A stretch of 64,000 nucleotides of DNA from a virus. Position numbers and translations under genes: made by a program. The stretch spans positions 41,619 to 105,618 of the IMG/VR virus record IMGVR_UViG_3300035698_010625. The stretch is one strand, 5' to 3'. Position 1 is the first letter of the stretch. Each line of letters starts with the position of its first letter. A model generated the notes under the pieces. That model worked only from the letters and a program-made list of their open reading frames with translations, searched no databases and was not told the DNA's origin. Below, in pieces: positions 1-64,000 of the stretch.

Positions 1-1
1 A

Positions 2-331
2 GATTATAAGGATAGGCACCGAATCTATAGGTCTCTCGATAAAGTATTAAAAGCTCAAAATGGTGATTTAACAATCATCGCTGGTGGCGCTAACGGTGTA
101 GATACTATTGCTGAAGAATGGGCAGTAGAAAATAATCTGGAGACAGATATCTACCCTGCTGACTGGGATAATCTAGGGAAGAAAGCTGGATATGTCAGAA
201 ACGCACAAATGCTTGAAGAAGGTAAACCCGATTATGTCCTAGCCTTTCCCGGAGGTCCAGGGACTAAAATGATGAAAAATCTAGCACGCAAGAAAAAGAT
301 TGGTGTTCTTGTAGTATCTAGTAAAGGATAG
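2..331 (+). CDS. SLOG-fold (DUF2493-like) protein, 5' truncated
   Basis: The reading frame enters from the left edge and stops with TAG at 329-331, so the N terminus is missing. The visible part has the Rossmann-type pattern of the YspA/DUF2493 branch of the SLOG superfamily: a TIIAGGANGVDTIAEEWA segment followed later by AFPGGPGTKMM, where the glycine-rich loops would bind a nucleotide or nucleotide-derived ligand. No catalytic function is known for this group in phages. It ends 3 bases before the gp62 gene, so it is co-transcribed with the replication genes. Family assignment is from motif recognition only. Confidence 0.7.
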   Translation, partial: DYKDRHRIYRSLDKVLKAQNGDLTIIAGGANGVDTIAEEWAVENNLETDIYPADWDNLGKKAGYVRNAQMLEEGKPDYVLAFPGGPGTKMMKNLARKKKIGVLVVSSKG

Positions 332-334
332 ATA

Positions 335-703
335 ATGAAATTATGGGATCACGTAAACGCAATTAATAGCGGTAAAGGTACTCTTGCCGATGATCTGTCA
401 GAATACAAACCCTTTCTCATTAACCGTCAGTTATCGTATTTCAAAGATACAGTCTTCATAGCAGCAGAAATGAATTCTCATGCAAATCTCGATAAAGATA
501 TGCAACATGCTTTTCTTATAAATATTGTGAGGCCGAGGAAACGTTTTTCTAAATGGGCGAAAGCTCCGAAGGACGCTGATTTTTCTGCTGTTATGGAGTA
601 CTTTGGTTATGGACCCGTGAAAGCCAAGGAAGCTCTTAAAATCCTTACCGATGATGATCTACGCGATCTGAAAAAAGAATTAGAAAAAGGCGGTAAACAA
701 TGA
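335..703 (+). CDS. 62: Clamp-loader small subunit (T4 gp62-like)
   Basis: The 122-residue protein matches the short gp62 seen in T4-like marine phages: an N-terminal KLWDHVNAI segment, FLINRQLSYF, and the basic INIVRPRKRFSKWAK block. In T4, one gp62 joins four gp44 subunits to load the gp45 sliding clamp onto primer-template DNA. Gp44 and gp45 are not in the window and are presumably upstream. Its 3' end overlaps regA by 4 bases, the same gene order (62-regA) as T4. Confidence 0.85.
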   Translation: MKLWDHVNAINSGKGTLADDLSEYKPFLINRQLSYFKDTVFIAAEMNSHANLDKDMQHAFLINIVRPRKRFSKWAKAPKDADFSAVMEYFGYGPVKAKEALKILTDDDLRDLKKELEKGGKQ

Positions 704-1101
704 ACTTTGATATTAACGATTTAGTGGAGGTGTCTTTAAAAACTGACGATGATTTTCTGAAGATTAAAGAGACACTAACTAGAATTGGAATTGCTTCTAA
801 GAAAGATAATGTACTATACCAATCGTGCCACATCCTACACAAACGTGGACGATACTTTATCATTCATTTTAAGGAATTATTTGCTTTAGACGGTAAGCCA
901 TTTAACATGACAGAGGATGACATTGGAAGGCGTAATACCATCTCTAGCCTTATCGCAGAGTGGGGTTTAGCTGCAATTGTAAATCCGGAATCTATGGAGC
1001 AACCACGCGCTCCTATGGCGAAAATCAAAATCCTACCTTGGAAAGAAAAGGACGACTGGGACCTAGTAGCCAAGTACGATATCGGTAAAAAGCGTACATA
1101 A
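700..1101 (+). CDS. regA: RegA translational repressor
   Basis: At 133 residues it is close to T4 RegA (122). It keeps the family's conserved stretches FLKIKETLTRIGIA, VLYQSCHILHKRG and YFIIHFKELF. RegA binds the translation initiation region of many early phage mRNAs and blocks ribosome loading, so it is a global post-transcriptional switch that also represses itself. It overlaps gp62 by ATGA. In T4, gene 43 follows directly, but here gene 43 is 26 kb away beside phoH, so the module has been split. Confidence 0.9.
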   Translation: MNFDINDLVEVSLKTDDDFLKIKETLTRIGIASKKDNVLYQSCHILHKRGRYFIIHFKELFALDGKPFNMTEDDIGRRNTISSLIAEWGLAAIVNPESMEQPRAPMAKIKILPWKEKDDWDLVAKYDIGKKRT

Positions 1102-1105
1102 GAAA

Positions 1106-1122
1106 GGGGCCATGTCGGCCCC
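1106..1122. terminator. GC-rich hairpin between convergent genes
   Basis: A perfect 6-bp stem (GGGGCC / GGCCCC) with a 5-base loop lies between the end of regA and the end of the leftward operon. There is no clear T run on either side, so it is a probable bidirectional transcription block rather than a classical intrinsic terminator. Confidence 0.4.
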
Positions 1123-1154
1123 CGATCCCTCCATAAACGGTCAATCATGGCCGC

Positions 1155-1460
1155 TTAATTATTGATTTCCACCTGCACTTTAGTAGTTACCACCACAGGT
1201 TCTACTTTAAATGCACGATATTTTGGTGGCCCTCCTGAGCGTTTTTCCATTTCAGAAATCGCTAGAACAAAATCTTCTTTATCTGTGTATGCAACATAAT
1301 CTAGATTAGGCTCATTGCTAGCAGGATAACCATGCCCTAGATTACTCCTCGAGCGCTCATCACCGGGAACATATCTAGTAGTGAAGTGCATGATTCCCCA
1401 ATGTGGACCTTTAGGACAATCCCTTTCTCGGCGAACATAAAACGTATTACTATTTTTCAT
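1155..1460 (-). CDS. Hypothetical protein, 101 aa
   Basis: Last gene of the leftward operon. I do not recognise a family. The start at 1460 was chosen because it overlaps the stop of the upstream gene (ATGA), the coupling used throughout this operon; an upstream in-frame start would add 11 residues. The protein is mixed charge with no membrane segment or signal peptide. Confidence 0.6.
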   Translation of the reverse strand: MKNSNTFYVRRERDCPKGPHWGIMHFTTRYVPGDERSRSNLGHGYPASNEPNLDYVAYTDKEDFVLAISEMEKRSGGPPKYRAFKVEPVVVTTKVQVEINN

Positions 1461-1837
1461 GATGCTAATTTTCCATTGTAAACGTGTTTCCAAATATCGT
1501 CTTCATTAAATGAGCTTCTAAATCCAGCGCGTACTAAATCAAAACTCTCCATATGATGATCATGTGCTAACACAGCAACTGCCGTGTGCATACCTTCCAT
1601 ACTATCTTCATCTTCATAAAAATCAGCGTATTGTTCTCCACTGTTAAATAGAAGATTTGTTAGATAAATCATTCGGGCACTATTACCACCTTCCAAAATA
1701 ATGAGGGTTTTGTGATCTTCACACCACTGATTTACATATTCATTATTTTGATGAACCAATTCTGCTACTGCATGAGCGCTCTGGATGCCTTTCTGCAAAG
1801 GACTCAACCACGTATGGGCAAACACATATACTCTCAT
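1457..1837 (-). CDS. Possible peptidyl-tRNA hydrolase (PTH2-like)
   Basis: 126 residues. The N terminus reads as a beta strand followed by LSPLQKGIQSAHAVAEL, which resembles the PTH2 family pattern in which a GK..AQ.AHA helix carries the active-site histidine. A second strand (TLIILEGG) follows. PTH2 enzymes free tRNA from stalled peptidyl-tRNA, a plausible role next to so many phage tRNA genes, but the match is by eye and partial. Start 1837 overlaps the preceding stop (TAATG) and sits 8 bases after a GGGGGAG ribosome binding site. Confidence 0.45.
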   Translation of the reverse strand: MRVYVFAHTWLSPLQKGIQSAHAVAELVHQNNEYVNQWCEDHKTLIILEGGNSARMIYLTNLLFNSGEQYADFYEDEDSMEGMHTAVAVLAHDHHMESFDLVRAGFRSSFNEDDIWKHVYNGKLAS

Positions 1838-2244
1838 TACCATTCTCCCCCAAATTCATTATTTGGATCAGTATCAATTCTGATATCACCAAAGTAAATA
1901 GTACTCTCATCCATTCCAACTTCAAATGGCTCTTTAAAAGTAATTACAGCACCAGATCCTCTTTCGACGAGTTTAGCAAGATCAACACCATTAATGTCCC
2001 CAACAGTGAAATCGTCGAAGTGGATGCAACCGATAGTACCGGAATCCACAGAGTACTTCCGGCCGAAATCATCTTCGAAACGTCCATCCCCATAAGTTGT
2101 ATTGAAAGCAGCCATGTGCGCATTGTTTCTCTCCTTTACTTTAAAGTCATTATTTTCAATTACATATTCACACATATAATCCCAATCATTATCATCAATC
2201 ACGTAGCAAAGATCACCTACGTAATATCGTCCAGGTTTCATCAT
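1837..2244 (-). CDS. Conserved phage hypothetical protein, 135 aa
   Basis: Begins with MKPGRYYVGDLCYVI and a tryptophan-rich WDYMCEY segment, a pattern I associate with small phage proteins of unknown function ('GDLCYV' family). It is soluble and acidic, with several GDG/DDF turns. Two adjacent ATG codons are possible starts (2244, 2241). It overlaps the genes on both sides, consistent with tight translational coupling. Confidence 0.6.
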   Translation of the reverse strand: MMKPGRYYVGDLCYVIDDNDWDYMCEYVIENNDFKVKERNNAHMAAFNTTYGDGRFEDDFGRKYSVDSGTIGCIHFDDFTVGDINGVDLAKLVERGSGAVITFKEPFEVGMDESTIYFGDIRIDTDPNNEFGGEW

Positions 2245-2567
2245 TATTCAAATTCTCTCTTAAGTTCTTCAAATTCCCGTAGTCGCGCTGCTTTAGCAAC
2301 AACCTCCCGCTCAGTAATTCGGTCATGTTTACGATTAGAAACCCTTACAATAACATCTGTCATAGCTTCACTGGATTGTTCAATAATTTCAAATGTTATT
2401 AGTTTACAATCTTTATAAACATTCTCCGCAGCATATGTACCCATCATTACAATATGATTAGATATATGTCCCAATGCAGCCCAAGTTTTTCCTCTTGGAT
2501 TGAATTTAGGGTGACTTGTTCCAGTAGAAAAGTTACCATTCTTATCGCGTATTTTAAAGACTAACAT
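2244..2567 (-). CDS. Hypothetical protein, 107 aa
   Basis: Not recognised. The first half is beta-rich with a NPRGKTWAALGHI segment; the C-terminal 40 residues (arginine- and glutamate-rich, REVVAKAARLREFEEL) should form an amphipathic helix or coiled coil. It overlaps the HNH gene upstream by 14 bases and the next gene by one. Confidence 0.6.
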   Translation of the reverse strand: MLVFKIRDKNGNFSTGTSHPKFNPRGKTWAALGHISNHIVMMGTYAAENVYKDCKLITFEIIEQSSEAMTDVIVRVSNRKHDRITEREVVAKAARLREFEELKREFE

Positions 2568-3123
2568 CTTTGATTGTTATCTCCCCTTTCCATGGCTGAA
2601 TGAAATCTACCCAAGACTCGTGATCCAAAGTAATAGGATATTTTCTACGCAGTGAAACTAGCTTTGAATAGGACGGTGTATATGGTTTGTGCCGTGGCTT
2701 TTTGTTTTTCGCATCTGTGTCACCATAATTATGATTACAAGGACCACACGACGCGAGATAATTGTTCCAACCATCTCGCCCTCCTTTTGCTTTCGGAATG
2801 TAATGATCATAAGTAAGTGTATCAATTGAAAGCGGACAACTGCAGTATACACACTTGTAGTTGTCTCTCAGAAGGATATATTGCTTATTGTAAGGAACTG
2901 TCTCAGGTCTCTTAAAGTATTTAGTTCGCGCCATCACTGACGGTACAGGGATATGGTGTTTCCCACCTGCAGTACTAAAGACACGATCATATGTCGCAAC
3001 AGTAAAGCACGTCCCATTAAGTACGCGTACAATAGCTTGTTCTACCTGATTAGCACGCATAGTCAGTGCATTCACTGGCATCATGTCAGCATTTAATACA
3101 AGTGTCTTTAGTCCAATACTCAT
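2554..3123 (-). CDS. HNH endonuclease
   Basis: 189 residues with a clear HNH (beta-beta-alpha metal) nuclease core: Zn-knuckle cysteines C91/C94 and C126/C129 around TYDHYIPKAKGG, giving catalytic D106-H107, then N121 and N130. The N terminus (LKTLVLNADMMPVNAL) matches stand-alone HNH proteins of bacteria and T4-like phages rather than an intron-encoded homing enzyme. It would cut DNA; whether it is a free-standing homing endonuclease or helps degrade host DNA cannot be told. It abuts the next small gene directly. Confidence 0.85.
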   Translation of the reverse strand: MSIGLKTLVLNADMMPVNALTMRANQVEQAIVRVLNGTCFTVATYDRVFSTAGGKHHIPVPSVMARTKYFKRPETVPYNKQYILLRDNYKCVYCSCPLSIDTLTYDHYIPKAKGGRDGWNNYLASCGPCNHNYGDTDAKNKKPRHKPYTPSYSKLVSLRRKYPITLDHESWVDFIQPWKGEITIKDVSL

Positions 3124-3258
3124 TTACTTTCTTCTCTTAACTTGAAACGTAATTCTCCAGTAAAGTTTAACTTTACACCAAAACTCTTGGGGAATGCCAG
3201 CAGCGCAAAATAGCATCACTAGCATCGCTGCTACAGATATATATGCTACCCACTCCAT
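3124..3258 (-). CDS. Small membrane protein, 44 aa
   Basis: An ATG at 3258 overlaps the upstream stop (TAATG), and its TAA stop directly precedes the HNH start. One hydrophobic helix near the N terminus (about residues 5-21) is followed by a very basic tail ending KVKRRK, the topology of a small inner-membrane protein. No family recognised. Confidence 0.6.
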   Translation of the reverse strand: MEWVAYISVAAMLVMLFCAAGIPQEFWCKVKLYWRITFQVKRRK

Positions 3259-3641
3259 TAGAGAGCTTCCCAAGCTGCATTACCAGTACAACGTGGCTTT
3301 CCATCTGAACCTAGTAGAGGTGTTAGAAAATCACTAACGCGAATGTACGTACACCCAGTTTCTAGATCTTTGTACAATCTGAAATTATCTGCTGGTTTAT
3401 CTACTCGTGGAAATCTATCAACGCTACTAGTAGTTTTTGTTGTTTCTCCTCTTGCTTCTGCCATCGCTTCTTGTTTTCCTTCAACAATTGCTATTACAGA
3501 GAGCATAAGGAACACAATCAGAGAACAGAAAGAGAGAGTCCAAGCTTCATCTCCAATCTTGCTTCGCACAAAATAAGAATGCATTATATAGCATACTGTA
3601 CAAAGAAAAATAAGTGCTGATAGAAATATAAAAAAGTCCAT
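3258..3641 (-). CDS. Membrane protein with C-terminal soluble domain
   Basis: 127 residues with two transmembrane helices (about 2-24 and 35-52) and a soluble C-terminal domain of about 60 residues. That domain carries DLETGCTYIRVSDFLTPLL, resembling the small DUF6440-type domain found in phage and bacterial proteins. Function unknown. It is coupled to the 44-residue membrane protein downstream, and the two may act together at the membrane. Confidence 0.6.
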   Translation of the reverse strand: MDFFIFLSALIFLCTVCYIMHSYFVRSKIGDEAWTLSFCSLIVFLMLSVIAIVEGKQEAMAEARGETTKTTSSVDRFPRVDKPADNFRLYKDLETGCTYIRVSDFLTPLLGSDGKPRCTGNAAWEAL

Positions 3642-3643
3642 AA

Positions 3644-4402
3644 TTAAATCTCCAGTAGAAGTTCGGGATTATGGTCAGTTTCTTCTGCCCATGTTGATGT
3701 TACATATCCAAAAGCATTACAAACGACGCGCGTATCACCAATGGTATAGTTACTAGGAGAATGAATGTGCCCGTGGAACCAATACTTCGCTCGGGAAATT
3801 CGGACTACTTCATCAAGATTAGATGCAAAGTAACAATTTGATGTTTCTCCTGCATACTTAGCACCAATTGATCGTTCACTTGGAGCATGATGTGTAACAA
3901 TCACTCGAGGAAGGTCTGTCTCCTTTTCCATCTCAGACAGTAACCAAGCAAGGTCCCGTTTGTGACGGTCAAGAATCTCCCACCCTGTAGTTTTACTATG
4001 TTTTGCATCATTAAGAACTCGGTGATACATTTTCTCCATGAATATACCGTCACCGTAAAGATTAAAGTCAGTCCATAGCGTGCAGCCAATGAACTGAACT
4101 CCTTCAACAGTAACTACATCACGATTCAAAAAGTAAACGTCATCATAAAACTCAGCTGCTTCTTTCATTGCAAAGTAGTTAGGTGCTAACCCCGCTTTGT
4201 TGTAATGTTCATGGTTCCCAGCAACCAAGATAACTGGCACCCCTCCAGATCGTGCTCCAATTTGCGCTCCAACATCTACCATCGTTGGGTTATCAAAGAG
4301 ATCCCCTGCAATGACAATGATGTCAGTACCTTCTGGTGCTTTATACTCAGCACCAGGTGTAAATTCATGGTGAAGGTCACTCACTAAATGTATATTTGTC
4401 AT
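3644..4402 (-). CDS. Calcineurin-like metallophosphoesterase
   Basis: 252 residues containing all metal-binding blocks of the family: D9-x-H11 (SDLHHEF), GD at 33-34 (IAGDLFDNP), GNHEH at 62-66, VTHHAPS and the closing GHIHSPSNY. Such enzymes hydrolyse phosphodi- or monoesters (nucleotides, cyclic phosphates or nucleic acid ends); the exact substrate cannot be predicted. Similar stand-alone phosphoesterases are common in T4-like phage early regions. Confidence 0.85.
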   Translation of the reverse strand: MTNIHLVSDLHHEFTPGAEYKAPEGTDIIVIAGDLFDNPTMVDVGAQIGARSGGVPVILVAGNHEHYNKAGLAPNYFAMKEAAEFYDDVYFLNRDVVTVEGVQFIGCTLWTDFNLYGDGIFMEKMYHRVLNDAKHSKTTGWEILDRHKRDLAWLLSEMEKETDLPRVIVTHHAPSERSIGAKYAGETSNCYFASNLDEVVRISRAKYWFHGHIHSPSNYTIGDTRVVCNAFGYVTSTWAEETDHNPELLLEI

Positions 4403-4405
4403 AAG

Positions 4406-4609
4406 TTAAGGTCTCGTTAATCCAAGGATCGAATCAACATAGAGCTTCCATGCTGGTTCGTTTAAAGGTTCTGGCTGTCGCACTCCCATTTTTCGAAGCG
4501 CATCGGGATTGCGTACTTCCATGAATTCATGTCTTATAAACCCATCTGCGTTTTTGAAATAAGAGTAAATAAAACCGCGATATGAATATGTAAGAACGTG
4601 AATTTTCAT
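4406..4609 (-). CDS. Hypothetical protein, 67 aa
   Basis: Not recognised. Tyrosine-rich N terminus (IHVLTYSYRGFIYSYF), soluble. Its ATG overlaps the TGA of the gene upstream. Conservation of the coupled start/stop arrangement is the main support. Confidence 0.55.
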   Translation of the reverse strand: MKIHVLTYSYRGFIYSYFKNADGFIRHEFMEVRNPDALRKMGVRQPEPLNEPAWKLYVDSILGLTRP

Positions 4610-4779
4610 GAAATATCAAATCTCCTTTGGATTGCAGTATCCATAATATATATTGCGGTTATGTTATCAGCATCCAAAGATATCGCACCTAGCGCTGCTT
4701 CAAGAAATAGTTTTTCACTCCCAACAATGCGGTGTTCGCCACCTTCAACCACAATATTAATCGTATACTGTTTATGCAT
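4606..4779 (-). CDS. Hypothetical protein, 57 aa
   Basis: Short leftward frame from ATG 4779 to TGA at 4606-4608, fitting exactly between its neighbours (ATGA overlap downstream, 8-base overlap upstream). The product begins MHKQYTINIVVEGGEH and looks like a small alpha/beta protein. No family recognised. Support comes from its tight fit in the operon. Confidence 0.5.
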   Translation of the reverse strand: MHKQYTINIVVEGGEHRIVGSEKLFLEAALGAISLDADNITAIYIMDTAIQRRFDIS

Positions 4780-4987
4780 CAGTCAGGCGTCCAGATCCAG
4801 CCGCCGCGTTTCTCCGGTTCGATGCTCCCATGTATTGCTTCAAGGTCAGCGATTTTTCTGCCCAGTCTTCAGCATTTTCCAACGTACCACATATAAAAGC
4901 ATGGTGTTGGATAGAAGTAAATCCAACGTGCCCACAAGGTGAAATTTTCAAATATTTCATACTTTCAATTTCGTAAATGATAAACAT
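4772..4987 (-). CDS. Hypothetical protein, 71 aa
   Basis: Starts MFIIYEIESMKYLKI; the ATG at 4987 overlaps the upstream TGA (ATGA). It contains a central HHAFICGTLENAEDWAEK segment and resembles its upstream neighbour in layout (a YxxxE start followed by a beta strand), so the two may be distant paralogues. Function unknown. Confidence 0.55.
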   Translation of the reverse strand: MFIIYEIESMKYLKISPCGHVGFTSIQHHAFICGTLENAEDWAEKSLTLKQYMGASNRRNAAAGSGRLTDA

Positions 4988-5364
4988 CAAACCAAATCTC
5001 CATGTTTTTCAATGAGATAAGCAAGTCGCTCACGTAAAGCTTTTATTTCTTCAAGTGCTTCATATCGAGCTCGCGTTCTTTTATTCGTTGCGATCGCTTG
5101 AACAACCTTGGGATAATCACGAATCATTAAACTACGTTTGGGTACGAATGCATCACCAACCCACATTACAACAAATCCACCATCCAATTCAAGAGCGAGT
5201 GAATGATAGTTGTTGCGAATGATAATGTCAGCAACCCGTCCAGCATCGAGAATTGAGTTATAACGCTCGGCTTCCCACATTGAACCCGTAAGTGACATTG
5301 TTTTGTCATCGTCTAATTTGAAATAACGCAAGCTAGTAGCTTCTTTGATAACGTAATAAGCCAT
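4987..5364 (-). CDS. Hypothetical protein, 125 aa
   Basis: Start at 5364 (MAYYVIKEATS) preferred over an upstream alternative because a purine-rich GAGAAT lies 6 bases before it. N-terminal half beta-rich; residues about 85-120 (RTRARYEALEEIKALRERL) form a probable coiled coil. Not recognised. Confidence 0.55.
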   Translation of the reverse strand: MAYYVIKEATSLRYFKLDDDKTMSLTGSMWEAERYNSILDAGRVADIIIRNNYHSLALELDGGFVVMWVGDAFVPKRSLMIRDYPKVVQAIATNKRTRARYEALEEIKALRERLAYLIEKHGDLV

Positions 5365-5413
5365 AAAAATTCTCCAATGCTGGGTGAGACAGCGCCCCAC
5401 CCAGTAAGGTTAA

Positions 5414-5656
5414 TTAGAAGAGAGGGCATTCCAGTGCAACCGCCCGGACAACGCCTTGCCAGCTGTGTTTGGAGACGAGTGCAGAGACTGCTTCATCTGC
5501 TGCTTTGTCATCCCCGTAAAGCCAGAGTCGATTAGCGTCAAGACAAGCTTCGACCGCTTCATGATTATCGCTGATACCCTCCATGCAGTCGGGGCCGATG
5601 CAGTTCCAAGTAGTGTACACTGCAGTTTTGATAGCGTCAGAGATTTCAATGTCCAT
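5414..5656 (-). CDS. Hypothetical protein, 80 aa
   Basis: ATG at 5656 lies 2 bases after the upstream stop; a GTG two codons upstream is an alternative. Alanine-rich helical protein with three cysteines (WNCIGPDCME, ALECPLF). From here to 7756 the DNA is clearly GC-richer than the rest of the window. Function unknown. Confidence 0.5.
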   Translation of the reverse strand: MDIEISDAIKTAVYTTWNCIGPDCMEGISDNHEAVEACLDANRLWLYGDDKAADEAVSALVSKHSWQGVVRAVALECPLF

Positions 5657-5658
5657 GT

Positions 5659-5856
5659 TCACCAGCCCAGTTGTTTTTCGAGAAGTTCAATCCGCGCAGC
5701 AGCTACGGTGGCGCGTTCATTGAGGTCGAACGCTTTCTTTTCATCGCCAGCAGTGATAGCGTCATCACGGTCCAAGATGAGAATGTCGTACCCAGCGTTT
5801 TCACTGAGAAGTTGGAGGCCGTTGCGGACGTCGCGCATCAATTGAGTGTCTGGCAT
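5659..5856 (-). CDS. Hypothetical protein, 65 aa
   Basis: Start 5856 (MPDTQLMRDVRNGL) chosen over a far upstream in-frame ATG that would overlap the next gene heavily. Predicted nearly all helical, with a C-terminal heptad-like segment (RATVAAARIELLEKQL) suggesting a short coiled coil. GC-rich codon use. Not recognised. Confidence 0.5.
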   Translation of the reverse strand: MPDTQLMRDVRNGLQLLSENAGYDILILDRDDAITAGDEKKAFDLNERATVAAARIELLEKQLGW

Positions 5857-5860
5857 GTTA

Positions 5861-6049
5861 TTAAACCTTCTTGGATTTGTAGATGAAAGGCAGTTCGCGT
5901 TTTGGGGTGATGCGACAGTTGTGCACTTTCCATTTTCCAGAGCGACAAGCTTCGATGCGGCGTTTGCGCGAGATTTTCTTCGCTGGGAGGATTTCAATGA
6001 CTCCGCCTGCAGCGTAGAAGTGAGCCATTTCGCGTTCAGTAGCGTTCAT
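5861..6049 (-). CDS. Small basic protein, 62 aa
   Basis: MNATEREMAHFYAAGG start, then a strongly basic second half (KKISRKRRIEACRSGKWK, ending KSKKV) that could bind nucleic acid. A TTG four codons upstream is an alternative start. Located near the promoter-proximal end of the leftward operon, where T4-like phages keep host-takeover genes. No family recognised. Confidence 0.5.
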   Translation of the reverse strand: MNATEREMAHFYAAGGVIEILPAKKISRKRRIEACRSGKWKVHNCRITPKRELPFIYKSKKV

Positions 6050-6062
6050 AAGAGTAACCAAG

Positions 6063-6206
6063 TCAGAGGGAGAGAGCGCCCCGAGTGTAATTTTTCTCGG
6101 CCCAAGCTTTCATTTTAGTGACCACTTGGTCCTGGCGCCGTGTCATCGTGTAAGGCGCAGATGGCATGTGGTTGGCCGTTTTTGCTGTTGGAGTTGATAA
6201 GTCCAT
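6063..6206 (-). CDS. Small protein, 47 aa; first gene of the leftward operon
   Basis: ATG at 6206 to TGA at 6063-6065. N terminus low in structure (MDLSTPTAKTANHMPS), C terminus helical and basic (TRRQDQVVTKMKAWAEK). It is the first leftward gene beside the repeat-bearing intergenic region, so its promoter should lie within 6207-6300. Function unknown. Confidence 0.45.
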   Translation of the reverse strand: MDLSTPTAKTANHMPSAPYTMTRRQDQVVTKMKAWAEKNYTRGALSL

Positions 6207-6250
6207 TCTATATGGTTGAGCCAAATGTTACACATATAAAACCTTAATAA

Positions 6251-6665
6251 AATCAGCCACTTACGGGCCGGTTGCGCTAAGTGATTGATTCTATTAGGAA
6301 ATCATTTGAACTTGTCGTTCGTTCACGCCTATATAAAGGACTAAAAAATATAGTGTAGAATCAGGCACTTAGAGCACATCACTCTAGAGGAAATATAGTG
6401 TAAAGACAGGCACTTAGAGACCAAAAGGGCACTAGAGTTAGGTAACCAAGGTTGACACCTTAATGACCGTCTCAGAAATGACACTAGAGTGAATCCACGA
6501 AAAACGTAACGAAATCAGGCACTTAGAGCCGAATTTCGTGGTTATTTTCTTACCACAAATGGTCATTTTATGTGCAATTGTATCAAAATCAATCACTTAC
6601 GTCACACTCTGGCTTTTTAGTGTAGAATCAATCACTTAGATCATCAGGCTGCTAAGTGCCTGATT
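6251..6665. repeat. Eight copies of a 14-bp iteron-like repeat in a gene-free region
   Basis: No gene is visible in 6207-6784. The 14-mer AATCARKCACTTAS (copies AATCAGGCACTTAG, AATCAATCACTTAG/C, AATCAGCCACTTAC, one AGACAGG variant) occurs forward at 6251, 6359, 6404, 6513, 6587 and 6626 and inverted at 6277 and 6652. Shared flanks (TAGTGTAGAATCA, CACTAGAG) extend some copies. One copy sits inside a perfect 8-bp inverted repeat (CCACGAAA 6495-6502 / TTTCGTGG 6534-6541). The region separates divergent transcription units and precedes an AAA+ ATPase gene. Iterons of a replication origin, or a multi-site operator/enhancer, both fit. Confidence 0.8.
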
Positions 6666-6705
6666 TCGTTAACAATTTAGGTATGTTTTTTATTACCACA
6701 CTGTA

Positions 6706-6711
6706 TATAAT
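6706..6711 (+). promoter_or_regulatory. Probable -10 element for the AAA+ gene
   Basis: TATAAT lies 74 bases before the AAA+ start. The -35 position holds only a T-rich stretch without a clear TTGACA, so the promoter may need an activator, perhaps acting through the repeats just upstream. The leader between it and AGGAG at 6773-6777 contains repeated GCACTGCACT. Confidence 0.4.
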
Positions 6712-6784
6712 GGTCCTTGTCAACACAACAACCTAAACCACGCACTGCACTGACACGCACTGCACTCGACACTAGGAGATACGA

Positions 6785-7756
6785 ATGGCACGCCGCTTTC
6801 GTATGACTGCAAAACGAAAAGCCCGCCTCGATTTTTTGGGCCTTTCGCTTGATGACCTCGACACTGACGTTCAAGGGATTCGCGTAACACGCGACGCCAT
6901 CGACGCCATGGAAGAACTGATGGACGCCGCTGAGTCTGACATGCATCGCCAGCGCTTTTCAGCTGCGACGCTCGCTGAAGACACGCAGGAAACTGACGAC
7001 GAAATCTTGGAGCGCTTGAACGACCGCTTCGAAATTTTGCAGGAACTGACTTCACTGGCCATCAAGGGTACCGCCAAGGGACTCATCGTCTCTGGCCCAC
7101 CCGGCCTTGGAAAATCGCACACCATCATGGAGATGGTTGCTGCTCTCGAACTCGAAGGCAAAGCTGAAGTCATCTCTGGGAAAGTCAAGACCACCGGCTT
7201 GTACAAAGTTCTGCACCGCCACCGCAAGCCCGGCCACGTGGTTGTCTTTGACGACTGCGACTCCATCTTCAGCGATGAAGATTCGCTCAACATGCTGAAG
7301 AAGGTTTGCGACTCCACCAAGACGCGCCGCTTGTCATATCTTTCTGAATACCAGATTGTCGACGAGACCACACTCGAAGTCTGCCCTAACACTTTCGACT
7401 TCGAAGGCGCCGTGATTTTCATCACCAACTACAACTTCGATGATATGATCGAACGCGCCCATCGCCTTTCGCCACATCTCGAAGCCATGGTTTCACGCTC
7501 GCACTACATCGACTTGGCGATGCGCACCAAGCGCGACTACATGCTCCGCATCAAGCATGTAGTCGCGCATGGGATGCTACGCGACAACGGCCTCAACGCT
7601 GAACAAGAAGCAGATGTCATGGATTTCATCGCTGAAAACACCGACAATCTCCGTGAGCTTTCACTCCGCATCGCCCTCAAAATTGGCGCCCTGCGGCTGA
7701 CAAATGGAAATTGGCAGAAAACGGCCCGGGTCACCTGCTGCAGAAACCTAGCATAA
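6785..7756 (+). CDS. AAA+ ATPase, possible origin-binding or DNA-loading factor
   Basis: 323 residues. A basic, helical N terminus (ARRFRMTAKRKARLDFLGL) is followed by an acidic helical region, then an AAA+ core with Walker A GPPGLGKSHT (about 103-112) and Walker B VVVFDDCDS, a sensor-like IFITNYNFDD, and an arginine-finger-like segment HLEAMVSRSH. Related ATPases occur in large T4-like phages without assigned function. Codon use is markedly GC-rich (GCC, CGC, CTC preferred), unlike most of the window. The last 15 residues read oddly after an AAAA run at about 7721, so the true C terminus may be in another frame. Strong AGGAG site 8 bases before ATG. Confidence 0.75.
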   Translation: MARRFRMTAKRKARLDFLGLSLDDLDTDVQGIRVTRDAIDAMEELMDAAESDMHRQRFSAATLAEDTQETDDEILERLNDRFEILQELTSLAIKGTAKGLIVSGPPGLGKSHTIMEMVAALELEGKAEVISGKVKTTGLYKVLHRHRKPGHVVVFDDCDSIFSDEDSLNMLKKVCDSTKTRRLSYLSEYQIVDETTLEVCPNTFDFEGAVIFITNYNFDDMIERAHRLSPHLEAMVSRSHYIDLAMRTKRDYMLRIKHVVAHGMLRDNGLNAEQEADVMDFIAENTDNLRELSLRIALKIGALRLTNGNWQKTARVTCCRNLA

Positions 7757-7826
7757 TCACTGAGGGCGTGGTTGCACCGGGTCACTCTGGTCCGGTTGCA
7801 CCACACTCTACAAAGGCTGAACTACA

Positions 7827-8003
7827 ATGCACCCAACACTGACTGAAAATCTCAACCGCGGTTGCACCATCGCTTTTCGCATTGCAATCGCCATCACTCT
7901 CATCAAAATTATGGGAGTCGAGTGGAGTATCGATAGCGCCTTGGTTACTTTCGCCGCCGTCTTCGCTTCAGGGTTAAATGTCACTTGGATAGAAGAGGTG
8001 TAA
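7827..8003 (+). CDS. Small membrane protein, 58 aa
   Basis: ATG 7827 to TAA. After a short N terminus (MHPTLTENLNRG) there are two hydrophobic stretches (about 13-26 and 35-50), giving a two-helix membrane protein. It follows the AAA+ gene after 70 bases that hold two copies of GGTTGCACC, a 9-mer that occurs a third time inside this gene (7770, 7794, 7860). Function unknown. Confidence 0.5.
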   Translation: MHPTLTENLNRGCTIAFRIAIAITLIKIMGVEWSIDSALVTFAAVFASGLNVTWIEEV

Positions 8004-8006
8004 CCC

Positions 8007-8147
8007 ATGGAATGGTTTGGATTTTGGATTTTTCTCACTGCACTCGTTTCAGCTGAATATATAGATAGAATGTACAGCAATTATTGTAAGAAGCGAATTG
8101 CTGAAGTTAAACTTTTACTCACAACAAAGGCACAAGATAATGAATGA
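8007..8147 (+). CDS. Small membrane-anchored protein, 46 aa
   Basis: ATG 8007 lies 3 bases after the previous stop. N-terminal hydrophobic segment (EWFGFWIFLTALVSA) and a basic cytoplasmic-type tail. Its stop overlaps the next start by 8 bases. Unknown. Confidence 0.5.
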   Translation: MEWFGFWIFLTALVSAEYIDRMYSNYCKKRIAEVKLLLTTKAQDNE

Positions 8148-8304
8148 ACAGACCAAGCGTAAGACCGGTAAGCGTCGTTCTGCACTACGCAAAGCGGTTG
8201 CTGATCCCAACGGTATGTTCACTACGCGTAAGCATGCTGACCGCTCCAAATATGAGCGTAAAGCACGCTACAAAAATGATGGCTACCACAACGACGAGAG
8301 TTAA
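8140..8304 (+). CDS. Small basic protein, 54 aa
   Basis: Start ATG 8140 gives MNEQTKRKTGKRRSAL; another ATG 4 bases later is in a different frame and gives a less protein-like product. About one third of residues are lysine or arginine, suggesting nucleic-acid binding. A segment RKHADRSKYERKARYKN resembles short phage proteins found beside tRNA clusters. Function unknown. Confidence 0.5.
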   Translation: MNEQTKRKTGKRRSALRKAVADPNGMFTTRKHADRSKYERKARYKNDGYHNDES

Positions 8305-8307
8305 ACA

Positions 8308-8433
8308 ATGGACATCACAGTATACCGTTGGTGCGCTTCGAATGAAAGTGGCTGGTCGACTACTATTTACGGGTCAACACAAAAACGGTATACTGTGAGA
8401 TGGGAGAACACCCCACCCCTGCCCTCGATGTAA
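8308..8433 (+). CDS. Hypothetical peptide, 41 aa
   Basis: ATG 8308 to TAA 8431-8433, 3 bases after the preceding stop. Sequence rich in W, S and T (MDITVYRWCASNESGWSTT). No motif recognised. The stretch 8434-8539 that follows holds only a possible 15-residue frame and no clear feature. Confidence 0.4.
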   Translation: MDITVYRWCASNESGWSTTIYGSTQKRYTVRWENTPPLPSM

Positions 8434-8539
8434 TGAAGCTCTCAAACCCGTAGCAGTTTCCGTTTAACTTTAAGTGAGGTTGCACAGATGCCTTCAACAG
8501 ATACATACATGAAAAAAACTCCGCGTGTCCGTTAATGAC

Positions 8540-8854
8540 ATGCTTGTAGTTATCCCAGAAAATATCAACAGTATGAAGTTTGATGTTGATATAAATGGCA
8601 ATCAATTGTCACTGAGCGCTAGTGACATTATTGAAGCAGTAGTTGAATCGGCAGTTAATCTCCGTGCAGGTGCTGAACTTGGTGGTGACAATACAGATGG
8701 TGGGTGTCGCAAAGCTATCACTGCGCTGAACTTGTGGTTGATTGGACTCATGGGAGAAATGCCAATGCAATTTTCAGCAAATGTTTATGCAATGCGCCAC
8801 CATCATCCTGAGTATAAAGAGTATTTGAGATTGAAGAAACTTTTTGAGAAATAA
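8540..8854 (+). CDS. Hypothetical protein, 104 aa
   Basis: ATG 8540 (MLVVIPENINSMKF) is the first good start; GTG at 8525 is an alternative. It contains AELGGDNTDGGCRKAITALNLWLIGLMGE, a helical segment of unknown role. Last protein gene before the tRNA region promoters. Confidence 0.5.
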   Translation: MLVVIPENINSMKFDVDINGNQLSLSASDIIEAVVESAVNLRAGAELGGDNTDGGCRKAITALNLWLIGLMGEMPMQFSANVYAMRHHHPEYKEYLRLKKLFEK

Positions 8855-8880
8855 TCTCTAAAACATCTCCGGTGTGTATA

Positions 8881-9073
8881 TATAATAGTACAAAAGGAAC
8901 GGTACATCTGTTCCTATTAACCTTTGCTTTAAAAGTTAATCATGTGTTATCCACCTTGCATCTAAGGTATAATTGATACATCGATTGGAACAAAATGGCT
9001 TGCGCCATTACACTGATTAACTTTTACTTTAAGTGTTAACTGTATGTTTTCTGATCGGTAGCTGATATACAAT
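8881..9073 (+). promoter_or_regulatory. Tandem promoters with a duplicated 23-bp inverted-repeat operator
   Basis: Three -10-like hexamers (TATAAT 8881, TATAAT 8968, TACAAT 9068) precede the tRNA array. Two 23-bp sites at 8917-8939 and 9017-9039 share 19 of 23 bases, each bounded by TTAAC and GTTAA (dyad symmetry, core CTTTGCTTTA or TTTTACTTTA). Site-to--10 spacing is the same in both, and the whole module is repeated exactly 100 bp apart. Related sequences (AACCTTTATCTTAAGGT) occur before the TAXI gene at about 17155 and near 19413. A transcription factor site controlling expression of the tRNA region is the simplest reading. Confidence 0.55.
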
Positions 9074-9100
9074 AGCTACTTGATTGGAGGAAAGGAAACG

Positions 9101-9181
9101 GTAATTACTGCTTCTGATTACTTCAATATCGAATTTAAGTGTAATGCGAAACGAGCTCGCCGGGACACTCTAAAATCCTAA
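9101..9181 (+). other. Possible short coding frame without a standard start
   Basis: A 26-residue open stretch reading ITASDYFNIEFKCNAKRARR then DTLKS lies 8 bases after GGAGGAAAGG, a strong ribosome binding site, but the expected start position holds GTA or ATT rather than ATG. It may be a real leader peptide with a base error or rare start, or chance. Apart from this and the promoters, 8855-9258 holds nothing else that I can see. Confidence 0.25.
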
Positions 9182-9258
9182 AAGGGGCGGAACCGAGGAT
9201 GGCGTATTTTTACAATACTCAAAAATCCGGATTTCAACAATAATAAGTTTTCATTGGT

Positions 9259-9333
9259 GTGGCCGTGGCCGAATGGTTTAGGTGCCTGACTGTGAATCAG
9301 ATTATATGGGTTCAATTCCCATCGGTCACCCCA
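9259..9333 (+). tRNA. tRNA-His (GTG)
   Basis: 75-nt cloverleaf with acceptor GTGGCCG/CGGTCAC, anticodon loop CTGTGAA (GTG) and encoded CCA. First tRNA of the array. Confidence 0.9.
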
Positions 9334-9348
9334 ATGAAAATTTACAAT

Positions 9349-9425
9349 GCCCTTCTAGCTAAACTGGACAAGGCCCTCGGCTACGAACTGAGAGATTGAA
9401 GGTTCGAATCCTTCGGAGGGTACCA
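9349..9425 (+). tRNA. tRNA-Arg (ACG)
   Basis: 77-nt cloverleaf with anticodon loop CTACGAA (ACG, expected to be edited to ICG by host TadA), standard T-arm and encoded CCA. Only 15 bases after tRNA-His. Confidence 0.9.
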
Positions 9426-9441
9426 TATTAAGGAGTTTGTT

Positions 9442-9600
9442 ATGAGTAAATGGGATTACCCCAAGACTAAGAAGAATTCTGATGGAGCAAAACTGACTGC
9501 TGCTGAATTACGCGCACAAAGAAAAGCTCATCGGAAAGCAATTAAAGCTACTGCTCATACTGAACTCAAGACGAAGAAAAATAAAGATCAAATTAAGTAA
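9442..9600 (+). CDS. Small basic protein inside the tRNA array, 52 aa
   Basis: AAGGAG then ATG 9442, giving MSKWDYPKTKKNSDGAKLTAAELRAQRKAHRK... (shown in part). Lysine-rich, helical, likely nucleic-acid binding. It lies between two tRNA genes, so it is probably excised from the same primary transcript. Unknown function. Confidence 0.55.
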   Translation: MSKWDYPKTKKNSDGAKLTAAELRAQRKAHRKAIKATAHTELKTKKNKDQIK

Positions 9601-9605
9601 CAATT

Positions 9606-9682
9606 GGGTGCTTCGTATAACGGCACATTATGTCGGACTCTTAATCCGAACGATCTGGGTTCGAATCCCAGGGTACCCACCA
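9606..9682 (+). tRNA. tRNA-Lys (CTT)
   Basis: 77 nt, acceptor GGGTGCT/GGTACCC, anticodon loop CTCTTAA (CTT), T-arm GGTTCGAATCC, encoded CCA. Confidence 0.9.
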
Positions 9683-9697
9683 AACAAAGGTATTATT

Positions 9698-9970
9698 ATG
9701 GAATTCACTGCTGAACTTGCTAAACAAATAGTTGAAGAAGATCATGATGATTGGGAACAAGTTAATGAAGAATCTTCTAATTCTTCCCGATGGCATACTC
9801 ATTACAGTGGTGTTTATAAAAATACATTAACTGGAAAATACTATGAATTTATTTGGCAGCGTGGTTCTACTGAATATCAAGATGAAGGTACAGAATTTTA
9901 CACTGACCCAATAGAAGCTGTAGAAGTTATTGAAAAATCAGTAACTGTAATGCGCTGGGTTGCTGTTTAG
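9698..9970 (+). CDS. Hypothetical protein, 90 aa
   Basis: Start MEFTAELAKQIV at 9698, 15 bases after the tRNA-Lys CCA end. Acidic, tryptophan- and tyrosine-rich; TGKYYEFIWQRGSTEYQDEGTE suggests a small beta-sheet domain. Not recognised; resembles small proteins common in T4-like accessory regions. 9971-10065 holds a weak hairpin (GCGGAC...) but no gene. Confidence 0.55.
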   Translation: MEFTAELAKQIVEEDHDDWEQVNEESSNSSRWHTHYSGVYKNTLTGKYYEFIWQRGSTEYQDEGTEFYTDPIEAVEVIEKSVTVMRWVAV

Positions 9971-10065
9971 TTTGTACGCGGACGGTACTGCTTGGCAGTC
10001 CACTTGAATATCTTGTGGGTCACTGCACAGTCCGGGTTGAAGAACCTTAAACTTAACTAACAATT

Positions 10066-10141
10066 GCCGGTGAAGCAATCAGGGTATTGCAACTCGTTGT
10101 CTGCGAGAGATAGGAGGGTTCGAGTCCCTTCATCGGCGCCA
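10066..10141 (+). tRNA. tRNA-Asp (GTC)
   Basis: 76 nt, acceptor GCCGGTG/CATCGGC, D stem GCAA/TTGC, anticodon loop TTGTCTG (GTC), encoded CCA. Confidence 0.9.
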
Positions 10142-10147
10142 ATTTTT

Positions 10148-10223
10148 GGGGGATTAGCTCATCTGGGAGAGCGTCTGTTTTGCAAGCAGAAGGTGATCGG
10201 TTCGAGTCCGATATCTTCCACCA
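10148..10223 (+). tRNA. tRNA-Ala (TGC)
   Basis: 76 nt, acceptor GGGGGAT/ATCTTCC with two G:T pairs, anticodon loop TTTGCAA (TGC), encoded CCA. Confidence 0.9.
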
Positions 10224-10258
10224 TTTTACTAGAAAGATTCATATACTTTCTAGACATT

Positions 10259-10336
10259 CGTTCGGTAGCTCAGCCTGGTTAGAGCACCCGTCTGATACGC
10301 GGTAGGTCGAAGGTTCAACTCCTTCTCGAACGACCA
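10259..10336 (+). tRNA. tRNA-Ile (GAT)
   Basis: 78 nt, acceptor CGTTCGG/TCGAACG, anticodon loop CTGATAC (GAT), encoded CCA. Confidence 0.9.
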
Positions 10337-10419
10337 ATTTAAAGAGCTTAGGTGTAGAAACGAGAATGCACCTTTAAGAAAACCTTGTTGCTGGGCTACC
10401 CGATAAATCATCTTCTCAG

Positions 10420-10608
10420 ATGTATGCAACACAAACTTCAGCTCTTCCTTTTGTACTGTCATGCGGGGTCGCCTCGGTGACGAAAGTGCTAGCGGGTACC
10501 GTCTTAGTAACGGTTTCACGAGGTGCAGGACCTCGGGGGTTTTCAGTTTCCACAATCGGGCTAGCTAAAACTGAAGTACAATTTTATTACAATGCTACGT
10601 TCGTCTAA
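10420..10608 (+). CDS. Doubtful small hydrophobic protein, 62 aa
   Basis: Open frame between tRNA-Ile and tRNA-Glu: MYATQTSALPFVLSCGVASV start, hydrophobic throughout, and it runs 15 bases into tRNA-Glu. The DNA here is GC-rich and full of short inverted repeats (for example GGTGCAGGACC), so the stretch may instead be structured RNA. No clear ribosome binding site. Confidence 0.2.
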   Translation: MYATQTSALPFVLSCGVASVTKVLAGTVLVTVSRGAGPRGFSVSTIGLAKTEVQFYYNATFV

Positions 10609-10670
10609 TGGACTAGGACTCTGGGTTTTCACTTCAGATAATATCGGTTCGAATCCGATACGTAGTACCA
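10594..10670 (+). tRNA. tRNA-Glu (TTC)
   Basis: 77 nt, acceptor GCTACGT/ACGTAGT, anticodon loop TTTTCAC (TTC), T-arm ATCGGTTCGAATCCGAT, encoded CCA. Confidence 0.9.
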
Positions 10671-10678
10671 ATTTCAAT

Positions 10679-10754
10679 TCCTAGTTAGTATTCTTGGTGA
10701 GCACGGGTGACTGTTAATCACTTCAGGTAGGTTCGAATCCTACACTAGGAGCCA
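10679..10754 (+). tRNA. tRNA-Asn (GTT)
   Basis: 76 nt, perfect acceptor TCCTAGT/ACTAGGA, anticodon loop CTGTTAA (GTT), encoded CCA. Confidence 0.9.
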
Positions 10755-10760
10755 AATCAA

Positions 10761-10832
10761 TGAGAGTTTAGTTCAAGTTAGAACATCTGGCGCAATAGTC
10801 AGAAGATGCTGGTATCGAATCCAGTCCCTTTC
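10761..10832 (+). tRNA. Degenerate tRNA-like RNA with enlarged loops
   Basis: Has a D stem GTTC/GAAC, a central stem TCTGG/TCAGA closing an 8-nt loop (CGCAATAG) and a T stem GCTGG/CCAGT closing an 8-nt loop instead of 7. The acceptor (TGAGAG/CTTTCA) is imperfect and no CCA follows (CCGA). No anticodon can be assigned safely. Either a decaying tRNA or one with small insertions. Confidence 0.45.
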
Positions 10833-10842
10833 ACCGAATAAT

Positions 10843-10928
10843 GGATGTGATGTACCGGTGGTGGTATAGCGGGCTGTAACCCCGTGGCTCTTATGGGCGA
10901 GTAGGTTCGACTCCTTCCACATCCACCA
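10843..10928 (+). tRNA. tRNA-Tyr (GTA)
   Basis: 86 nt with the long variable arm typical of bacterial tRNA-Tyr, acceptor GGATGTG/CACATCC, anticodon loop CTGTAAC (GTA), encoded CCA. The 88 bases after it hold a CCTA-GTAA-TAGG hairpin but no tRNA. Confidence 0.9.
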
Positions 10929-11016
10929 ATTTCGTTGGCAGTAAGGTCACGCATTGAGATTGACCTCCTAGTAATAGGTACCTGATGGGTAAATTAAAAA
11001 GTGCGATTTCAAATTC

Positions 11017-11094
11017 CGGTGATTAGCTCAGCCTGGTTAGAGCTCTCCGTTTGGGGCGGAGTTGCCAGAGGTTCGAATCCTCTATCACCGACCA
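11017..11094 (+). tRNA. tRNA-Pro (TGG), copy 1
   Basis: 78 nt, perfect acceptor CGGTGAT/ATCACCG, anticodon stem CTCCG/CGGAG with loop TTTGGGG (TGG), encoded CCA. A second tRNA-Pro with the same anticodon lies at 14074. Confidence 0.9.
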
Positions 11095-11187
11095 ATAACT
11101 AATTATCTAATGTGCTTGCCGGCATATGCGGATGATTGCACGAACTTCTATTGATAACAAGCGGTAACTTGTAATCATAAGATGAGT

Positions 11188-11251
11188 TAATTAGTAGTTT
11201 AACGGTAGATCGCCTGGCTGGAAGATGCGGGTTCGAATCCTGTCTAATTAC
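11188..11251 (+). pseudogene. tRNA remnant lacking the anticodon arm
   Basis: Perfect 7-bp acceptor TAATTAG/CTAATTA and a T-arm GCGGGTTCGAATCCTGT are kept, but only about 15 nt (CCTGGCTGGAAGAT) sit where some 22 are needed, so the anticodon stem-loop is deleted. The 3' flank is CTTT, not CCA. The ATGCGGGTTCGA segment resembles Gly tRNAs. Could be dead, or a tRNA-like RNA with another role. Confidence 0.5.
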
Positions 11252-11267
11252 TTTCGTGATTTACAAC

Positions 11268-11342
11268 AGTTCCTTAACTCAGAGGCAGAGTATCGCTTTT
11301 ACACAGCGAAGGTCGAGATTTCGAAATTCTCAGGAACTACCA
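11268..11342 (+). tRNA. tRNA-Val (TAC)
   Basis: 75 nt, perfect acceptor AGTTCCT/AGGAACT, anticodon stem TCGCT/AGCGA with loop TTTACAC (TAC), encoded CCA. Confidence 0.9.
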
Positions 11343-11361
11343 GTAACTAATCAACAGCTCG

Positions 11362-11403
11362 ATGGGAGTCTTGCTATTTGATTGCACAGCGTCTTACTCC
11401 CAT
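11362..11403 (+). ncRNA. Perfect 8-bp hairpin RNA element
   Basis: ATGGGAGT pairs with ACTCCCAT across a 26-nt loop containing TTGATTGCAC. The 5' strand equals the start of the downstream tRNA-Leu (ATGGGAGT), so it may be a shrunken tRNA-Leu relic. TGATTGCAC and CATAAGAT also occur in the same order before the tRNA remnant at 11188, suggesting a duplicated module. Confidence 0.35.
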
Positions 11404-11408
11404 AAGAT

Positions 11409-11479
11409 TTATTGATAGTGTAATGGATGCACACTGGGGTTTAAACCTGGAAGTACGGTTCGATTCCGTGATTAATAAC
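11409..11479 (+). tRNA. Candidate suppressor tRNA (anticodon TTA, reads UAA)
   Basis: 71 nt without CCA. Acceptor TTATTGA/TTAATAA, D stem GTGT/GCAC, five-pair anticodon stem CTGGG/CCTGG closing loop GTTTAAA, which puts TTA at 11441-11443. T-arm TACGGTTCGATTCCGTG. One extra base precedes the 3' acceptor strand and position 32 is G, so folding is slightly irregular. TTA would decode the ochre stop UAA. May be functional, conditionally expressed or decayed. Confidence 0.5.
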
Positions 11480-11530
11480 TTGGGCTGTGATTTACAAATC
11501 GCTTGAGCAACTGCTCGCGTACAATACAAT

Positions 11531-11618
11531 GGGAGTGTGGTGGAATTGGTATACACATTGGTCTTAGAAACCAACGACTGTAATGGTCACGCAGGTTCGA
11601 CTCCTGTCACTCCTACCA
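11531..11618 (+). tRNA. tRNA-Leu (TAG)
   Basis: 88 nt with long variable arm, anticodon stem TTGGT/ACCAA with loop CTTAGAA (TAG), encoded CCA. Confidence 0.9.
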
Positions 11619-11624
11619 ATCAAT

Positions 11625-11692
11625 GTTCGATTAGCATAATGCAATGCGGCAAGTACTTGTAGAAGAAAGCTCGAATCTTTCATCGAACTCCA
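11625..11692 (+). tRNA. tRNA-like RNA with a miniature anticodon arm
   Basis: 68 nt. Acceptor GTTCGAT/ATCGAAC, D stem GCAT/ATGC and T-arm GAAAG/CTTTC are all perfectly paired and CCA is encoded. The anticodon arm is only 12 nt (GCAAGTACTTGT, at most 4 bp closing GTAC), too small to present a normal anticodon. The intact remaining arms argue for selection on a tRNA-like role other than decoding. Confidence 0.5.
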
Positions 11693-11701
11693 AATTTAAA
11701 C

Positions 11702-11775
11702 GCTCAATTAGTTCAATGGTAGAACAACGGCCCGGTAAGTCGTTAACGTAAGTTCGATTCTTACATTGAGCACCA
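11702..11775 (+). tRNA. tRNA-Thr (GGT) with C33
   Basis: 74 nt, perfect acceptor GCTCAAT/ATTGAGC, anticodon loop CCGGTAA (GGT). Position 33, almost always U, is C. Encoded CCA. Confidence 0.85.
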
Positions 11776-11781
11776 ATTAAT

Positions 11782-11858
11782 GCCCGGTTCGTCTAAATAT
11801 TAGGACCTCTGCCATATTTGAGCAGAAAATAAAAGTGAGATTCTTTTACCGGACACCA
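11782..11858 (+). tRNA. Atypical tRNA with a 9-nt anticodon loop
   Basis: 77 nt, acceptor GCCCGGT/ACCGGAC with one mismatch, Glu-like D arm (GGTTCGTCTAA), stem TCTGC/GCAGA enclosing nine bases (CATATTTGA), T stem AAAAG/CTTTT with loop TGAGATT, encoded CCA. The anticodon is not assignable. Enlarged loops are known from frameshift-suppressor tRNAs, but decay is equally possible. Confidence 0.45.
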
Positions 11859-11864
11859 AACAAT

Positions 11865-11937
11865 GCCAAGGTCGTCTAATAATCTAAGACCCTCTCGTGA
11901 TAGAGAGAAATGAGGTGTAAATCCCCCCGAGGCACCA
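11865..11937 (+). pseudogene. Degenerate tRNA-like gene
   Basis: Acceptor GCCAAGG/CCGAGGC with two mismatches, CTCTC/GAGAG stem with a 6-nt loop GTGATA, weak T-arm, CCA encoded. Begins with the same TCGTCTAA D-arm as its Glu-type neighbours, so probably a decayed duplicate of them. Confidence 0.4.
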
Positions 11938-11943
11938 AACAAT

Positions 11944-12019
11944 GCTGGAGTCGTCTAACGGCTAGGACTTTACATTCTCAGTGTAAACAATGCGAGTTCG
12001 AATCTCGTCTCCAGTACCA
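11944..12019 (+). tRNA. tRNA-Glu (CTC)
   Basis: 76 nt, acceptor GCTGGAG/CTCCAGT, anticodon stem TTACA/TGTAA with loop TTCTCAG (CTC), encoded CCA. Confidence 0.88.
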
Positions 12020-12024
12020 AATCT

Positions 12025-12111
12025 GGATTGATCCGCTGGGTAGGCCGGCAGCACGGTTTGAACCCGTGGGTGACCGAAAGGTTAGGGGTTCGACTCCTCA
12101 TCTCTCCGCCA
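12025..12111 (+). tRNA. tRNA-Ser (TGA)
   Basis: 87 nt with long variable arm, anticodon stem CACGG/CCGTG with loop TTTGAAC (TGA), encoded CCA. Two mismatches in the acceptor stem (GGATTGA/TCTCTCC). Confidence 0.85.
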
Positions 12112-12118
12112 ATTTTAT

Positions 12119-12194
12119 CCTTCGCTCGTCTAATGTTAAGACACCAAACCGTGGAGGTTTGGGGATAGAGGTTTGATTCCTTTGCTTAGGACCA
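12119..12194 (+). pseudogene. Atypical tRNA with a non-standard anticodon loop
   Basis: 76 nt with encoded CCA. Stem CAAAC/GTTTG closes CGTGGAG, which lacks U33; by position it could be read as Pro (TGG) or, with a shift, His (GTG). Acceptor CCTTCGC/GCTTAGG has two mismatches. T-arm AGAGG/CCTTT is sound. Probably decaying. Confidence 0.4.
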
Positions 12195-12201
12195 ATTTTA
12201 A

Positions 12202-12250
12202 TGACTACTTCCTATACGTAGGTTAATAACTGAAAAGTTAAGAGTGGTCA
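12202..12250 (+). ncRNA. Three-way-junction RNA with UACG and GAAA tetraloops
   Basis: An 8-bp closing stem (TGACTACT/AGTGGTCA) encloses two hairpins: CCTA-TACG-TAGG (UNCG-type loop) and TAACT-GAAA-AGTTA (GNRA loop). The stretch up to 12347 is also highly pairable (CCCAC/GTGGG around AAACGTT/AACGTTT). No tRNA arms are recognisable. A similar layout recurs at 12707. Confidence 0.5.
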
Positions 12251-12347
12251 CCAAGTTATCCCACACTCATCGAATGGTACGGTAAACGTTAAGAAACGTT
12301 TCGTGGGGAGTTTATCAGAAAGCCGTGACAGATAGACAACTAACAAT

Positions 12348-12421
12348 AGCTGCATAGCATAGTGGTAATGCGGGGGTCTTTGAAACCTCTCAGTAAGGTT
12401 CGATTCCTTATGCGGCTGCCA
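12348..12421 (+). tRNA. tRNA-Gln (TTG)
   Basis: 74 nt, acceptor AGCTGCA/TGCGGCT, D stem GCAT/ATGC, anticodon loop CTTTGAA (TTG), encoded CCA. Confidence 0.88.
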
Positions 12422-12425
12422 ATTT

Positions 12426-12497
12426 TGATGTGGATATAATCTATCCCTTGTGCGGGTGCCCCTAGTAATAGGTCAAGGCAGCAAACTGCTCACATCA
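12426..12497 (+). ncRNA. Cloverleaf-like RNA without tRNA signatures
   Basis: 72 nt, the size of a tRNA, with a perfect 7-bp outer stem TGATGTG/CACATCA, a D-arm-like hairpin GATA/TATC, a T-arm-like hairpin GCAG-CAAA-CTGC and a middle region CCTTG/CAAGG that contains a CCTA-GTAA-TAGG (GNRA) hairpin. There is no TTCGA T-loop, anticodon or CCA. The same GTAA hairpin occurs at about 10968. Confidence 0.45.
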
Positions 12498-12507
12498 GAT
12501 TTAATAT

Positions 12508-12594
12508 GGAAGATTAACTAGACAGGGTTCTAGAGCTGTTTGCTAAACAGATGGTACCGCAAGGTATGAGTTTCGAATACTCAATTTTCCGCCA
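12508..12594 (+). tRNA. tRNA-Ser (GCT)
   Basis: 87 nt with long variable arm, acceptor GGAAGAT/ATTTTCC, anticodon loop TTGCTAA (GCT), encoded CCA. Confidence 0.88.
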
Positions 12595-12623
12595 AACATA
12601 AAGAAAAATTAAGTATTAACAAT

Positions 12624-12698
12624 GGGACTCAGGTGTAACTGGGTGCACGGCGGACTTTTAATCCGTAAGGACAGGGTTCAAGCCCTGGGGTCCCACCA
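12624..12698 (+). tRNA. tRNA-Lys (TTT)
   Basis: 75 nt, acceptor GGGACTC/GGGTCCC, anticodon stem GCGGA/TCCGT with loop CTTTTAA (TTT), encoded CCA. Confidence 0.9.
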
Positions 12699-12706
12699 AA
12701 TGTAAA

Positions 12707-12748
12707 TGGAAATGCTTCGGCATTGTAAAACTCACCGAAAGGTTTCCA
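12707..12748 (+). ncRNA. Three-way-junction RNA with UUCG and GAAA tetraloops
   Basis: TGGAA/TTCCA closes two hairpins: ATGC-TTCG-GCAT (the very stable C-UUCG-G loop) and ACC-GAAA-GGT (GNRA). Same order of a UNCG then a GNRA hairpin as the element at 12202, though the stems differ in sequence, which supports a conserved fold. Confidence 0.5.
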
Positions 12749-12785
12749 CCCAAGTGTGGATATAAAGAAGTTCCGATTAGTCAAT

Positions 12786-12859
12786 GCGTCTAAGTACAAG
12801 GTGTATCCTCGGGTTTCCAACCCGTAGTGAGTGGGTTTCGATTACCCCTAGTCGCTCCA
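12786..12859 (+). tRNA. tRNA-Gly (TCC)
   Basis: 74 nt, acceptor GCGTCTA/TAGTCGC with one T:T mismatch, anticodon loop TTTCCAA (TCC), slightly long T stem, encoded CCA. Confidence 0.82.
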
Positions 12860-12864
12860 ACAAT

Positions 12865-12937
12865 AGTTATCTAGCTCAACTGGCAGAGCACTAGCTTCAT
12901 ACGTTAGGGAATCTCGGTTCAAATCCGAGGGTAACTA
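12865..12937 (+). tRNA. tRNA-Met (CAT), elongator type
   Basis: 73 nt, acceptor AGTTATC/GGTAACT, D arm TAGCTCAACTGGCAGAGCA, anticodon loop TTCATAC (CAT). The 3' flank is CAA, so CCA must be added by the host enzyme. If the cytidine is lysidine-modified it would read AUA as Ile; the sequence alone does not decide. Confidence 0.82.
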
Positions 12938-12977
12938 CAATCTTATAAATACTCTTTTAATAAACGAGTATCAGAAA

Positions 12978-13232
12978 ATGCAAACTTTTAAAAGTTTCAC
13001 CGAAGGAAATGTCGTTAAATTTCCTAAGAAGAAAAAACAAACCCACGATGAAATTACTGGATTGCCAATTGATTCACGTCTTCCAGATACCCCAGACGAA
13101 TGGATGGTTGTATCAAAGGATGAGAGTGTAGCATATAGCACTTCACCAACTCGTCAAGAAGCACAGAAAAAACTTAAGACGTATATGATGAAGACAGGTA
13201 AGAGAGATCTTAAAGTCATCAAATTTGGCTAA
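12978..13232 (+). CDS. Putative capsid-targeted internal protein, 84 aa
   Basis: The N terminus MQTFKSFTEG matches the capsid-targeting sequence of T4 internal proteins (MKTYQEFIAE, then cleavage after x-x-E by the prohead protease). The mature protein would start GNVVKFPKKKKQ and is basic and soluble, ending in LKVIKFG. It contains a DSRLPDTPDEWMVVSKDESVAYS-like (shown in part) domain of unknown role. If packaged, it would enter the cell with the DNA. Confidence 0.6.
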   Translation: MQTFKSFTEGNVVKFPKKKKQTHDEITGLPIDSRLPDTPDEWMVVSKDESVAYSTSPTRQEAQKKLKTYMMKTGKRDLKVIKFG

Positions 13233-13240
13233 GATAATCC

Positions 13241-13269
13241 TCGCCAAGAAGGTCTAAACCATATATAAT
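13241..13269 (+). promoter_or_regulatory. Sigma70-type promoter before tRNA-Gly
   Basis: TCGCCA (13241-13246), 17-bp spacer, TATAAT (13264-13269). The element is nearly identical to the one at 19807 (shared GCCAAGAAGGTC and AAACCATATATAATG), so the two are duplicates. Confidence 0.65.
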
Positions 13270-13280
13270 GATATAACAAA

Positions 13281-13352
13281 GCGGGTATAGCTCAGTGGTA
13301 GAGCGGAACGTTGCCAACGTCCAGGTCGAGAGTTCGAATCTCTCTACCCGCT
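13281..13352 (+). tRNA. tRNA-Gly (GCC)
   Basis: 72 nt, perfect acceptor GCGGGTA/TACCCGC, D arm TAGCTCAGTGGTAGAGC, anticodon loop TTGCCAA (GCC). Followed by CTA, so CCA is not encoded. Confidence 0.9.
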
Positions 13353-13367
13353 CTAATTTAGGATTAT

Positions 13368-13559
13368 ATGATGAATTTGGGACTAACAAGTGATTGTGAG
13401 GCAGAAGCATATTTTGATAGCGCTGATACTTACATCAAACAATACAACGCTACTTATATGTTTGAGAATAGTTCTGCGAGAGTCCGAACTATCATTGCTG
13501 AATATTTTGCTAATCTAGATAATAAAACTATTTGGCTTTGGAAAACTAAGAGTGATTGA
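13368..13559 (+). CDS. Hypothetical protein, 63 aa
   Basis: AGGATT precedes two adjacent ATG codons (13368, 13371). Acidic N terminus, aromatic C terminus (TIWLWKTKSD). Not recognised. Confidence 0.5.
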   Translation: MMNLGLTSDCEAEAYFDSADTYIKQYNATYMFENSSARVRTIIAEYFANLDNKTIWLWKTKSD

Positions 13560-13562
13560 ATC

Positions 13563-13781
13563 ATGCGCCTTATCATTTCGCGGACTAACAATGACAGCAC
13601 TTTGGACTTCGAAGTTCATGATGCACGTTGGGTTACTTTTAGTGATAAAATGAAAGCATTTGCTTGGACTCGTCCGGGTAATAAGCTTGGAATTTACTTC
13701 TCCGAGGAATATGTCAATCGCCGCTTTGTGAACATCTTTTGCATTAGCGCGCTTGAGAACATGCACTGGCAGGTTAAGTGA
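13563..13781 (+). CDS. Hypothetical protein, 72 aa
   Basis: MRLIISRTNNDSTLDF start, 3 bases after the previous stop. Predicted small beta-rich domain with LGIYFSEEYVNRRFVNIF. Not recognised. Confidence 0.5.
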   Translation: MRLIISRTNNDSTLDFEVHDARWVTFSDKMKAFAWTRPGNKLGIYFSEEYVNRRFVNIFCISALENMHWQVK

Positions 13782-13791
13782 GGATTACATT

Positions 13792-13983
13792 ATGTGGATT
13801 CGATTTGAAGAGAAACAACCCAAACAAGATAAAGACCTTTATTACTTCTTCGATGTAGTAGGTGTTCACTCAGGGCGCTATTACGGCGGTGATACATTTC
13901 AAGGCCGAAGAGGTTTTCTCAATGGTGACGTTACTCATTGGCAATATGATAAAGGGCAGGGAAAACCTGCTGAACCAAAATGA
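13792..13983 (+). CDS. DUF551-like protein, 63 aa
   Basis: Starts MWIRFEEKQPKQDKD and ends with VTHWQYDKGQ, with a G-x-Y/F glycine-rich middle. That W-I-x(3)-E-x-x-P ... VTHW pattern is typical of the small DUF551 domain widespread in phages and prophages; its function is unknown. Start fixed by GAGGAT 7 bases upstream. Confidence 0.6.
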   Translation: MWIRFEEKQPKQDKDLYYFFDVVGVHSGRYYGGDTFQGRRGFLNGDVTHWQYDKGQGKPAEPK

Positions 13984-13988
13984 ATAAT

Positions 13989-14065
13989 GCAAGAGTGGCT
14001 CGACTGGTGAAGGCCGGCGTCTTATATGCGTCTATATGTGGGTTCGAATCCCGCCTCTTGTACCA
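13989..14065 (+). tRNA. tRNA-Ile (TAT)
   Basis: 77 nt, acceptor GCAAGAG/CTCTTGT, anticodon stem GGCGT/GCGTC with loop CTTATAT (TAT), encoded CCA. TAT anticodons reading AUA directly are uncommon in bacteria, which usually use lysidine-modified CAT. Confidence 0.8.
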
Positions 14066-14073
14066 AAATATTT

Positions 14074-14150
14074 CAGGGTATAAGTCAGTCTGGTAGACAC
14101 CCCGGTTTGGAACTGGGAAGCCGTTGGTTCGAATCCAACTACCCTGACCA
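14074..14150 (+). tRNA. tRNA-Pro (TGG), copy 2
   Basis: 77 nt, perfect acceptor CAGGGTA/TACCCTG, anticodon stem CCCGG/CTGGG with loop TTTGGAA (TGG), encoded CCA. Sequence differs clearly from copy 1, so it is not a recent duplicate. Confidence 0.9.
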
Positions 14151-14167
14151 TTTAAAGAGAGTACATT

Positions 14168-14428
14168 ATGCTTACATTCAATATTAAAGATTTCTTTTGT
14201 TGGCATAGTATTCAAAAAGAAGAGTCATTTGAAGCTTTTCATGCAAGAGCAGAAGCACTGCATGAAACTTATCAACATTGGACTCCTGTAAATGAAATTG
14301 AAAGAACAAATAGAGCAGTATGTTTTGTATCTTTTATTAACAATCACCCAAAAATCGTAAATCCATATACTGGTAAAACAAAAAAACAATTTTCTTTAAC
14401 GGAATATCCTATATCTACCTTGTCTTAA
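14168..14428 (+). CDS. Hypothetical protein, 86 aa
   Basis: MLTFNIKDFFCWHSIQKEES start, 6 bases after GAGAG. Helical N-terminal half (AFHARAEALHETYQHW) then a basic TGKTKKQF segment. Not recognised. Confidence 0.5.
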   Translation: MLTFNIKDFFCWHSIQKEESFEAFHARAEALHETYQHWTPVNEIERTNRAVCFVSFINNHPKIVNPYTGKTKKQFSLTEYPISTLS

Positions 14429-14451
14429 AGGTTGTATAATGATTATTCAAT

Positions 14452-14527
14452 ACACGGTAAGCAATTATGGTTAATGCGCTGGCTTGAAGTCCCAGATAAC
14501 TAAGTTCGATTCTTAGACCGTGTACCA
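14452..14527 (+). tRNA. tRNA-Phe (GAA)
   Basis: 76 nt, perfect acceptor ACACGGT/ACCGTGT, anticodon loop TTGAAGT (GAA), encoded CCA. A TATAAT at 14435-14440 just upstream may be a local promoter. Confidence 0.88.
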
Positions 14528-14550
14528 ATTTATTATGGAGTGACTGTGAT

Positions 14551-15252
14551 ATGTTTGCTGATTTTTGCACTGATCATTTCTCGACGAGTAACAATGCACA
14601 TTACAGAAATCCGCGAACTGTTGACCAAAATGTAATTGCTAATGAGACAATGCTATTTAGCGCATCTCCAGAATTTGCTACTGCAAATGGTGGCCCACTT
14701 ACTGCTTACTTTCTCTCCAAGCTTTTTGATGGTGGATTTGAAAGCATTGATACTCGAGGAATGCATTGGGTCATTGATACTCGCTCGCACATGCTGATGC
14801 CAGGTCAATTTCCTTCTATTCCAGGTTGGCATTGTGATGCTTGGGAGCGAGATCCAAAGACACAACAACCACTTTTATGGCAGCACCCACATGGTACCGC
14901 TATGCATTTTGTAATGACACTTGGTACTAATGATGATGGTGTATCACTTACAAAATTCATACTTCCTTTTGGTGTGCCGATTCGTGTATCTTACGATCCA
15001 TCCAAAGTTTGGGGTTCTGTAAACGAATCAATTGAACACCAAATTGAAGATCTCGTTATATCACCAGATAGAATTATTAGTGCGCCTTCAGGGACACTCA
15101 TTTCGTTTGGACAAAACATATTACATACGGCTAGTGTAGCTACCAGTAAAGGCTGGCGCTTCTTTGCTCGTATAAGTTTAATGACAAATCCACCACTCAA
15201 CAAAATTCGAAAACAGGTACAAGTTTACGCTGATTCAAATGTTGGTTGGTAA
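14551..15252 (+). CDS. 2-oxoglutarate/Fe(II) oxygenase-like protein
   Basis: 233 residues with the iron-binding triad of the double-stranded beta-helix dioxygenases: H94-x-D96 (PGWHCDAWE) and distal H192 (NILHTAS), followed by an arginine (RFFARIS) in the position that holds 2-oxoglutarate. Such enzymes hydroxylate proteins, nucleic acid bases or small molecules; T4-like cyanophages commonly carry them, usually without known substrates. It is the largest protein gene within the tRNA array. A tRNA- or base-modifying role is attractive given the location but is inference. Confidence 0.7.
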   Translation: MFADFCTDHFSTSNNAHYRNPRTVDQNVIANETMLFSASPEFATANGGPLTAYFLSKLFDGGFESIDTRGMHWVIDTRSHMLMPGQFPSIPGWHCDAWERDPKTQQPLLWQHPHGTAMHFVMTLGTNDDGVSLTKFILPFGVPIRVSYDPSKVWGSVNESIEHQIEDLVISPDRIISAPSGTLISFGQNILHTASVATSKGWRFFARISLMTNPPLNKIRKQVQVYADSNVGW

Positions 15253-15271
15253 ATGAATTAAGGGAAACGTT

Positions 15272-15300
15272 GGTTCGAGTCCAACTCCTGCGCTGGTGCA
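15272..15300 (+). pseudogene. Orphan T-arm (tRNA relic)
   Basis: GTTGG-TTCGAGT-CCAAC, a perfect tRNA T-arm, stands alone after the oxygenase gene. No matching 5' half or acceptor strand is visible in the 80 bases on either side. Confidence 0.35.
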
Positions 15301-15341
15301 AAGGATCGTAATTGATGGCCAAGACACCCTTACGTTACAAT

Positions 15342-15415
15342 GTTGATATGGCAGAATGGTTATGCCGTGGCTTGCAAACCCACTTACTCTGGTTCGATTC
15401 CGGATATCAACTCCA
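15342..15415 (+). tRNA. tRNA-Cys (GCA)
   Basis: 74 nt, perfect acceptor GTTGATA/TATCAAC, anticodon loop TTGCAAA (GCA), encoded CCA. Confidence 0.9.
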
Positions 15416-15467
15416 AGATAAGGCTTTAGCCGCAGCAGAGTAGTCAGGCATGACATAAAAGGTCGAA

Positions 15468-15663
15468 ATGAAAAAGTTTAGCCGGCTCGACCAGCTTTAT
15501 TTCTGAGTTCAAAGGTGGTCCTGAGCACGATGGATATGCACCAATTGTAAAAAATGTCTGTGATGGTGATTATACCGAATTCTCAGTTTGTTTGGAATGT
15601 GGTACTCTGAAAGGTACTTTCCCGGTTGATGATCCTGTTTGGAATGATGAAGAAGAAGATTAA
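15468..15663 (+). CDS. Small protein, interrupted by a +1 frameshift
   Basis: ATG 15468 after AAAAGG gives MKKFSRLDQLYF and then TGA at 15504. One base forward, an open frame continues EFKGGPEHDGYAP ... VCLECGTLKG ... to TAA at 15661, giving 64 residues in all. The FKGGP-x-x-x-G-Y start is typical of small phage proteins. The site reads TTC TGA G, which superficially resembles the prfB-type +1 site (CTT TGA), but a T-run indel error is as likely. Confidence 0.45.
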
Positions 15664-15667
15664 CAAT

Positions 15668-15737
15668 GCGCCGCGCTCTGGGTAAGCAGTATGGTTTCCA
15701 ATGCCTCGCGTGTGGAGTTCGATTCTCTGGCGGCGTG
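15668..15737 (+). pseudogene. Degenerate tRNA-Gly-like gene
   Basis: Acceptor GCGCCGC/GCGGCGT and T-arm TGGAG/CTCTG are intact, and a TTTCCAA loop (TCC, Gly) is visible, but the anticodon stem does not pair properly and CCA is absent (GCACC). Probably a decayed copy of tRNA-Gly (TCC). Confidence 0.4.
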
Positions 15738-15762
15738 CACCTGTAATAGATTAAAGAATAAT

Positions 15763-15838
15763 AAGAGTATAGTATAATGGCTCATTACCCCGGGCTCTGA
15801 ACTCGGTAATCTAGGTTCGAATCCTAGTACTCTTGCCA
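15763..15838 (+). tRNA. tRNA-Gln (CTG)
   Basis: 76 nt, perfect acceptor AAGAGTA/TACTCTT, anticodon stem CCGGG/CTCGG with loop CTCTGAA (CTG), encoded CCA. Confidence 0.9.
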
Positions 15839-15845
15839 AATATAC

Positions 15846-15920
15846 GCCTGCTAAGCATTAATGGTGATGCACTGGTTTTGTAATCCAGAGAAGAGGGATC
15901 GTTACCTTCAGTCGGCACCA
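15846..15920 (+). tRNA. tRNA-Thr (TGT)
   Basis: 75 nt, acceptor GCCTGCT/AGTCGGC with one mismatch, anticodon loop TTTGTAA (TGT), encoded CCA. The T-loop is ATCGTTA rather than TTCGANN, an unusual departure. Confidence 0.75.
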
Positions 15921-15923
15921 AAT

Positions 15924-15997
15924 CGCGAGATGTTGAAATGGCATCCTGCTGGGCTCATAACCCTTCGTTGGCGGTTCAACTCCGTCTTTCGCTACCA
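15924..15997 (+). tRNA. Probable initiator tRNA-fMet (CAT)
   Basis: 74 nt, anticodon loop CTCATAA (CAT). Two initiator hallmarks are present: the first acceptor position is unpaired (C1 opposite T72) and the anticodon stem ends in three consecutive G:C pairs (GGG/CCC). Encoded CCA. The D arm is weak. The other CAT tRNA (12865) lacks both features. Confidence 0.7.
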
Positions 15998-15999
15998 AC

Positions 16000-16110
16000 T
16001 TTGTGAGATCGTCAAGTGTAATTATGTTAAAGCCCGAGATGATGACATTACAAAATGTACGAATCGGTTAATCTTTAACTAGCACAAGGGACATCTCACA
16101 AACTTTTTTA
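16000..16110 (+). ncRNA. Structured RNA closed by a 10-bp stem and T run
   Basis: TTTGTGAGAT (16000-16009) pairs perfectly with ATCTCACAAA (16093-16102), followed by CTTTTTT, as in an intrinsic terminator with a large internal domain. Inside, TGTAAT/ATTACA and TTAA/TTAA can pair. No protein or tRNA pattern. Could be a discrete small RNA or a terminator/processing element. Confidence 0.4.
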
Positions 16111-16111
16111 T

Positions 16112-16250
16112 GTTGTAACTGCAAGGATAATGCAGGGTGGTTGGAGAGCTTGTGAGGGTGTACAACCTTTTATCCACAGGTATAAAGTTAGCTTTAACAA
16201 ATCGAGGCGCTTTATAAATCTCTAGTGAAGTTCGATTCTTCATTACAACA
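16112..16250 (+). ncRNA. tRNA-like RNA with a roughly 70-90-nt insert
   Basis: Perfect acceptor GTTGTAA/TTACAAC and a perfect T-arm TGAAG-TTCGATT-CTTCA bracket a 139-nt unit. A D-arm-like GCA/TGC follows the 5' strand, but the anticodon region is replaced by a long segment able to form GGTTG/CAACC and ATAAAG/CTTTAT stems. Ends ACTT with no CCA. The plan (tRNA acceptor and T-arm with a long insert) recalls tmRNA or an intron-bearing tRNA, but no intron or tag-coding signature is seen. Confidence 0.4.
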
Positions 16251-16258
16251 CTTTCAAT

Positions 16259-16346
16259 GGGAGTATGGTGGAATTGGTATACACAGCAGACTTAAAATCT
16301 GCCGCCTGTAATGGGCTCGGGGGTTCGAATCCCTCTACTCCTACCA
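16259..16346 (+). tRNA. tRNA-Leu (TAA)
   Basis: 88 nt with long variable arm, anticodon stem GCAGA/TCTGC with loop CTTAAAA (TAA), encoded CCA. Its 5' half is nearly identical to tRNA-Leu (TAG) at 11531. Confidence 0.9.
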
Positions 16347-16359
16347 AATTAAGGTAAAT

Positions 16360-16512
16360 ATGATGCAGGAAACAAGCACTAAAACTATAGCAGATAAAGA
16401 AGCATTGATTCTGTCTGCTGGTGAATGTTATCCAGATACATCTAGTTTTATACGAGATGAAGTTGTGAAAGACATTAATTTTAAGCTAGTTGATAAGATG
16501 TGGGGCAAATAA
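16360..16512 (+). CDS. Hypothetical protein, 50 aa
   Basis: AAGG then ATGATG at 16360; product begins MMQETSTKTIADKEAL and is helical. Overlaps the next gene's GTG start by 13 bases. Not recognised. Confidence 0.45.
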   Translation: MMQETSTKTIADKEALILSAGECYPDTSSFIRDEVVKDINFKLVDKMWGK

Positions 16513-16775
16513 CGAGTGTTGCTCATGCTCCAACCTTCATATACAATGGTGAATGTAAACCTTGTGTAAGTAGGTTGTACCGTAGCTATTTGAGATACAC
16601 TTATATAACTGCTGCACACATTAATGCACTGGTGTATGACATGGTAGTGGAATTAGATGATTTACTTATAGATGCTTCTGAATTTCACCCATATATGATG
16701 GCGATACCACAATTAGCTGAAGAAGAATATATTGAATTTAATCGAATTGCATTCAAACTTCGATTTGCATTTTAA
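16500..16775 (+). CDS. Hypothetical protein, 91 aa, GTG start
   Basis: The frame has no early ATG; GTG at 16500 overlaps the previous gene. It carries a CKPC motif at about residues 19-22 and an acidic C-terminal half (VVELDDLLIDASEF). Function unknown. The start is the least certain part. Confidence 0.45.
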   Translation: MGQITSVAHAPTFIYNGECKPCVSRLYRSYLRYTYITAAHINALVYDMVVELDDLLIDASEFHPYMMAIPQLAEEEYIEFNRIAFKLRFAF

Positions 16776-16786
16776 AGATTAACAAT

Positions 16787-16861
16787 GCCCCGGGTGTTGG
16801 ATACACAGCAGAGGTTTCTACCCTCAGCCTTCTGGGTTCGACTCCTAGTCGGGGTACACCA
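16787..16861 (+). tRNA. tRNA-Arg (TCT)
   Basis: Acceptor GCCCCGG/TCGGGGT, anticodon loop TTTCTAC (TCT). The 3' end reads ACACCA, two bases longer than normal before CCA, so CCA may need trimming and re-addition. Confidence 0.8.
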
Positions 16862-16874
16862 TTTAAGGTTCATT

Positions 16875-17153
16875 ATGAAATATCTTCTTGAGTTGTATTG
16901 GATGTGGAGGGACCGCCAAAGAGCAGAAGCTGAACTCGATAAATTCATAGCTGTTAAAAAGTGGGATGCTAGCATTCGTTGGAATAATGACAAATCGGTT
17001 GAAAACATTCTTTATATTGGTCTTGAAAATGGCCGTGGTGAACGTAAAATACAAATTCATGATTATGGATTAACCCGTACTTATTCTAAGTCGAAGGCCC
17101 ATCTCATTTATACAAAGTACGTTTTGCCATGGCAGCATAAAATAAATGAATAA
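16875..17153 (+). CDS. Hypothetical protein, 92 aa
   Basis: Start MKYLLELYWMWRDRQRAEA at 16875, 7 bases after AAGG. N-terminal amphipathic helix, then beta-rich IQIHDYGLTRTYSKS. Not recognised. Followed by a TATAAT (17182-17187) with an upstream AACCTTTATCTTAAGGT dyad that should drive the next gene. Confidence 0.5.
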   Translation: MKYLLELYWMWRDRQRAEAELDKFIAVKKWDASIRWNNDKSVENILYIGLENGRGERKIQIHDYGLTRTYSKSKAHLIYTKYVLPWQHKINE

Positions 17154-17259
17154 TAACCTTTATCTTAAGGTCCTATATTGATATAATATACTTATTGGAA
17201 CGCACCTATTTTGCTGTCAACGCAATGTTGGCTTTTTTGTAATTAAACGGGGATACATT

Positions 17260-18084
17260 ATGATTACGCGAAACAAATTGGCTGTTGCTATTCTTGCTGC
17301 AGTTTCCATTACTACCGCAGCACACGCATCTGAAGTTACTACAATCACCGCTGGCTCCAAGGGCGGTGCATACGCTACTTATGGCAACAATCTTGCAACT
17401 ATGCTCACCCAGAATGATTGGAAGAGTAAGGTTATTCGCAGTAAGGGTTCAATTCAGAATATTGCCCGTCTTGTAGATGGCTCAGCACAAATTGGTTTCA
17501 CCCAGGGCGATGCTTTGCAGCTCTCAAAGGCTGGTGGTAAGATTGATATTCTTGGAGCACTTGGAATGGAATGTGCTTTCATTGTTTACAGTAAGAAGGG
17601 TAAGGTCACTGACGAAGATCATCTTCAGAATGAGGGTGTGAAAATTGCTGTTGGTAAGAAAGGTACTGGTTCACAAGCAACGTGGTCTTACATGGTTCAG
17701 CTAGAACCTGCATACGGTAATGCATCTGCACAGTATACTGGCGGAGCTCGCGCACTTGGCGCACTCAAAGCAGGCACTGTTGACGCTGTTCTCTTTGTCA
17801 CCGATCCCACTAATCTGAGTCATAAGCTTATTCAAGCAGTAAATGGTGATCCAGACCTCGATTTTCTAGACGTTGATGACAGTGACTTGAATGATGATCT
17901 ACCTAATGGCACGCCTGTCTATGAATTCAAAGAAGTTGACACTGAAACGGGTGCTTTCGCGGATGACGTAGATACTATCTGTACGCCTTTGCTAGTAATT
18001 GCTAGTGCAGATGCTGACGAAGACATGCTTGATGATGCTGCAGGAATTATGCTAAGCAATCGCAATGCGGTGCTTGGTAAGTAA
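17260..18084 (+). CDS. TAXI-family TRAP transporter solute-binding protein
   Basis: 274 residues. Signal peptide MITRNKLAVAILAAVSITTA with likely cleavage after HA at residue 23. The mature protein has the TAXI pattern: ITAGSKGGAYATYGNNLA near the N terminus, GSIQNIARLVDGSAQIGFTQGDA, and VGKKGTGSQATW. These periplasmic receptors deliver organic acids or amino acids such as glutamate to TRAP permeases. No permease gene is in the window, so it would have to feed the host's permease. Own promoter-like element upstream and a strong GGGG ribosome site; an auxiliary metabolic gene sitting inside the tRNA region. Confidence 0.85.
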   Translation: MITRNKLAVAILAAVSITTAAHASEVTTITAGSKGGAYATYGNNLATMLTQNDWKSKVIRSKGSIQNIARLVDGSAQIGFTQGDALQLSKAGGKIDILGALGMECAFIVYSKKGKVTDEDHLQNEGVKIAVGKKGTGSQATWSYMVQLEPAYGNASAQYTGGARALGALKAGTVDAVLFVTDPTNLSHKLIQAVNGDPDLDFLDVDDSDLNDDLPNGTPVYEFKEVDTETGAFADDVDTICTPLLVIASADADEDMLDDAAGIMLSNRNAVLGK

Positions 18085-18107
18085 CAATGCAAAAGATAGT
18101 CGTTCCC

Positions 18108-18312
18108 AAGTTAGTACTTAATCGCTCTACGGAGAGGAAAGTCGGGACAAGCGGCATGATCGTGTGGGAGGAGTTAACTCCGCTTTACCACCGTGACATA
18201 GCTTGCAACACAAACAGGATTAGACAAATTGTGCATCAATGATATCCGGGTTGTGGCCAATAGACGAATGATAGCATAGAACAGGATCCCGCTTACGGAT
18301 TACTTACTACTT
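18108..18312 (+). ncRNA. rnpB: Phage-encoded RNase P RNA (compact rnpB)
   Basis: About 205 nt carrying the universal catalytic-core signatures: GAGAGGAAAGTCGGGAC near the 5' end (CR I; cf. GAGGAAAGTCCGGGC in E. coli) and TAGACGAATGATAGC ... AGAACAGGATCCCGCTTACGG at the 3' end (CR V; cf. TAGATGAATGAC ... ACAGAACCCGGCTTATCGG). CGGGA/TCCCG can form P4, and the ends (AAGTTAGTACTTAATC / GATTACTTACTACTT) can form P1. A GCAACACAAACAGG segment recalls CR II/III. The specificity domain is strongly reduced compared with the roughly 375-nt bacterial RNA. With a host protein subunit it could mature the 5' ends of the phage tRNAs. Confidence 0.82.
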
Positions 18313-18326
18313 ACAAGGAGCAAATG

Positions 18327-18503
18327 ATGAGCAAGGTATACCCTCACTCAAGCACTAAGCAACGCGAACGATACGTGAAACAAAACGCTATTAAAGGCGA
18401 ACGCTCTATCGGGCAAACTGATGCTTCAGTAGGCTGGTATGGACTTACAGTAAATTGGAAAGCTATTGTGCGTGGTGCACCGTGTTACATTACAACTAAC
18501 TAA
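18327..18503 (+). CDS. Hypothetical protein, 58 aa
   Basis: AAGGAG at 18315-18320 favours the second of two adjacent ATGs (18327). Basic N terminus (SKVYPHSSTKQRERYVKQ), then GWYGLTVNWKAIVRG. Lies 14 bases after the RNase P RNA, probably on the same transcript. Not recognised. Confidence 0.5.
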   Translation: MSKVYPHSSTKQRERYVKQNAIKGERSIGQTDASVGWYGLTVNWKAIVRGAPCYITTN

Positions 18504-18515
18504 AAGGAGCAAGAT

Positions 18516-18554
18516 ATGCGCTTGATGAATTTAGAGCACCTCCTTAAATTGTGA
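18516..18554 (+). CDS. Possible 12-residue leader peptide
   Basis: AAAGGAG then ATG 18516: MRLMNLEHLLKL and TGA. The strong ribosome site and position 41 bases before the next gene suggest a leader peptide, but so short a frame may be chance. Confidence 0.3.
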   Translation: MRLMNLEHLLKL

Positions 18555-18594
18555 TTTTTGGTAAAACACTAATTCACACTTAAGGAAACATCTA

Positions 18595-18972
18595 ATGAAA
18601 ATCACTTATCTCAAAATTAAAGTAAAGTCACTAGCAGCAGAGTCACGCATGATCCGCCAAGAGGAGTTGAAACTCAAACGTCGATACCAGGCGATTAAAC
18701 TGTTGGACAATCAGTATGACACTGCAGCAGAAGAGGGAGACATAAGGTCTACTCGTTTAGGTCTTTATGAACACCGTACAGATGATGTACGTCGAGAGTC
18801 GCGTGTAGCTAATATTGCTTACGGTCTACTTCGAGGAAGAGAGTATAGCAAAATTGAGCGAGGAGTTCGGGAGTTTAATCAACCGAAATGGACACGCGTT
18901 ACAAAGTTGATTGAGAAGTATTCAAACAGTGAGGAGCAGAAGGTTAAAGCTTTTCAACTGATTGAGCAGTAA
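18595..18972 (+). CDS. Conserved phage hypothetical protein, 125 aa
   Basis: Begins MKITYLKIKVKSLAAESRMIRQEE; charged and almost entirely helical, with LYEHRTDDVRRESRVANIAYGLLRG (in part) in the middle, a segment I recall from other large phages without function. AAGGAAA ribosome site. Followed by an intrinsic terminator. Confidence 0.6.
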   Translation: MKITYLKIKVKSLAAESRMIRQEELKLKRRYQAIKLLDNQYDTAAEEGDIRSTRLGLYEHRTDDVRRESRVANIAYGLLRGREYSKIERGVREFNQPKWTRVTKLIEKYSNSEEQKVKAFQLIEQ

Positions 18973-18981
18973 ATATCATGA

Positions 18982-19005
18982 CGGAGCGCTTCGGCGCTCT
19001 CGTTT
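18982..19005 (+). terminator. Intrinsic terminator (UUCG hairpin)
   Basis: GAGCGC-TTCG-GCGCTC stem-loop followed by TCGTTTT, 10 bases after the preceding stop codon. Confidence 0.85.
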
Positions 19006-19006
19006 T

Positions 19007-19075
19007 GGCTGACACGGTGACTACCTGGCTTTCAATCCAAAGGAGTTTAGGGTTCGATTCCCTTATCAGCCACCA
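19007..19075 (+). pseudogene. Short tRNA-like gene with a reduced D arm
   Basis: 69 nt. Acceptor GGCTGA/TCAGCC, T-arm AGGG/CCCT with TTCGATT loop and encoded CCA are good, but the D arm is only GGT-GACT-ACC and the anticodon stem is poor around CTTTCAA (would read TTC, Glu). Either a decaying tRNA-Glu or a D-arm-reduced tRNA. Confidence 0.4.
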
Positions 19076-19093
19076 AATTTTAGGAGAGGCATT

Positions 19094-19213
19094 ATGAGTA
19101 TATTTGCTTGGATTGTTTTTCCATTTTTATTCCCCGTGGTTGTCGCAATGTTTTGGGTGCTGACACATGTGGATCCATACACTGGTAAGGTTCATTGGAA
19201 TCTTACGTGGTAA
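19094..19213 (+). CDS. Small membrane protein, 39 aa
   Basis: GGAGAGG then ATG 19094: MSIFAWIVFPFLFPVVVAMF forms one transmembrane helix, followed by a short DPYTGKVHWNLTW tail. Unknown. Confidence 0.5.
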   Translation: MSIFAWIVFPFLFPVVVAMFWVLTHVDPYTGKVHWNLTW

Positions 19214-19534
19214 ACGATATCATGTAGTAGTTTAAATGTTGGCATTATGAGGAAAGGTGAAGATTATTTGAAAGTAAAATTAAGTTAGTAGCAATTCTGT
19301 AGTGGTGATGTAACGAGACGTGTAGGTAAAAACGTGAGCCAAATGAAAGATTGGACAGGCATCATCATCGAGGGCGTTGCGAATTCTTCTTTTGAACCCT
19401 TTAATTAGTAACCTTTACTTACGTGTCACACGGAAAAACGCTAGGAACCCCCCCGCTTACGCGTCTCTTAATCCTGGATATCCACGGTTCAATACCGGGC
19501 TACATGGCCAATTTCTTGAAACGGAGTTTATAAT
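19214..19534 (+). other. 320-base stretch without a clear gene; tRNA relic near its end
   Basis: No convincing coding frame. Near 19413 there is GTAACCTTTACTTACGTGT, similar to the operators at 8917/9017. At about 19465-19513, CTCTTAATCC and CGG-TTCAATA-CCG look like the anticodon loop and T-arm of a degraded tRNA-Lys. The first 200 bases are A/G-rich and could be structured RNA, but I see no definite fold. Confidence 0.4.
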
Positions 19535-19780
19535 ATGAATGATTATTTTAATGCGTTTATTATGATTTTGGTTATAGCGATAGTAACAAATGTTGGTTGG
19601 ATTATTAATTATGATGATCTTAAAACACTTCATGAAAAGGCGTTAAGTATTCATAAGATTGAAGTCATGCAACATAGACAAGCTATTTGTCGTAGTGCAA
19701 CAGCTGAACACGCAACTAATACTGCTACACTCTTCGAAGCAATCAATAAGCTCAATTCTGCTGCTAAGGCTGCAGAATAA
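19535..19780 (+). CDS. Membrane-anchored hypothetical protein, 81 aa
   Basis: GGAG before ATG 19535. N-terminal transmembrane helix (FNAFIMILVIAIVTNVGWII) and a helical, alanine-rich soluble tail (HKIEVMQHRQAICRS ... NSAAKAAE). Single-pass anchor with a coiled-coil-like tail; function unknown. Confidence 0.55.
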   Translation: MNDYFNAFIMILVIAIVTNVGWIINYDDLKTLHEKALSIHKIEVMQHRQAICRSATAEHATNTATLFEAINKLNSAAKAAE

Positions 19781-19806
19781 TTTACTTTAATGGCATAAGA
19801 TATACC

Positions 19807-19835
19807 TTGCCAAGAAGGTCGAAACCATATATAAT
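19807..19835 (+). promoter_or_regulatory. Sigma70-type promoter for the large RNA
   Basis: TTGCCA (19807-19812), 17-bp spacer, TATAAT (19830-19835). Near-duplicate of the promoter at 13241. Transcription would start about 19842, exactly where the structured RNA begins. Confidence 0.75.
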
Positions 19836-19841
19836 GGTACT

Positions 19842-20290
19842 ATAATCTGAACACAAACTAATAGATTGGGTCGCGTGGGATCCATAAGATAAGTAGCAGT
19901 AATGTTACGAAAGGCTATCTCATTTACGGATAGCGCCACTTTTATGAAGGTGGACATCTACGCAAGCCAAGCTCTTTACGGGTACCTCCGGGTGCTCTGG
20001 AAGATAAGTTGTGACCGACAAACACATCCAGGCCAACGGTGAGGATGATAGATTCCGCAAGAATCTCGGGTCAAGCAAAAGCAACGAACTTCAATGAGCA
20101 AAGGGTAGATTGAAAAGTTAAGCTTGCAGGTAAGGCTTTCAATCAATACGATAGGTGAAAGAAGATACAGCCTTCTGGAATCTAGAAATATTGCTAAGTA
20201 GCTCGCAAGGCGAAAGGTACGAGGTGGGTGGTATTTGGTAACTCAAAGGTTATTGAGCCACAGGCATTCGCTCATCTTAAAATGTAAATA
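19842..20290 (+). ncRNA. Large structured noncoding RNA, 5' part
   Basis: About 450 bases with no coding frame but dense helices: AATCT/AGATT near the start, GCTATC/GATAGC, CCAC/GTGG, AGATTCC-GCAA-GAATCT (GNRA), GATTGAAA/TTTCAATC, CTCAA/TTGAG, and AGTAGCT-CGCAA-GGCGAA, which fits an E-loop (AGUA/GAA) under a hairpin. A strong dedicated promoter, size, density of GNRA and E-loop motifs and position among phage tRNAs recall the GOLLD class of giant phage RNAs; I cannot verify the match by eye. Confidence 0.6.
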
Positions 20291-20294
20291 TGTA

Positions 20295-20369
20295 AACGGA
20301 ATAGGGGAATAGGTACACCCGCCCGGCCGCCAAAGCCAGGATCTGTTGGTTCGAATCCAACTTTCGTTA
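20295..20369 (+). tRNA. Divergent tRNA-Trp (CCA)
   Basis: 75 nt, acceptor AACGGAA/TTTCGTT (7 pairs), strong T-arm GTTGG-TTCGAAT-CCAAC, anticodon stem with GGC/GCC closing loop CGCCAAA, giving anticodon CCA but G instead of U at position 33. 3' flank is TCA, so CCA is not encoded. It is the only Trp tRNA in the window and lies between two parts of the large RNA. Followed by a GTTATCA/TGATAAC hairpin. Confidence 0.55.
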
Positions 20370-20384
20370 TCAACTTTGTATTGA

Positions 20385-20838
20385 TAACAAATCTTAAATG
20401 CAAAGACGAATGCCACCGTGAAGTGGAAATTGCTTAATCCTCAAACCCATAGGGTAATTGAGGTTCAGGATGCTCGCAAGGCGGATTGAATTAGTTGGAG
20501 TCACAGGTAAATTCTTAGCGGAGTTACACAGCCCAGCAAGGCTGACCGGTCGATGAATGCTGAAAAGCTCGCGGATAGAGGAATCGCTACCTCTTTAAAC
20601 AAAGCAGCAATGGTTGATTACTATGCCGCTCTTCGGAGGGTAAAGTGGAAAAGAGAAGAACCTAGCGGATCGCACCGTGTGGATAATTTCTCGAAGGATC
20701 AACTGCATATGAGTATATTCTCAACTCATCTGTTTACTTATGGCAGGTTGTACGTTCTCTGCCTTAAACGTACTGGCTTTCTGGGGAGGCTCAGATAACC
20801 GGGTAGTTCACCTAACTACCTGCCATAAGTAAATAGGA
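20385..20838 (+). ncRNA. Large structured noncoding RNA, 3' part
   Basis: Another 450 bases of structured sequence: CCTCAA/TTGAGG around ACCC/GGGT, a CTC-TTCG-GAG hairpin, AGAGG/CCTCT, and at the end a domain of 101 nt closed by a perfect 15-bp stem (20733-20747 with 20819-20833) holding a GTAGTT/AACTAC hairpin. Probably continuous with the 5' part, the total being about 1 kb, with or without the tRNA-Trp as a built-in domain. A reading frame at 20553-20798 overlaps it but has no ribosome site. Confidence 0.6.
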
Positions 20839-20845
20839 AGATAAT

Positions 20846-20974
20846 ATGAACATTGATAAAGTTGAACTTCAGAAGATCTTTCTTGAAGTTTTTACTAAAC
20901 ACCCAGAAGCTGCAAAGATTTTTCTAAAGGGTAATAACTATGAGCACGACCCCTACAAGAAGTTTGAGAGTTGA
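20846..20974 (+). CDS. Hypothetical protein, 42 aa
   Basis: AGGAAG then ATG 20846, MNIDKVELQKIFLEVFTKHP; acidic, helical. Overlaps the next gene by 35 bases. Unknown. Confidence 0.45.
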   Translation: MNIDKVELQKIFLEVFTKHPEAAKIFLKGNNYEHDPYKKFES

Positions 20975-21239
20975 AAGATCATATACAAATAAGTTTAACC
21001 AAGTAATTGAAGTTGGTGATGAAGTAGTATTTGTTGCAACTTCTTGGGGTGGTACTGATATTCGCCAAGGTGTTTATCTTGGATATTACCCACGCACTGG
21101 TTGGGATGGTCGCCCTGCACTTCATGCTGCTAGTGTATCATACATTGGTAAGGAGTGGGATGGAAGAAAATGGATTGACGATGCAGTACTTCATTCTGTT
21201 CTTGAACTCGGTCGTGTTTTCAAAATTGAGAAAGTATAA
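20940..21239 (+). CDS. Small beta-barrel-like protein, 99 aa (paralogue 1)
   Basis: Shares the pattern S-[YF]-x-N-x(5)-IEVGD-x-V-x-x-VA with its downstream neighbour, so the two are tandem paralogues. The IEVGDEVVFVA start and glycine/aromatic spacing suggest an SH3-like barrel. Function unknown. Its TAA overlaps the next ATG by one base. Confidence 0.55.
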   Translation: MSTTPTRSLRVERSYTNKFNQVIEVGDEVVFVATSWGGTDIRQGVYLGYYPRTGWDGRPALHAASVSYIGKEWDGRKWIDDAVLHSVLELGRVFKIEKV

Positions 21240-21556
21240 TGGCATTCCTCGAAGAGTCATTTGTCAATGAAATCGGGCAACGTATTGAAGTTGGGGATCG
21301 TGTAATAGCGGTCGCACATGGATACAATCTCAACTGCCGTCCTGGTATCTATGAAGGTTATCACAGTCATGGCGAACAATATTATACTATCTCACAACTT
21401 GTAGAAACTGCAGATGGTGGGTTTAAGAAAGATGAACGTGGTAATTATGTGAGATATACGAAAAAACATTATTACATTCGAATGTTACATCGCGTATTGT
21501 ACGATGAAGGTTGGCGTGGAATACTTCAGAATGGTAACATTTTCAAAATTGCATAA
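21239..21556 (+). CDS. Small beta-barrel-like protein, 105 aa (paralogue 2)
   Basis: Paralogue of the preceding protein: QRIEVGDRVIAVAHGYN near the N terminus and LHRVLYDEGWRGILQNGNIFKI at the end matching LHSVLELGRVFKIEKV. Coupled TAATG start. Unknown. Confidence 0.55.
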   Translation: MAFLEESFVNEIGQRIEVGDRVIAVAHGYNLNCRPGIYEGYHSHGEQYYTISQLVETADGGFKKDERGNYVRYTKKHYYIRMLHRVLYDEGWRGILQNGNIFKIA

Positions 21557-21560
21557 CAAT

Positions 21561-21650
21561 GGCATTGTGGTGGAACTAAGGTATACACAGCGTCTTCAAA
21601 AGCCGCCGGTCTTTGAGACTATGAGGGTTCGACTCCCTCCGATGCTACCA
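21561..21650 (+). tRNA. tRNA-Leu (CAA)
   Basis: 90 nt with long variable arm, acceptor GGCATTG/CGATGCT, anticodon loop TTCAAAA (CAA), encoded CCA. Last tRNA of the array. Confidence 0.85.
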
Positions 21651-21763
21651 AGTTTAGGTTAACGAGTAACAGGCTTATAAGAAGTCGCGGTTCTTAGGTT
21701 CCTCTCCATACTGTTAATTTGGAGGAAAAGTTACTCACTCACACTATACAAAGGATCTTTATT

Positions 21764-22213
21764 ATGGGTATTATTAAACGTGATAGTATGCTTGGCCGTT
21801 GGATCTTTTCACCCAATACTTTTATCTATCAAGATGCTAAACTCTCTAGTGTTGAAACTATTAATTCTTGTCAAATTGTGCAAATGATTCTTTGGCGGTG
21901 CTTTGTAACTGTCGCAGTACTTTTTCTTGGATTTGTACTTGGTACACTAACCATCGGCTTGGTTACTGGGTTAGGCACTATGGTTGGTTTTTTCGACTTT
22001 GCTGCAATTTTCTTGTATGATTCATATTTTGGTGGTGCAGTAATGCTAGCTGGATTGATGTCAGTAATGGGATTAGTTATCGCTGGTTCATATTATTTTG
22101 AAGAATGGAAGATAGCCCGTCAGCACAAGCCCCGTGATGTTGACTCTGTTGTTGAAATCATGTATGATGGTTTCAAAAATAAGTTCTGCCCAATTTTTAA
22201 GGTAGTCGATTAA
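21764..22213 (+). CDS. Membrane protein, 149 aa
   Basis: Start MGIIKRDSMLGRWIF at 21764. Three hydrophobic stretches (about 40-62, 66-85 and 92-112) with glycine-rich patterns (GFVLGTLTIGLVTGLG), so a polytopic membrane protein with a soluble basic C terminus. No transporter family recognised. Confidence 0.55.
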   Translation: MGIIKRDSMLGRWIFSPNTFIYQDAKLSSVETINSCQIVQMILWRCFVTVAVLFLGFVLGTLTIGLVTGLGTMVGFFDFAAIFLYDSYFGGAVMLAGLMSVMGLVIAGSYYFEEWKIARQHKPRDVDSVVEIMYDGFKNKFCPIFKVVD

Positions 22214-22437
22214 ATGAAGTATTATGTAGATTCTATGAGACATTTGGTATGTGTGCCTTACAGTATATCTAATCTACATAAATGGCAGAAGTGTTAGAAA
22301 TTAATCGTTGTTGGTTTCACAAAAATCATTACGACGTACCTAAAAGAAGAATCAAAGAAATCCAAGCAAAAGCTACATTAGTATCTCCTCGAATTATTTT
22401 GAAGATTACTAAAGGTGAAGGATATGAACACCCTTGA
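22214..22437 (+). CDS. DUF4031 protein, split by a -1 frameshift
   Basis: The first frame gives MKYYVDSMRHLVCVPYSISN and stops after KWQKC. Shifting back one base at AAA (about 22281) continues MAEVLEINRCWF-HKNHYDVPKRR-IKEIQAKAT... to TGA at 22435. Joined, the protein has the DUF4031 signature (YVD at the start, then W/F-F-x(3)-HYDVP). DUF4031 proteins are of unknown function and common in phages. Nothing but the frame break argues against a working gene; see the frameshift finding. Confidence 0.6.
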
Positions 22438-22885
22438 CTCTTTTTCTAACTGCATGCCTATTACGAACTTTGGAGACGAAGACACTCGTTTTCTCAGTAA
22501 CTTTTGGATGCCAGTAATAGGGCTTGAAGGTCCTTCGGTAGAACACGTGTACGCCGCTGCTAAAGCGGTTTCAGAACTTGACCGTGAAGCAATTCTCGCT
22601 TGCCAAACTCCTGGTCAAGCTAAGCGCCTTGGGTCCAAGGTTCAAAAAATCAAGTGCTGGGATGACATTAAACTAAACGTTATGTTCTCTGCACTTCTGA
22701 TAAAATTCAACTTTAAGAAAAATCCGGAACTTGCTAGACAGTTGCTTCTAACTAAGGATCGTGACATAATAGAAGGAAACACCTGGGGAGACACTTTCTG
22801 GGGGACTTGCAACGGTAAAGGTGAGAACCATTTAGGAAAACAGTTAATGGAAATAAGATCCCTATTAACTCGTTGTGATATATAG
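22424..22885 (+). CDS. NADAR (YbiA-like) domain protein
   Basis: 153 residues. Typical NADAR signatures: TRFLSNFWMP near the N terminus, SVEHVYAAAKA (catalytic-site glutamate region), AKRLGSKV, W-x-x-IKLNVM, and the closing NTWGDTFWGTC...GENHLGKQLMEIR. NADAR enzymes are N-glycosidases acting on ADP-ribosylated substrates; some remove ADP-ribose from guanine in DNA and protect against DarT/DarG-type systems. A role in countering host ADP-ribosylating defences is inference. Overlaps the end of the DUF4031 gene. Confidence 0.85.
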   Translation: MNTLDSFSNCMPITNFGDEDTRFLSNFWMPVIGLEGPSVEHVYAAAKAVSELDREAILACQTPGQAKRLGSKVQKIKCWDDIKLNVMFSALLIKFNFKKNPELARQLLLTKDRDIIEGNTWGDTFWGTCNGKGENHLGKQLMEIRSLLTRCDI

Positions 22886-22900
22886 TCTAAAGGAAAACAA

Positions 22901-23248
22901 ATGAAAGTTGGAAGAAAATGCTTTGAGAAATACTATGATGAAGTAAATCATTGTTATATCACAACAGCTAGTCCAAAAGAAATGGACGCTATCTTCACAG
23001 CAAAATTAAACAATGCTGGCGAAAGTGGAATGATTAAAGATCATTTCCCTGATTCAGTATTCAAACGTCTAAAGAAGAAAGGTTTAATTTATACTTACCG
23101 TGGTTACAGATTTCATAGAACTCAACGTACAATGGTGAGGTTAAAGACCTTTACTCATTTAGAAGTAGTAGAAGAAAGAGTCCCGTATCGTAAACGCAAT
23201 GAAGATATTGCCCTAATGAAAGAGAAGTCAAAATGTCGTCGAAATTAG
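22901..23248 (+). CDS. Hypothetical protein, 115 aa
   Basis: AAGGAAA before ATG 22901. Lysine-rich alpha/beta protein with a central winged-helix-like segment (DSVFKRLKKKGLIYTYRGYRF), so possibly nucleic-acid binding. Not recognised; overlaps the next gene by 16 bases. Confidence 0.5.
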   Translation: MKVGRKCFEKYYDEVNHCYITTASPKEMDAIFTAKLNNAGESGMIKDHFPDSVFKRLKKKGLIYTYRGYRFHRTQRTMVRLKTFTHLEVVEERVPYRKRNEDIALMKEKSKCRRN

Positions 23249-23433
23249 TAATCGTATTCGCAACACCACAAGGTGCTGAAACTCCAAGTATTGAAGTATT
23301 TTTTCCAACAGCTGATGAAGCTCTAGCAGTATCTCAGAGTGTACGCGTTGGTGGAACACAAAGTGCTTGGGCAACATATATTCAAGAAGTTCAATCAGAT
23401 GTAGTTGGTTCATTTCCTAATGGTGATGCATGA
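23233..23433 (+). CDS. Hypothetical protein, 66 aa
   Basis: MSSKLVIVFATPQGAE; an alternating beta/alpha pattern with FFPTADEALAVSQSV. Soluble, acidic, no family recognised. Confidence 0.5.
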   Translation: MSSKLVIVFATPQGAETPSIEVFFPTADEALAVSQSVRVGGTQSAWATYIQEVQSDVVGSFPNGDA

Positions 23434-23512
23434 TTAAAGAGTTGACTTAATCATCACAAAGACTGGAGGTATAGTATGTCATTAGGTAATTAAATAACCT
23501 AGGAGGCATCGC

Positions 23513-24058
23513 ATGCACAACACAGAACCTTTTAAACCGATTGTTCGGTTGAAAAATAAGCACAATCAAGTAGTGTTTGAGTATAAAGATAAACACGAAG
23601 CAGCACTCTATATTGGTAGGGATATTAATCGCCATAAATGGATTAATGCTGTTGGAACTGAATTCCCAGTAATTTCCTGGGAAGATGAATTCAGAGAACT
23701 GTACAGTTCTCTATCTAAGAGACCTTATTACTATTACCGTCACAATGAAATTGAATATGTTTTACATGATGAGCACAACAATGTCATTGACCCAGAAAAA
23801 ATCTGGAATCTTGGTGTACGTGCTATAGCACGTACACAGCCCCGTAAGCGTGGTTGCGCTTACGGGTACAAAGCTCCAGTAACAACGCAAGAGAAGAGAC
23901 AATGGTACGCTGCATTTGACCAAGACTCAGACGTCCCTATCAAAATGCGAGTTAAGCGTTCCCCGATGAACATAGCGGATCTATGGGACGACCGCGGTTA
24001 CGAGACAGGTGGATCATGGAAGAATTGGCGGAAGACGCAGTACCGTGTAAAGACATGA
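23513..24058 (+). CDS. Hypothetical protein, 181 aa
   Basis: GGAGG then ATG 23513. The N-terminal region (FEYKDKHEAALYIGRDINRHKW) may be a NUMOD-like DNA-contact motif, but no nuclease core is present. The C terminus (SPMNIADLWDDRGYETGG, then SWKNWRKTQYRVKT) resembles a tail shared by several T4-like phage proteins with a tryptophan/arginine-rich end. Stop overlaps the next start (ATGA). Confidence 0.5.
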   Translation: MHNTEPFKPIVRLKNKHNQVVFEYKDKHEAALYIGRDINRHKWINAVGTEFPVISWEDEFRELYSSLSKRPYYYYRHNEIEYVLHDEHNNVIDPEKIWNLGVRAIARTQPRKRGCAYGYKAPVTTQEKRQWYAAFDQDSDVPIKMRVKRSPMNIADLWDDRGYETGGSWKNWRKTQYRVKT

Positions 24059-24360
24059 GTCGGGCACTACGCCGACACCACGCCCGGCGTATGTATGCTC
24101 GTACTGAATCTATTATGAATATGTGGGATTGGTTTCCTATGGATGGAAAAGATCCAATTACTAAAGAACAGCGTCACATGAGAATTAGTCAACTTCGAGA
24201 TAATTTCTCGGCGTGTTCATGTGATAGCTGTTGTAATGTTCGGAGAAATCCTTGGCATGGAGATAAAGCGAAAATGACTATGCAAGAATTGAAAACCACA
24301 ACTGTCGATGAAGAAATGTTAATGCATTTTGCAGAAGAAAGAACCAATAACTCCAGATGA
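24055..24360 (+). CDS. Putative zinc-binding protein, 101 aa
   Basis: Start 24055 (MSRALRRHHARRMYART) by ATGA coupling. Basic N terminus, then CSCDSCCNVRRNPW, a cysteine cluster seen in a family of small phage proteins (usual form C-x-C-x-x-C-x-N-P-R). Likely binds zinc and nucleic acid; function unknown. Confidence 0.55.
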   Translation: MSRALRRHHARRMYARTESIMNMWDWFPMDGKDPITKEQRHMRISQLRDNFSACSCDSCCNVRRNPWHGDKAKMTMQELKTTTVDEEMLMHFAEERTNNSR

Positions 24361-24408
24361 ACAAAAAGAATTGGAAGCTATTCGAGAAAGGAAATATAAT
24401 GAAAGAAA

Positions 24409-25355
24409 TTGATAATTGACTTTTGGATGCTTGCTGGTTTTTTACTAGCTGCATATTCTGTTATTGCTAATGACAGTGCTCAGACACTCGGTACTTGGAT
24501 CGCATCTAACTCAAATGTTAAATGGCAGTATCTTTGGTTAGCTGCTTCGAGTGTTTTGGTATTCACATTAGGTTATGGCTGGTTGTTAAACGGGGAGACA
24601 TCAGCTTTGGAAGGCTAGCGCTTATACCATTTATAGAAGTCCAGTGGTATCACGTTTTAGCACCATTAATTTTAGCAGTACTTACTCGTTACGGTATACC
24701 TGTCTCCACCTCTTTTATAGTACTTAGTGCTTTCGCGTCAACTTTCATATTAGAACAAATGTTGATTAAGTCCATTATAGGATATGGCATTGCAGCGATA
24801 GGTGGTTACTCACTATGGATTATATTAGCTAGGCATTTGAATGAAAAGATTCCCGTAAAGCCCGGCCGAGAAACTATGTGGAAAGTGCTTCAATGGCTAA
24901 GCACTGGATTTCTTTGGTTCACATGGTTAAGTCATGATATTGCAAACATTGCAGTGTTCTTACCCAGAGTACTACCACTAGAAGGTCTTTTGCTAGTGAT
25001 GTTAGTATTTGTCATTGGATTAGCGTATCTCTTTTGGACGCGTGGTGGGAAAATCCAAGACATCATAATGGAGAAAAATCAAAGTATTAGGTATACACGA
25101 TCAGCTACTATAATTGATATTGTGTACGCAGTAATCTTATTAGTCTTCAAATCGTATAGTAACATACCAATGTCTACTACTTGGGTGTTTCTAGGGCTAC
25201 TAGCAGGTCGAGAACTAGCTATAGCAACTGTCATGAAGAATGATAAGATTAAAAATGTCTGGCCTCTAGTAGGTAAAGATTTCCTAAGGATGTCAGTAGG
25301 TTTGATCGTTTCAGTAGTAGCGATCCTTTTGATACATCACTTTACTATAGGATAA
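24409..25355 (+). CDS. PiT-family phosphate permease, split by a -1 frameshift
   Basis: The first frame (from 24409) gives the N-terminal helices with the PiT signature IANDSAQTLGTWIAS and stops after LLNGETSALEG. A -1 shift at the GGGG run (24590-24593) restores GDISFGRLALIPFIEVQ and continues through about seven more helices to 25355, including the second PiT signature SHDIANIAVF. Joined length is about 315 residues. PiT proteins import inorganic phosphate as a cation symport. With PhoH nearby this suggests phosphate-stress metabolism. The start of the first frame is not an ATG in good context and may lie slightly upstream. Confidence 0.7.
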
Positions 25356-25359
25356 TATA

Positions 25360-25461
25360 ATGAAACTTACACCATGCGAATCAGTTACTACCATCCCAAA
25401 TAGTCCACACTTTGCTGTCACTGTATCAGGAGCAGATGCTCATGCAATCCCTGAGAATTGA
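25360..25461 (+). CDS. Hypothetical peptide, 33 aa
   Basis: AGGATAATATA then ATG 25360: MKLTPCESVTTIPNSPHFAV. Overlaps the next gene in another frame by 26 bases. It could be an independent peptide or the misframed N terminus of the next gene. Confidence 0.35.
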   Translation: MKLTPCESVTTIPNSPHFAVTVSGADAHAIPEN

Positions 25462-25963
25462 TTTACGTGGATTAAGTTTAAGCTCTTCTTGTGTATCATT
25501 TAGACCTAAGGGAACTTATGAACACCCTGCTAAATATGGAAATTACTGTGATGCGTACACACAAGTAGGTAAGTTTCGCCAAGGTCTTCGAATGGCGAAT
25601 ATGTGGTTTGAAAACATTAAACTATTACAGAACAATGGATTTACTGGGATAGATGGTTACTATTGGCAACATGAAGATGCAGCTTGGTTTGTATTAAAAG
25701 ATGAAACAGTTGATGTAAAATTTACAAATCCAAATTTATGCTTTACAGGATATCTATCACCACCGTCATTTATGGTAAGAGAAATGTATGAAATAAGTGG
25801 TGGCAATCCAGAAGAATTGGTGAAGTATACAGACCCAGAAAAATATTATGAAAAACGTGGAATGAAATATAAAAATGGCATAGTATGGACCACAGCTGGT
25901 CTTGCATTTGCCGAACAACAAATTGCAGCTCGAAAAGCTAGATTAAAAGGAACAAAAGTATGA
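25436..25963 (+). CDS. Hypothetical protein, 175 aa
   Basis: Begins MLMQSLRIDLRGLSLSSSC at 25436. Soluble; contains GNYCDAYTQVGKFRQGLRMAN (part shown) and a glycine/aromatic middle. C-terminal 20 residues are basic and helical. Not recognised. Stop overlaps the next start by ATGA. Confidence 0.5.
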   Translation: MLMQSLRIDLRGLSLSSSCVSFRPKGTYEHPAKYGNYCDAYTQVGKFRQGLRMANMWFENIKLLQNNGFTGIDGYYWQHEDAAWFVLKDETVDVKFTNPNLCFTGYLSPPSFMVREMYEISGGNPEELVKYTDPEKYYEKRGMKYKNGIVWTTAGLAFAEQQIAARKARLKGTKV

Positions 25964-26172
25964 CAAAGAATACATCAAGAGATATCCAAGAAGCATATGA
26001 CAAAGGGTTTGACTTAGGGAAGTCAGCATTGATTTTGAGTGAGGGCGCTGCTAATCATAAGGACCACAATCCATATGATGTAGGAGTCCAACGAGATCTT
26101 TGGATGTCCTTCTCCAAAGGTTTTAATCAATCTCTTCTCAACGAGTCTGGACCACAGCTTTTGAACGGTTGA
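25960..26172 (+). CDS. Hypothetical protein, 70 aa
   Basis: MTKNTSRDIQEAYDKGFDLG; a short protein with a repeated KGF pattern (YDKGFDLGKSA and SKGFNQSL), likely a helical hairpin as in ribosome-modulation-like phage proteins. Unknown. Followed by a terminator. Confidence 0.5.
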   Translation: MTKNTSRDIQEAYDKGFDLGKSALILSEGAANHKDHNPYDVGVQRDLWMSFSKGFNQSLLNESGPQLLNG

Positions 26173-26222
26173 TATAAATACAGATGAGGATCAATGCATC
26201 TTCATCAAGGCTAAGTTTTGAT

Positions 26223-26245
26223 GGGGTGCTTCGGCGCCCCTTTTT
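26223..26245 (+). terminator. Intrinsic terminator (UUCG hairpin)
   Basis: GGGGTGC-TTCG-GCGCCCC followed by TTTTT; separates the accessory genes from the phoH-43 replication block. Confidence 0.9.
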
Positions 26246-26293
26246 AGTCTTGAGCTTTTGTTATGATATCCCCTTAAACAAGGAAATCAATAA

Positions 26294-27025
26294 ATGCTCA
26301 ACCGAAATATGTTAGATAACAATTATGAACCATCGAGTAGAAAAAGTAAAAAGTCGTCTAAGCGGCTCAAAGGCCCACAAAATTTGAACTTATCTAAAGT
26401 AATGCCTCTCACTAAAAACCAGACTCGCTTCTTTGACAATTATAAGCGACACGATATTATGGTCCTTCATGGATTTGCTGGAACTGGTAAAACATACATT
26501 GCACTGTATAACGCTTTGTACGATGTTGTGAATGGTGATTATGACGGAGTAGTAATCTGTCGCTCTTCTGTACCTTCTAGGGATGTAGGATTCTTACCTG
26601 GAAACGAGCAAGAGAAGATGAAAGTATATGAAGCGCCTTATCAAGCGATGGTCAATATGTTATTCAACAGAGGAGATGCTTACGAGTGTCTAAAAGCTAA
26701 GAAACATGTGGAGTTCATGTCTACATCATTCGTTCGAGGTATAACAATCGACAACAAGATTATCATCGTCGACGAAATGCAAAACCTTAGCTTTGAAGAA
26801 TTGGATTCGATAATCACCAGAGTTGGAAAAAACTCAAAGATAATTTTCTGTGGAGATTATAGTCAAACGGATCTTAAGAAAAGAGAGCAAGATGGTCTAG
26901 ATAAGTTTTTAGATATTCTGGAACTGATAGAAGAAGTTGGTATGATTGAATTTGAAATCAGTGACATTGTAAGATCTGGTCTTGTTAAAAAGTACCTTAT
27001 AGCAAAGGAACAACTTAATGATTGA
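26294..27025 (+). CDS. phoH: PhoH-like P-loop ATPase
   Basis: 243 residues; Walker A GFAGTGKT at 60-67, the PhoH-type SSVPSRDVGFLPG segment, Walker B IIIVDEMQN and FCGDYSQTD sensor. Typical of the short PhoH proteins widespread in marine T4-like phages. It is phosphate-starvation regulated in some hosts; biochemical role in phages is unresolved (RNA-related ATPase suggested). The N-terminal 28 residues are a basic extension. Confidence 0.9.
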   Translation: MLNRNMLDNNYEPSSRKSKKSSKRLKGPQNLNLSKVMPLTKNQTRFFDNYKRHDIMVLHGFAGTGKTYIALYNALYDVVNGDYDGVVICRSSVPSRDVGFLPGNEQEKMKVYEAPYQAMVNMLFNRGDAYECLKAKKHVEFMSTSFVRGITIDNKIIIVDEMQNLSFEELDSIITRVGKNSKIIFCGDYSQTDLKKREQDGLDKFLDILELIEEVGMIEFEISDIVRSGLVKKYLIAKEQLND

Positions 27026-27070
27026 TAAAGGGCAAGATTATTATATCATCTTTGTCTAGAGTGTAAAGGT

Positions 27071-27116
27071 ATAATACTGCCGGAGCAAGAATTAACAACC
27101 GTTTTCTCCGGCAGTA
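27071..27116. terminator. 13-bp perfect inverted repeat upstream of gene 43
   Basis: AATACTGCCGGAG pairs with CTCCGGCAGTATT across a 20-base loop ending in TTTT. It lies between phoH and the gene 43 promoter, so most likely ends phoH transcription; there is no long T run after the stem. It is upstream of the promoter and so cannot be the gp43 autoregulatory mRNA hairpin of T4. Confidence 0.55.
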
Positions 27117-27123
27117 TTTACCG

Positions 27124-27152
27124 TTCCAATATCCACCTGAGCTTGATATAAT
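27124..27152 (+). promoter_or_regulatory. Promoter of DNA polymerase gene
   Basis: TTCCAA (27124-27129), 17-bp spacer, TATAAT (27147-27152); transcription would begin about 27159, 18 bases before the ATG, leaving a very short leader with AGGAGG. Confidence 0.7.
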
Positions 27153-27176
27153 ATAGCATTGGATAGGAGGATTTAC

Positions 27177-29675
27177 ATGAAGAAATTTTACACCTCTGTC
27201 GAGCGTGTCGGCAATCAGATTTATTTAGTAGAATATGTTAACGGTGAACGTGTTACCAGAAAGGTACCATTTCAGCCTATAGTTTTTGTACCTGCACGTA
27301 AAGAGACTGGGTGGACTACGTTAAAAGGTCAGCACATGGAGCCTGTTAGACAAGACTCTATGAAAGGCGCTAAAATGTTCGTTGAAGAGTTTAGCGCAAG
27401 TAATTATGAGATTCTTTACAATCGCGATATGGTCGCACAATTTATCTCAGAAGAATATCCCCGCGGATGTCTCGATTCTTATGACATCTCTGTACTCAAC
27501 ATTGTTTATGTCGATATTGAAGTAGTATTTGGTAAAGGTGGTTTGGACACTATCAACACTCCACAGCCTTTGACTGCTATCACAGTTAAATCCAGTAAAG
27601 ATGATGTCTTTTACTCTTGGGGCTTACGCCCATATAATCCTGCTGATAACGTAATTTATAAGCAGTGTGAAGATGAGAAAGAATTGTTACTTCGCTTTTT
27701 AGCTTGGTGGGCAAGTAATCCACCAGATATTGTAAGTGGCTGGAATGTGAAGAATTATGATATGCCGTACATTATCAATCGTGCTATCAGATTGCTTGGT
27801 GAAGATGCTGTTAAGAAACTGTCTATCTTTGGATTCAAGCCTTCTCTTCGTACTAACGATATGGGTAACATTCATTACGATATTCTTGGTTTAACAATTC
27901 TAGATTGGATGGAAATTTTCAAGAAATTCGGTTACACATACGGCCCACAAGAAAATAACAAACTGGACACAATTGCTTTTACTATTCTTGGGCAAAAGAA
28001 ACTCGATTATTCTGAGTTCGCAAGTTTAAACGAACTGTATGAGAAAGATCATCAAAAATATATGGAGTATAATGTTCGAGATACTGGTCTTGTTGAAGAC
28101 ATGGAAGAGAAAGCTGGATTAATCGGTACTGCTCTTACGTTGGCATATAAGGCAAATTGTGCATATGAGTGTACATTTGGTACTACGAAAATCTGGGATA
28201 CGTTTATCTATAACGAACTCCTGAAACGTGGTATTGTTGTTCCAAATTCTGCTAATCATCCTTTCAGAACTATTGAGGGTGGATACGTTAAAGCAGTACA
28301 AGTTGGGATGTGGATGTGGTGCATGTCGTTCGATTTGAACTCTTTGTATCCTCACCTTATTATGCAATACAATATGTCTCCCGAAACTGTCGGTGATATG
28401 ATGCCCGCAATTGATGTTGATAGATTGATGTCTGGAGCAATTTCAAATCTCGATATTCCTGAAGGTTTCTGTATGGCAGCAAATGGGCAGCTGTTTGACA
28501 TTACTAAGAAAGGTATTTTTCCAGAAATTGTTGAAACACTCTATGCCGAACGATCTGCTATTAAGAAAAGAGCATTGGGTGCTAAACAGTTAAAAGAAGA
28601 TAATCCAAAAGATGCTGCTATTCTAGATAAGCAAATTGCTCACTATGACAATGAACAGATGGCTATTAAGATTCTGATGAATTCACTGTATGGTGCTATG
28701 GCATCTAAGTACTTCAGATACTTTAATGCTAATGTAGCAGAAGCAATTACTCTTTCTGGACAGTTAAGTGTTCGTTGGGCAGAACGTGTAGTAAATGATA
28801 AGCTTAATTCAATTGTTGGTGGAAATGAAGAAGATTATATTCTTGCAATTGATACAGATAGTTTGTACGTTCATTGCGATAGTATACTTGCTAAAATCCC
28901 AACTGCAATAGACACTGAGAGCAGGACTAAGACACTTGATTCTATTGCTAGGAAAATCGTTGAACCAGCACTGAATAATGAGTACATGCGCCTTCAACGT
29001 TTGCTTAAATGCCGTGAACAGAAGATGGTAATGGAACGTGAAATTATTGCTTCTAAAATGGTATTCACCGGGAAGAAGAAATATCTAGCTCATGTACTCA
29101 ACAGTGAAGGAGTACAATACGCTAAACCAAAACTAAAAGTTGTAGGAATAGAATCTGTTCGTTCATCTACTCCTCAGTTTTGTAGATCATTGATTGAAGA
29201 AACAATTGAACTTATCATGAACACCGATGAAAAGACAGTACAAGCTTTCATTGCAGATCATCGACAAGAATTCATGGACTTGCCACCAGAAGATGTATCT
29301 TTTCCACGAGGGATTCATGGACTACGTAAATATTCTGGTGATATTGCTGGTGAGTTGTATAAGAAAGGAACTCCAATTCACGTTCGTGGAAGCATCCTAT
29401 ATAATACGTTACTTAGGCAAATGGACCTTGGTAGCAAATACGAGTCTATTGTCGAGGATGACAAAGTAAGATTCTGTTACTTAAAAATGCCGAATATTCT
29501 GGGTGAAAATGTAATCGCGTATCCGGTTGTGTTGCCCACAGAATTCGGCTTACATACATACGTAGACTATACATTACAATACGATAAAACATACGTTGAT
29601 CCGATGCGGTCTATTTTAGAAGCAATTGGTTGGTCGGTAGAAAAACGTTCAACACTCGAGGATTTTTTCAATTGA
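27177..29675 (+). CDS. 43: DNA polymerase, family B (T4 gp43-like)
   Basis: 832 residues, slightly shorter than T4 gp43 (898). The 3'-5' exonuclease motif YVDIEV is near residue 115, and the polymerase motifs follow in order: A FDLNSLYPHLI, B KILMNSLYGA and C IDTDSLYV. It replicates the phage genome with gp44/62, gp45, gp41 and gp61. Start 27177 is 7 bases after AGGAGG. Stop overlaps the uvsX TTG start, so the two are translated together. Confidence 0.95.
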   Translation: MKKFYTSVERVGNQIYLVEYVNGERVTRKVPFQPIVFVPARKETGWTTLKGQHMEPVRQDSMKGAKMFVEEFSASNYEILYNRDMVAQFISEEYPRGCLDSYDISVLNIVYVDIEVVFGKGGLDTINTPQPLTAITVKSSKDDVFYSWGLRPYNPADNVIYKQCEDEKELLLRFLAWWASNPPDIVSGWNVKNYDMPYIINRAIRLLGEDAVKKLSIFGFKPSLRTNDMGNIHYDILGLTILDWMEIFKKFGYTYGPQENNKLDTIAFTILGQKKLDYSEFASLNELYEKDHQKYMEYNVRDTGLVEDMEEKAGLIGTALTLAYKANCAYECTFGTTKIWDTFIYNELLKRGIVVPNSANHPFRTIEGGYVKAVQVGMWMWCMSFDLNSLYPHLIMQYNMSPETVGDMMPAIDVDRLMSGAISNLDIPEGFCMAANGQLFDITKKGIFPEIVETLYAERSAIKKRALGAKQLKEDNPKDAAILDKQIAHYDNEQMAIKILMNSLYGAMASKYFRYFNANVAEAITLSGQLSVRWAERVVNDKLNSIVGGNEEDYILAIDTDSLYVHCDSILAKIPTAIDTESRTKTLDSIARKIVEPALNNEYMRLQRLLKCREQKMVMEREIIASKMVFTGKKKYLAHVLNSEGVQYAKPKLKVVGIESVRSSTPQFCRSLIEETIELIMNTDEKTVQAFIADHRQEFMDLPPEDVSFPRGIHGLRKYSGDIAGELYKKGTPIHVRGSILYNTLLRQMDLGSKYESIVEDDKVRFCYLKMPNILGENVIAYPVVLPTEFGLHTYVDYTLQYDKTYVDPMRSILEAIGWSVEKRSTLEDFFN

Positions 29676-30907
29676 GTAAGAAAGAGAAAGTAGAGAAAAA
29701 GAAAGTATCATTACGTGATAAGATCATTAGTAATAGTACGATTAAATACACATCAGTACTTGAAGATAGTATGCTGTTTAACACTGGAATGGAAGTTCAA
29801 ACTCCAGTACCGATGATTAACATGGCGCTCGGCGGATCAGTTACTGCAGGTCTTATGGCTGGTGTTCTAGTCATTGCAGGTCCGTCTAAACACTTCAAGA
29901 CAGGTTTTACCCTATTGATGGCAAGATCATTCATCAAGAAGTGGGGCGATGATGCAGTCATTCTTTTTTATGATTCAGAATTTGGTAGTCCGAAGAGTTA
30001 CTTTTCTTCATTTGGTATCCCAACTAGTCAAGTAGTCCACTCACCAATTGTTAATATTGAAGTATTGAAATTCGACATCATGCAGCAATTGGAGAATTTC
30101 GAACGCGATGATAAGGTTCTCATCATGATCGATTCGATTGGTAACTTGGCATCTAAGAAAGAAGTAGATGACGCAATTGCTGGTAGTTCTAAAGCAGATA
30201 TGTCTCGAGCAAAACAGCTTAAATCTTTCTTCAGAATTATCACGCCTTACGTTAATCTGCTAGACATTCCACTCGTCGCTATCAATCACATTTATATGGA
30301 AATGGGACTGTTTCCCAAAGCTATCGTAAGTGGTGGTTCTGGTCCTTATCTATCTGCGGATGATATTTGGATCCTTGGTAGAAGGCAGGATAAAGATGGG
30401 CGAGAAGTTATTGGATATGAATTTGTTATCAATATTGAAAAATCTCGAACAGTTAAAGAGAAATCTAAAATTCCAATTGGTATCACATGGGAAGGTGGAA
30501 TCGCTAAATGGTCTGGCTTATTTGAGCTTGCACTAGAACTTGGATTTCTTGTAGCACCTAAGCAAGGATGGTACGCAACAGTAAATCAAGAAACTGGTGA
30601 AATTGCTGAAACACTTCAACGTAAAGCAGATTTTGAGAACAATGGAGATTATTGGAAAGAGTTATTTGCAACAACTAACTTTGCTAAACGACTTAGCGAT
30701 AAGTTTAAGATCTCTGAGGAACAATTACTAGAGCAAGAAACTGCTGGTGAAACTGGTGTTGGTTTCGACGTTCAACAAGAAATAGCAGATACCATTGATG
30801 AACATGTATTGGAAGAAATAACAAAAGAGATTATGGAGAAAGGATATGGAGACACATTGGAACCAGAGATTCTTGCAACTGGCATCAGTGATCGCAACAT
30901 GGAGTAA
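29672..30907 (+). CDS. uvsX: UvsX RecA-like recombinase, TTG start
   Basis: 411 residues from a TTG codon that overlaps the gene 43 stop (TTGA); no ATG fits, and SKKEKVEKKKVSLRDKI is the expected N terminus. Walker A GPSKHFKT at 70-77 and VLIMIDSIGNLAS (Walker B) are typical of UvsX. It forms filaments on single-stranded DNA for recombination-dependent replication and repair. The C terminus overlaps the deaminase gene by 62 bases, which may help balance expression. Confidence 0.93.
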   Translation: MSKKEKVEKKKVSLRDKIISNSTIKYTSVLEDSMLFNTGMEVQTPVPMINMALGGSVTAGLMAGVLVIAGPSKHFKTGFTLLMARSFIKKWGDDAVILFYDSEFGSPKSYFSSFGIPTSQVVHSPIVNIEVLKFDIMQQLENFERDDKVLIMIDSIGNLASKKEVDDAIAGSSKADMSRAKQLKSFFRIITPYVNLLDIPLVAINHIYMEMGLFPKAIVSGGSGPYLSADDIWILGRRQDKDGREVIGYEFVINIEKSRTVKEKSKIPIGITWEGGIAKWSGLFELALELGFLVAPKQGWYATVNQETGEIAETLQRKADFENNGDYWKELFATTNFAKRLSDKFKISEEQLLEQETAGETGVGFDVQQEIADTIDEHVLEEITKEIMEKGYGDTLEPEILATGISDRNME

Positions 30908-31298
30908 AGATCCGCGTAGAAAAATTGGTGCAGTAGTAGTGGATCCGGCAACACGCCGGATTCTTTCAACTGGATATAATGGATTTCCAGCTGGTATCAA
31001 TGATGACGATGAAGAACGATATAAGACAAGTGAAATTAAAGCACAATTTGTTGTTCATGCAGAAGCAAATGCTATATACAATGCCACCCTTAATGGTATA
31101 AGTTTAGCAGGTGGACATATTTTCATCTATGGTCTTCCAATTTGTGGTGAGTGTGCAAAAGCAATCATTCAAGTAGGTATTAAAGAAGTTTTCATTGAAG
31201 ATTCAAATTTATATGAGGAGGATGCTCGATGGAAACTTTCTTTTGATTTGTCCATGTTGTTATTTAATGAAGCAGGCGTAATATGTCACCGGATTTAA
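30846..31298 (+). CDS. cd: dCMP deaminase
   Basis: 150 residues; zinc site H71-A-E73 and P-x-C100-x-x-C103 (LPICGEC) of the cytidine deaminase fold. Converts dCMP to dUMP for thymidylate synthesis, working with ThyX in this genome. Starts inside the uvsX 3' end. Confidence 0.9.
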   Translation: METHWNQRFLQLASVIATWSKDPRRKIGAVVVDPATRRILSTGYNGFPAGINDDDEERYKTSEIKAQFVVHAEANAIYNATLNGISLAGGHIFIYGLPICGECAKAIIQVGIKEVFIEDSNLYEEDARWKLSFDLSMLLFNEAGVICHRI

Positions 31299-31624
31299 CT
31301 GAAAAGGATTATGTTATCCTTCCAGATAATGAAATAATTGAGGGTGTAAATGCTCGTATCATGCTTGTGCGAGCACCATGGGAAAGCATAATTTTCAGAT
31401 ACACATACGTCAAATTTAACTGGGATGAAGCTAATGATCAAATCAGCGTTAAGTTTAATGTTGAGATTATTGAACCACTCTCTGTCAAAGCAAATATAGA
31501 TAAAAATGGAATTCCAGATGGACTGCAAGAATACATGGGAGATCTAATCATGTTTTTCTATGCCAAAAATTTAGAGGGTGAGAATGAGAATCGAACAGAC
31601 GGTACTGTACAACCTACTACATAA
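31283..31624 (+). CDS. Hypothetical protein, 113 aa
   Basis: Overlaps genes on both sides (16 bases with the deaminase, 41 with gp41). Beta-rich middle (IIFRYTYVKFNWDEANDQISV), low-complexity C terminus. Unknown; location between recombination and helicase genes suggests a replication-associated role. Confidence 0.55.
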   Translation: MSPDLTEKDYVILPDNEIIEGVNARIMLVRAPWESIIFRYTYVKFNWDEANDQISVKFNVEIIEPLSVKANIDKNGIPDGLQEYMGDLIMFFYAKNLEGENENRTDGTVQPTT

Positions 31625-33011
31625 TGAAGAATATTATCGCCGCGTACTACCTTTTCTAGAACCAGATTACTTCAGTGATAGTTCTGAAAAATACATCCTG
31701 AAGAAAATTTTTGATTTTGAAGATAAGTACGCTAAACAGCCAAGTAAAGAAGTAATTGCTGTTGAATTAGAAACAGATGAGAATGTACCAGAAGGTCTTT
31801 ACGTTGAAGTACGTGATCGCTTGGATGATTTCAAAATAGAAGAAAGAAACATTGATTGGTTAATCGATCAAACAGAAAAGTTCTGCCAAGATCGTGCAAT
31901 TTACAATGCAATCATGGCTTCTATTCAAATCATTGACGGTAAAGTAGCAGACAGTAGTCGCGGTGCTATACCAGAGATTTTGAGTGAAGCATTAAGTGTA
32001 AGCTTCAATGATGCTATTGGTCATGATTTCTTTGATAATGCTGAAGATCGATATGACTTATATCAAACTAAGGAAAACAAACTTCCATTCGATCTTGATG
32101 TCTGGAATGAAATCACGGGCAATGGTGTAGAAGATAAAACGTTAAATGTACTTATGGCAGGTACAGGTGTTGGTAAAACATTGACCATGGTACATATGGC
32201 CGCTGGTCATTTAACTATGGGAAACAACGTTCTATATATTACATGTGAAATGGCAGAAGAGAGGATTGCTAAACGAATTGATTCTAATCTCCTTAATTTG
32301 AAGGATGAAGACATCGATCGTATGAGTAAGGATATGTTCATTGGGCGAGTTGGAAAGATTAGGGAGAAAACTAATGGTAAACTAATCATTAAGGAATACC
32401 CGCCAACAACAGCGTCATGTGGTAATATTCGAGCACTTCTTAAGGAACTATCGTTAAAGAAGAATTTTGTACCAGATGTCATTTATCTTGATTACTTGAA
32501 TCTCTTAGCATCATTTAGAATTCGTATGGGAAAAGCATCGAGTACATATGAGTATGTTAAAGCAGTAGCAGAAGAAGTACGTGGACTAGCTGTTGAGAAT
32601 GTGGTGCCTATCATTACTGCTACTCAGTTAAATCGTTCAGGTTACACCAACAGCGATCCAGGATTAGAAGATACTTCAGAATCCTTTGGTTTGCCTGCTA
32701 CAGCTGACTTTATGATTGTTGGTATTACAAGTGAAGAGCTTGAGGATCTTGAGCAAATCATGTGGAAGCAATTGAAGAATCGTTACAAGCCTATTGAGAA
32801 AGACAATCGTCGCTTTATGACTGGTGTAAATCGCGATAAGGCTCAGTTATATGATGTTGAGCAATCATACATCACCGACCAACAAGAAGAAAAGAGTAAA
32901 GGTAAGAAGAAAGACCAAGAAGAAGATATTCCGCTATTTGATAAATCAGATTTTGGTAGAAGAACTGGCGGAGGTCGTCCAGATTTAAGTAATTTGAATT
33001 TAGGAGAATAA
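31584..33011 (+). CDS. 41: Replicative DNA helicase (T4 gp41-like)
   Basis: 475 residues, close to T4 gp41. DnaB-type RecA core with Walker A AGTGVGKTLT (about 194-203), IYLDYLNLLAS Walker B and a PIITATQLNRSG segment. Charged lysine-rich tail. It unwinds the lagging-strand template and, with gp61, forms the primosome. ATG 31584 chosen over GTG 31578. Confidence 0.93.
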   Translation: MRIEQTVLYNLLHNEEYYRRVLPFLEPDYFSDSSEKYILKKIFDFEDKYAKQPSKEVIAVELETDENVPEGLYVEVRDRLDDFKIEERNIDWLIDQTEKFCQDRAIYNAIMASIQIIDGKVADSSRGAIPEILSEALSVSFNDAIGHDFFDNAEDRYDLYQTKENKLPFDLDVWNEITGNGVEDKTLNVLMAGTGVGKTLTMVHMAAGHLTMGNNVLYITCEMAEERIAKRIDSNLLNLKDEDIDRMSKDMFIGRVGKIREKTNGKLIIKEYPPTTASCGNIRALLKELSLKKNFVPDVIYLDYLNLLASFRIRMGKASSTYEYVKAVAEEVRGLAVENVVPIITATQLNRSGYTNSDPGLEDTSESFGLPATADFMIVGITSEELEDLEQIMWKQLKNRYKPIEKDNRRFMTGVNRDKAQLYDVEQSYITDQQEEKSKGKKKDQEEDIPLFDKSDFGRRTGGGRPDLSNLNLGE

Positions 33012-33014
33012 TAA

Positions 33015-33215
33015 ATGATGTTTACACTAGGACACATTACAGATTTGGTAGAACTTATCGAATCTCATGCAGAAGCTGGAAGAATTCCACCAGAAGAAAT
33101 GGAGCGTTGGGGTAAAATTTACAATGCTGCATCTACATTCATTATCGTATCTGCACAGGAATCGGCATTACAACGAGCGGGGACAACTGCTTCTACAAAA
33201 GCAGATCCCGAATAA
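33015..33215 (+). CDS. Hypothetical protein, 66 aa
   Basis: Starts 3 bases after gp41 with two adjacent ATGs. Helical, acidic (LVELIESHAEAGRIPPEEMERW). Small proteins of this type follow gp41 in several marine T4-like phages. Unknown. TAATG overlap with the next gene. Confidence 0.55.
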   Translation: MMFTLGHITDLVELIESHAEAGRIPPEEMERWGKIYNAASTFIIVSAQESALQRAGTTASTKADPE

Positions 33216-33652
33216 TGCAGTTAAATATTAAAGGAGGCACTAAACGACAGAAAAAATTAGCAGCTGAAACAGTACTATGGGCAGGCGGGTATCTCATGTC
33301 AACTCGCTTATTGGGTAATTTACAATGCAGTATTGATATCTGCAAACCCAAAGGCCTATTTGGATCTTGTGTTTGGTCAGAAACTAATCTTCGCCCCAGA
33401 CATTTTGACATTGAAGTTCACAGAGAAATTGATGAGTACACTTTTATAGAAACACTTTGCCATGAAATGGTTCACCTTAAACAATTCGCAAAAGGAGAGC
33501 TTCGGGAACTTTACAAGCCAGTTCATAAAGTAATGTGGTTTGATCACGATATGACTGAGTTAAATTATGATGACCAGCCTTGGGAATATGAGGCTAGTTT
33601 ATTAGAAACAGATATGGCACACGGATTTTTGGAGTATAAATATTTGCATTAA
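33215..33652 (+). CDS. SprT-like zinc metallopeptidase
   Basis: 145 residues with the HExxH zinc motif H83-E-M-V-H87 in LCHEMVHLKQ and a downstream W-x-YEASLLET glutamate likely to act as third ligand. SprT/SPRTN-type proteins degrade proteins crosslinked to DNA in cellular organisms; the phage form may remove protein blocks or host factors, which is inference. Confidence 0.75.
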   Translation: MQLNIKGGTKRQKKLAAETVLWAGGYLMSTRLLGNLQCSIDICKPKGLFGSCVWSETNLRPRHFDIEVHREIDEYTFIETLCHEMVHLKQFAKGELRELYKPVHKVMWFDHDMTELNYDDQPWEYEASLLETDMAHGFLEYKYLH

Positions 33653-33672
33653 ACCATCATACAGAGATGTAA

Positions 33673-35016
33673 ATGCAAACAGCAACGGTATCGAGAGTAT
33701 TACTATCAAAGGATCCAGTTAGTTACTTTCAAGCACACGGGTATGAAGTAAAGAAGATATCCAGTAAAAGAATTGCACTTGTTACTAAGGAAGATCGCAT
33801 AGAATTCCTTACTAAACTTGCAAAAACCTTAAAGGGTAAATACGACCCAAAGTTTAAAGGTTCTTCTACTGGTGCAGTGGAGTTTAAAACAGGATTAGTT
33901 GTCCTTGCAAAACCAGCGGAACTTGGTTCCCATGGTGGAAGTGCTGCTCAAACTAAATTAGCGGAATCGGCCCAGTGTGTATATGCTGCTGCAACGTTTA
34001 GTAAGACAGGTTACACTAAGGACGAATTAAGACAAGCTAACAGTAGACACTGCAAAACAGATGAGAGCATACGAAATATACTTGCTAATCTTCCAGCAGA
34101 ATGGGAGGATTCTTCTATTATGATCGGTGAAAGATTGTATAAAGAATATGGGAATACTAATAAGCAGTATGTTTTCCATAGAGGTTCAGCTTGGGTACAA
34201 CGTTTAGAAAAGCATTGGTTGAAGTTAAACAGAATTGAACGTAAATTCTCAAACATTAACAAATGGAGTCCAGCAGATATTTACATGGTATCTCCGGAAG
34301 GCGCTGCACTGAAGTTTGCTAAGACAACGAATCTTTATGAGTTGAATGCATTATTGAAAGATGCTTTGGAGAGTAGGGATATCATAGGCGTTTCGCTAAA
34401 GAAGGTCCTCAAAAATCCCACGCTAAAGTATCTGAACACTGATGATAGCAAAATGCCGGCGTATAAGTTTGAAGGTTACTCTTTAGGCAAAAGAGGATTA
34501 TTTATGTCTAAGGATGTTTACACTAAGTTCAATGGAGGATCTGCAGCACGCACATCTGGAACAGGAAAAGAAAATACATTCTTTACATCTAAAAATGTAT
34601 ATGTGAAATTTGAGGGAGGACAGATTCAGTTCAGAACTTTCCCTACGTGGCAAGGAGAAATTAAAGGCAGAAATGCTAATATGGGAAAAATCTCTGGTGG
34701 CCCAATTGGTGATGTATTCATGAACAATGTCAAAATAGAATTAACTAAACAACGAGAATTGAAAGCTGGTATAACGAAACATCATCTTGAGTTATTCTGG
34801 AAATACTATGACTACTTAGAATCAGGTGAAGTAAAGTCAGAGTTCATTCAGAAGCTAGGTGAACAAGAGTTATCTTGGTTTGAATCAAAGTTTCTTGGCG
34901 TAGAAGTAATCTATCATATGGTACATTCTAAAAGAGCCGATGATATCATATCTGGAATTTTAGGGTATGCCTCATCACAGTCTGAAATGTCAGCCCCATA
35001 CATTAAGGTAAGTTAA
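33673..35016 (+). CDS. Large phage protein, possible restriction-endonuclease fold, 447 aa
   Basis: The motif NKWSPADIYMVS at about 196-207 and a following IIGVSLKKV (about 236-244) have the spacing and hydrophobic context of a PD-(D/E)XK nuclease core with the last motif altered to SLKK. Similar large proteins of unknown function occur next to internal virion proteins in marine T4-like phages. It is soluble and basic. Nuclease assignment is an inference from two motifs; it directly precedes a protein with a capsid-targeting N terminus. Confidence 0.5.
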   Translation: MQTATVSRVLLSKDPVSYFQAHGYEVKKISSKRIALVTKEDRIEFLTKLAKTLKGKYDPKFKGSSTGAVEFKTGLVVLAKPAELGSHGGSAAQTKLAESAQCVYAAATFSKTGYTKDELRQANSRHCKTDESIRNILANLPAEWEDSSIMIGERLYKEYGNTNKQYVFHRGSAWVQRLEKHWLKLNRIERKFSNINKWSPADIYMVSPEGAALKFAKTTNLYELNALLKDALESRDIIGVSLKKVLKNPTLKYLNTDDSKMPAYKFEGYSLGKRGLFMSKDVYTKFNGGSAARTSGTGKENTFFTSKNVYVKFEGGQIQFRTFPTWQGEIKGRNANMGKISGGPIGDVFMNNVKIELTKQRELKAGITKHHLELFWKYYDYLESGEVKSEFIQKLGEQELSWFESKFLGVEVIYHMVHSKRADDIISGILGYASSQSEMSAPYIKVS

Positions 35017-35423
35017 ATGAAATCATTCAAATCATATATTACAGAATCAACAAATCCGCACTATAAAGTTGGTAAAATCACTAAACGGTACATTTATCTT
35101 TAACAGGTTATGAGAAGGATACTAAAAAGAAAGTGTCTGGATCAGTTGATATAGCATCTCCAATTTGGAAAAAACGCCAATTACGTCCAGGAGATTATAT
35201 CGCGGATTTTCCTGGTGGAGTATTTTGGAGAAGCTCTAAATCTTCAACAGCATTTGCTTTTCAATTTAACGACCCAGGACATAGAGCAGATCCATATGCT
35301 GAAAAGAGAAATGGCCCTAAATCTGATGATGTAAGGAAAGCTTTGGAAATGATGTTGAAGAATTATTCTCTTCTCAATGATCCAGATGCATCTGTTAAGT
35401 TTAACATCAAAAAGGTAAGTTAA
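35017..35423 (+). CDS. Putative capsid-targeted internal protein, split by -1 frameshift
   Basis: Begins MKSFKSYITES, a capsid-targeting sequence with expected cleavage after YITE. The ATG frame stops at 35101. A one-base backward shift at AAA (about 35082) gives TVHLSLTGYEKDTKKKV and continues through SGSVDIASPIWKKRQL to 35423, about 134 residues in total. The mature protein is basic and may bind DNA in the head. Confidence 0.6.
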
Positions 35424-35438
35424 TCGAAAGGATATATT

Positions 35439-36644
35439 ATGAAAACTGATAATGATCATATTGAACACCTAGAAGATGGTGTCTTTACAGAAGGTGAGAA
35501 AGGAATTGAGAGAGCTTTCAATTATTTAGAAGATGTTAAACATATTTTAACTGGGTTCACAACAGATACAAATATCACAACAAAATGGGATGGGTCCCCG
35601 GCAATCTTTGTCGGGATTGACCCTACTGATAATAAGTATTTTGTTGCTAAGAAGAGTGTCTTTAATGTAAATCCAGTTATGTATAAATGCATAGATGACA
35701 TTGCATTTGATGATAAACTTTGTGATGAATTGAAAGAAGTTCTTGAACTTTGCTTTGTGAATTTTCAATCTTTTGGAATTACACATGGTATCTATCAGGG
35801 TGATTTACTTTTTACTTTAAAGCATCTCCACCTCGAAGCAATCCATAATGTCTCATACCTAACTTTCCAGCCAAACACTATTGTTTACGCGTATGAAATT
35901 GATAGCGATCTATCAAGTACTGCGGATATTGGTGTTGTGTGGCATACACAGTATCATGGTGATTCATTACACAAAATGGTAGCAGAATATCGAACACCAA
36001 TAACTCCATTCTTCAAAAAAGATGAAAGTGTTTATATGTTCGATGCATCTTGGGGTAAAAACATAAAAACAGCTTGTACTGTTAGTGATATTATTAGAAT
36101 GAGTCAAGCTATAGGTGATGTGACCGTTATTTCACGTGACTTCTTTAAGAGTATAACACTTAATGAAAATATAGCACACCCAATTCCAAACAATAAAGAA
36201 TTGATGAATTTAGTAAAAATCTATATCAATAAAAGGATTCGCGAAGGAATTGACAATTTCACTACATATGGATTTTTAGAATTCATTGATGTTAGATATA
36301 GTGCAGAAATTCTTAAGCGTAAATCAAAAAAAGGTAAACATACCCAACTTGAGAAAAAAGAAGAATTGTTAGCGATTGTGCTTCGTTATTTACACGATTT
36401 TTCTTTAGCATTTCAATTGCACAATGCTATCACTTTTGCGAAAGAAGTACAAATAGATCTTCTAGATATTAGTGATAACCATCCAAAAATGTTCCTTAAA
36501 ACAAAAGATGGGTATATTAGCACTACACCAGAAGGTTATGTACTATCAGATAATAATGAGCATCAAGCTCCATGCAAAATGATTAACCGTCGTAAATTCA
36601 GTCACGCTAATTTCAGTGGTGACTATATTAAAGGTTGGTCTTAA
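35439..36644 (+). CDS. DUF6267-like protein with a KxDG nucleotidyltransferase motif
   Basis: 401 residues. Similar in layout to a family found in T4-like cyanophages: early HLEDGVF-x-E-G-x-x-GI segment, then NITTKWDGSPAIFVG where K49-W-D-G52 matches motif I (K-x-D-G) of DNA/RNA ligases and capping enzymes. GIYQGDLLFT and NTIVYAYEID follow where motifs III-IV could be. The lysine would be adenylated in a ligase. Family is formally of unknown function; ligase-like activity is inference. Confidence 0.65.
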   Translation: MKTDNDHIEHLEDGVFTEGEKGIERAFNYLEDVKHILTGFTTDTNITTKWDGSPAIFVGIDPTDNKYFVAKKSVFNVNPVMYKCIDDIAFDDKLCDELKEVLELCFVNFQSFGITHGIYQGDLLFTLKHLHLEAIHNVSYLTFQPNTIVYAYEIDSDLSSTADIGVVWHTQYHGDSLHKMVAEYRTPITPFFKKDESVYMFDASWGKNIKTACTVSDIIRMSQAIGDVTVISRDFFKSITLNENIAHPIPNNKELMNLVKIYINKRIREGIDNFTTYGFLEFIDVRYSAEILKRKSKKGKHTQLEKKEELLAIVLRYLHDFSLAFQLHNAITFAKEVQIDLLDISDNHPKMFLKTKDGYISTTPEGYVLSDNNEHQAPCKMINRRKFSHANFSGDYIKGWS

Positions 36645-37006
36645 GTAATAACCATATCTAGTAAAGCTTGAGGAGCAAGACTTTTCGAATCTAAGTAGCT
36701 AACAGCACTTGTAAATGTTACACTGTTAGCTGCTGATTTGTAATCCGCCATTGTGTATAAAAGTGCAACGAATCTCTTTATACCTACATCATTACTTTCT
36801 AACACTGCATCTAATTCAGAGTCAGTAAATGCTTTTCGTATATCACGAGAAGAATAAGTAATTAATGGATTCACCAATGCTGGAATTGATTCATCAACCC
36901 TTAAGATAAAAGTGTTAGACTGCAACCTAACACCATTACTCATTGAAGACACTTTAACTTTACTGTGAAGATTAGGGTCAAAACTTTCTTCTGTTATTGT
37001 AGTCAT
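36641..37006 (-). CDS. Hypothetical protein, 121 aa, leftward, downstream of fibre gene
   Basis: Begins MTTITEESFDPNLHSKVKVS. Coupled to the fibre-like gene by TAATG at 37006. Contains VGIKRFVALLYTMADYKSA. Position directly after a fibre-like gene suggests a tail or chaperone role. No family recognised. It ends 4 bases past the convergent DUF6267 stop. Confidence 0.5.
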   Translation of the reverse strand: MTTITEESFDPNLHSKVKVSSMSNGVRLQSNTFILRVDESIPALVNPLITYSSRDIRKAFTDSELDAVLESNDVGIKRFVALLYTMADYKSAANSVTFTSAVSYLDSKSLAPQALLDMVIT

Positions 37007-37876
37007 TAAACAATCCTCGGTATAGCATAGAGTGTAGCAGATCCAGATGTAAAAGTACCAGAATCACGCAATAATTTAATAGCACCAATTTCACCAGGTG
37101 GTACCCATCCCGTGACAATCGCCATTCCATGAGAACTAGAACTTCGTAGATAACGCGTACGACCAAAATAACTACCTAATGAACCAGTTGGATCTCTTAT
37201 GAAATCCACTTACTGGATTTCCCAATAAATCAGCAGACATATTGAACATATAAGCTCTGGTTTGTGCAAAGCTTGAACCCTGTGCATATGAAGGAGTGCT
37301 ACCATATAATTCTAATGCAAGTGTTCCATAACCAGTTGTAGCAAAAGTTGGAGAAGCACCAGTACTTGTAGATGTTCTAAATGATGTATAAGAATTAGTA
37401 TCTGGATTATAATTAACCGTTGCTCTGAAATCACAATCAGTAGGTAATCCTTCCCATTGTACACTAGACATTCCAGCAAGATTCATTACATCAATGACAT
37501 ACATACTTCTTGAAGTATTGATAGTTCCATCGTGATTAATGTCAAGAGCAGTTGCTATAAGTGTTGTTTCATCATCCGCATAAGACCTTATCTTTAAAGA
37601 CCCTTCTTCAACATTAATCTTCCAAACTTGAGCATCTGCTGTGTTATTAGCTTGCTCCAAAATAATATTAGGCGTACTACCTCGAATGCTTATTGTGTTT
37701 GATACTGACACACCATTCGCTGTTAAGCTATTCATTACAGCAACGTTAGCAGTAACTGATTCAATGACACTGACGTTGGCAGTTAATAAATTTCGAATAA
37801 TAGCATTGTTTGCATTCAGTGATTCAAAATTAAGATCGCCTGTTACTGTTAAAGCGTCATCTATGGTAAATCCCAT
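37006..37876 (-). CDS. Fibre-like virion protein, split by a frameshift
   Basis: Start MGFTIDDALTVTGDLNF at 37876. Repetitive N-terminal beta segments (SLNANNAIIRNLLTANVSVI, then SVTANVAVMNSLTANGVSVS) are typical of trimeric tail-fibre or decoration proteins. The frame ends at 37172 after SGFHKRSNWFIR; a +1 shift at the TTT near 37198 continues FIRDPTGSLGSYFGRTRYLR to 37006, total about 288 residues. Leftward orientation opposes neighbours. Confidence 0.6.
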
Positions 37877-37927
37877 GTAGTGTCTCTCTTTTATAAATAG
37901 ATAAGTATTAGGTAGAAGGTCTTCAAT

Positions 37928-39211
37928 ATGTCGAAAAATGTAGTTTTTAGTTGGGGAAGAATGAATCCACCGACGCTTGGTCATCGAAAATTAGTAGATG
38001 TCCTTAATAAGCAAGCGTCTGTGCGTAATGCAGAAGCTCATATCTATTTATCTCACACCCAAGATAAGAAAACAAATCCTTTTGATTATTTAACAAAAAT
38101 CAGATTAGCACAATCAGCTTTTGGTGATATCGTTAAACGTTCTGGTGCTAAGACAATCATTCAAGTTCTTAAGCAGTTAGAATCAAAAGGATTTGAAGAA
38201 GTAACACTTGTTGTTGGAGCTGATAGAAAATCTGAGTTCGATATTCTAGTGAATAAATACAATGGCAAGGATTTTAAGTTTAAAAAAGTTGAGGTCACTT
38301 CCCAAGGATTAAGCAGAGATCCAGATTCTGATAGTATTGATGGAATGTCTGCTTCGAAAGTTAGACAATTAGCAGTTGATGGAGAACGAGAAGAATTCGA
38401 TGTAGCCTTACCACCAGGCTTGAGTTCAGCTGAAGCTTCAAAGATTTATAACACTATTAGAAAAGTTATCGGTAAAACTCCACGTAAACGCGTAAGAACA
38501 AGAGTACCTAAAGATCCTACTTCAAATGCTACTGATATAAGAAAAACCAATGCTAAGCAAGCCAGTCCCGGCATTTCAAAACAAGAAAAAGATAAACTGT
38601 ATAAGGGTGGTTTGTTTGACCATTATACTAGAGAGGAGCAAGACACAATGAACGAAGATCTAGATTTTGGTGATTTCGTTGTTACTGAACAGGAAATTGA
38701 CATTTACGTTGAGATGTTCGACGCATATGAAAATGATGAATATCTACAAGAAAGAGTTGTTACATTAGCCCAGCGTAGAAAGATGGGTCGAACAATGAAA
38801 CGCCTTGCTCCTAAGATGGCACGCCGTCGAGCTATTCAATCGAAGAAAATGGCAGATCGTGGTCGCCTTGCCAAACGTGCATCTAAAGCAGCTACTAGCC
38901 TTCTGAGAAAGAAGTTCGCTGGTAAGCATGGTGCTAATTATGGTAAACTATCTCCATCTCAGAAAATCTCTGTAGATAAGATGATTGATAAGAAACGCCA
39001 TATGGTTAGTAAGCTTGCTAAGAGAATGCTTCCTAAAGTTACTAAGAAAGAAGTACAACGTCTTCGTAATTCACGTAAGCCAAAGAATGAAAGCTATGAT
39101 GCCAAAGGTGGTAATGGTGCTGGCGAAGTAGGAACAGACGAACTCCGTAAGCACTACGAGAAAGGTACACCTGGGCAGAATGGTAAAAAGAGAGCATCAG
39201 AAAATGGGTAG
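37928..39211 (+). CDS. Nucleotidyltransferase fused to a basic tail
   Basis: 427 residues. N-terminal HIGH-superfamily nucleotidyltransferase: FSWGRMNPPTLGHRK (T-x-GH at 16-19) and DGMSASKVRQL near residue 145. The C-terminal half is very basic (RRKMGRTMKRLAPKMARRR, then KLAKRMLPKVTKKEVQRLRN). The same fusion is known in T4-like cyanophages near prohead genes. It could join CMP or AMP to a substrate, while the basic tail may contact DNA or the core; substrate unknown. Confidence 0.75.
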   Translation: MSKNVVFSWGRMNPPTLGHRKLVDVLNKQASVRNAEAHIYLSHTQDKKTNPFDYLTKIRLAQSAFGDIVKRSGAKTIIQVLKQLESKGFEEVTLVVGADRKSEFDILVNKYNGKDFKFKKVEVTSQGLSRDPDSDSIDGMSASKVRQLAVDGEREEFDVALPPGLSSAEASKIYNTIRKVIGKTPRKRVRTRVPKDPTSNATDIRKTNAKQASPGISKQEKDKLYKGGLFDHYTREEQDTMNEDLDFGDFVVTEQEIDIYVEMFDAYENDEYLQERVVTLAQRRKMGRTMKRLAPKMARRRAIQSKKMADRGRLAKRASKAATSLLRKKFAGKHGANYGKLSPSQKISVDKMIDKKRHMVSKLAKRMLPKVTKKEVQRLRNSRKPKNESYDAKGGNGAGEVGTDELRKHYEKGTPGQNGKKRASENG

Positions 39212-40265
39212 ATCAATCCAAGAAAGTATTCGAATTGCAGCAGTAGATTCGTTTAACTTAAAGAATATTAATGAACTCGAGAATGAGTTAGCAAAGTGTA
39301 CTACTGCTTTAAAAGAATCTACTAATGAAGCGTCATCTGCTCTTCTTGGTCATCGTATTACAAATATTAACCAACAGCTTCGTCATTTCAAGTCACAAGT
39401 AGAAGGCTTTGAAAAGAAAGAAAAAGATGATGGAGAATCTGATGATGGATCGAAGAAGAAAAAGAACCCATTCGCTAAAGACGATGGCGAAGAAAAGACT
39501 GATAAGAAGGCGAACCCTTTTGCTAAAAAGACTGATTCTGGGGATAGCGGATCTTGCGACGATGAGGATGACAGTAGCGTAGATGATGATGAAGATGATG
39601 GAGATAAAGACGGTGATGGTGATCGCGACGATAAAATAGATGATCCTGATGGAGATAATGGTCAAGAAGAGCCTGATGATGAAACTCCAGAAGATCGTGA
39701 AGATTTAGAAAACAAGAGTCCTTCTCGCGTTAAAAATAAGAGAAAGGGTTTGCATGATGTTGATGTAAACGAAAGTAAATTTTGGGGAACATTCAAAGAC
39801 GCTTGGATAACCGAAGCAGAGTCTGAGGAAGAATCTAATAAGAAGGATAAGAAACCTAATCCTTTTGCTAAGAAAGGCGCCGAGGATGGTGATGGCGATG
39901 ATAGCAAAGATGGTGGTGAAGAAATTAAGAAAAAGAAGAAAGACCCATACGATGATAAGGAGCCTGATCCCAAGAAGGATGATATAAAAATGGATCCGGA
40001 GAATACTCCTCAATATAGTGTTGAGAGTGTTGGAATTCCTAAAGGCGCTACACCTGAGCAAACAAAACACATTAAAGCATTCCTTAGTAGTATTGAAGGC
40101 AAAGGTGTAAAAGACTCGTCTGTAACATCTGGTATAAATGCTATTATGAAAAATATTAACGAGCAAAAGGTGAGTAATGTTTTTGCTCGTTATAAATACT
40201 TCAAAGAACAATATGGAACACGAGCAGACGAAGTACTATCTGCTACAATTAAACTAATCAAATAA
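39204..40265 (+). CDS. Acidic, repeat-bearing virion-associated protein
   Basis: 353 residues from MGRSIQESIRIAA. Three copies of a KK-x-NPFAK repeat (about 83, 100 and 213) are separated by highly acidic stretches (DDEDDSSVDDDEDDGDKDG). The C terminus (KVSNVFARYKYFKEQYG) is helical. Low-complexity acidic/basic alternation and genomic position suggest a prohead scaffold or core-like protein; no homologue recognised with certainty. Confidence 0.55.
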   Translation: MGRSIQESIRIAAVDSFNLKNINELENELAKCTTALKESTNEASSALLGHRITNINQQLRHFKSQVEGFEKKEKDDGESDDGSKKKKNPFAKDDGEEKTDKKANPFAKKTDSGDSGSCDDEDDSSVDDDEDDGDKDGDGDRDDKIDDPDGDNGQEEPDDETPEDREDLENKSPSRVKNKRKGLHDVDVNESKFWGTFKDAWITEAESEEESNKKDKKPNPFAKKGAEDGDGDDSKDGGEEIKKKKKDPYDDKEPDPKKDDIKMDPENTPQYSVESVGIPKGATPEQTKHIKAFLSSIEGKGVKDSSVTSGINAIMKNINEQKVSNVFARYKYFKEQYGTRADEVLSATIKLIK

Positions 40266-40312
40266 ACTATATCATGCCGAGTAGACATTGTCGAAAAGAG
40301 AGGTAATCTAAT

Positions 40313-41041
40313 ATGTCAAAATGGAATTGGAATCACGAAAAGAACATTGATCCTGCATCAGCAAATACGCTAGCAGGTTATTATTCGGGTGCTGCACCTA
40401 TGTTCGAAGCAGACTCATTAGTTTCTAAGAGAAACGTAATCGCAACAGATAAAGGCTGGATCCGCCGTTTGCAGTTTACAGATTCGTCTGGTAACCTGCG
40501 TACAAAGGATGATGTCCTAGTCGCTGCTCACCCAGGCTTAGATGTCCAAGGTGGATATACTAACACAGCATATCTTGCTTCACCAGATATCACAATCATG
40601 CAGCTTCAAGCTAACACTGCTACAGGTGTAGGAGCCTTCTCCAACACAACACCAATGACAGTATGGGTGTCGTTCAATGAGCCAGTATACAGCACAGCTA
40701 ATGTAACAATCACTATTGAAAGTCGGGATGGTGCAACTACATTCCCACTACTATCCAACACAACGAATGCTGTGGGTTCTTCTGCTAAGATCCTTTCTCC
40801 AGGTGCTAATAACACTTTAGTATTCACCGGAACTCCAGATCTAAATGGTGGAGCAACTAATCCTAAAGCAGGTATCTATAAAGTTAAACCACAGACAATT
40901 GCTGTGACAGCTTCGGGTACACTTACTAGTCGTAATATTGGTACTGTTACTGCTAACACTGAAGTACGTGCTTCACTTGCGAACTTCATGATGACTGTTG
41001 ATGGAGCTATTCTTGCGAATGGCGAATTCACGCTTGTCTGA
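40313..41041 (+). CDS. Virion structural protein, 242 aa
   Basis: MSKWNWNHEKNIDPASANTL start, then KGWIRRLQFTDSSGNLRTKDDVLVAA, a pattern shared by structural proteins of marine T4-like phages. The remainder is an Ig-like or jelly-roll beta domain rich in T, N and V. Likely head decoration or tail surface protein. AGAGAGG ribosome site. Confidence 0.65.
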   Translation: MSKWNWNHEKNIDPASANTLAGYYSGAAPMFEADSLVSKRNVIATDKGWIRRLQFTDSSGNLRTKDDVLVAAHPGLDVQGGYTNTAYLASPDITIMQLQANTATGVGAFSNTTPMTVWVSFNEPVYSTANVTITIESRDGATTFPLLSNTTNAVGSSAKILSPGANNTLVFTGTPDLNGGATNPKAGIYKVKPQTIAVTASGTLTSRNIGTVTANTEVRASLANFMMTVDGAILANGEFTLV

Positions 41042-41056
41042 TCAGAGGAATAAGTA

Positions 41057-41407
41057 ATGGCAGATCTACCAATTTCAGATATGCCTAGTGTAAGCGTCTA
41101 CAGCAATAGCGATATTGTTCTTGTTGTAGACGTTAGCGCTAATACTACGAAGCAAGACAGCCTCCAGAATTTCTTTGGTAATGTCCCGGCTTTTGTTAGT
41201 GTTGGAGGTGGTTTAACAGTAGCAGGTAACACTGTTGTTAACCAATCAATTACACTTGGTGGCGGTTTAACAACTATCGGCTCTAATAATGCTACAACTC
41301 AATTTGGTGCAGGTAAGGAAGGCACAATTGCGTGGGATACAAACTATCTTTACGTTGCTGTTTCCAATACCGAAATCAAAAGAGTAGCGCTGACAGTATT
41401 TTCATAA
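41057..41407 (+). CDS. Virion structural protein, fibre- or spike-like, 116 aa
   Basis: Starts MADLPISDMPSVSVYSNSDI, a form common at the N terminus of phage fibre proteins (LPISxLPS). Repeated GGGLT segments (VGGGLTVAGNTV, LGGGLTTIGSNN) indicate a beta-structured shaft; ends with an IAWDTNYLYVAVS domain. Probably a short fibre or decoration protein. Confidence 0.6.
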   Translation: MADLPISDMPSVSVYSNSDIVLVVDVSANTTKQDSLQNFFGNVPAFVSVGGGLTVAGNTVVNQSITLGGGLTTIGSNNATTQFGAGKEGTIAWDTNYLYVAVSNTEIKRVALTVFS

Positions 41408-41420
41408 CAAGTGAGATTAT

Positions 41421-41813
41421 ATGTTTGACACTCTTGATGATACCAATTTTGACTTATATGCTGCAAAATATTACGACAACCCAAGCAATGCTGGAGAACG
41501 AGAATTCGAAGATGATCTTAGTAAGATACGTTATCTGAAAAGACTCTTCGCTCGTTACAAAGAACGAGATGAATTAAATGAAAGGTTGATACTTAATCAC
41601 CTGACTATTCTTTATAATGTGTTCGAAGCAGAAGCTTGTACAAGGATGCTTGCTTACAGATTAAAAGAGTTTCTGCCTTGTTTAAAGCCGTTTCTCATAT
41701 ATCTTTCATATTGGCCAGATACGATAAAACCAATTGGTATACATAAAGAGGTTGTTGATTGTACTGGCATTTCAATTGATGATTTTGTAATACATAAACT
41801 TAGGAAACTATAA
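41421..41813 (+). CDS. Conserved T4-like phage protein (DUF7207-like), 130 aa
   Basis: NFDLYAAKYYDNPSNAGEREF and DDLSKIRYLKRLFARY ... LILNHLTILYNVFEAE match a protein conserved among marine T4-like phages near the virion genes, function unknown. Fully helical. Stop overlaps next start (TAATG). Confidence 0.65.
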   Translation: MFDTLDDTNFDLYAAKYYDNPSNAGEREFEDDLSKIRYLKRLFARYKERDELNERLILNHLTILYNVFEAEACTRMLAYRLKEFLPCLKPFLIYLSYWPDTIKPIGIHKEVVDCTGISIDDFVIHKLRKL

Positions 41814-42097
41814 TGAAAACATTAAAAGAAGCAATTGCAAAAGCTGCTGCAGATAGATTTGCAGAAGCTGTATCACGCGAATTGCTAGAAGGTACTCGTT
41901 CACAAACAACTTCACGTAAGTTAAATCGCGCACAAGCAAAAGCAAAAGTAGACCCAAAAGATGAGCAGATCATGATTACTAAAGATAGTAAACACATGAC
42001 TATCAAAAAATCTGCTCTAGATAATTATGAAGCTGATGGTTGGAAATTTGCTAAAAGTAGTACTCAAACATGGTCAAAATCCAAAGAAAAACGGTAA
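41813..42097 (+). CDS. Small basic protein with possible capsid-targeting N terminus
   Basis: MKTLKEAIAKAAADRFAEAV start is amphipathic and only partly fits the capsid-targeting consensus. Lysine-rich, 94 residues; SKHMTIKKSALDNYEADGWK (part) resembles a small DNA-contact domain. Function unknown. Confidence 0.5.
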   Translation: MKTLKEAIAKAAADRFAEAVSRELLEGTRSQTTSRKLNRAQAKAKVDPKDEQIMITKDSKHMTIKKSALDNYEADGWKFAKSSTQTWSKSKEKR

Positions 42098-42106
42098 AAT
42101 AAGCTA

Positions 42107-42970
42107 ATGGGCGATCCAGTAAATTTGTTTGTACTCTATAAAATCATTCGAGAATTGAGTACACCATTTAGTGAGACAAAAGCTTTCGAGTTAGGTCTCA
42201 TTGATGATAACGGTAAGCTCCTTAAAAAACCTTCTACTAAAAAGGAAAAGGCGGCGTACACCTACTTCTTTCGTTTCATTTTCAACCTTAAGCGTATGCT
42301 TGGTGAAGTAGGATTAAAGAGTAAATTTGCTACATTCGCTGCAGCACTCTTTCTCCTTAAAGAAGATACCGATAAGAACTATAGTGATAAAGAATTACTG
42401 GAATGCATATACCGCGAAATGACTTTTCTTGGTGATCACATGCACATCATGGAGGATGCTCCTGCTAATGTTACTGGTGCATCTACTCTTGGTTCTGCTA
42501 CTCCAGATTGGCGAAGTAAAAAGTCTAGAGGGAGACCTAAAGCAATGGGTAAGAGTATAGATGGCGTACGGTATATCATGCGTGGTAACCGAAGAGTCAA
42601 GAGAAGTATGGAAGAAGGTGTCTTAGATGATATCAAGAATGCTGTAAAGAAAAAGAAAAAACAGTACTTAGAATATCTGCCAGAATTAGATCGCTTTGAC
42701 ACTCTAACAGCTTTGCGTCATGCTTTAAGTGGTATGGGTATCAAGCTAGATATAGTTAGAATTATGGGTTGGGATAAGCGTGGTACAAGTATTAAAGTAA
42801 TAGCCGGTAGTGCTCGAAGTGGTGGCGATGATTTCGTATATAACACTCGCACTGGTAAAATCAAAGTAGCTGTCACTGAAGAAATTGATGATGGTACCTA
42901 TGATGCTTGGGGTTCTAAAGATCCTAGTAAAATAAAAAAGAGACGTCGGAAAAACAATGAAAACATTTAA
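42107..42970 (+). CDS. Conserved virion-associated protein, 287 aa
   Basis: The N-terminal domain (MGDPVNLFVLYKIIRELSTP, FRFIFNLKRMLGEVG, FAAALFLLKED) is conserved in marine T4-like phages next to structural genes. A linker KSRGRPKAMGK with an AT-hook-like core (RGRP) follows, and the C-terminal half holds a small alpha/beta domain. DNA binding inside the head is plausible; function unknown. Overlaps the next gene by 14 bases. Confidence 0.6.
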   Translation: MGDPVNLFVLYKIIRELSTPFSETKAFELGLIDDNGKLLKKPSTKKEKAAYTYFFRFIFNLKRMLGEVGLKSKFATFAAALFLLKEDTDKNYSDKELLECIYREMTFLGDHMHIMEDAPANVTGASTLGSATPDWRSKKSRGRPKAMGKSIDGVRYIMRGNRRVKRSMEEGVLDDIKNAVKKKKKQYLEYLPELDRFDTLTALRHALSGMGIKLDIVRIMGWDKRGTSIKVIAGSARSGGDDFVYNTRTGKIKVAVTEEIDDGTYDAWGSKDPSKIKKRRRKNNENI

Positions 42971-43150
42971 CAAATTTATAGCAGAAGCTAGAGACGCAAA
43001 AAGGGTTATGTTGATCCAGATGCTGACATGAGAGATGTTCCACTTCCATCTCAAGCGAACAAACCTAAGCCTAAATTATTTAAAGATCGTACAGCAACAA
43101 AAGGTAGTGATTTAGCAAAACGTCCAAAAAGATTAAATACTGGGAGATAA
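42957..43150 (+). CDS. Capsid-targeted internal protein, split by -1 frameshift
   Basis: MKTFNKFIAEA is almost identical to the capsid-targeting sequence of T4 internal proteins (MKTYQEFIAE). The ATG frame stops soon after in TGA, but one base back, at the AAAAA run (about 42992), GYVDPDADMRDVPLPSQANK and a basic tail (RPKRLNTGR) continue to 43150. About 64 residues in total; the mature product would be a small basic packaged peptide. Confidence 0.65.
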
Positions 43151-43154
43151 AATT

Positions 43155-43604
43155 ATGTTTAAATTAAGTAAAAGAAGTTTGAGTAGACTTGAAGGTGTTG
43201 ATGAGCGTCTAGTAGAAGTTGTTAAAGATGCTATCAATTTAACCAAAGTTGATTTCGGTGTAACTGAAGGTTTACGGACTGTTGCACGACAGAAAGAACT
43301 TGTTGCTAAAGGCGCGAGTCAAACAATGCATTCAAAACATATCAAAGGACACGCTGTTGATTTAGTCGCGTATATTGGATCTCGCATTAGCTGGGAACTT
43401 GCGTTATATGATGACATTGCTGATGCTATGAAAGCAAGTGCAGGTGCCCATGGTGTTCAAATCAGATGGGGTGCAGCTTGGACTATTGAAAATATTGCTC
43501 TGTGGGAAGGTACAATGCAAGAAGCAATGGATAGTTATGTAAAAACACGTCGCGACGAAGGACGTAGACCTTTCATTGATGCCCCACACTTCGAACTACG
43601 TTAA
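43155..43604 (+). CDS. Endolysin, M15 family L-Ala-D-Glu/D-Ala peptidase
   Basis: 149 residues with the M15 zinc site: S-x-H62-x-x-G-H-A-V-D69 (HSKHIKGHAVDLVAY) and a C-terminal PHFEL (H145). The FGVTEGLRT-x-x-RQ segment is the usual family start. It cleaves peptidoglycan peptides at lysis. It stands before the spanin-holin genes but is separated from them by three internal-protein genes. Confidence 0.9.
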   Translation: MFKLSKRSLSRLEGVDERLVEVVKDAINLTKVDFGVTEGLRTVARQKELVAKGASQTMHSKHIKGHAVDLVAYIGSRISWELALYDDIADAMKASAGAHGVQIRWGAAWTIENIALWEGTMQEAMDSYVKTRRDEGRRPFIDAPHFELR

Positions 43605-44027
43605 ATGAAAACTTTCAACCAACTTCATGAAGCATTTTCTAATCCTTACTCTTGGAAATGGACTAGTAAAGATGACGAACGGTGGATAGCAAATTTTCCT
43701 GAAGTGAAAGGCCAAGCAGAAGTGCATTTAATAGATAATGATCTTGTTGGTTATACATTCGAAATAGATGGTAGTATGGGTGTGACTGGTAAGGGTGATG
43801 GGTTTCGTATATTTGCTACAGCTATAGAAATTCTCGTAGATTATATAAGAAAAGAGAAACCAAAGCAGATTAATTTTTCTGCAGAAAAGTATAATTTTGC
43901 CGCAAAGAAGAAAACTAATAGAAATAGATTATATACACGGATGATAAAGAAATATGTACCAAAAGAATACAAATTGAATATGACAAATACTGAATACGAT
44001 ACAATATTTCATCTTAAAAGAAAATGA
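43605..44027 (+). CDS. Capsid-targeted internal protein, GNAT-like body (paralogue 1)
   Basis: MKTFNQLHEAF N terminus fits capsid targeting and cleavage after LHE. The body (GDGFRIFATAIEILVDYI, then INFSAEK and NRLYTRMIKKYV) resembles the acetyltransferase-like fold found in T4-like phage proteins, in which a final LY-x-R-hh-K-R/K-h helix is conserved. No acetyl-CoA loop is clearly visible. Tandem paralogue of the next gene. Confidence 0.6.
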   Translation: MKTFNQLHEAFSNPYSWKWTSKDDERWIANFPEVKGQAEVHLIDNDLVGYTFEIDGSMGVTGKGDGFRIFATAIEILVDYIRKEKPKQINFSAEKYNFAAKKKTNRNRLYTRMIKKYVPKEYKLNMTNTEYDTIFHLKRK

Positions 44028-44455
44028 AAACTTTCATCCAACTCCATGAAGCATTTTCCAATCCTTATCCTTGGGCTTGGAAAGTTAAAGACGATACTAA
44101 TTGGATAGCAATTGCTCGCGAAGCAAACTTGAGAATTGTTATAGATAAATATCGCAAAACTTGGGAATTGGTTTTTATGATAAATGGTAAAACACGAGCT
44201 ACTGGTGCTGGTGACCAATTCCGCATATTTGCTACAGTACTTGAAGTAACAAAGGATTTCATTGAAAAAGAAAATCCAGAAGAAATAATGTTTACAGCAG
44301 ATAAACCAGAAGGGAACGAAAGCCGCACAAAACTTTATACCCGAATGGTGAAAAAATATTTATCGAAAGGATATAAAGTTAGTACAATCAATGAACCGGG
44401 TCTATATGCTGGTCTTCTTGATCCTAATGTTAAATTTATGATTACAAAGAAATGA
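44024..44455 (+). CDS. Capsid-targeted internal protein, GNAT-like body (paralogue 2)
   Basis: MKTFIQLHEAFSNPYPW matches the preceding protein over the first 17 residues with few changes; GDQFRIFATVLEVTKDFI and SRTKLYTRMVKKYLSKGYK align to it as well. Stop and start overlap (ATGA) with both neighbours, so all three internal proteins are co-translated. Confidence 0.6.
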   Translation: MKTFIQLHEAFSNPYPWAWKVKDDTNWIAIAREANLRIVIDKYRKTWELVFMINGKTRATGAGDQFRIFATVLEVTKDFIEKENPEEIMFTADKPEGNESRTKLYTRMVKKYLSKGYKVSTINEPGLYAGLLDPNVKFMITKK

Positions 44456-45036
44456 AGTCGTTTAAACATTTCAATGAAGGTATACTCGATGATCTATTAG
44501 CAGATTTTGATGGTGTTTTAGATAATACTACACCATCAAAAGCAGCTGCTACTATTACGCGTGCTAATGACAAAGAAGTACTCCCTGTTTTAAAGCATTT
44601 CAAAATACGTAGATATAAAGCACGCGTGATTAAAGGTACTAAGCCCGATGGGTTCAAGAAATATTTAAGATCGATGCAAGAAGTTAGAACAGAGCTAGGT
44701 GGTAAAGTAACACTCGATGGTGTTCTACAGCTCTTTGCTAATGACAATATGGTTCTCTCTGACAACATTATTCTTGAACTACCAATTGCTGAAATTCATA
44801 AATATCGTGAGTACGATAGAACATTCAAAAATCCCGGTAAGCGTGACACAGAAGAAATGAAAGAACTTGCTGCAAACATTAGAAAAAACGGTATAAAAGA
44901 AGCAGGAATAATCGTAGTGCACCGAAAGAAAAATGGAGACATCACTGCAATTCTAGGTGAAGGTAATCATCGCCTTAGTGTAGCACGCAAATACAAAATA
45001 CCCATGATGAAAATCTGGGTAACTTATTACGGATAA
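44452..45036 (+). CDS. Capsid-targeted ParB/Srx-fold protein
   Basis: MKSFKHFNEG start (capsid targeting, cleavage after FNE). The C-terminal half has the ParB N-terminal-domain pattern: LPIAEIHKYRE, then GIKEAGIIVVHRK, and GEGNHRLSVARKYK at 169-182, which corresponds to the ParB CTPase/nuclease GxRR-like motif. Such domains bind nucleotides and can act as nucleases or CTP switches. An injected ParB-like protein is unusual. Confidence 0.65.
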   Translation: MKSFKHFNEGILDDLLADFDGVLDNTTPSKAAATITRANDKEVLPVLKHFKIRRYKARVIKGTKPDGFKKYLRSMQEVRTELGGKVTLDGVLQLFANDNMVLSDNIILELPIAEIHKYREYDRTFKNPGKRDTEEMKELAANIRKNGIKEAGIIVVHRKKNGDITAILGEGNHRLSVARKYKIPMMKIWVTYYG

Positions 45037-45042
45037 AATATT

Positions 45043-45477
45043 ATGTTTGCAGGTTTTGCATTACAGAAATTATTAGTACTAGCACTCTTTGCATTGAGTT
45101 TGATTTTTGGTGGATTATTCATCAAAGCAAAGATTGCAGACATCACAACACTGCGTGCAAATGCTGTCATATTAGAAACAGCGATTGTAGAGCAGCAAAT
45201 TGTTATCGAACAGAAGATCACTGAAATTGGTGATATACGCGTTGCTATGACACAAACAGAAGTAATCAACACAGAGCTAAGACAAGCACAAATAGACCTT
45301 CAAGATAAATTCACTAAAAGAAAGCCAGACGGTACAAAGCGTGACATTGGTAAGATTGGTATCGCTAAAGATACGCTGCTTGAACGTGTAATAAATAGAG
45401 GTACTATAAAGGCTCTTGCTTGCCTAGAGGATATAACAAATGAAGAAGTTACTGATAGTAGCAATTGCAGTAATTAG
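45043..45477 (+). CDS. Inner-membrane spanin (i-spanin, Rz-like)
   Basis: 144 residues: an N-terminal transmembrane anchor (LLVLALFALSLIFGGLFI) followed by a long periplasmic coiled coil (LRANAVILETAIVEQQIVI...). The o-spanin gene begins inside its 3' end in another frame, the classical Rz/Rz1 overlap. Together they fuse inner and outer membranes at lysis. Confidence 0.75.
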   Translation: MFAGFALQKLLVLALFALSLIFGGLFIKAKIADITTLRANAVILETAIVEQQIVIEQKITEIGDIRVAMTQTEVINTELRQAQIDLQDKFTKRKPDGTKRDIGKIGIAKDTLLERVINRGTIKALACLEDITNEEVTDSSNCSN

Positions 45478-45826
45478 TTTAACATTAGGTGGATGTTCAA
45501 CTGTAAAACCGATTGAGACCCAAGTAATAGAAGTAGCAAAGACACCACTCGCACTCCCTAACCCAGCGCCTCTTTCTCTTAGTAGAATTGATTGGCACGT
45601 TATAACAATAGGGAATGAAGCAAGAGTATTTGGCGAACTAGCAGAGAAAGGAATTGATCCTATACTCTTTGGATTAACTGATGATGATTACGCGCTTATA
45701 TCATTGAACTTTGAGAAGATCCGGGCTTATATAGTCCAGCAGAAAAATCTTCTCAATCAATATCGCCTCTATTACGAGGGAGTGCCACAAGATGCCACAA
45801 TCATCCCAATCATTGGACCTGAATAA
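45440..45826 (+). CDS. Outer-membrane spanin lipoprotein (o-spanin, Rz1-like)
   Basis: 128 residues with signal and lipobox LTLGGC (Cys19) followed by a proline-containing segment. It overlaps the i-spanin by 38 bases in a different frame. Longer than typical Rz1 proteins but consistent with separated-type o-spanins. Confidence 0.75.
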   Translation: MKKLLIVAIAVISLTLGGCSTVKPIETQVIEVAKTPLALPNPAPLSLSRIDWHVITIGNEARVFGELAEKGIDPILFGLTDDDYALISLNFEKIRAYIVQQKNLLNQYRLYYEGVPQDATIIPIIGPE

Positions 45827-46118
45827 TAACGGTATCATAACTGAAGAAGAGGTTCGCCTCCAGAATATTATTATGAAAACAGAAACACAAGCACAAATCG
45901 CAAAGTGGGCATTAATAGCAATGATCATTATTACATTGCTTGTGTTTGCTCCAATATTTCCAGATTCGAGAATACTTATTCTTTCAGATCTTCTGACTCT
46001 CTTCTATATTTCCATGGCAGGCATCATTGGTGCGTTTATGGGTGTTAGTGGTTGGATGGCAGTTAAGGGTAAAAACACAGAGGTAAAAGGAAATGGGCCA
46101 GTACAACGACCTACTTAA
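45792..46118 (+). CDS. Holin candidate with N-terminal EF-hand
   Basis: 108 residues. Residues 8-20 (SLDLNNNGIITEE) form an EF-hand loop (D-x-N-x-N-G-x-x-x-x-E-E). Two hydrophobic helices follow (IAKWALIAMIIITLLVF and LLTLFYISMAGIIGAFMG) and a charged tail. The same plan is seen in membrane proteins beside lysis genes of T4-like cyanophages. Holin function is inferred from topology and from its place after the spanins. Confidence 0.6.
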   Translation: MPQSSQSLDLNNNGIITEEEVRLQNIIMKTETQAQIAKWALIAMIIITLLVFAPIFPDSRILILSDLLTLFYISMAGIIGAFMGVSGWMAVKGKNTEVKGNGPVQRPT

Positions 46119-46569
46119 TGGAGAGTTTTATCCACCACGCTCTTGGGTATTAACGGATGAACTTTCATATACTACTGCAGATTTAGAACCTACTGTAATG
46201 AGAGATTTATGGGAACTCCAAGATCTTCACATTACTATGGACGCACACACAAATACACTTGTGGTAACTGCTCCTGTAGATTTTGATACTAATCTAGCGT
46301 CTACTCCACGTTTCATTTGGCCTATTGTTGCGCCATTTGATATTGCCCGTGCAGCAGCGATACATGATTATCTGTATGTTTCTATTGAACAGTATATTGT
46401 TAAACGTCGTGATGTTCCAATGAGAATGAAGAAACGTTTAAAATATGCTGCAGACTCTGTATTCAAGTTAGCGCTATTAGATGCTGAACCAAGTTTACCA
46501 ACATGGAAAATTTTACTTTGTCATTGGTCAGTTGTAATTCTTGGTGGTAAAAATATCATCGGCTTTTAA
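46093..46569 (+). CDS. DUF1353 protein, 158 aa
   Basis: The signature VDFDTNLASTPRFIWPIVAP ... AAAIHDYLY is the DUF1353 pattern (D-x-AS-x-P, then AA-x-HD-x-LY). Widespread in phages, function unknown, frequently near lysis or tail genes. Confidence 0.8.
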   Translation: MGQYNDLLNGEFYPPRSWVLTDELSYTTADLEPTVMRDLWELQDLHITMDAHTNTLVVTAPVDFDTNLASTPRFIWPIVAPFDIARAAAIHDYLYVSIEQYIVKRRDVPMRMKKRLKYAADSVFKLALLDAEPSLPTWKILLCHWSVVILGGKNIIGF

Positions 46570-46607
46570 AGAGAGCCTTCTATTACACTCAGAGTCACTG
46601 ATATACC

Positions 46608-46637
46608 TTGCCAGCCAACCGTCAGCTATGGTATAAT
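46608..46637 (+). promoter_or_regulatory. Rightward promoter cut off from the primase gene
   Basis: TTGCCA (46608-46613), 18-bp spacer, TATAAT (46632-46637). The next rightward gene is primase at 47263, but a leftward homing endonuclease gene lies between. Confidence 0.6.
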
Positions 46638-46657
46638 ATTCTTGTCCGGAAGGAATA

Positions 46658-47224
46658 TTAAAGGAACTTACAATTATTACCGTGCCATCTGGCGATATTG
46701 CCTTTTGTGGTAATAATTGGGCAATACTCACATGTGTATGTGCTCTTATTTAAATGATCCGCTGCATGTTTATTTCCATACATTGGATTTTTAGAGCCAA
46801 TTTTACTTACACGTATTTTTTCATTTCTTTCTAATGTAATGGTGGGTTTATGACCAAGTTTAAAACTACCACTATTAGTACGAAGTACACTCATTGGATT
46901 ATTATTTTTCATTCGTGTTGATGCATTAGCTCTAGCTTCATCGTTATCAGCCCACCCACCTCCACGGGTTCTGTTATAGCCATTGTGATAAGAGTCATAT
47001 TGTTTAACATATTTTTTTTCTAGAGTATTTAATGTATATAACTTATCGGGAGAACTTGCAATAACTGAAAATGAAAATGACTCTTTTCCAAATTCTCTCA
47101 TTGCTTTATGTAATGGAGAATTCATAGACCAACAGTGCTGATTCCATCTTTTTTTGGGATTTTCAGTGAAACCGATGTAACATAAAGCATTTGTGAGATT
47201 TTCTATTTTATAAATGTAGTACAT
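46658..47224 (-). CDS. GIY-YIG homing endonuclease with NUMOD3 motifs
   Basis: 188 residues. The GIY-YIG core reads YIYKIENLTNALCYIGFTENPKKRW (abbreviated) with YIY and YIG and R26; E69-type glutamate in LEKKYV. Two NUMOD3 DNA-contact repeats (NPMS...GSFKLGHKP and GSKNPMYGNKH) and a C-terminal zinc knuckle C-x-x-C-x(13)-H-x(3)-C. Free-standing, leftward, between a promoter and the rightward primase gene, as expected of a mobile insertion. Its 3' end contains an 11-bp inverted repeat (46671-46681 / 46709-46719). Confidence 0.88.
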   Translation of the reverse strand: MYYIYKIENLTNALCYIGFTENPKKRWNQHCWSMNSPLHKAMREFGKESFSFSVIASSPDKLYTLNTLEKKYVKQYDSYHNGYNRTRGGGWADNDEARANASTRMKNNNPMSVLRTNSGSFKLGHKPTITLERNEKIRVSKIGSKNPMYGNKHAADHLNKSTYTCEYCPIITTKGNIARWHGNNCKFL

Positions 47225-47262
47225 TAATTATGCCCGCTTTGTGGTGATAAAGGTATATAAGA

Positions 47263-48288
47263 ATGGCACTTTGGCTTGATATTAAGTACATGGCTTTAAT
47301 CAGTAATCAATTAGAAAGGTACCAGCCGCTTAAGACTCAGCCTTTCTTAGCTAAGTTTCGCTGCAATATCTGTGGTGATAGTCAGAAGCATAAACATAAA
47401 GCACGCGGTTATGTGTACGAAGGAAAGAATGGATTAGCATTCAAGTGCCATAACTGCGCTGCTGCTATGAACTTTTACAGTTTCTTAGAATCAGTATCAC
47501 CAGCGCTCCATAATGAATACCGTGCTGAGAAATACTTTGAAGATGATCGTAAGCGACCTCCTCGTGTACCTGAGCATAAAAAGAAAAGCAAAGCTGAGAA
47601 GACATACTTCAAGAATGGAGATGTCGTTGGAAAAAGTTACCAGTCCATTGCTGAGCTTCCAAAAGATCATCCTGCTCGAGTATATTGTGAAAGTCGTGGC
47701 ATTAGTCTGAAAGGCATGATGCGCTTATATTATGTAGACACTATTGATACTTTAGCGCAGAAGATGGGTGCTTACTTTAAGAAATCTGTTAGGCATCGTA
47801 TCGGATTACCGTTCTTCAATAAGGATGGAACACTCAGTGCTATCACTTGTAGATCACTCGATCCCAATGAAGAGATGCGCTATATTAACGTTAAATTTTA
47901 TGACAACCCTAAGTTATTTGGTGTTGAGCAAGTAACAGATACAAAAAATATCCTCGTAGTTGAAGGTCCATTTGATAGTTTGTTTTTGCCTAATTGCGTT
48001 GCATCTGGAGATAGCAATCTCACACGTGTAAGTAATTGGTTTGATATTGACAAGTGTACACTTATCTTTGACAATGAGCCACGCAACAAACACATTGTTA
48101 AACTGATGCTTGGTGGATGGCATAAAGGATTTAAAGTAGTTATTTGGCCTGAACGGGTAGAAGAGAAAGACATTAATGAGATGGTGCTCAAAGGTCTAGA
48201 TCCATTGACAATGATTAATGAGAACACATTCTCCGGAGCTGAATTGAGACTTCGTACTATAAAATGGAAGAAAGTAAATTATGACTAA
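47263..48288 (+). CDS. 61: DNA primase (T4 gp61-like)
   Basis: 341 residues; zinc finger C34-x-x-C37 and C62-x-x-C65 (CNICGDS / CHNCAAA), and a TOPRIM motif LVVEGPFDSLF with E234 and D237. It synthesises RNA primers on the lagging strand in complex with gp41. Length equals T4 gp61 (342). Confidence 0.93.
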   Translation: MALWLDIKYMALISNQLERYQPLKTQPFLAKFRCNICGDSQKHKHKARGYVYEGKNGLAFKCHNCAAAMNFYSFLESVSPALHNEYRAEKYFEDDRKRPPRVPEHKKKSKAEKTYFKNGDVVGKSYQSIAELPKDHPARVYCESRGISLKGMMRLYYVDTIDTLAQKMGAYFKKSVRHRIGLPFFNKDGTLSAITCRSLDPNEEMRYINVKFYDNPKLFGVEQVTDTKNILVVEGPFDSLFLPNCVASGDSNLTRVSNWFDIDKCTLIFDNEPRNKHIVKLMLGGWHKGFKVVIWPERVEEKDINEMVLKGLDPLTMINENTFSGAELRLRTIKWKKVNYD

Positions 48289-48631
48289 TGAAACACATAT
48301 TTATTGTGAAGATTGTAAATGGTTTAAACCACCTCTACGATATATCGGGTGGTTTTTTGGCGATGTAGCAGGATGTAGTAATCCAAACAATTCTTCTATA
48401 AATTTATTGCAACGTAATAAAGCATATCGTGATTGTGGTTATGCCCGCTCTACTGAAAATCTTTGTGGGATAAAAGCAAGACATTTTGAGCCTACTTCAT
48501 CTGGTTTAATGCGCAAATTTATTGAAGAATACGAAGCACGAGATAATGCAATTCATACTCCACCGTTTAAAGAAGCTAAAGCAGAACCAGGATGTAATTC
48601 TAGTAACTATCGCTATGATCCAGGAGAATAA
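48281..48631 (+). CDS. Cysteine-rich hypothetical protein, 116 aa
   Basis: CEDCKWF near the N terminus and further cysteines (CSNPNN, DCGYAR, LCGIKARHFEP) match small phage zinc-binding proteins with a YCxDCxxF...ARxFEP pattern. Soluble; function unknown. Overlaps primase by 8 bases. Confidence 0.55.
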   Translation: MTNETHIYCEDCKWFKPPLRYIGWFFGDVAGCSNPNNSSINLLQRNKAYRDCGYARSTENLCGIKARHFEPTSSGLMRKFIEEYEARDNAIHTPPFKEAKAEPGCNSSNYRYDPGE

Positions 48632-48633
48632 TT

Positions 48634-48927
48634 ATGAAAACACCACAAGATCGTATAAATGAATATGATAAGTACATCTTTATACTCAAAGAAGATCGTG
48701 AAGCAATTCACCGTAGAACACTTAGTGCACTCACTAGCGCTACTTTCTATCAACGGCGTATGATGGAGCAAGAAGAAAGTATACTCATGGCATTAGAAGC
48801 ATTAAGAATAAGAGACGGTAAACACGCCTGGAATATTCTTTGTGATGAAATGTCGTGGACTCGTAATATTTCTAAAGATGAAAAACCCACCCGACTATCA
48901 AGATTCATTAACCCTAAAGAAGAGTAA
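48634..48927 (+). CDS. Hypothetical protein, 97 aa
   Basis: Helical, charged (MKTPQDRINEYDKYIFILKE); no motif recognised. Spaced 2 bases from each neighbour, so part of the primase-thyX-nrdA operon. Confidence 0.5.
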   Translation: MKTPQDRINEYDKYIFILKEDREAIHRRTLSALTSATFYQRRMMEQEESILMALEALRIRDGKHAWNILCDEMSWTRNISKDEKPTRLSRFINPKEE

Positions 48928-48929
48928 AC

Positions 48930-49601
48930 ATGGCAGACTATATAGCAAAACTAGTAGGATTCACTACACCTACTGAAGAATTTATCCGTGACATGATTGA
49001 GTCACCAGAAGACTTGATTGCTTACTGTGCACGTGTAAGTAATCCTAGCAATCAATTGAACACACAAACTGCAAGTAAATTGCTTGATTATTGTGCACGT
49101 AACAATCATTGGTCAATATTTGAAATGTGTAACGCTGTTGTGGAAATTAATCTTACACGTGACATCGGCCGCCAAGTACTTCGGCATAGATCATTCAGCT
49201 TTCAAGAGTTCAGTCAACGGTATGCGTCAGTAGCAGAAATGCATCCTATGGTATGCGAAGTACGTCTTCAAGATACTAAGAATAGACAGAATTCTATCGC
49301 TACTGACGACGAAGATTTAGCGTTATGGTGGAATGAAAAGCAATATGAAATCTGGCTGGAGTGTATGGATCTTTACAAAGAAGCACTTGACAGAGGTATT
49401 GCAAAAGAATTAGCGCGTAAGGTTATGCCAGAAGGTCTAACACCCTCACGTATGTATATGAATGGTACTATCAGATCGTGGATCCATTACATTGGTTTAC
49501 GCACAGGACACGGCACCCAAAAAGAACATATTGATGTTGCCCGTGCTATCGGTAATGTACTCATTCCTATCTATCCAGACATTGTTCGGGTTATGAAATG
49601 A
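48930..49601 (+). CDS. thyX: Flavin-dependent thymidylate synthase (ThyX)
   Basis: 223 residues; ThyX motif at 85-98 RHRSFSFQEFSQRY (family RHRxxSxxExSxRY) that binds FAD and dUMP, and a C-terminal RSWIHYIGLRTG substrate loop. Makes dTMP from dUMP with reduced flavin and methylene-tetrahydrofolate, using the dUMP made by the phage dCMP deaminase. Confidence 0.93.
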   Translation: MADYIAKLVGFTTPTEEFIRDMIESPEDLIAYCARVSNPSNQLNTQTASKLLDYCARNNHWSIFEMCNAVVEINLTRDIGRQVLRHRSFSFQEFSQRYASVAEMHPMVCEVRLQDTKNRQNSIATDDEDLALWWNEKQYEIWLECMDLYKEALDRGIAKELARKVMPEGLTPSRMYMNGTIRSWIHYIGLRTGHGTQKEHIDVARAIGNVLIPIYPDIVRVMK

Positions 49602-49698
49602 AACCAAATGATGATTTTGTGTATGATATAATCATCTGGTATTCCTGGTAATCTCACTAATATATAAACTTACTAAACAATAATAACAAGGAAAATGA

Positions 49699-51489
49699 AT
49701 GGAATTTCATGGTATTACAGTCGACCCAAACCGCGACGAACTATTTGATGAAAACGGAATCCAACGCTTAAAAGATTCATACATGCGTGATGAAGAGATT
49801 TCACCACAAGAACGTTTCGCGTTCGTGTCAAAGACTTTTGCTACTGACGCAGCACATGCTCAACGACTGTACGACTATGCTTCCCAACACTGGCTTTCTT
49901 ACTCTACACCAATCCTATCATACGGTAAATCAAGAAATGGACTCCCAATCTCTTGTTATCTCAATTGGATTCCGGATACTTCCGAGGGCCTTGTAGATAC
50001 ACTAGCAGAAACAAACTGGTTATCAATGCTTGGAGGTGGTGTTGGTGTAGGCTTTGGTATTCGCTCATCAGACGATAAGTCTACTGGAGTGATGCCACAT
50101 CTTAAAATGTATGACGCTTCTTCATTAGCATACCGTCAGGGCAAGACACGTCGTGGATCATACGCTGCATATCTTAACATTGAACACCCAGACATTATTC
50201 AGTTCTTGGAGATGCGTAAACCCACAGGTGATCAAAATTTCAGATGTTTAAACCTACATCATGGCGTGAATGTAAGTAACAAATTCATGAAGATCATTGA
50301 AGAAGCTATGACTAATCCAGATGTCGATGACTCTTGGGAGTTAAAGGATCCACACTCTGGTGAAGTAGTAGAGACGGTGTCGGCAAAGGATATGTGGCAA
50401 CGAATTATCGAGACGCGTATGCATACAGGAGAACCTTATCTACACTTCATTGATACTTCTAACGACCACTTAAAGCAATGGTTTAAGGATGCAGGACTAT
50501 CCATTAAACAATCAAATCTCTGCTCCGAAATTACTTTAGTTACTGATCTTCTACGCACTGCTGTATGCTGTCTATCGTCACTCAATCTTGTTTACTTCGA
50601 TCAATGGTCTACTAACAAAATGTTCCTTGCTGATGTACTGGAGATGCTTGATAATGTACTTCAATACTTTATCGAAAACGCTCCAGATTCTATCTCACGT
50701 GCTGTCTTCTCTGCTATGGATGAACGTTCGGTTGGTGTTGGAGCACTAGGCTTCCATGCTTATCTACAACAGAAGAATATACCATTTGAGTCAGCAATGG
50801 CTAAATCGACTAATATGCGAATCTTTAAACATATTCGTACACAACTCGATCTTGCTAATGTCATGCTCGCTAAGAAACGCGGTGAAGCACCTTTAGCAAA
50901 AGGATATGGCGTACGTAACTCGCATGTAATGGCAATCGCTCCTAATGCTTCATCATCGATTATTATGGGTAACACTAGCCCATCTATCGAACCATGGCGC
51001 GCTAACGCTTATCGGCAAGATACACTAAGTGGTTCCTTTCTCAACAAAAATAAACATTTAGATGCTTTAATAGTGAGTAAGGTATCATCTGATCCTACAT
51101 TAGATTATGATAAGATTTGGAGTAGCATAATTTCAAGTGATGGCTCTGTCCAACATCTGAAATGTCTCGACGATTATGAGAAAGACATTTATAAGACAGC
51201 AATGGAGATTGACCAACGTTGGGTAGTTGAACACGCAGCTGATAGACAGCCGTTCATTGACCAAGCACAGTCACTGAACTTATTCTTTAGACCAGATGCT
51301 AACATTAAGTATCTACATGCTGTACATTTCTTAGCCTGGTCTAAAGGACTGAAAACACTCTACTATTGCCGCTCTGAAAAGATTGGTAAAGCAGACAAAA
51401 TCTCCAAACGTGTAGAACGTAATGTAATTAAAGAGTTAGATATGACAGCGATTGCAGCAGGTGAAGATTGTATCGCATGTGAGGGTTAA
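49699..51489 (+). CDS. nrdA: Ribonucleotide reductase class I large subunit (NrdA)
   Basis: 596 residues, shorter than cellular NrdA (about 760) and lacking the N-terminal ATP-cone, so it should miss dATP inhibition, as in other phage enzymes. Catalytic NLCSEI region with C-terminal relay CCLSSLNLV, the PNASSS loop, and the redox pair CIAC at the extreme C terminus. AAGGAAAATGA ribosome site. A TATAAT at 49627-49632 upstream may be its own promoter. Confidence 0.93.
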   Translation: MEFHGITVDPNRDELFDENGIQRLKDSYMRDEEISPQERFAFVSKTFATDAAHAQRLYDYASQHWLSYSTPILSYGKSRNGLPISCYLNWIPDTSEGLVDTLAETNWLSMLGGGVGVGFGIRSSDDKSTGVMPHLKMYDASSLAYRQGKTRRGSYAAYLNIEHPDIIQFLEMRKPTGDQNFRCLNLHHGVNVSNKFMKIIEEAMTNPDVDDSWELKDPHSGEVVETVSAKDMWQRIIETRMHTGEPYLHFIDTSNDHLKQWFKDAGLSIKQSNLCSEITLVTDLLRTAVCCLSSLNLVYFDQWSTNKMFLADVLEMLDNVLQYFIENAPDSISRAVFSAMDERSVGVGALGFHAYLQQKNIPFESAMAKSTNMRIFKHIRTQLDLANVMLAKKRGEAPLAKGYGVRNSHVMAIAPNASSSIIMGNTSPSIEPWRANAYRQDTLSGSFLNKNKHLDALIVSKVSSDPTLDYDKIWSSIISSDGSVQHLKCLDDYEKDIYKTAMEIDQRWVVEHAADRQPFIDQAQSLNLFFRPDANIKYLHAVHFLAWSKGLKTLYYCRSEKIGKADKISKRVERNVIKELDMTAIAAGEDCIACEG

Positions 51490-51663
51490 ATGACACAACG
51501 CGTAATATCAGAAGCAGATGAATTTAAAGTAATTTTAGATGAAAATGGAATGATTGATATAATAGACGGAGAAGAAGTTATCCGTGTAACTATGTTTGAA
51601 GACGAATGGGACGCACTCTACGCTTCCTACGTAAAAGGAGATGTATATTATGTTTGGACTTAA
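51490..51663 (+). CDS. Hypothetical protein, 57 aa
   Basis: ATG directly after the nrdA stop (TAAATG). Acidic beta-rich peptide (MTQRVISEADEFKVILDENG) ending inside the next gene's start. Unknown. Confidence 0.5.
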   Translation: MTQRVISEADEFKVILDENGMIDIIDGEEVIRVTMFEDEWDALYASYVKGDVYYVWT

Positions 51664-51913
51664 AACTCTGGTCACTGTTGCAAAGAATCGTATTAGTGAT
51701 GCAGCTGAAACAATCGGAGATAAAGCAGCAGATTTGATTGATGACGCTACTGATGCTCTGGATGAAGTTGGTGAAAAAGCACAAGAGCTAAAAATTGCAG
51801 CTGGTACAAAAGCGCAAGCAATGAGTGAAGCTGCAAGTGATAAGTATGAAGACAGTAAAGAGCGTGTTAATCGTGCTGTCGGTGAATTCAAAAAGGATAA
51901 TGATGAATACTAA
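51650..51913 (+). CDS. Helical repeat protein, 87 aa
   Basis: MFGLKTLVTVAKNRISDAAE followed by alanine-rich 11-residue-type repeats (DKAADLIDDATDAL, EKAQELKIAAGTKA). The composition recalls LEA-type or YtxH-like helical proteins. Function unknown. Confidence 0.5.
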   Translation: MFGLKTLVTVAKNRISDAAETIGDKAADLIDDATDALDEVGEKAQELKIAAGTKAQAMSEAASDKYEDSKERVNRAVGEFKKDNDEY

Positions 51914-52550
51914 TAGCGCACCACAGCTTATCAATGAATTACGAAAATTAATTCAACATCGGCGAAGCACAGATACAAATGATGCTCGTTTATCTAGTTC
52001 AGTTATATTATGTGGGAGCCGAAGTAAAGCTGCGGGTTTAACAAATTTGAAAACCCCACCTCGTTGGGCACCTGCTGTCCGCAAGCATTTTCAAGAAAAT
52101 GATGAATCTATCGATTTTGATTACTGTATAGACAATAGTAATTTTTATCATCTTTTAGAATTTGCTAGATTGTATCATTCTGAAGGATTGACACTCGATA
52201 ACTACACTCACTATAAAGATAATATGTGTGTAGCTGTGGTAAAGAGTGCTAAACACAACCTTCAAATTGTAGTACGCACTAGTCTTATGCAGTATATGTC
52301 AGTTTGGAATGACATTTGCCCAGAATTTTTCTTTGGTTATATGTGGAAATCCCATCACTTGGTACCTTCACTATATGAAAGAAATTCTAGATCTGAGCAT
52401 TGGATTACACAAGAAGATGTTTTAAACACTATGAACAGTCTATTTCAAATTGGGCATGTACATGGTTCATATTTAATTGATCACAGTTCATGGATTATGT
52501 CAGAGACTCCAGAATTAGTCATTAAAGTTCACGAAGCACTGGATTTATAG
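51903..52550 (+). CDS. Possible nucleotidyltransferase-fold protein, 215 aa
   Basis: ILCGSRSKAAG at 36-45 followed by SIDFDYCID (D71, D73) fits the G-S ... D-x-D pattern of polymerase-beta-type nucleotidyltransferases. The remainder is helical and aromatic. Tandem ATGs at 51900/51903. Assignment is from this motif only. It lies between nrdA and the DHH phosphoesterase. Confidence 0.45.
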   Translation: MNTNSAPQLINELRKLIQHRRSTDTNDARLSSSVILCGSRSKAAGLTNLKTPPRWAPAVRKHFQENDESIDFDYCIDNSNFYHLLEFARLYHSEGLTLDNYTHYKDNMCVAVVKSAKHNLQIVVRTSLMQYMSVWNDICPEFFFGYMWKSHHLVPSLYERNSRSEHWITQEDVLNTMNSLFQIGHVHGSYLIDHSSWIMSETPELVIKVHEALDL

Positions 52551-52551
52551 A

Positions 52552-53460
52552 ATGAGAATTGCAGTATTATATCACTCCCTTAATGGTCAAAAACATTGTG
52601 ATGATGGATTTGGTTCTTATTGGGTAGCACGTAGAAGTCTTGGTGATGGCGCTGATTACTATCCAGTACAACACGGTCAACCACATCCTTTAACACTTAG
52701 CGATTATGACCACGTCTATATTATTGACTTTTGTTATGCTCGCGCTACGCTCTTAGAAATGGCGGAAGGTTTATCTGATGGTCTCACTATCCTCGATCAT
52801 CATATCACTGCCCGTGATGATGTAGAAGGCCTGGATGATCATCCCAAGATTAATCTTAAATTCGACATGGATCACTCTGGTGCTATGCTCGCATGGATGC
52901 ATTTCTTTCATGATTACATGCTACCACCACCAGGAATTCAGTATATTGAAGACAATGATTTGTGGTTGTTTAATCACCCAGAAACAAAATCGTACATCAG
53001 GGCGCTTCGTGCATATGAGCAGGATTTTGACGTATGGACTGATATACTAACTAATCGAGAAACTATTGAGAGAATGGTGAGTCTTGAAGGACCGATTCTC
53101 GAAGCAAATTTCAACAAGTCAGTAAAAGAACACGTTGATACTTGCACTTGGGGTATTATTGGTGGAATGAAAGTTCCGATGTCTTCTTGTTCTCCTGAAT
53201 ACGTTTCTGATGTTTGTATGGAGCTAACTAACAAATATCCTGAAGCTAAATTCAGTGCAGCATATGTAGTCTATGGGAATATGGTTAAATTATCATTCCG
53301 TTCAAATCGTGATCTTAGCAATTTTAATGTAGGTACAGTCGCTAGTATTTTTGGCGGAGGTGGTCACCGTAATGCTTCTGGTTGCCAAATCAATTTATCA
53401 CAACTACAAGTGATGCATGATCTTGCGCCTTTCTTTGAAGGAGCGTATCCAGATACCTAG
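52552..53460 (+). CDS. DHH/DHHA1 phosphoesterase
   Basis: 302 residues; aspartates in CDDGFGS and VYIIDF, the DHH motif at 82-84 (ILDHHITA), and the DHHA1 signature FGGGGHRNASGC near 266. Members hydrolyse cyclic dinucleotides, nanoRNA or pApA, or act as RecJ exonucleases. The small size favours a nanoRNase or cyclic-dinucleotide phosphodiesterase, which could blunt cyclic-dinucleotide-based defence; that is inference. Confidence 0.85.
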   Translation: MRIAVLYHSLNGQKHCDDGFGSYWVARRSLGDGADYYPVQHGQPHPLTLSDYDHVYIIDFCYARATLLEMAEGLSDGLTILDHHITARDDVEGLDDHPKINLKFDMDHSGAMLAWMHFFHDYMLPPPGIQYIEDNDLWLFNHPETKSYIRALRAYEQDFDVWTDILTNRETIERMVSLEGPILEANFNKSVKEHVDTCTWGIIGGMKVPMSSCSPEYVSDVCMELTNKYPEAKFSAAYVVYGNMVKLSFRSNRDLSNFNVGTVASIFGGGGHRNASGCQINLSQLQVMHDLAPFFEGAYPDT

Positions 53461-53471
53461 AGGTCATCACC

Positions 53472-53681
53472 ATGGATTTACTTACAGCTTTAGTAGTAAT
53501 GGCGCTCTTTCTGACTATAACAAATCATTTTATATCAGAAAAAATGTGGGAAGATCCTACTGCTATTAAACTTCAATATATGAACTATTTGTTCGCTTCG
53601 ATATTCATGCTAATATTCGTATATTCAGCAATTTTTTTAGTCGGTTTTGTCATACCGGTTATCTCAGTATTCCTAATTTGA
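53472..53681 (+). CDS. Membrane protein, 69 aa, two helices
   Basis: MDLLTALVVMALFLTITNHF and a second long hydrophobic helix (LFASIFMLIFVYSAIFLVGF). Unknown. Precedes nrdB. Confidence 0.55.
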   Translation: MDLLTALVVMALFLTITNHFISEKMWEDPTAIKLQYMNYLFASIFMLIFVYSAIFLVGFVIPVISVFLI

Positions 53682-53728
53682 AAACTAATACATAATGAAG
53701 AGGAACACATAATAAAGGTTAAGACTAC

Positions 53729-54688
53729 ATGTTAACAGATGAGAGAGCGTACTTCAAACCATTCAATTACGCATGGGCATATGATTTATGGCTGAAGCAC
53801 GAACAGGCACACTGGTTATTTTCAGAAGTGCCAATGATCGAGGATATGAAGGACTGGAAGATAAAGATTAATACAGTCGAGCGGTATTTTCTTACACAGA
53901 TTTTCCGCTTCTTTACACAATCAGATATTGATGTAGCAGGTGGGTACGTTAACAATTACTTACCTAAATTTCCACAGCCCGAAGTGCGGATGATGTTGAT
54001 GGGATTTGCAGCGAGAGAAGCAATTCATATCGCTGCTTATTCACACCTAATTGAAACACTAGGAATGCCTGATAGTACGTATAACGAATTCTTTGAATAT
54101 GATGCAATGCGGGAAAAACACGAATATTTTGCGTCTTTTGATAATGCAGAAGTAACAACATCACTACCCGCCCGCATGGCAGCAATATCAGTGTTCACAG
54201 AAGGATTAGCACTCTTTTCTTCTTTCATCATGTTACTTAATTTTCCACGTCACGGGAAGATGAAAGGTATGGGGCAGATTATTACTTGGTCTATTGTAGA
54301 TGAAACGATGCACGTAGAAGGAATTGTAAGACTCTTCCGTACGTACGTTGAAGAAAATAGAGAGATTTGGAACGACGAATTAAAAGAGCAGATTTACAGT
54401 ATCGCTGAAACAATGGTAGAACTTGAAGATAAGTTTGTAGACCTCGCTTTCAAGATGGGCGACATGGAAAATCTGACAGGTGATGAGGTCAAAAAGTATA
54501 TTAGATACATAGCTGACAGAAGACTCATCTCGCTTGGTATGAAAGGTATCTTTAAGGTTAAGACTAATCCTCTTCCCTGGGTTACTACGATGATTGAAGC
54601 ACCGATTCACACGAACTTCTTTGAATCACGTGCTACTGATTATGCTAAAGGCTCACTAGGAGGTTCTTGGGAACACGTGTGGGCATAA
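53729..54688 (+). CDS. nrdB: Ribonucleotide reductase class I small subunit (NrdB)
   Basis: 319 residues with the diiron ligands visible: acidic D66/D68 region, E97 and H100 (REAIHIAAYSHL), E158 (VFTEGL), E192 and H195 (DETMHVEG). Y104 just after the first His is positioned for the stable radical. Pairs with NrdA to make deoxynucleotides. Separated from nrdA by five small genes. Confidence 0.92.
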   Translation: MLTDERAYFKPFNYAWAYDLWLKHEQAHWLFSEVPMIEDMKDWKIKINTVERYFLTQIFRFFTQSDIDVAGGYVNNYLPKFPQPEVRMMLMGFAAREAIHIAAYSHLIETLGMPDSTYNEFFEYDAMREKHEYFASFDNAEVTTSLPARMAAISVFTEGLALFSSFIMLLNFPRHGKMKGMGQIITWSIVDETMHVEGIVRLFRTYVEENREIWNDELKEQIYSIAETMVELEDKFVDLAFKMGDMENLTGDEVKKYIRYIADRRLISLGMKGIFKVKTNPLPWVTTMIEAPIHTNFFESRATDYAKGSLGGSWEHVWA

Positions 54689-54710
54689 AATAATAAGAAA
54701 AGGAAAGTAT

Positions 54711-54911
54711 ATGGAATATTGGTCCCTGAGTGAAGATTACAATTGTGAATGTGGCGTATCATTCGTCATAAGCCACAATGAAACAACCGACCCGATTTGT
54801 TGTCCCTTTTGTCGTCAGGATTCTCTGATAGATAATAGTAAGGATGAGGATGCCGCTCCGTGGGCAGACCTCGACGACGAGGACGATGACATAGAGTATG
54901 ACGAAGACTAG
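54711..54911 (+). CDS. Zinc-ribbon protein with acidic tail, 66 aa
   Basis: Cysteines C-x-C (NCECGV) and C-x-x-C (CCPFC) form a zinc ribbon; the last 25 residues are almost all D and E. Might contact a basic partner or mimic DNA. Unknown. Confidence 0.55.
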   Translation: MEYWSLSEDYNCECGVSFVISHNETTDPICCPFCRQDSLIDNSKDEDAAPWADLDDEDDDIEYDED

Positions 54912-55347
54912 CTATGAGAATCCCTGGATTTTCAACGATGTACCATTTACATCAGACGATATAAAAAAGTATGAAGGGTTCGTGTATATCATCACTAATA
55001 CACTGACTTCCGAGCAGTATATAGGACGTAAATATTTCTCAAAAATCAGAAAAGTTAAAGGGAAAGCACGTCGTGTACGCTCCGAATCAGATTGGAAGAG
55101 CTACTACAGTAGCTCTGTTAAATTAAAAGAGATGGTGAAAGAACTTGGTGTAGAACGCTTCGAGAGAAGGATCATGTCACTCCATAAAACTCGGGGCGAT
55201 TGTAATTACGAAGAAGTTAAACAGCAGTTCGCGTATAATGTGTTAGAAGAAGATGGCTGGCTTAATGACAACATCAACGGGAAATGGAAGAGAGTAGTAA
55301 CACACATTAAAGAAGGTAGAACTTATGGTCGACTCAGAGTGGTGTAA
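54898..55347 (+). CDS. GIY-YIG-like endonuclease, 149 aa
   Basis: FVYIITNTLTSEQYIGRKYF carries YII and YIG, then RVRSESDWKSYYSSS and TRGDCNYEE, a form conserved in T4-like phages and cyanophages as putative endonuclease. It lacks NUMOD repeats, so unlike the gene at 46658 it is probably a fixed phage gene rather than a mobile one. Confidence 0.7.
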   Translation: MTKTSYENPWIFNDVPFTSDDIKKYEGFVYIITNTLTSEQYIGRKYFSKIRKVKGKARRVRSESDWKSYYSSSVKLKEMVKELGVERFERRIMSLHKTRGDCNYEEVKQQFAYNVLEEDGWLNDNINGKWKRVVTHIKEGRTYGRLRVV

Positions 55348-55657
55348 CCAATCACCCTACACAGAACAACACACTACCGAACCAGTAAACATTGGAGGAT
55401 TTTCAATAGACACTGGCTTGGAATGGTATTGGGGAGCAACAATAATTATGTCTGTAATACTTCTTGTATATGCAGGCAATAAAGGTATAGACTATTGGTT
55501 TTTAAAGAAATCTAGACGTAACGCTGCTGAACATAGCGACAGTGAAGATCCGACAGAGCCTAAAGAAGGTTTTGATGGAGGTTACACTACAGTCTTCATG
55601 AGTAAAAGTGAAAATGATAGTGAAGTTCAGAAAATCATGAAGAAACGAAAGAAATAA
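55325..55657 (+). CDS. Single-pass membrane protein, 110 aa
   Basis: One transmembrane helix (about 35-52, WGATIIMSVILLVYAG) with a charged cytoplasmic-type tail. Overlaps the GIY-YIG-like gene by 23 bases. Unknown. Confidence 0.5.
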   Translation: MVDSEWCNQSPYTEQHTTEPVNIGGFSIDTGLEWYWGATIIMSVILLVYAGNKGIDYWFLKKSRRNAAEHSDSEDPTEPKEGFDGGYTTVFMSKSENDSEVQKIMKKRKK

Positions 55658-55671
55658 CGTGAGGATATATT

Positions 55672-56394
55672 ATGAAAACACTATACATCACTGGGTATTG
55701 GCCACTCGTTGCTAATCCTAAAAACAATCTTCAGTACTATTCACACCAACGACTAGCTACTCAAAAACTCCTTAAAGACAAGGACGTCTTTGAGTACGAT
55801 GTAACAACCCATCGAATGTCTAGTCTACCCGGCTGGCACGCATCTGAAGAATATGCTAATCACGTTAAAGCAGCTGCTACATCGTGTGCTCAGCAGAAGC
55901 GTGACCTTGGCCCTGACATCAATTACTATGAATGGTTTGAGGGTGATAAGACACCAATTCACCTTTACCGGGATTATATGGATAGTGATTATGACACTTA
56001 CCGTAAGATGCTTGCTATCTGGTTTAGTAAGGTATACTTAGTGTCGCAGATGGTAGACCGATATCGCTATCGCTACGATCAATTTGCTTGGGTTGATGCA
56101 TCATTTGCTCGCTTTAATCGCAATCTTGAGTTTGATTATGATAAGGATGTCATTATACATTATCCCAGTAAAATGCGCCAAGGTATCCACCACCTAAAAC
56201 TCAACGCGTCCTTCATGCAAGGTACTGCAGAAGCATGGGATAAAGTGGTGGATCTATATCACTACGCTCTCATTACACTAGCAAAAGATGAATACCACGC
56301 GCACGATGAAGAGACAGTCTTACACAACGTGATTACACACTTTAGTCAATACTTTGATGAGGTTACTAATGCCACTCCTAAGATACTTAGATAA
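55672..56394 (+). CDS. WlaTC/HtrL-like glycosyltransferase candidate
   Basis: 240 residues; FAWVDASFARF matches the F-x-W-h-D-A/S motif of the WlaTC/HtrL family, and the flanking YRKMLAIWFSKVYLV is similarly placed. First of a run of sugar-modifying genes. GAGGATATATT ribosome site. Confidence 0.6.
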   Translation: MKTLYITGYWPLVANPKNNLQYYSHQRLATQKLLKDKDVFEYDVTTHRMSSLPGWHASEEYANHVKAAATSCAQQKRDLGPDINYYEWFEGDKTPIHLYRDYMDSDYDTYRKMLAIWFSKVYLVSQMVDRYRYRYDQFAWVDASFARFNRNLEFDYDKDVIIHYPSKMRQGIHHLKLNASFMQGTAEAWDKVVDLYHYALITLAKDEYHAHDEETVLHNVITHFSQYFDEVTNATPKILR

Positions 56395-57040
56395 GCAGTC
56401 TTTTTTCATTCATACACCTAAAACAGGTGGGACTAGCTTAATGAATGCATACAATCACGGGCGTGATGCTCGAATGGAGTTCAATAGTTTACACACTCCT
56501 ATGTGTATGTCACAACATTTACACGTTGACGCATTAGATATCATTTACCCTCTTTGGTGTATTGAATCTGCATTTACTGTTATTCGGCACCCATGGGATC
56601 GATTAGTATCTGAGTTCTTGTATCACCAAAAACAAACAGATAGCCCAGCAGACTTGACTAATGGTGAGCGTTTTCAGTCGTTCCTTAATCGTTGGTTAGA
56701 TGTAATATTTGATGCAGTTGAATCAGATCTGAATGCATTTGATAATCACTTACGCCCACAGACGTATTTTGTGGATGAAAGAGTAGATGTCTTTACACTT
56801 GACAATTTACACCTTGCTCGATTATATCTCCAAAATAAATTAATGATGAGTATATATCCTGGTGATCTTCTTAATGAGCGATTGAATACTACACATGACT
56901 TCCTTCCAGTCAAGGCACGCCCAGGTAGAGGCAGTGAAGAAGCAATACTAAATTCAAAGAACTATAAGCGATATTTAGCGTTATATGATGCTGATGCTGA
57001 ATTATACAGAAAAACTATATTGAAGGAAACGACAAAATGA
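56369..57040 (+). CDS. Sulfotransferase
   Basis: 223 residues; FFIHTPKTGGTSL at 12-24 is the PAPS 5'-phosphosulfate loop and FTVIRHPWDRLVSEF the 3'-phosphate-binding segment. Transfers sulfate to a sugar or lipid hydroxyl. Sits among glycosyltransferases, implying sulfated glycans. Overlaps its upstream neighbour by 26 bases. Confidence 0.85.
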   Translation: MPLLRYLDKQSFFIHTPKTGGTSLMNAYNHGRDARMEFNSLHTPMCMSQHLHVDALDIIYPLWCIESAFTVIRHPWDRLVSEFLYHQKQTDSPADLTNGERFQSFLNRWLDVIFDAVESDLNAFDNHLRPQTYFVDERVDVFTLDNLHLARLYLQNKLMMSIYPGDLLNERLNTTHDFLPVKARPGRGSEEAILNSKNYKRYLALYDADAELYRKTILKETTK

Positions 57041-57810
57041 AGAAAATTTCAGCAATACTTTATGGGTGGTTAGTGGGTAATGACGCATCTTTTGAAGAAC
57101 GAATTGAATTTGCTAAATCGGTATCTAAAAATGCACCAGAAGAACTTACAGATGTAGTGTATATGGGGAACTATGATCATGTACCTTTTGAGGTAGTTTA
57201 TAAACGAGCTGGTGTAATGCGAAGTACTATTGGATCACAGTCAGGTCCTATGGGTGCAGGTACTGCATCAAATTTTGCAAGTCATATTCACATGTGGAAT
57301 TATGCTGCTAACAGTGATATTGCTGTTGCTATCCTTGAACACGATACACGCCTAATGGCACCTTTAACACATATGTATGTTCCTGATGATATCATACTCT
57401 GTCTTGGCCCACGCGTTCCTACTGTAGATCATTACACTTATCCTAAAGGTTCCGTGGGTAGTGTCATTGATGTACAACATCACGCTGGATCACATGCATA
57501 CGCTATCTCTCCTGTCACCGCCCGGAAATTGTTAAAAGTTGTACATGAAGTTGGTATATTTGATAGCATAGATCAAATGATTTTTATGAATAACAAAAAA
57601 GTAACAATGAAAACGTACTACCCAGACCTTCAAATGCAGGCTGTTGATCCTCCTCCTGTAATAGCAGTCTGGGCTGATAATGAAGGGAAGCAGAAAGAAT
57701 CCTCAATTGGAAGGTCTGCTCCTGGTGCTAATATTCAACCTAACTACAACTATTATCTCACCCCAGGATTTGAGAAAGGTTTACAACTGATTGGTAAAAC
57801 AAATGATTAA
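57037..57810 (+). CDS. Glycosyltransferase family 25-like protein
   Basis: 257 residues. VAILEHDTRLMAPL and SHAYAISPVTARKLL resemble the E-x-D and C-terminal segments of LPS GT25 enzymes. Soluble. ATGA overlap with the sulfotransferase gene. Confidence 0.6.
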   Translation: MKKISAILYGWLVGNDASFEERIEFAKSVSKNAPEELTDVVYMGNYDHVPFEVVYKRAGVMRSTIGSQSGPMGAGTASNFASHIHMWNYAANSDIAVAILEHDTRLMAPLTHMYVPDDIILCLGPRVPTVDHYTYPKGSVGSVIDVQHHAGSHAYAISPVTARKLLKVVHEVGIFDSIDQMIFMNNKKVTMKTYYPDLQMQAVDPPPVIAVWADNEGKQKESSIGRSAPGANIQPNYNYYLTPGFEKGLQLIGKTND

Positions 57811-58597
57811 AGTATATGTAGGATGCTCTCCAAATGGTGAAGATGCAGAATCTCTCATGGTTTTGGACTATACACTACAGAAACACGCTAGTGAACCAGT
57901 GCAATTTATTCCAATGTGTCTTAGAGCAACTGATGCTTGGAGTAACTGGGAGACAAGCCAGTGGGCTACACCATTCAGTGGGCTACGTTGGACTATTCCA
58001 GAAGTTCAGGGATTTGAGGGAAAAGCAATTTACATGGACTCCGATATGATCGTGCAGTCTGACATTGCTAAGTTATATCATCAACCTATCCCGGATGGTA
58101 AAGTAGTACTAGCTAAAGGTGGAGAAGAATCTTGGCGCTTCTGTGTTTCGGTGTGGGATTGTGCTGCTGTTAAAAGATTAAAACCAATTGCTATCGAGCG
58201 AGCAAAGAAGATGCCGATGTACCACTCTCGGACAATGAGGATGTATTCCAATTCTAATTTAGTAGAGCCTTTCACTGGTGAGTGGAATTGTATTGATGGA
58301 GAAGATAAGGATCTCTCTGAAGTAGATATTCTACATTATTCTGATATGAGCACACAGCCACATCTTCCTTACGCTATACCGCGTCTTTCTAAAATAGGGC
58401 GCTTACATTGGTATGATGGACCTATCAAAACACACTGGAGACAGGATGTTATCGAACTCTTTGATAGAAATTATAAGGAGGCATTAGATCATAACTTTAA
58501 AGTAGAATCCTATATTCCTGACCCTGATAAAATGGTACAATATACTAAGCAATCACAGGCAAATTACGATCAGTACCGTAATAAATGGAGCCAATAA
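57803..58597 (+). CDS. Glycosyltransferase, GT8-like
   Basis: 264 residues, start MIKVYVGCSPNGEDAESLMV. AIYMDSDMIVQSD with D79-S-D81 is the GT-A metal-binding DxD; a late GRLHWYDGPIKTHW also fits GT8-like enzymes. Confidence 0.7.
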   Translation: MIKVYVGCSPNGEDAESLMVLDYTLQKHASEPVQFIPMCLRATDAWSNWETSQWATPFSGLRWTIPEVQGFEGKAIYMDSDMIVQSDIAKLYHQPIPDGKVVLAKGGEESWRFCVSVWDCAAVKRLKPIAIERAKKMPMYHSRTMRMYSNSNLVEPFTGEWNCIDGEDKDLSEVDILHYSDMSTQPHLPYAIPRLSKIGRLHWYDGPIKTHWRQDVIELFDRNYKEALDHNFKVESYIPDPDKMVQYTKQSQANYDQYRNKWSQ

Positions 58598-58803
58598 TGA
58601 AGCATGAATTTGATGTACAAAGAAAGAGTTTTGTAGTCTATATTGATGGCACGCCACATATCACTACTGAACTCTCTGGTGATGATGCTCAAAAAGCAAT
58701 GATTAAAGAGTATGGATCTGTTGAAGCATTTGACAAAGCCAGAGATAAGTTAACTGCGGAAGAAGGCATTCTTCTATACGAGGGAACTGTTCATGGAAAA
58801 TGA
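58597..58803 (+). CDS. Hypothetical protein, 68 aa
   Basis: TAATG coupling to the glycosyltransferase. MKHEFDVQRKSFVVYIDGTP; small alpha/beta protein of unknown role. Confidence 0.5.
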   Translation: MKHEFDVQRKSFVVYIDGTPHITTELSGDDAQKAMIKEYGSVEAFDKARDKLTAEEGILLYEGTVHGK

Positions 58804-59509
58804 TTTCAGTGTAATCGGACTACATGGACATTATACACTTTTTGCTTCATGCGATCACAAGTACTTTATGCAATTTGGTGAAGTACTGCTTAATTCTACT
58901 TGGCAAAATACAACTAACGCTCTCCACATACACGTGATTAATCCAGATCATGTGTCATTTGATTGTGATAAGTTAAATGAAGCAGGAGAAGGTCGAGTTA
59001 CGTTTTCATACGAGCGCCTTGTCTCGCCATCTAAATCAGAACTAGCAAGCAATCGCTTTGTTCATGGAGTAGATGTACTTGAGCAAATTGATCGTGTACT
59101 CATTATTGATACTGACGCGGTTGTTAGGAAGCAAGTAGAAGACTTCGAACATTTCGATTGGGGTCTCTTCCTTCGTGATCCACTCCCTGGAACAATAGGA
59201 TACGAACAATATGCTACTCACGTTGCTGCTGGTGCTGTTTATCTCTCCCGCCGTAGCCCACTTGTTGCTGAGTATCTTCACGACAGATTAAAGGGTAGTA
59301 CAACCAAACCGTGGTTCCACGACCAAGCGGCATTGTATGACGCTTACAACAAATACAAAGACACGTATGAGTTTATCCAGATGCCTCATTCATTAATTGA
59401 TTGGGAATTTAGTGAGGACACTGCTATCTGGACGGGTAAAGGTCCTCGTAAATATGACAACAAACTATTCATAGAAGAATCTGCAAAGTATAAAAGGAAT
59501 CAAGTATGA
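58793..59509 (+). CDS. Glycosyltransferase-like protein, 238 aa
   Basis: RVLIIDTDAVVRKQ carries a DxD, and GAVYLSRRSPLVAEY ... WFHDQAALYDAY is the late acceptor/metal region (HDQ) of GT-A enzymes of the GT8/GT24 type. Confidence 0.65.
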   Translation: MENDFSVIGLHGHYTLFASCDHKYFMQFGEVLLNSTWQNTTNALHIHVINPDHVSFDCDKLNEAGEGRVTFSYERLVSPSKSELASNRFVHGVDVLEQIDRVLIIDTDAVVRKQVEDFEHFDWGLFLRDPLPGTIGYEQYATHVAAGAVYLSRRSPLVAEYLHDRLKGSTTKPWFHDQAALYDAYNKYKDTYEFIQMPHSLIDWEFSEDTAIWTGKGPRKYDNKLFIEESAKYKRNQV

Positions 59510-59715
59510 CAACCGAAACAGTTAGTATCGATGCTAATGTACTCAATTCACTCTTGGATTGGTATACACTTGCAACACCTTTCATCAAAGGTCTAGAAGA
59601 AGAAGGACCAGATTTCATTCTTTCACTTCCTGAAGAAGAGATGATGGCGGCATTCCAATCACTTAATGATGCAGTGCTTAAGCTTCGTATTCAAATTGAA
59701 GAGCATATCCTGTGA
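59506..59715 (+). CDS. Hypothetical protein, 69 aa
   Basis: Helical, acidic (LLDWYTLATPFIKGLEEEGP). Similar in plan to the gene at 61144 (both have LLDWY/MMEWY then a charged helix), so possibly a paralogue. ATGA coupling. Confidence 0.5.
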   Translation: MTTETVSIDANVLNSLLDWYTLATPFIKGLEEEGPDFILSLPEEEMMAAFQSLNDAVLKLRIQIEEHIL

Positions 59716-59924
59716 CAGTAGAACTTCACCTAGCTCTTGTCGCTTGGTACAATCAAACTAATGCCGAACGTGCACTTGCTACTACAATGTTTACAGGTAC
59801 GCCACAAGAACAGGCAGATGTAGATCTTGACGCTACTGTTGAGTTTATTCGAAAAGGCGTTGACATTGAATCGAAACTACTTAGACAAATAGAAGTTCTT
59901 ATGACACAGGATATTGCAAAATGA
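59712..59924 (+). CDS. Hypothetical protein, 70 aa, GTG start
   Basis: GTG overlaps the previous stop (GTGA). MTVELHLALVAWYNQTNAER; again a helical protein with an early WY, so a second relative of the gene at 59506. Unknown. Confidence 0.5.
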   Translation: MTVELHLALVAWYNQTNAERALATTMFTGTPQEQADVDLDATVEFIRKGVDIESKLLRQIEVLMTQDIAK

Positions 59925-60685
59925 GAATAGCGGTACTTACTCCTTCTAGGGAACGCGCGCAGCAATTGATGCATATGGAAAATTCATTGTTTGAGACTGC
60001 TTCTGAAAGTAATAACATCCGCAATTATGTGTATGTGGATAACGATGATCCAGAAGTAGATAAGTACCGCGCGAATTTTACAGGAGATGGCAATCAAGAG
60101 TTAGTGATTGGTTCTCCTATGTCAGTGTCAGCGTCTTGGAATATCATTGCAGAAATAGCAGTACAGCAAGGCGCTGACATTCTTGTCATGGGTAATGATG
60201 ATGTTCTTTACAGGACACAAAATTGGGATCGTTTGCTTACACAAGAACTAAGTGACAACTTCCCTGATGACATCTACTGCGGCTGGATGAACGATCTTAA
60301 TAAAGGAGAGCGCCATTGTGCTTTCCCTATTATCTCTGTACGCGCATACCACATCCTTGGGTACTTCACGCCGGGCATTTTCCACTTCGGATATAATGAT
60401 ACTTGGTTGTACGAAGTGTTTAAAGAAATTGGGCGTACTCATTACATGGACAATATTGTAGCAGAGCACATGCATGTTAATGTAGGTAAACAAAAGGCAG
60501 ACGCTACGTATCATCGTAACAGAAATAGTAAAATCGGTAACCTTTATCACAAGGATGCAGTCATCTGGGGTGATACTAAACAAGCAAGAAAACTTGCATC
60601 ACAATCATTAGTTGCTGCTATTAGTGCTGGTAACTCAATCGTCAATCTTCGCAATGAGTACAATGTCCCTGAACTTAAATTATAG
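59921..60685 (+). CDS. Glycosyltransferase family 2-like protein
   Basis: 254 residues. RIAVLTPSRERAQQL start, then ADILVMGNDDVLYRT (DD metal site) and FHFGYNDTWLYEVF. GT-A fold, family 2-like. Closes the glycosylation island. Confidence 0.7.
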   Translation: MRIAVLTPSRERAQQLMHMENSLFETASESNNIRNYVYVDNDDPEVDKYRANFTGDGNQELVIGSPMSVSASWNIIAEIAVQQGADILVMGNDDVLYRTQNWDRLLTQELSDNFPDDIYCGWMNDLNKGERHCAFPIISVRAYHILGYFTPGIFHFGYNDTWLYEVFKEIGRTHYMDNIVAEHMHVNVGKQKADATYHRNRNSKIGNLYHKDAVIWGDTKQARKLASQSLVAAISAGNSIVNLRNEYNVPELKL

Positions 60686-60692
60686 GTGATCT

Positions 60693-60947
60693 ATGACAGA
60701 TGAACATATACTACTTGACGCTATCTTTGGTCCATCGATAACAGATGTTGAAGAATTGTTTCAACGTATCGCTCTAAATTATACTGGATACACTTTAAAG
60801 AAGACAATCGATAAAGAAAAAGATGAGACGCTTTATACACTTGTTCTTTATGACAGTGGTGAACTCTACATGAATGTATCAGCACCGTCACAGAAAGAAT
60901 GCTATGAAGATACTATTGAGTTGTTAAACGGGGAGACTCATTCATAA
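60693..60947 (+). CDS. Hypothetical protein, 84 aa
   Basis: MTDEHILLDAIFGPSITDVE; acidic. Its ends resemble the N-terminal domain of the tandem family downstream (E-L-F-x-R-I ... SPSQKE region). Unknown. Confidence 0.5.
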   Translation: MTDEHILLDAIFGPSITDVEELFQRIALNYTGYTLKKTIDKEKDETLYTLVLYDSGELYMNVSAPSQKECYEDTIELLNGETHS

Positions 60948-61144
60948 TGGTTGTTGTTTTTAGAAATATTGATACACAAGAAATTGTCTTTACTGTTAAA
61001 GGTGGCGCTCCTATGGCGATTCCGCGTAAAGGTGAAATTGTCCATATTAAAGGTCACAATTATGACTTGGCGGAGGTTCATCATTATTTGGAATCATACA
61101 GTGAACATCACACAATCTACCTTCTCTTAAAAGAAATTACATAA
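60947..61144 (+). CDS. Hypothetical protein, 65 aa
   Basis: TAATG coupling. MVVVFRNIDTQEIVFTVKGG ... IPRKGEIVHIKGHNYDLAEV, a small beta-barrel-like fold. Unknown. Confidence 0.5.
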   Translation: MVVVFRNIDTQEIVFTVKGGAPMAIPRKGEIVHIKGHNYDLAEVHHYLESYSEHHTIYLLLKEIT

Positions 61145-61365
61145 TGGAAATTATAAGAAATACTGACGTACGTATTCCACGTGAAGTATATGAAACTATG
61201 ATGGAATGGTATAATATGGGTGAAGAAGTAATTGATAAAATCAACGATCCAGCTGCAATCGCTCTTCTATTGGAGAATGCAAATGAGATGAAAGAGATAA
61301 CTGAAGAATCTCAACGCCTCCTTGTAGCAACGCGTGATTCTATTCGCGATTGGCAGAACAGCTAA
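61144..61365 (+). CDS. Hypothetical protein, 73 aa
   Basis: TAATG coupling. IPREVYETMMEWYNMGEEVI followed by a coiled-coil-like helix. Possible relative of 59506. Unknown. Confidence 0.5.
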   Translation: MEIIRNTDVRIPREVYETMMEWYNMGEEVIDKINDPAAIALLLENANEMKEITEESQRLLVATRDSIRDWQNS

Positions 61366-61787
61366 TGGAATATACACTAGAAAAACTCGACGCCCACGCA
61401 AAGAAATTTGTACCTGAATATCACACTATAATGCTCTGTAGTACTACAGAAGGATTTGAAGAATACGTACTTTATGTTACAGATGTTAACGATATTGCGA
61501 TTCATGTTAAAAGCGGGAGTACTATTGCTGCTGTCGTTAAACTGATGGTCGACCAGATTAACAGTACGCATAAAGCACTTCAAGAAGCATCTCTTCAAAT
61601 TCGAACAGAGTCTGCTGAAGCACAATGCCACGTATCTCGACATAACAATGGTGAAGAGAATTGGAAAGTTACACACTCTTATTTTAAAAGTAATGGTGCG
61701 AATACAGTAAGAATTTATGATTGTTCTAATGAAGAATCTGCAATTATCCTAGCTGCACATCTTAACAGATACATAGGAGAAGAGTAA
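61365..61787 (+). CDS. Tandem family member 1, 140 aa
   Basis: First of at least six related proteins. Shared plan: N-terminal YTLEKLDAHAKKFVPEY, a mid helix, then W-x-V-x-H-x-Y/F ... C-S-x-E-x-A-x-x-LAxHLN (DCSNEESAIILAAHLNR). Function unknown; start 61365 by TAATG overlap. Confidence 0.6.
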   Translation: MEYTLEKLDAHAKKFVPEYHTIMLCSTTEGFEEYVLYVTDVNDIAIHVKSGSTIAAVVKLMVDQINSTHKALQEASLQIRTESAEAQCHVSRHNNGEENWKVTHSYFKSNGANTVRIYDCSNEESAIILAAHLNRYIGEE

Positions 61788-62198
61788 ATGTCAAAGCTTA
61801 CACTAGAACACTTAACCGCATGTTGTCAGAAGGTTCTACCAGACTTTTGGTCACTTAACGTTTCAGCACCAGTTGATGCTAATTGGTACAATATCGAAGT
61901 AGTAGATGAAGACAATATTACTCTTATCGATACAGCTCATCATCCTACTATTATAGAAGCAATGAAAGATGTGTATTTTGATTTGAGCAACATTGAAAAA
62001 GTGTTAGAAGAAGAAAAACAATTGAGAATGACAACAAGTCATGCTGTGGCCGAATACTGTGATAAGACTATGAAGTATCAAGTAATACACTATTTCGTTA
62101 ATAGCATTTCAATTGCAGTTTCTAATTGTTACGTATGTAGCTCTGAGAAAGCAGCAAAACGCTTAGCAATTCACCTCAATCGCATGCAGGGAGAATAA
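61788..62198 (+). CDS. Tandem family member 2, 136 aa
   Basis: LTLEHLTACCQKVLPDFWSL and VCSSEKAAKRLAIHLNRMQ match member 1 at both ends. Starts directly after the preceding stop. Confidence 0.6.
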   Translation: MSKLTLEHLTACCQKVLPDFWSLNVSAPVDANWYNIEVVDEDNITLIDTAHHPTIIEAMKDVYFDLSNIEKVLEEEKQLRMTTSHAVAEYCDKTMKYQVIHYFVNSISIAVSNCYVCSSEKAAKRLAIHLNRMQGE

Positions 62199-62201
62199 AT
62201 T

Positions 62202-62291
62202 ATGTCAAAAGTAATACTTAAGTTTCAGAAAGATTGGGCTGATGAATTCGATTTCGCTCAGGTGAATGGGGATTATGATGATGACGATTGA
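62202..62291 (+). CDS. Short acidic peptide, 29 aa
   Basis: ATG 62202: MSKVILKFQKDWADEFDFAQ with a run of aspartates at the end. Overlaps the probable start of the next family member. Unknown. Confidence 0.35.
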   Translation: MSKVILKFQKDWADEFDFAQVNGDYDDDD

Positions 62292-62696
62292 TATTAAATC
62301 TACACCCTTCATATACTCTTAGATTTTTGTGAAGAGCATGTGCCACATTTCTCTCATATAAAAATCAATCGCCAGCCAAGGTTCGGTTCTCCACCAAATA
62401 CTATAATATCAATCTATAACACTAGTGGGCATGAATTCGATTTGGCTTCATCTGAATATCCTGTGGATGCTATATCAATTTTATGTAACCGATTCAGAAA
62501 AATAAAATGGATAGCAGATCTAGTTGTAACACATATATCTGCTATTAAAGAAAATCATTATATCAATTATCAAGATGTTTGGTGTGTGATCCATAAGTAT
62601 GAACATAACGGTGCTACATTCGAAAAACGCTACAATGTAGAAGATGAACACACAGCGGACATTCTTGTAGCAAAGCTTAATGAGAAACCATCATGA
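62281..62696 (+). CDS. Tandem family member 3, split by a -1 frameshift
   Basis: ATG 62281 gives MTIDIKSTP and then stops; shifting back one base at CCC (about 62302) continues LHILLDFCEEHVPHFSHIKI, which matches the N terminus of member 2, and on to HTADILVAKLN at the end. Without the shift only a GTG start at 62340 would be available. Confidence 0.55.
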
Positions 62697-63071
62697 GAGC
62701 ATTATCAGATTGTACTCTTGAAGATCTAACAGAATTTGCAGAACGTGATGTATGGCGCTATGCGGGATTCAGTGTTACACATGCTGATGAATTTTGTCCA
62801 TACATCGTCCAATTATTTGCAGCTAATGGAGATATCCTTGCAGAGAGTCATAGCTTTCAAGAATTCCGTCTCGCTATCCAATCAGTAATACAAGTAGCAA
62901 TAGACAAACAAAGATACAATCACTGCTAGCGAATGTTGGAGAACTACTAATAACAGAGTTCAGCACCATTATAAGTTAAATGGTGTAGTTACACAAGCAG
63001 AATATAGAACAGATTCTCAACAACAAGCAGAAATACTCACCAAGCTTATTAACCTTGCTCTAGAGGATTAA
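62693..63071 (+). CDS. Tandem family member 4, split by a frameshift
   Basis: MRALSDCTLEDLTEFAERDV is the N-terminal half and stops at 62929. A +1 shift at the AAA near 62905 continues with VQHHYKLNGVVTQAEYRTDS and QQQAEILTKLIN to 63071, the expected C-terminal half. Confidence 0.55.
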
Positions 63072-63074
63072 ATT

Positions 63075-63485
63075 ATGACACCCAAGCCATTGGAACACCT
63101 CATACAGTTAGCTAGAATGGTACACATAGACTATCATGCGTGTAAGATTGGCAGACTCAAATATACAGCAGATGATAATACTCTTCAATATTATGAAGAC
63201 ATCAGAATGCTATCCGAAGATGGATCTATACTCTTCCAAGCATCTGCCCCAAAACTAGAAGACGCTATCAATACTATGTTCAATAAGTTAAAAGCACATG
63301 ATGCACTAGCTAAATGTAATATTGATGTAGTCTCTGTACACGTACTTAAGAATGGGATGACTGGTAAGAATGTAGTAACTCAACAGTATAAAGTAGACGG
63401 CAGATTGCATAAGGAAGTAACATATGTATGCAATAGTAAAGTAGAAGCGGATCTCCTTGCGAAGCAACTTAGAGGAACTCTCTAA
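63075..63485 (+). CDS. Tandem family member 5, 136 aa
   Basis: MTPKPLEHLIQLARMVHIDY ... QQYKVDGRLHKEVTYVCNSK and VEADLLAKQLRG, intact copy of the family. Confidence 0.6.
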   Translation: MTPKPLEHLIQLARMVHIDYHACKIGRLKYTADDNTLQYYEDIRMLSEDGSILFQASAPKLEDAINTMFNKLKAHDALAKCNIDVVSVHVLKNGMTGKNVVTQQYKVDGRLHKEVTYVCNSKVEADLLAKQLRGTL

Positions 63486-63872
63486 TGAATTCACCAGCTG
63501 ATCCAGATTACACACTAGACCTTGTACACAACCTCGCTACAAAGCTATTCCCTCAATTCCTTATCACTACCCAGTTATACGTTTCAGTAACACAGTACTC
63601 CATCCGCCTTCTCAATAAGGATCAATGTCCATCTGCTCACAACTCTCTACTCGAAATAAAAGAGGACTCTCTCCAGAAGGCTATCAATAGTACAGTAAAG
63701 AAACTCAAACTAATACAAACTAAACAATCACTCAATATTACTGCTCAACAAGTATCACCAATAGATATAACATCAATCGGAAAACCAGCATAGTAGCATA
63801 CGATTACCTATTAGACGATAAGCAATTGCCAATCATCGAATTGGTACGCGCTGCGAAGTATAAGGACATTTA
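63485..63872 (+). CDS. Tandem family member 6, split by a frameshift
   Basis: MNSPADPDYTLDLVHNLATK begins the frame, which stops at 63793. One base back at AAAA (about 63783), TSIVAYDYLLDDKQLPIIEL and VRAAKYKDI continue to 63872 and match the C-terminal part of other members. Confidence 0.5.
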
Positions 63873-63875
63873 GTC

Positions 63876-64000
63876 ATGCTAGAAACAATCTTAATTCTAA
63901 TCTTCGCTCCATCGGGTTGGATATCTGTACTTCTGATATTCGCAGTCGTTGCTCCGCCGAACAGTAAACAGGGATCTGTTCTACATGGACCGCATTGCTC
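63876..64000 (+). CDS. Membrane protein, truncated by window end
   Basis: ATG 63876: MLETILILIFAPSGWISVLL then FAVVAPPNS; one hydrophobic helix, running off the right edge. Unknown. Confidence 0.45.
   Translation, partial: MLETILILIFAPSGWISVLLIFAVVAPPNSKQGSVLHGPHC

Follow-up and report, generated by a model that had tools for sequence, protein, structure and literature searches.

Here, we propose that a T4-like phage encodes a divergent GOLLD RNA with a 107-base 3' appendage, that this RNA would form a cage, and that its linker would carry a tethered tRNA mimic. Taken jointly, we regard this reading as likely. As judged from its sequence, positions 19842-20838 of the window (the whole 64,000-nucleotide stretch of viral DNA analysed here) encode a giant structured RNA that is a divergent GOLLD of a T4-like phage. 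Hallmarks of GOLLD RNAs are an abundant long transcript that rises in the lytic cycle and a homo-oligomeric 14-mer cage. The atomic structure of such cages exists, along with a published proposal that something is housed in them, perhaps phage tRNAs, but their function is not known.

The Rfam GOLLD model RF02032 finds a single match in the 105.6 kb virus record. This match is full length (model positions 1-416) and reaches 151.6 bits with E 1.8e-40 in a whole-window scan, exceeding the curated cut-off of 150 bits by just 1.6 bits. Because this margin is thin, we turned to the GOLLD 5' domain, which lies outside the Rfam model and hence offers an independent test of homology. A profile made from 81 other phage GOLLDs, covering their 5' regions and leaving the window out, matches upstream at two places (E 6.9e-7 and E 6.5e-11, in the order of Table 1), which are collinear and the only ones in the 64 kb. 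The end of the profile overlaps the first part of the Rfam match, with 19862-19973 and 20072-20220 lying outside it. The other GOLLDs had been gathered by pattern scans of viral contigs and confirmed either by Rfam or with a 3'-domain profile in nhmmer. From the first to the last homologous base, GOLLD homology extends over 866 bases (19862-20727), and the window RNA has the second, less conserved 5' domain and the total length over 800 bases often seen in GOLLDs. It also has the phage location near a tRNA island (27 tRNAs upstream and a tRNA-Leu downstream) and the variable linker, here about 110 bases with a tRNA-like insert where the model leaves A-rich sequence unaligned.

Could the region instead represent a large RNA of a new class, or the match be a chance one near the cut-off? 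The narrow margin would be in keeping with this, as would the roughly 19 consensus positions left unaligned (one consensus hairpin among the unaligned parts) and the lack of any DNA-level similarity to the region in 50,697 phage records. The E-value and full-length alignment, the separate 5'-region profile matching upstream in the right order, and the tRNA-like insert sitting at the same GOLLD position as in relatives nevertheless make it extremely improbable. The first-pass annotation had named GOLLD as its leading candidate, with a new class as the alternative, and had suggested an Infernal search with GOLLD, HEARO, OLE and ROOL models. In our window scan, which covered all of Rfam, GOLLD matched, and the HEARO, OLE and ROOL models gave no match at gathering, nor at E<=1 over 19700-21000. 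Thus, given the RF02032 match and the independent 5'-domain test, a new class is not needed. An Archaeal RNase P hit in the RNA region (18.2 bits vs a cut-off of 84) was dismissed as chance. The nearest fetched 3' domain is 57% identical to that of the window and, in a 300-base tree read for topology only, the window forms a long branch among the tRNA-bearing GOLLDs, most of which cluster together.

Other parts of the first-pass description bear scrutiny as well. The dedicated promoter that it reported exists as a sigma70-type match, which ranks first among 14 promoter matches in the 2.8 kb scanned, with the giant RNA starting shortly 3' of it. In relatives, the sigma70 consensus precedes GOLLD in 6% of cases vs 7% in shuffles, and with no enrichment we ruled out a conserved sigma70 promoter as a GOLLD family feature. 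We likewise find no credible gene in the roughly 1000 bases described as gene-free: the longest plus-strand ORF within the RNA region (20553-20798, 81 aa) gave no match in a Pfam search and was rejected as a gene, being without a protein family and crossing the GOLLD 3' domain. The many helices claimed agree with the folding energy of the 997 bases, which lies below that of 20/20 dinucleotide shuffles (z -4.7), and UUCG and GCAA loops, of the UUCG and GNRA kinds listed, are readable in the sequence.

The final domain with its perfect 15-bp stem had also been assigned to the GOLLD-like RNA. The stem is exact (TTTACTTATGGCAGG at 20733-20747 pairs with CCTGCCATAAGTAAA at 20819-20833) and is part of a predicted 19-bp closing stem (20730-20748 with 20818-20836); the last 111 bases of the region fold better than 200/200 shuffles (z -5.7). 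The domain is, however, not part of GOLLD proper, which ends near 20727, and no counterpart of it was found among the fetched GOLLD loci. By this comparison it is a 3' appendage added to GOLLD, and it ends right ahead of a likely ribosome-binding site. Separately, 13/14 bases of the stem (TTACTTATGGCAGG) are repeated at window 32148-32161 inside a helicase-like gene. Three stem-arm matches, including both arms, were found in the window vs 0.4 expected, and this recurrence is probably due to chance.

Table 1. Features of the GOLLD locus, in window coordinates
Feature	Position	Strand	Description
Array of 27 tRNA genes	9259..16857	+	upstream of GOLLD, same strand
Sigma70-type promoter match TTGCCA-17-TATAAT	19807..19835	+	upstream of giant RNA; 11/12 consensus positions
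GOLLD 5' domain	19862..20220	+	profile from relatives' 5' regions matches 19862-19973 and 20072-20246
GOLLD 3' domain	20221..20727	+	full-length RF02032 match, broken by linker insert
tRNA-Trp(CCA)-like element	20295..20369	+	ARAGORN and Rfam; within GOLLD linker
8-bp hairpin GTTATCAA/TTGATAAC	20366..20388	+	overlaps and competes with the element's acceptor 3' strand
Extra 3' domain	20730..20836	+	107 bases; 19-bp closing stem including perfect 15 bp

The record carries T4-like terminase, sheath, portal and capsid proteins (ORFs judged by eye) and a gp43-like polymerase with about 42% identity to cyanophage homologues; a search of IMG/VR by DNA polymerase confirmed no close relatives of the phage. 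Several neighbours of the RNA are worth recording. Just upstream of GOLLD lies a 290-base gene-free stretch (19221-19510) with tRNA-like ends, in which CATGTAG pairs with CTACATG, followed by G-CCA and preceded by a T-arm-like hairpin. It shows no Rfam match to E 5 besides a weak tRNA-Sec match elsewhere and folds no better than shuffles (z -0.1); it may be a tmRNA-like RNA or a tRNA that is split or interrupted. A tRNA-like sequence missed by ARAGORN (19006-19072; 18 bits, tRNA-Sec) has a T arm and ACCA at its end. At 11410-11479, ARAGORN predicts a tRNA that lacks CCA and, by its TTA anticodon, reads the stop codon UAA; Rfam matches it weakly, at 30 bits. It may be a suppressor tRNA or a degenerate one. 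Host-type genes near the RNA encode an NMT1/TAXI-like binding protein (17260-18084), a NADAR domain (22415-22885) and a phosphate-permease-like protein (24522-25355; PHO4 match below cut-off).

The tRNA-Trp-like element, of which the first-pass annotation made no mention, occupies the part of GOLLD that the RF02032 model leaves unaligned. By itself its folding energy is nothing special (z 0.2), and the support for it is comparative. One option is that it is a working tRNA-Trp gene. GOLLD would then be a precursor from which RNase P and RNase Z excise the tRNA, CCA would be added, and the two halves of GOLLD would be held together by folding. Its CCA anticodon fits this, and seven possible acceptor pairs together with an otherwise uncovered Trp, the sole amino acid without a tRNA among the other 28 on the record, are what would be expected of a working tRNA that rounds out the 20 amino acids; a few relatives (L226, L243) also have near-intact linker elements with encoded CCA. 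Against it, the anticodon loop CGCCAAA has G33 rather than the U33 in a seven-base loop of a functional tRNA-Trp, a U33 found in 27/28 of the other window tRNAs. The element also lacks the CCA encoded by 24/28 of these neighbours, its anticodon stem contains an A-C pair, its D stem has 3 bp, and its discriminator is A (bacterial TrpRS prefers G). The seven acceptor pairs can form in isolation, but in sequence context the overlapping hairpin wins, as seen in the minimum-energy structure of 20285-20400. In relatives, moreover, the acceptor end is usually unpairable, and the real tRNA-Trp may sit elsewhere, since the record is incomplete. The element probably descends from a captured tRNA-Trp, whose capture may have been recent, and it could even be a working tRNA. 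Given its several defects, the hairpin that competes with it and the family pattern described below, the working tRNA is the less likely of these, and we consider excision from a GOLLD precursor decidedly unlikely. The change from U33 to G is shared with an Arg-like roseophage element (CGTCTAA; L183, L184, L241).

To place the element in its family, we used a pattern combining a T arm with a motif downstream in GOLLD, which retrieved 87 viral contigs, most with a GOLLD 3' domain. From the same loci and with one program, 56 distinct linker elements were compared with 619 distinct array tRNAs; these are counts of related sequences rather than independent events, so that Fisher values overstate significance. 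An acceptor stem without mismatch is present in 2/56 linker elements (4%) vs 538/619 array tRNAs (87%), encoded CCA in 3/56 (5%) vs 494/619 (80%), and a 7-base anticodon loop in 44/56 (79%) vs 617/619 (99.7%). Only 30% of linker elements, vs 95% of array tRNAs, combine U33 in a seven-base loop with no more than one mismatch in the acceptor. Allowing linker elements nine registers for a full 7-bp acceptor leaves the contrast in place (2/56 vs 533/619), and outside the largest lineage a perfect acceptor occurs in 2/19 elements and CCA in 1/19. As the selecting pattern demanded a good T arm, T-arm conservation is no evidence here; acceptor, D stem, anticodon and CCA were free of selection by the pattern. 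A linker-blind pattern gave 0/34 GOLLD records with an ARAGORN tRNA inside GOLLD, and the 56-element survey is therefore no estimate of prevalence: a tRNA-like linker element is, on these comparisons, the mark of a GOLLD subgroup. Matches of the T-arm/GOLLD pattern in a scan of GTDB genomes were background, as no fetched contig had a GOLLD 3' domain by nhmmer. Two further observations concern individual loci. In roseophages MD18, DSS3_MAL1, DSS3P8 and V10 (L183, L184, L186, L187), a permuted tmRNA gene follows within about 300 bases after GOLLD, and locus L261 has a partial GOLLD 3'-domain match (1832-1913) about 650 bases ahead of the full one (2488-2811).

Linker elements that rarely close an acceptor stem might simply be functionless captured tRNAs in decay, with the GOLLD linker merely tolerating insertions. 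The linker is indeed variable and disordered (PMC12286853), it is shortened and without an ARAGORN tRNA in roseophages DSS3P8 and V10, the element in some linkers is weak (L173, 33 bits), and anticodon loops drift freely. Yet decay would damage stems as readily as loops. A first covariation test could have reflected differences older than the capture of different tRNAs, and it was therefore rerun inside one lineage of 31 elements having the 5' motif TTCGC or TCGC in common. Within this lineage, the D, anticodon and T stems are paired at 98-100% with many compensatory changes on both sides, and the covariation score is 0.51, vs 0.16 for shuffles and <=0.10 for slid structures. The D-loop GG is invariant in linker elements. 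By comparison, 0/31 pair at acceptor position 2 and about half at position 3. The invariance of the 5' distal acceptor strand is also at odds with decay, and since its supposed partner strand varies, this 5' strand is probably retained for another contact. Although gene conversion from array tRNAs could partly imitate such maintenance of stems, we consider decay unlikely.

The anticodon loop behaves otherwise. When pairs are nearly identical (outside-loop difference <=5%), 43% of linker pairs (n=14) have different anticodons vs 0% of array pairs (n=80), and the divergence of the loop is 8 times that of the rest in linker elements, vs 0.8 in the array. The range for linker anticodon loops is 4-8 times the divergence of the remainder. 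A free anticodon loop alongside maintained stems means, therefore, that decoding is not under selection, whereas the tRNA shape appears to be. Taking these sequence comparisons together, the linker element is mostly a maintained tRNA mimic and not a decoding gene.

What might such a mimic do? As a member of its family, the window GOLLD would probably self-assemble into a hollow RNA cage, with the tRNA-like structure of the linker sitting inside as in the published GOLLD structure. The mimic would remain tethered there rather than be excised as a mature tRNA, because excision would split the GOLLD chain. More speculatively, the broken acceptor ends may protect the chain from cleavage by RNase P and by 3' processing, and the mimic might be bait for something that recognises a tRNA by its shape, for example a defence nuclease directed at tRNAs, an enzyme that handles tRNAs or the ribosome. 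Bait for such nucleases is plausible because phage tRNAs with mutated anticodon loops are reported to escape host defences directed at tRNAs (PMC10264068). The broader proposal, that a large class of GOLLDs has inside its shell a selected non-decoding mimic with a hypervariable anticodon loop that baits host tRNA-acting proteins, for instance anti-phage anticodon nucleases, is possible, though we hold it to be doubtful. If it is true, GOLLD would serve as an RNA compartment for counter-defence or for the capture of cargo. Speaking against the joint reading of cage, appendage and tethered mimic are the 1.6-bit Rfam margin, the seven acceptor pairs of the window element, the Trp gap and the retention of U33 in 52/56 linker elements. 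Under that reading, the tethered cargo inside the cage would mostly be no usable tRNA but a mimic that has preserved its fold and neither its decoding loop nor its loading end, and the purpose of the cage becomes a testable question, namely what binds the mimic. Our findings also call for a correction of annotation, as GenBank records such as those of phages MD18 and DSS3_MAL1 give linker elements as ordinary tRNA genes.

The closest known system is GOLLD itself (RF02032), for which the env-38 14-mer has been solved by cryo-EM, with the linker inside the cage and tRNAs occasionally present in GOLLD linkers (Kretsch et al. 2025, PMC12286853). That paper also cites reported ribosome binding of GOLLD in pull-downs. 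The window RNA resembles it in its full 3' domain, homologous 5' domain, phage host, tRNA neighbourhood and variable linker, which in known GOLLDs sometimes has a tRNA; it differs in its low identity to the nearest fetched relative, its unaligned consensus hairpin, its tRNA-Trp-like insert with G33 and its extra 3' domain. We found no earlier report of a general mimic pattern across phage GOLLDs, for which the precedents are linker tRNAs and one mycobacterial case. In the latter, a tRNA-like gene in a GOLLD linker, as in the window, was called a pseudo tRNA and went undetected as RNA by northern blot (PMC6582537). That is a pseudogene in one species, whereas the present pattern spans many phages with stems maintained. 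ROOL is similarly a phage RNA found near tRNA islands, where the linker lies within a hollow cage formed by the RNA (PMC12286853), but has another sequence, fold and stoichiometry, and no Rfam ROOL match occurs in the window. A tRNA-shaped module within a larger RNA is also known from tmRNA and from bacterial Y RNAs (Chen et al. 2014). Unlike these, the linker elements keep all four arms and their carrier RNA is a phage GOLLD; and while the acceptor of tmRNA stays chargeable, that of GOLLD linker elements mostly does not.
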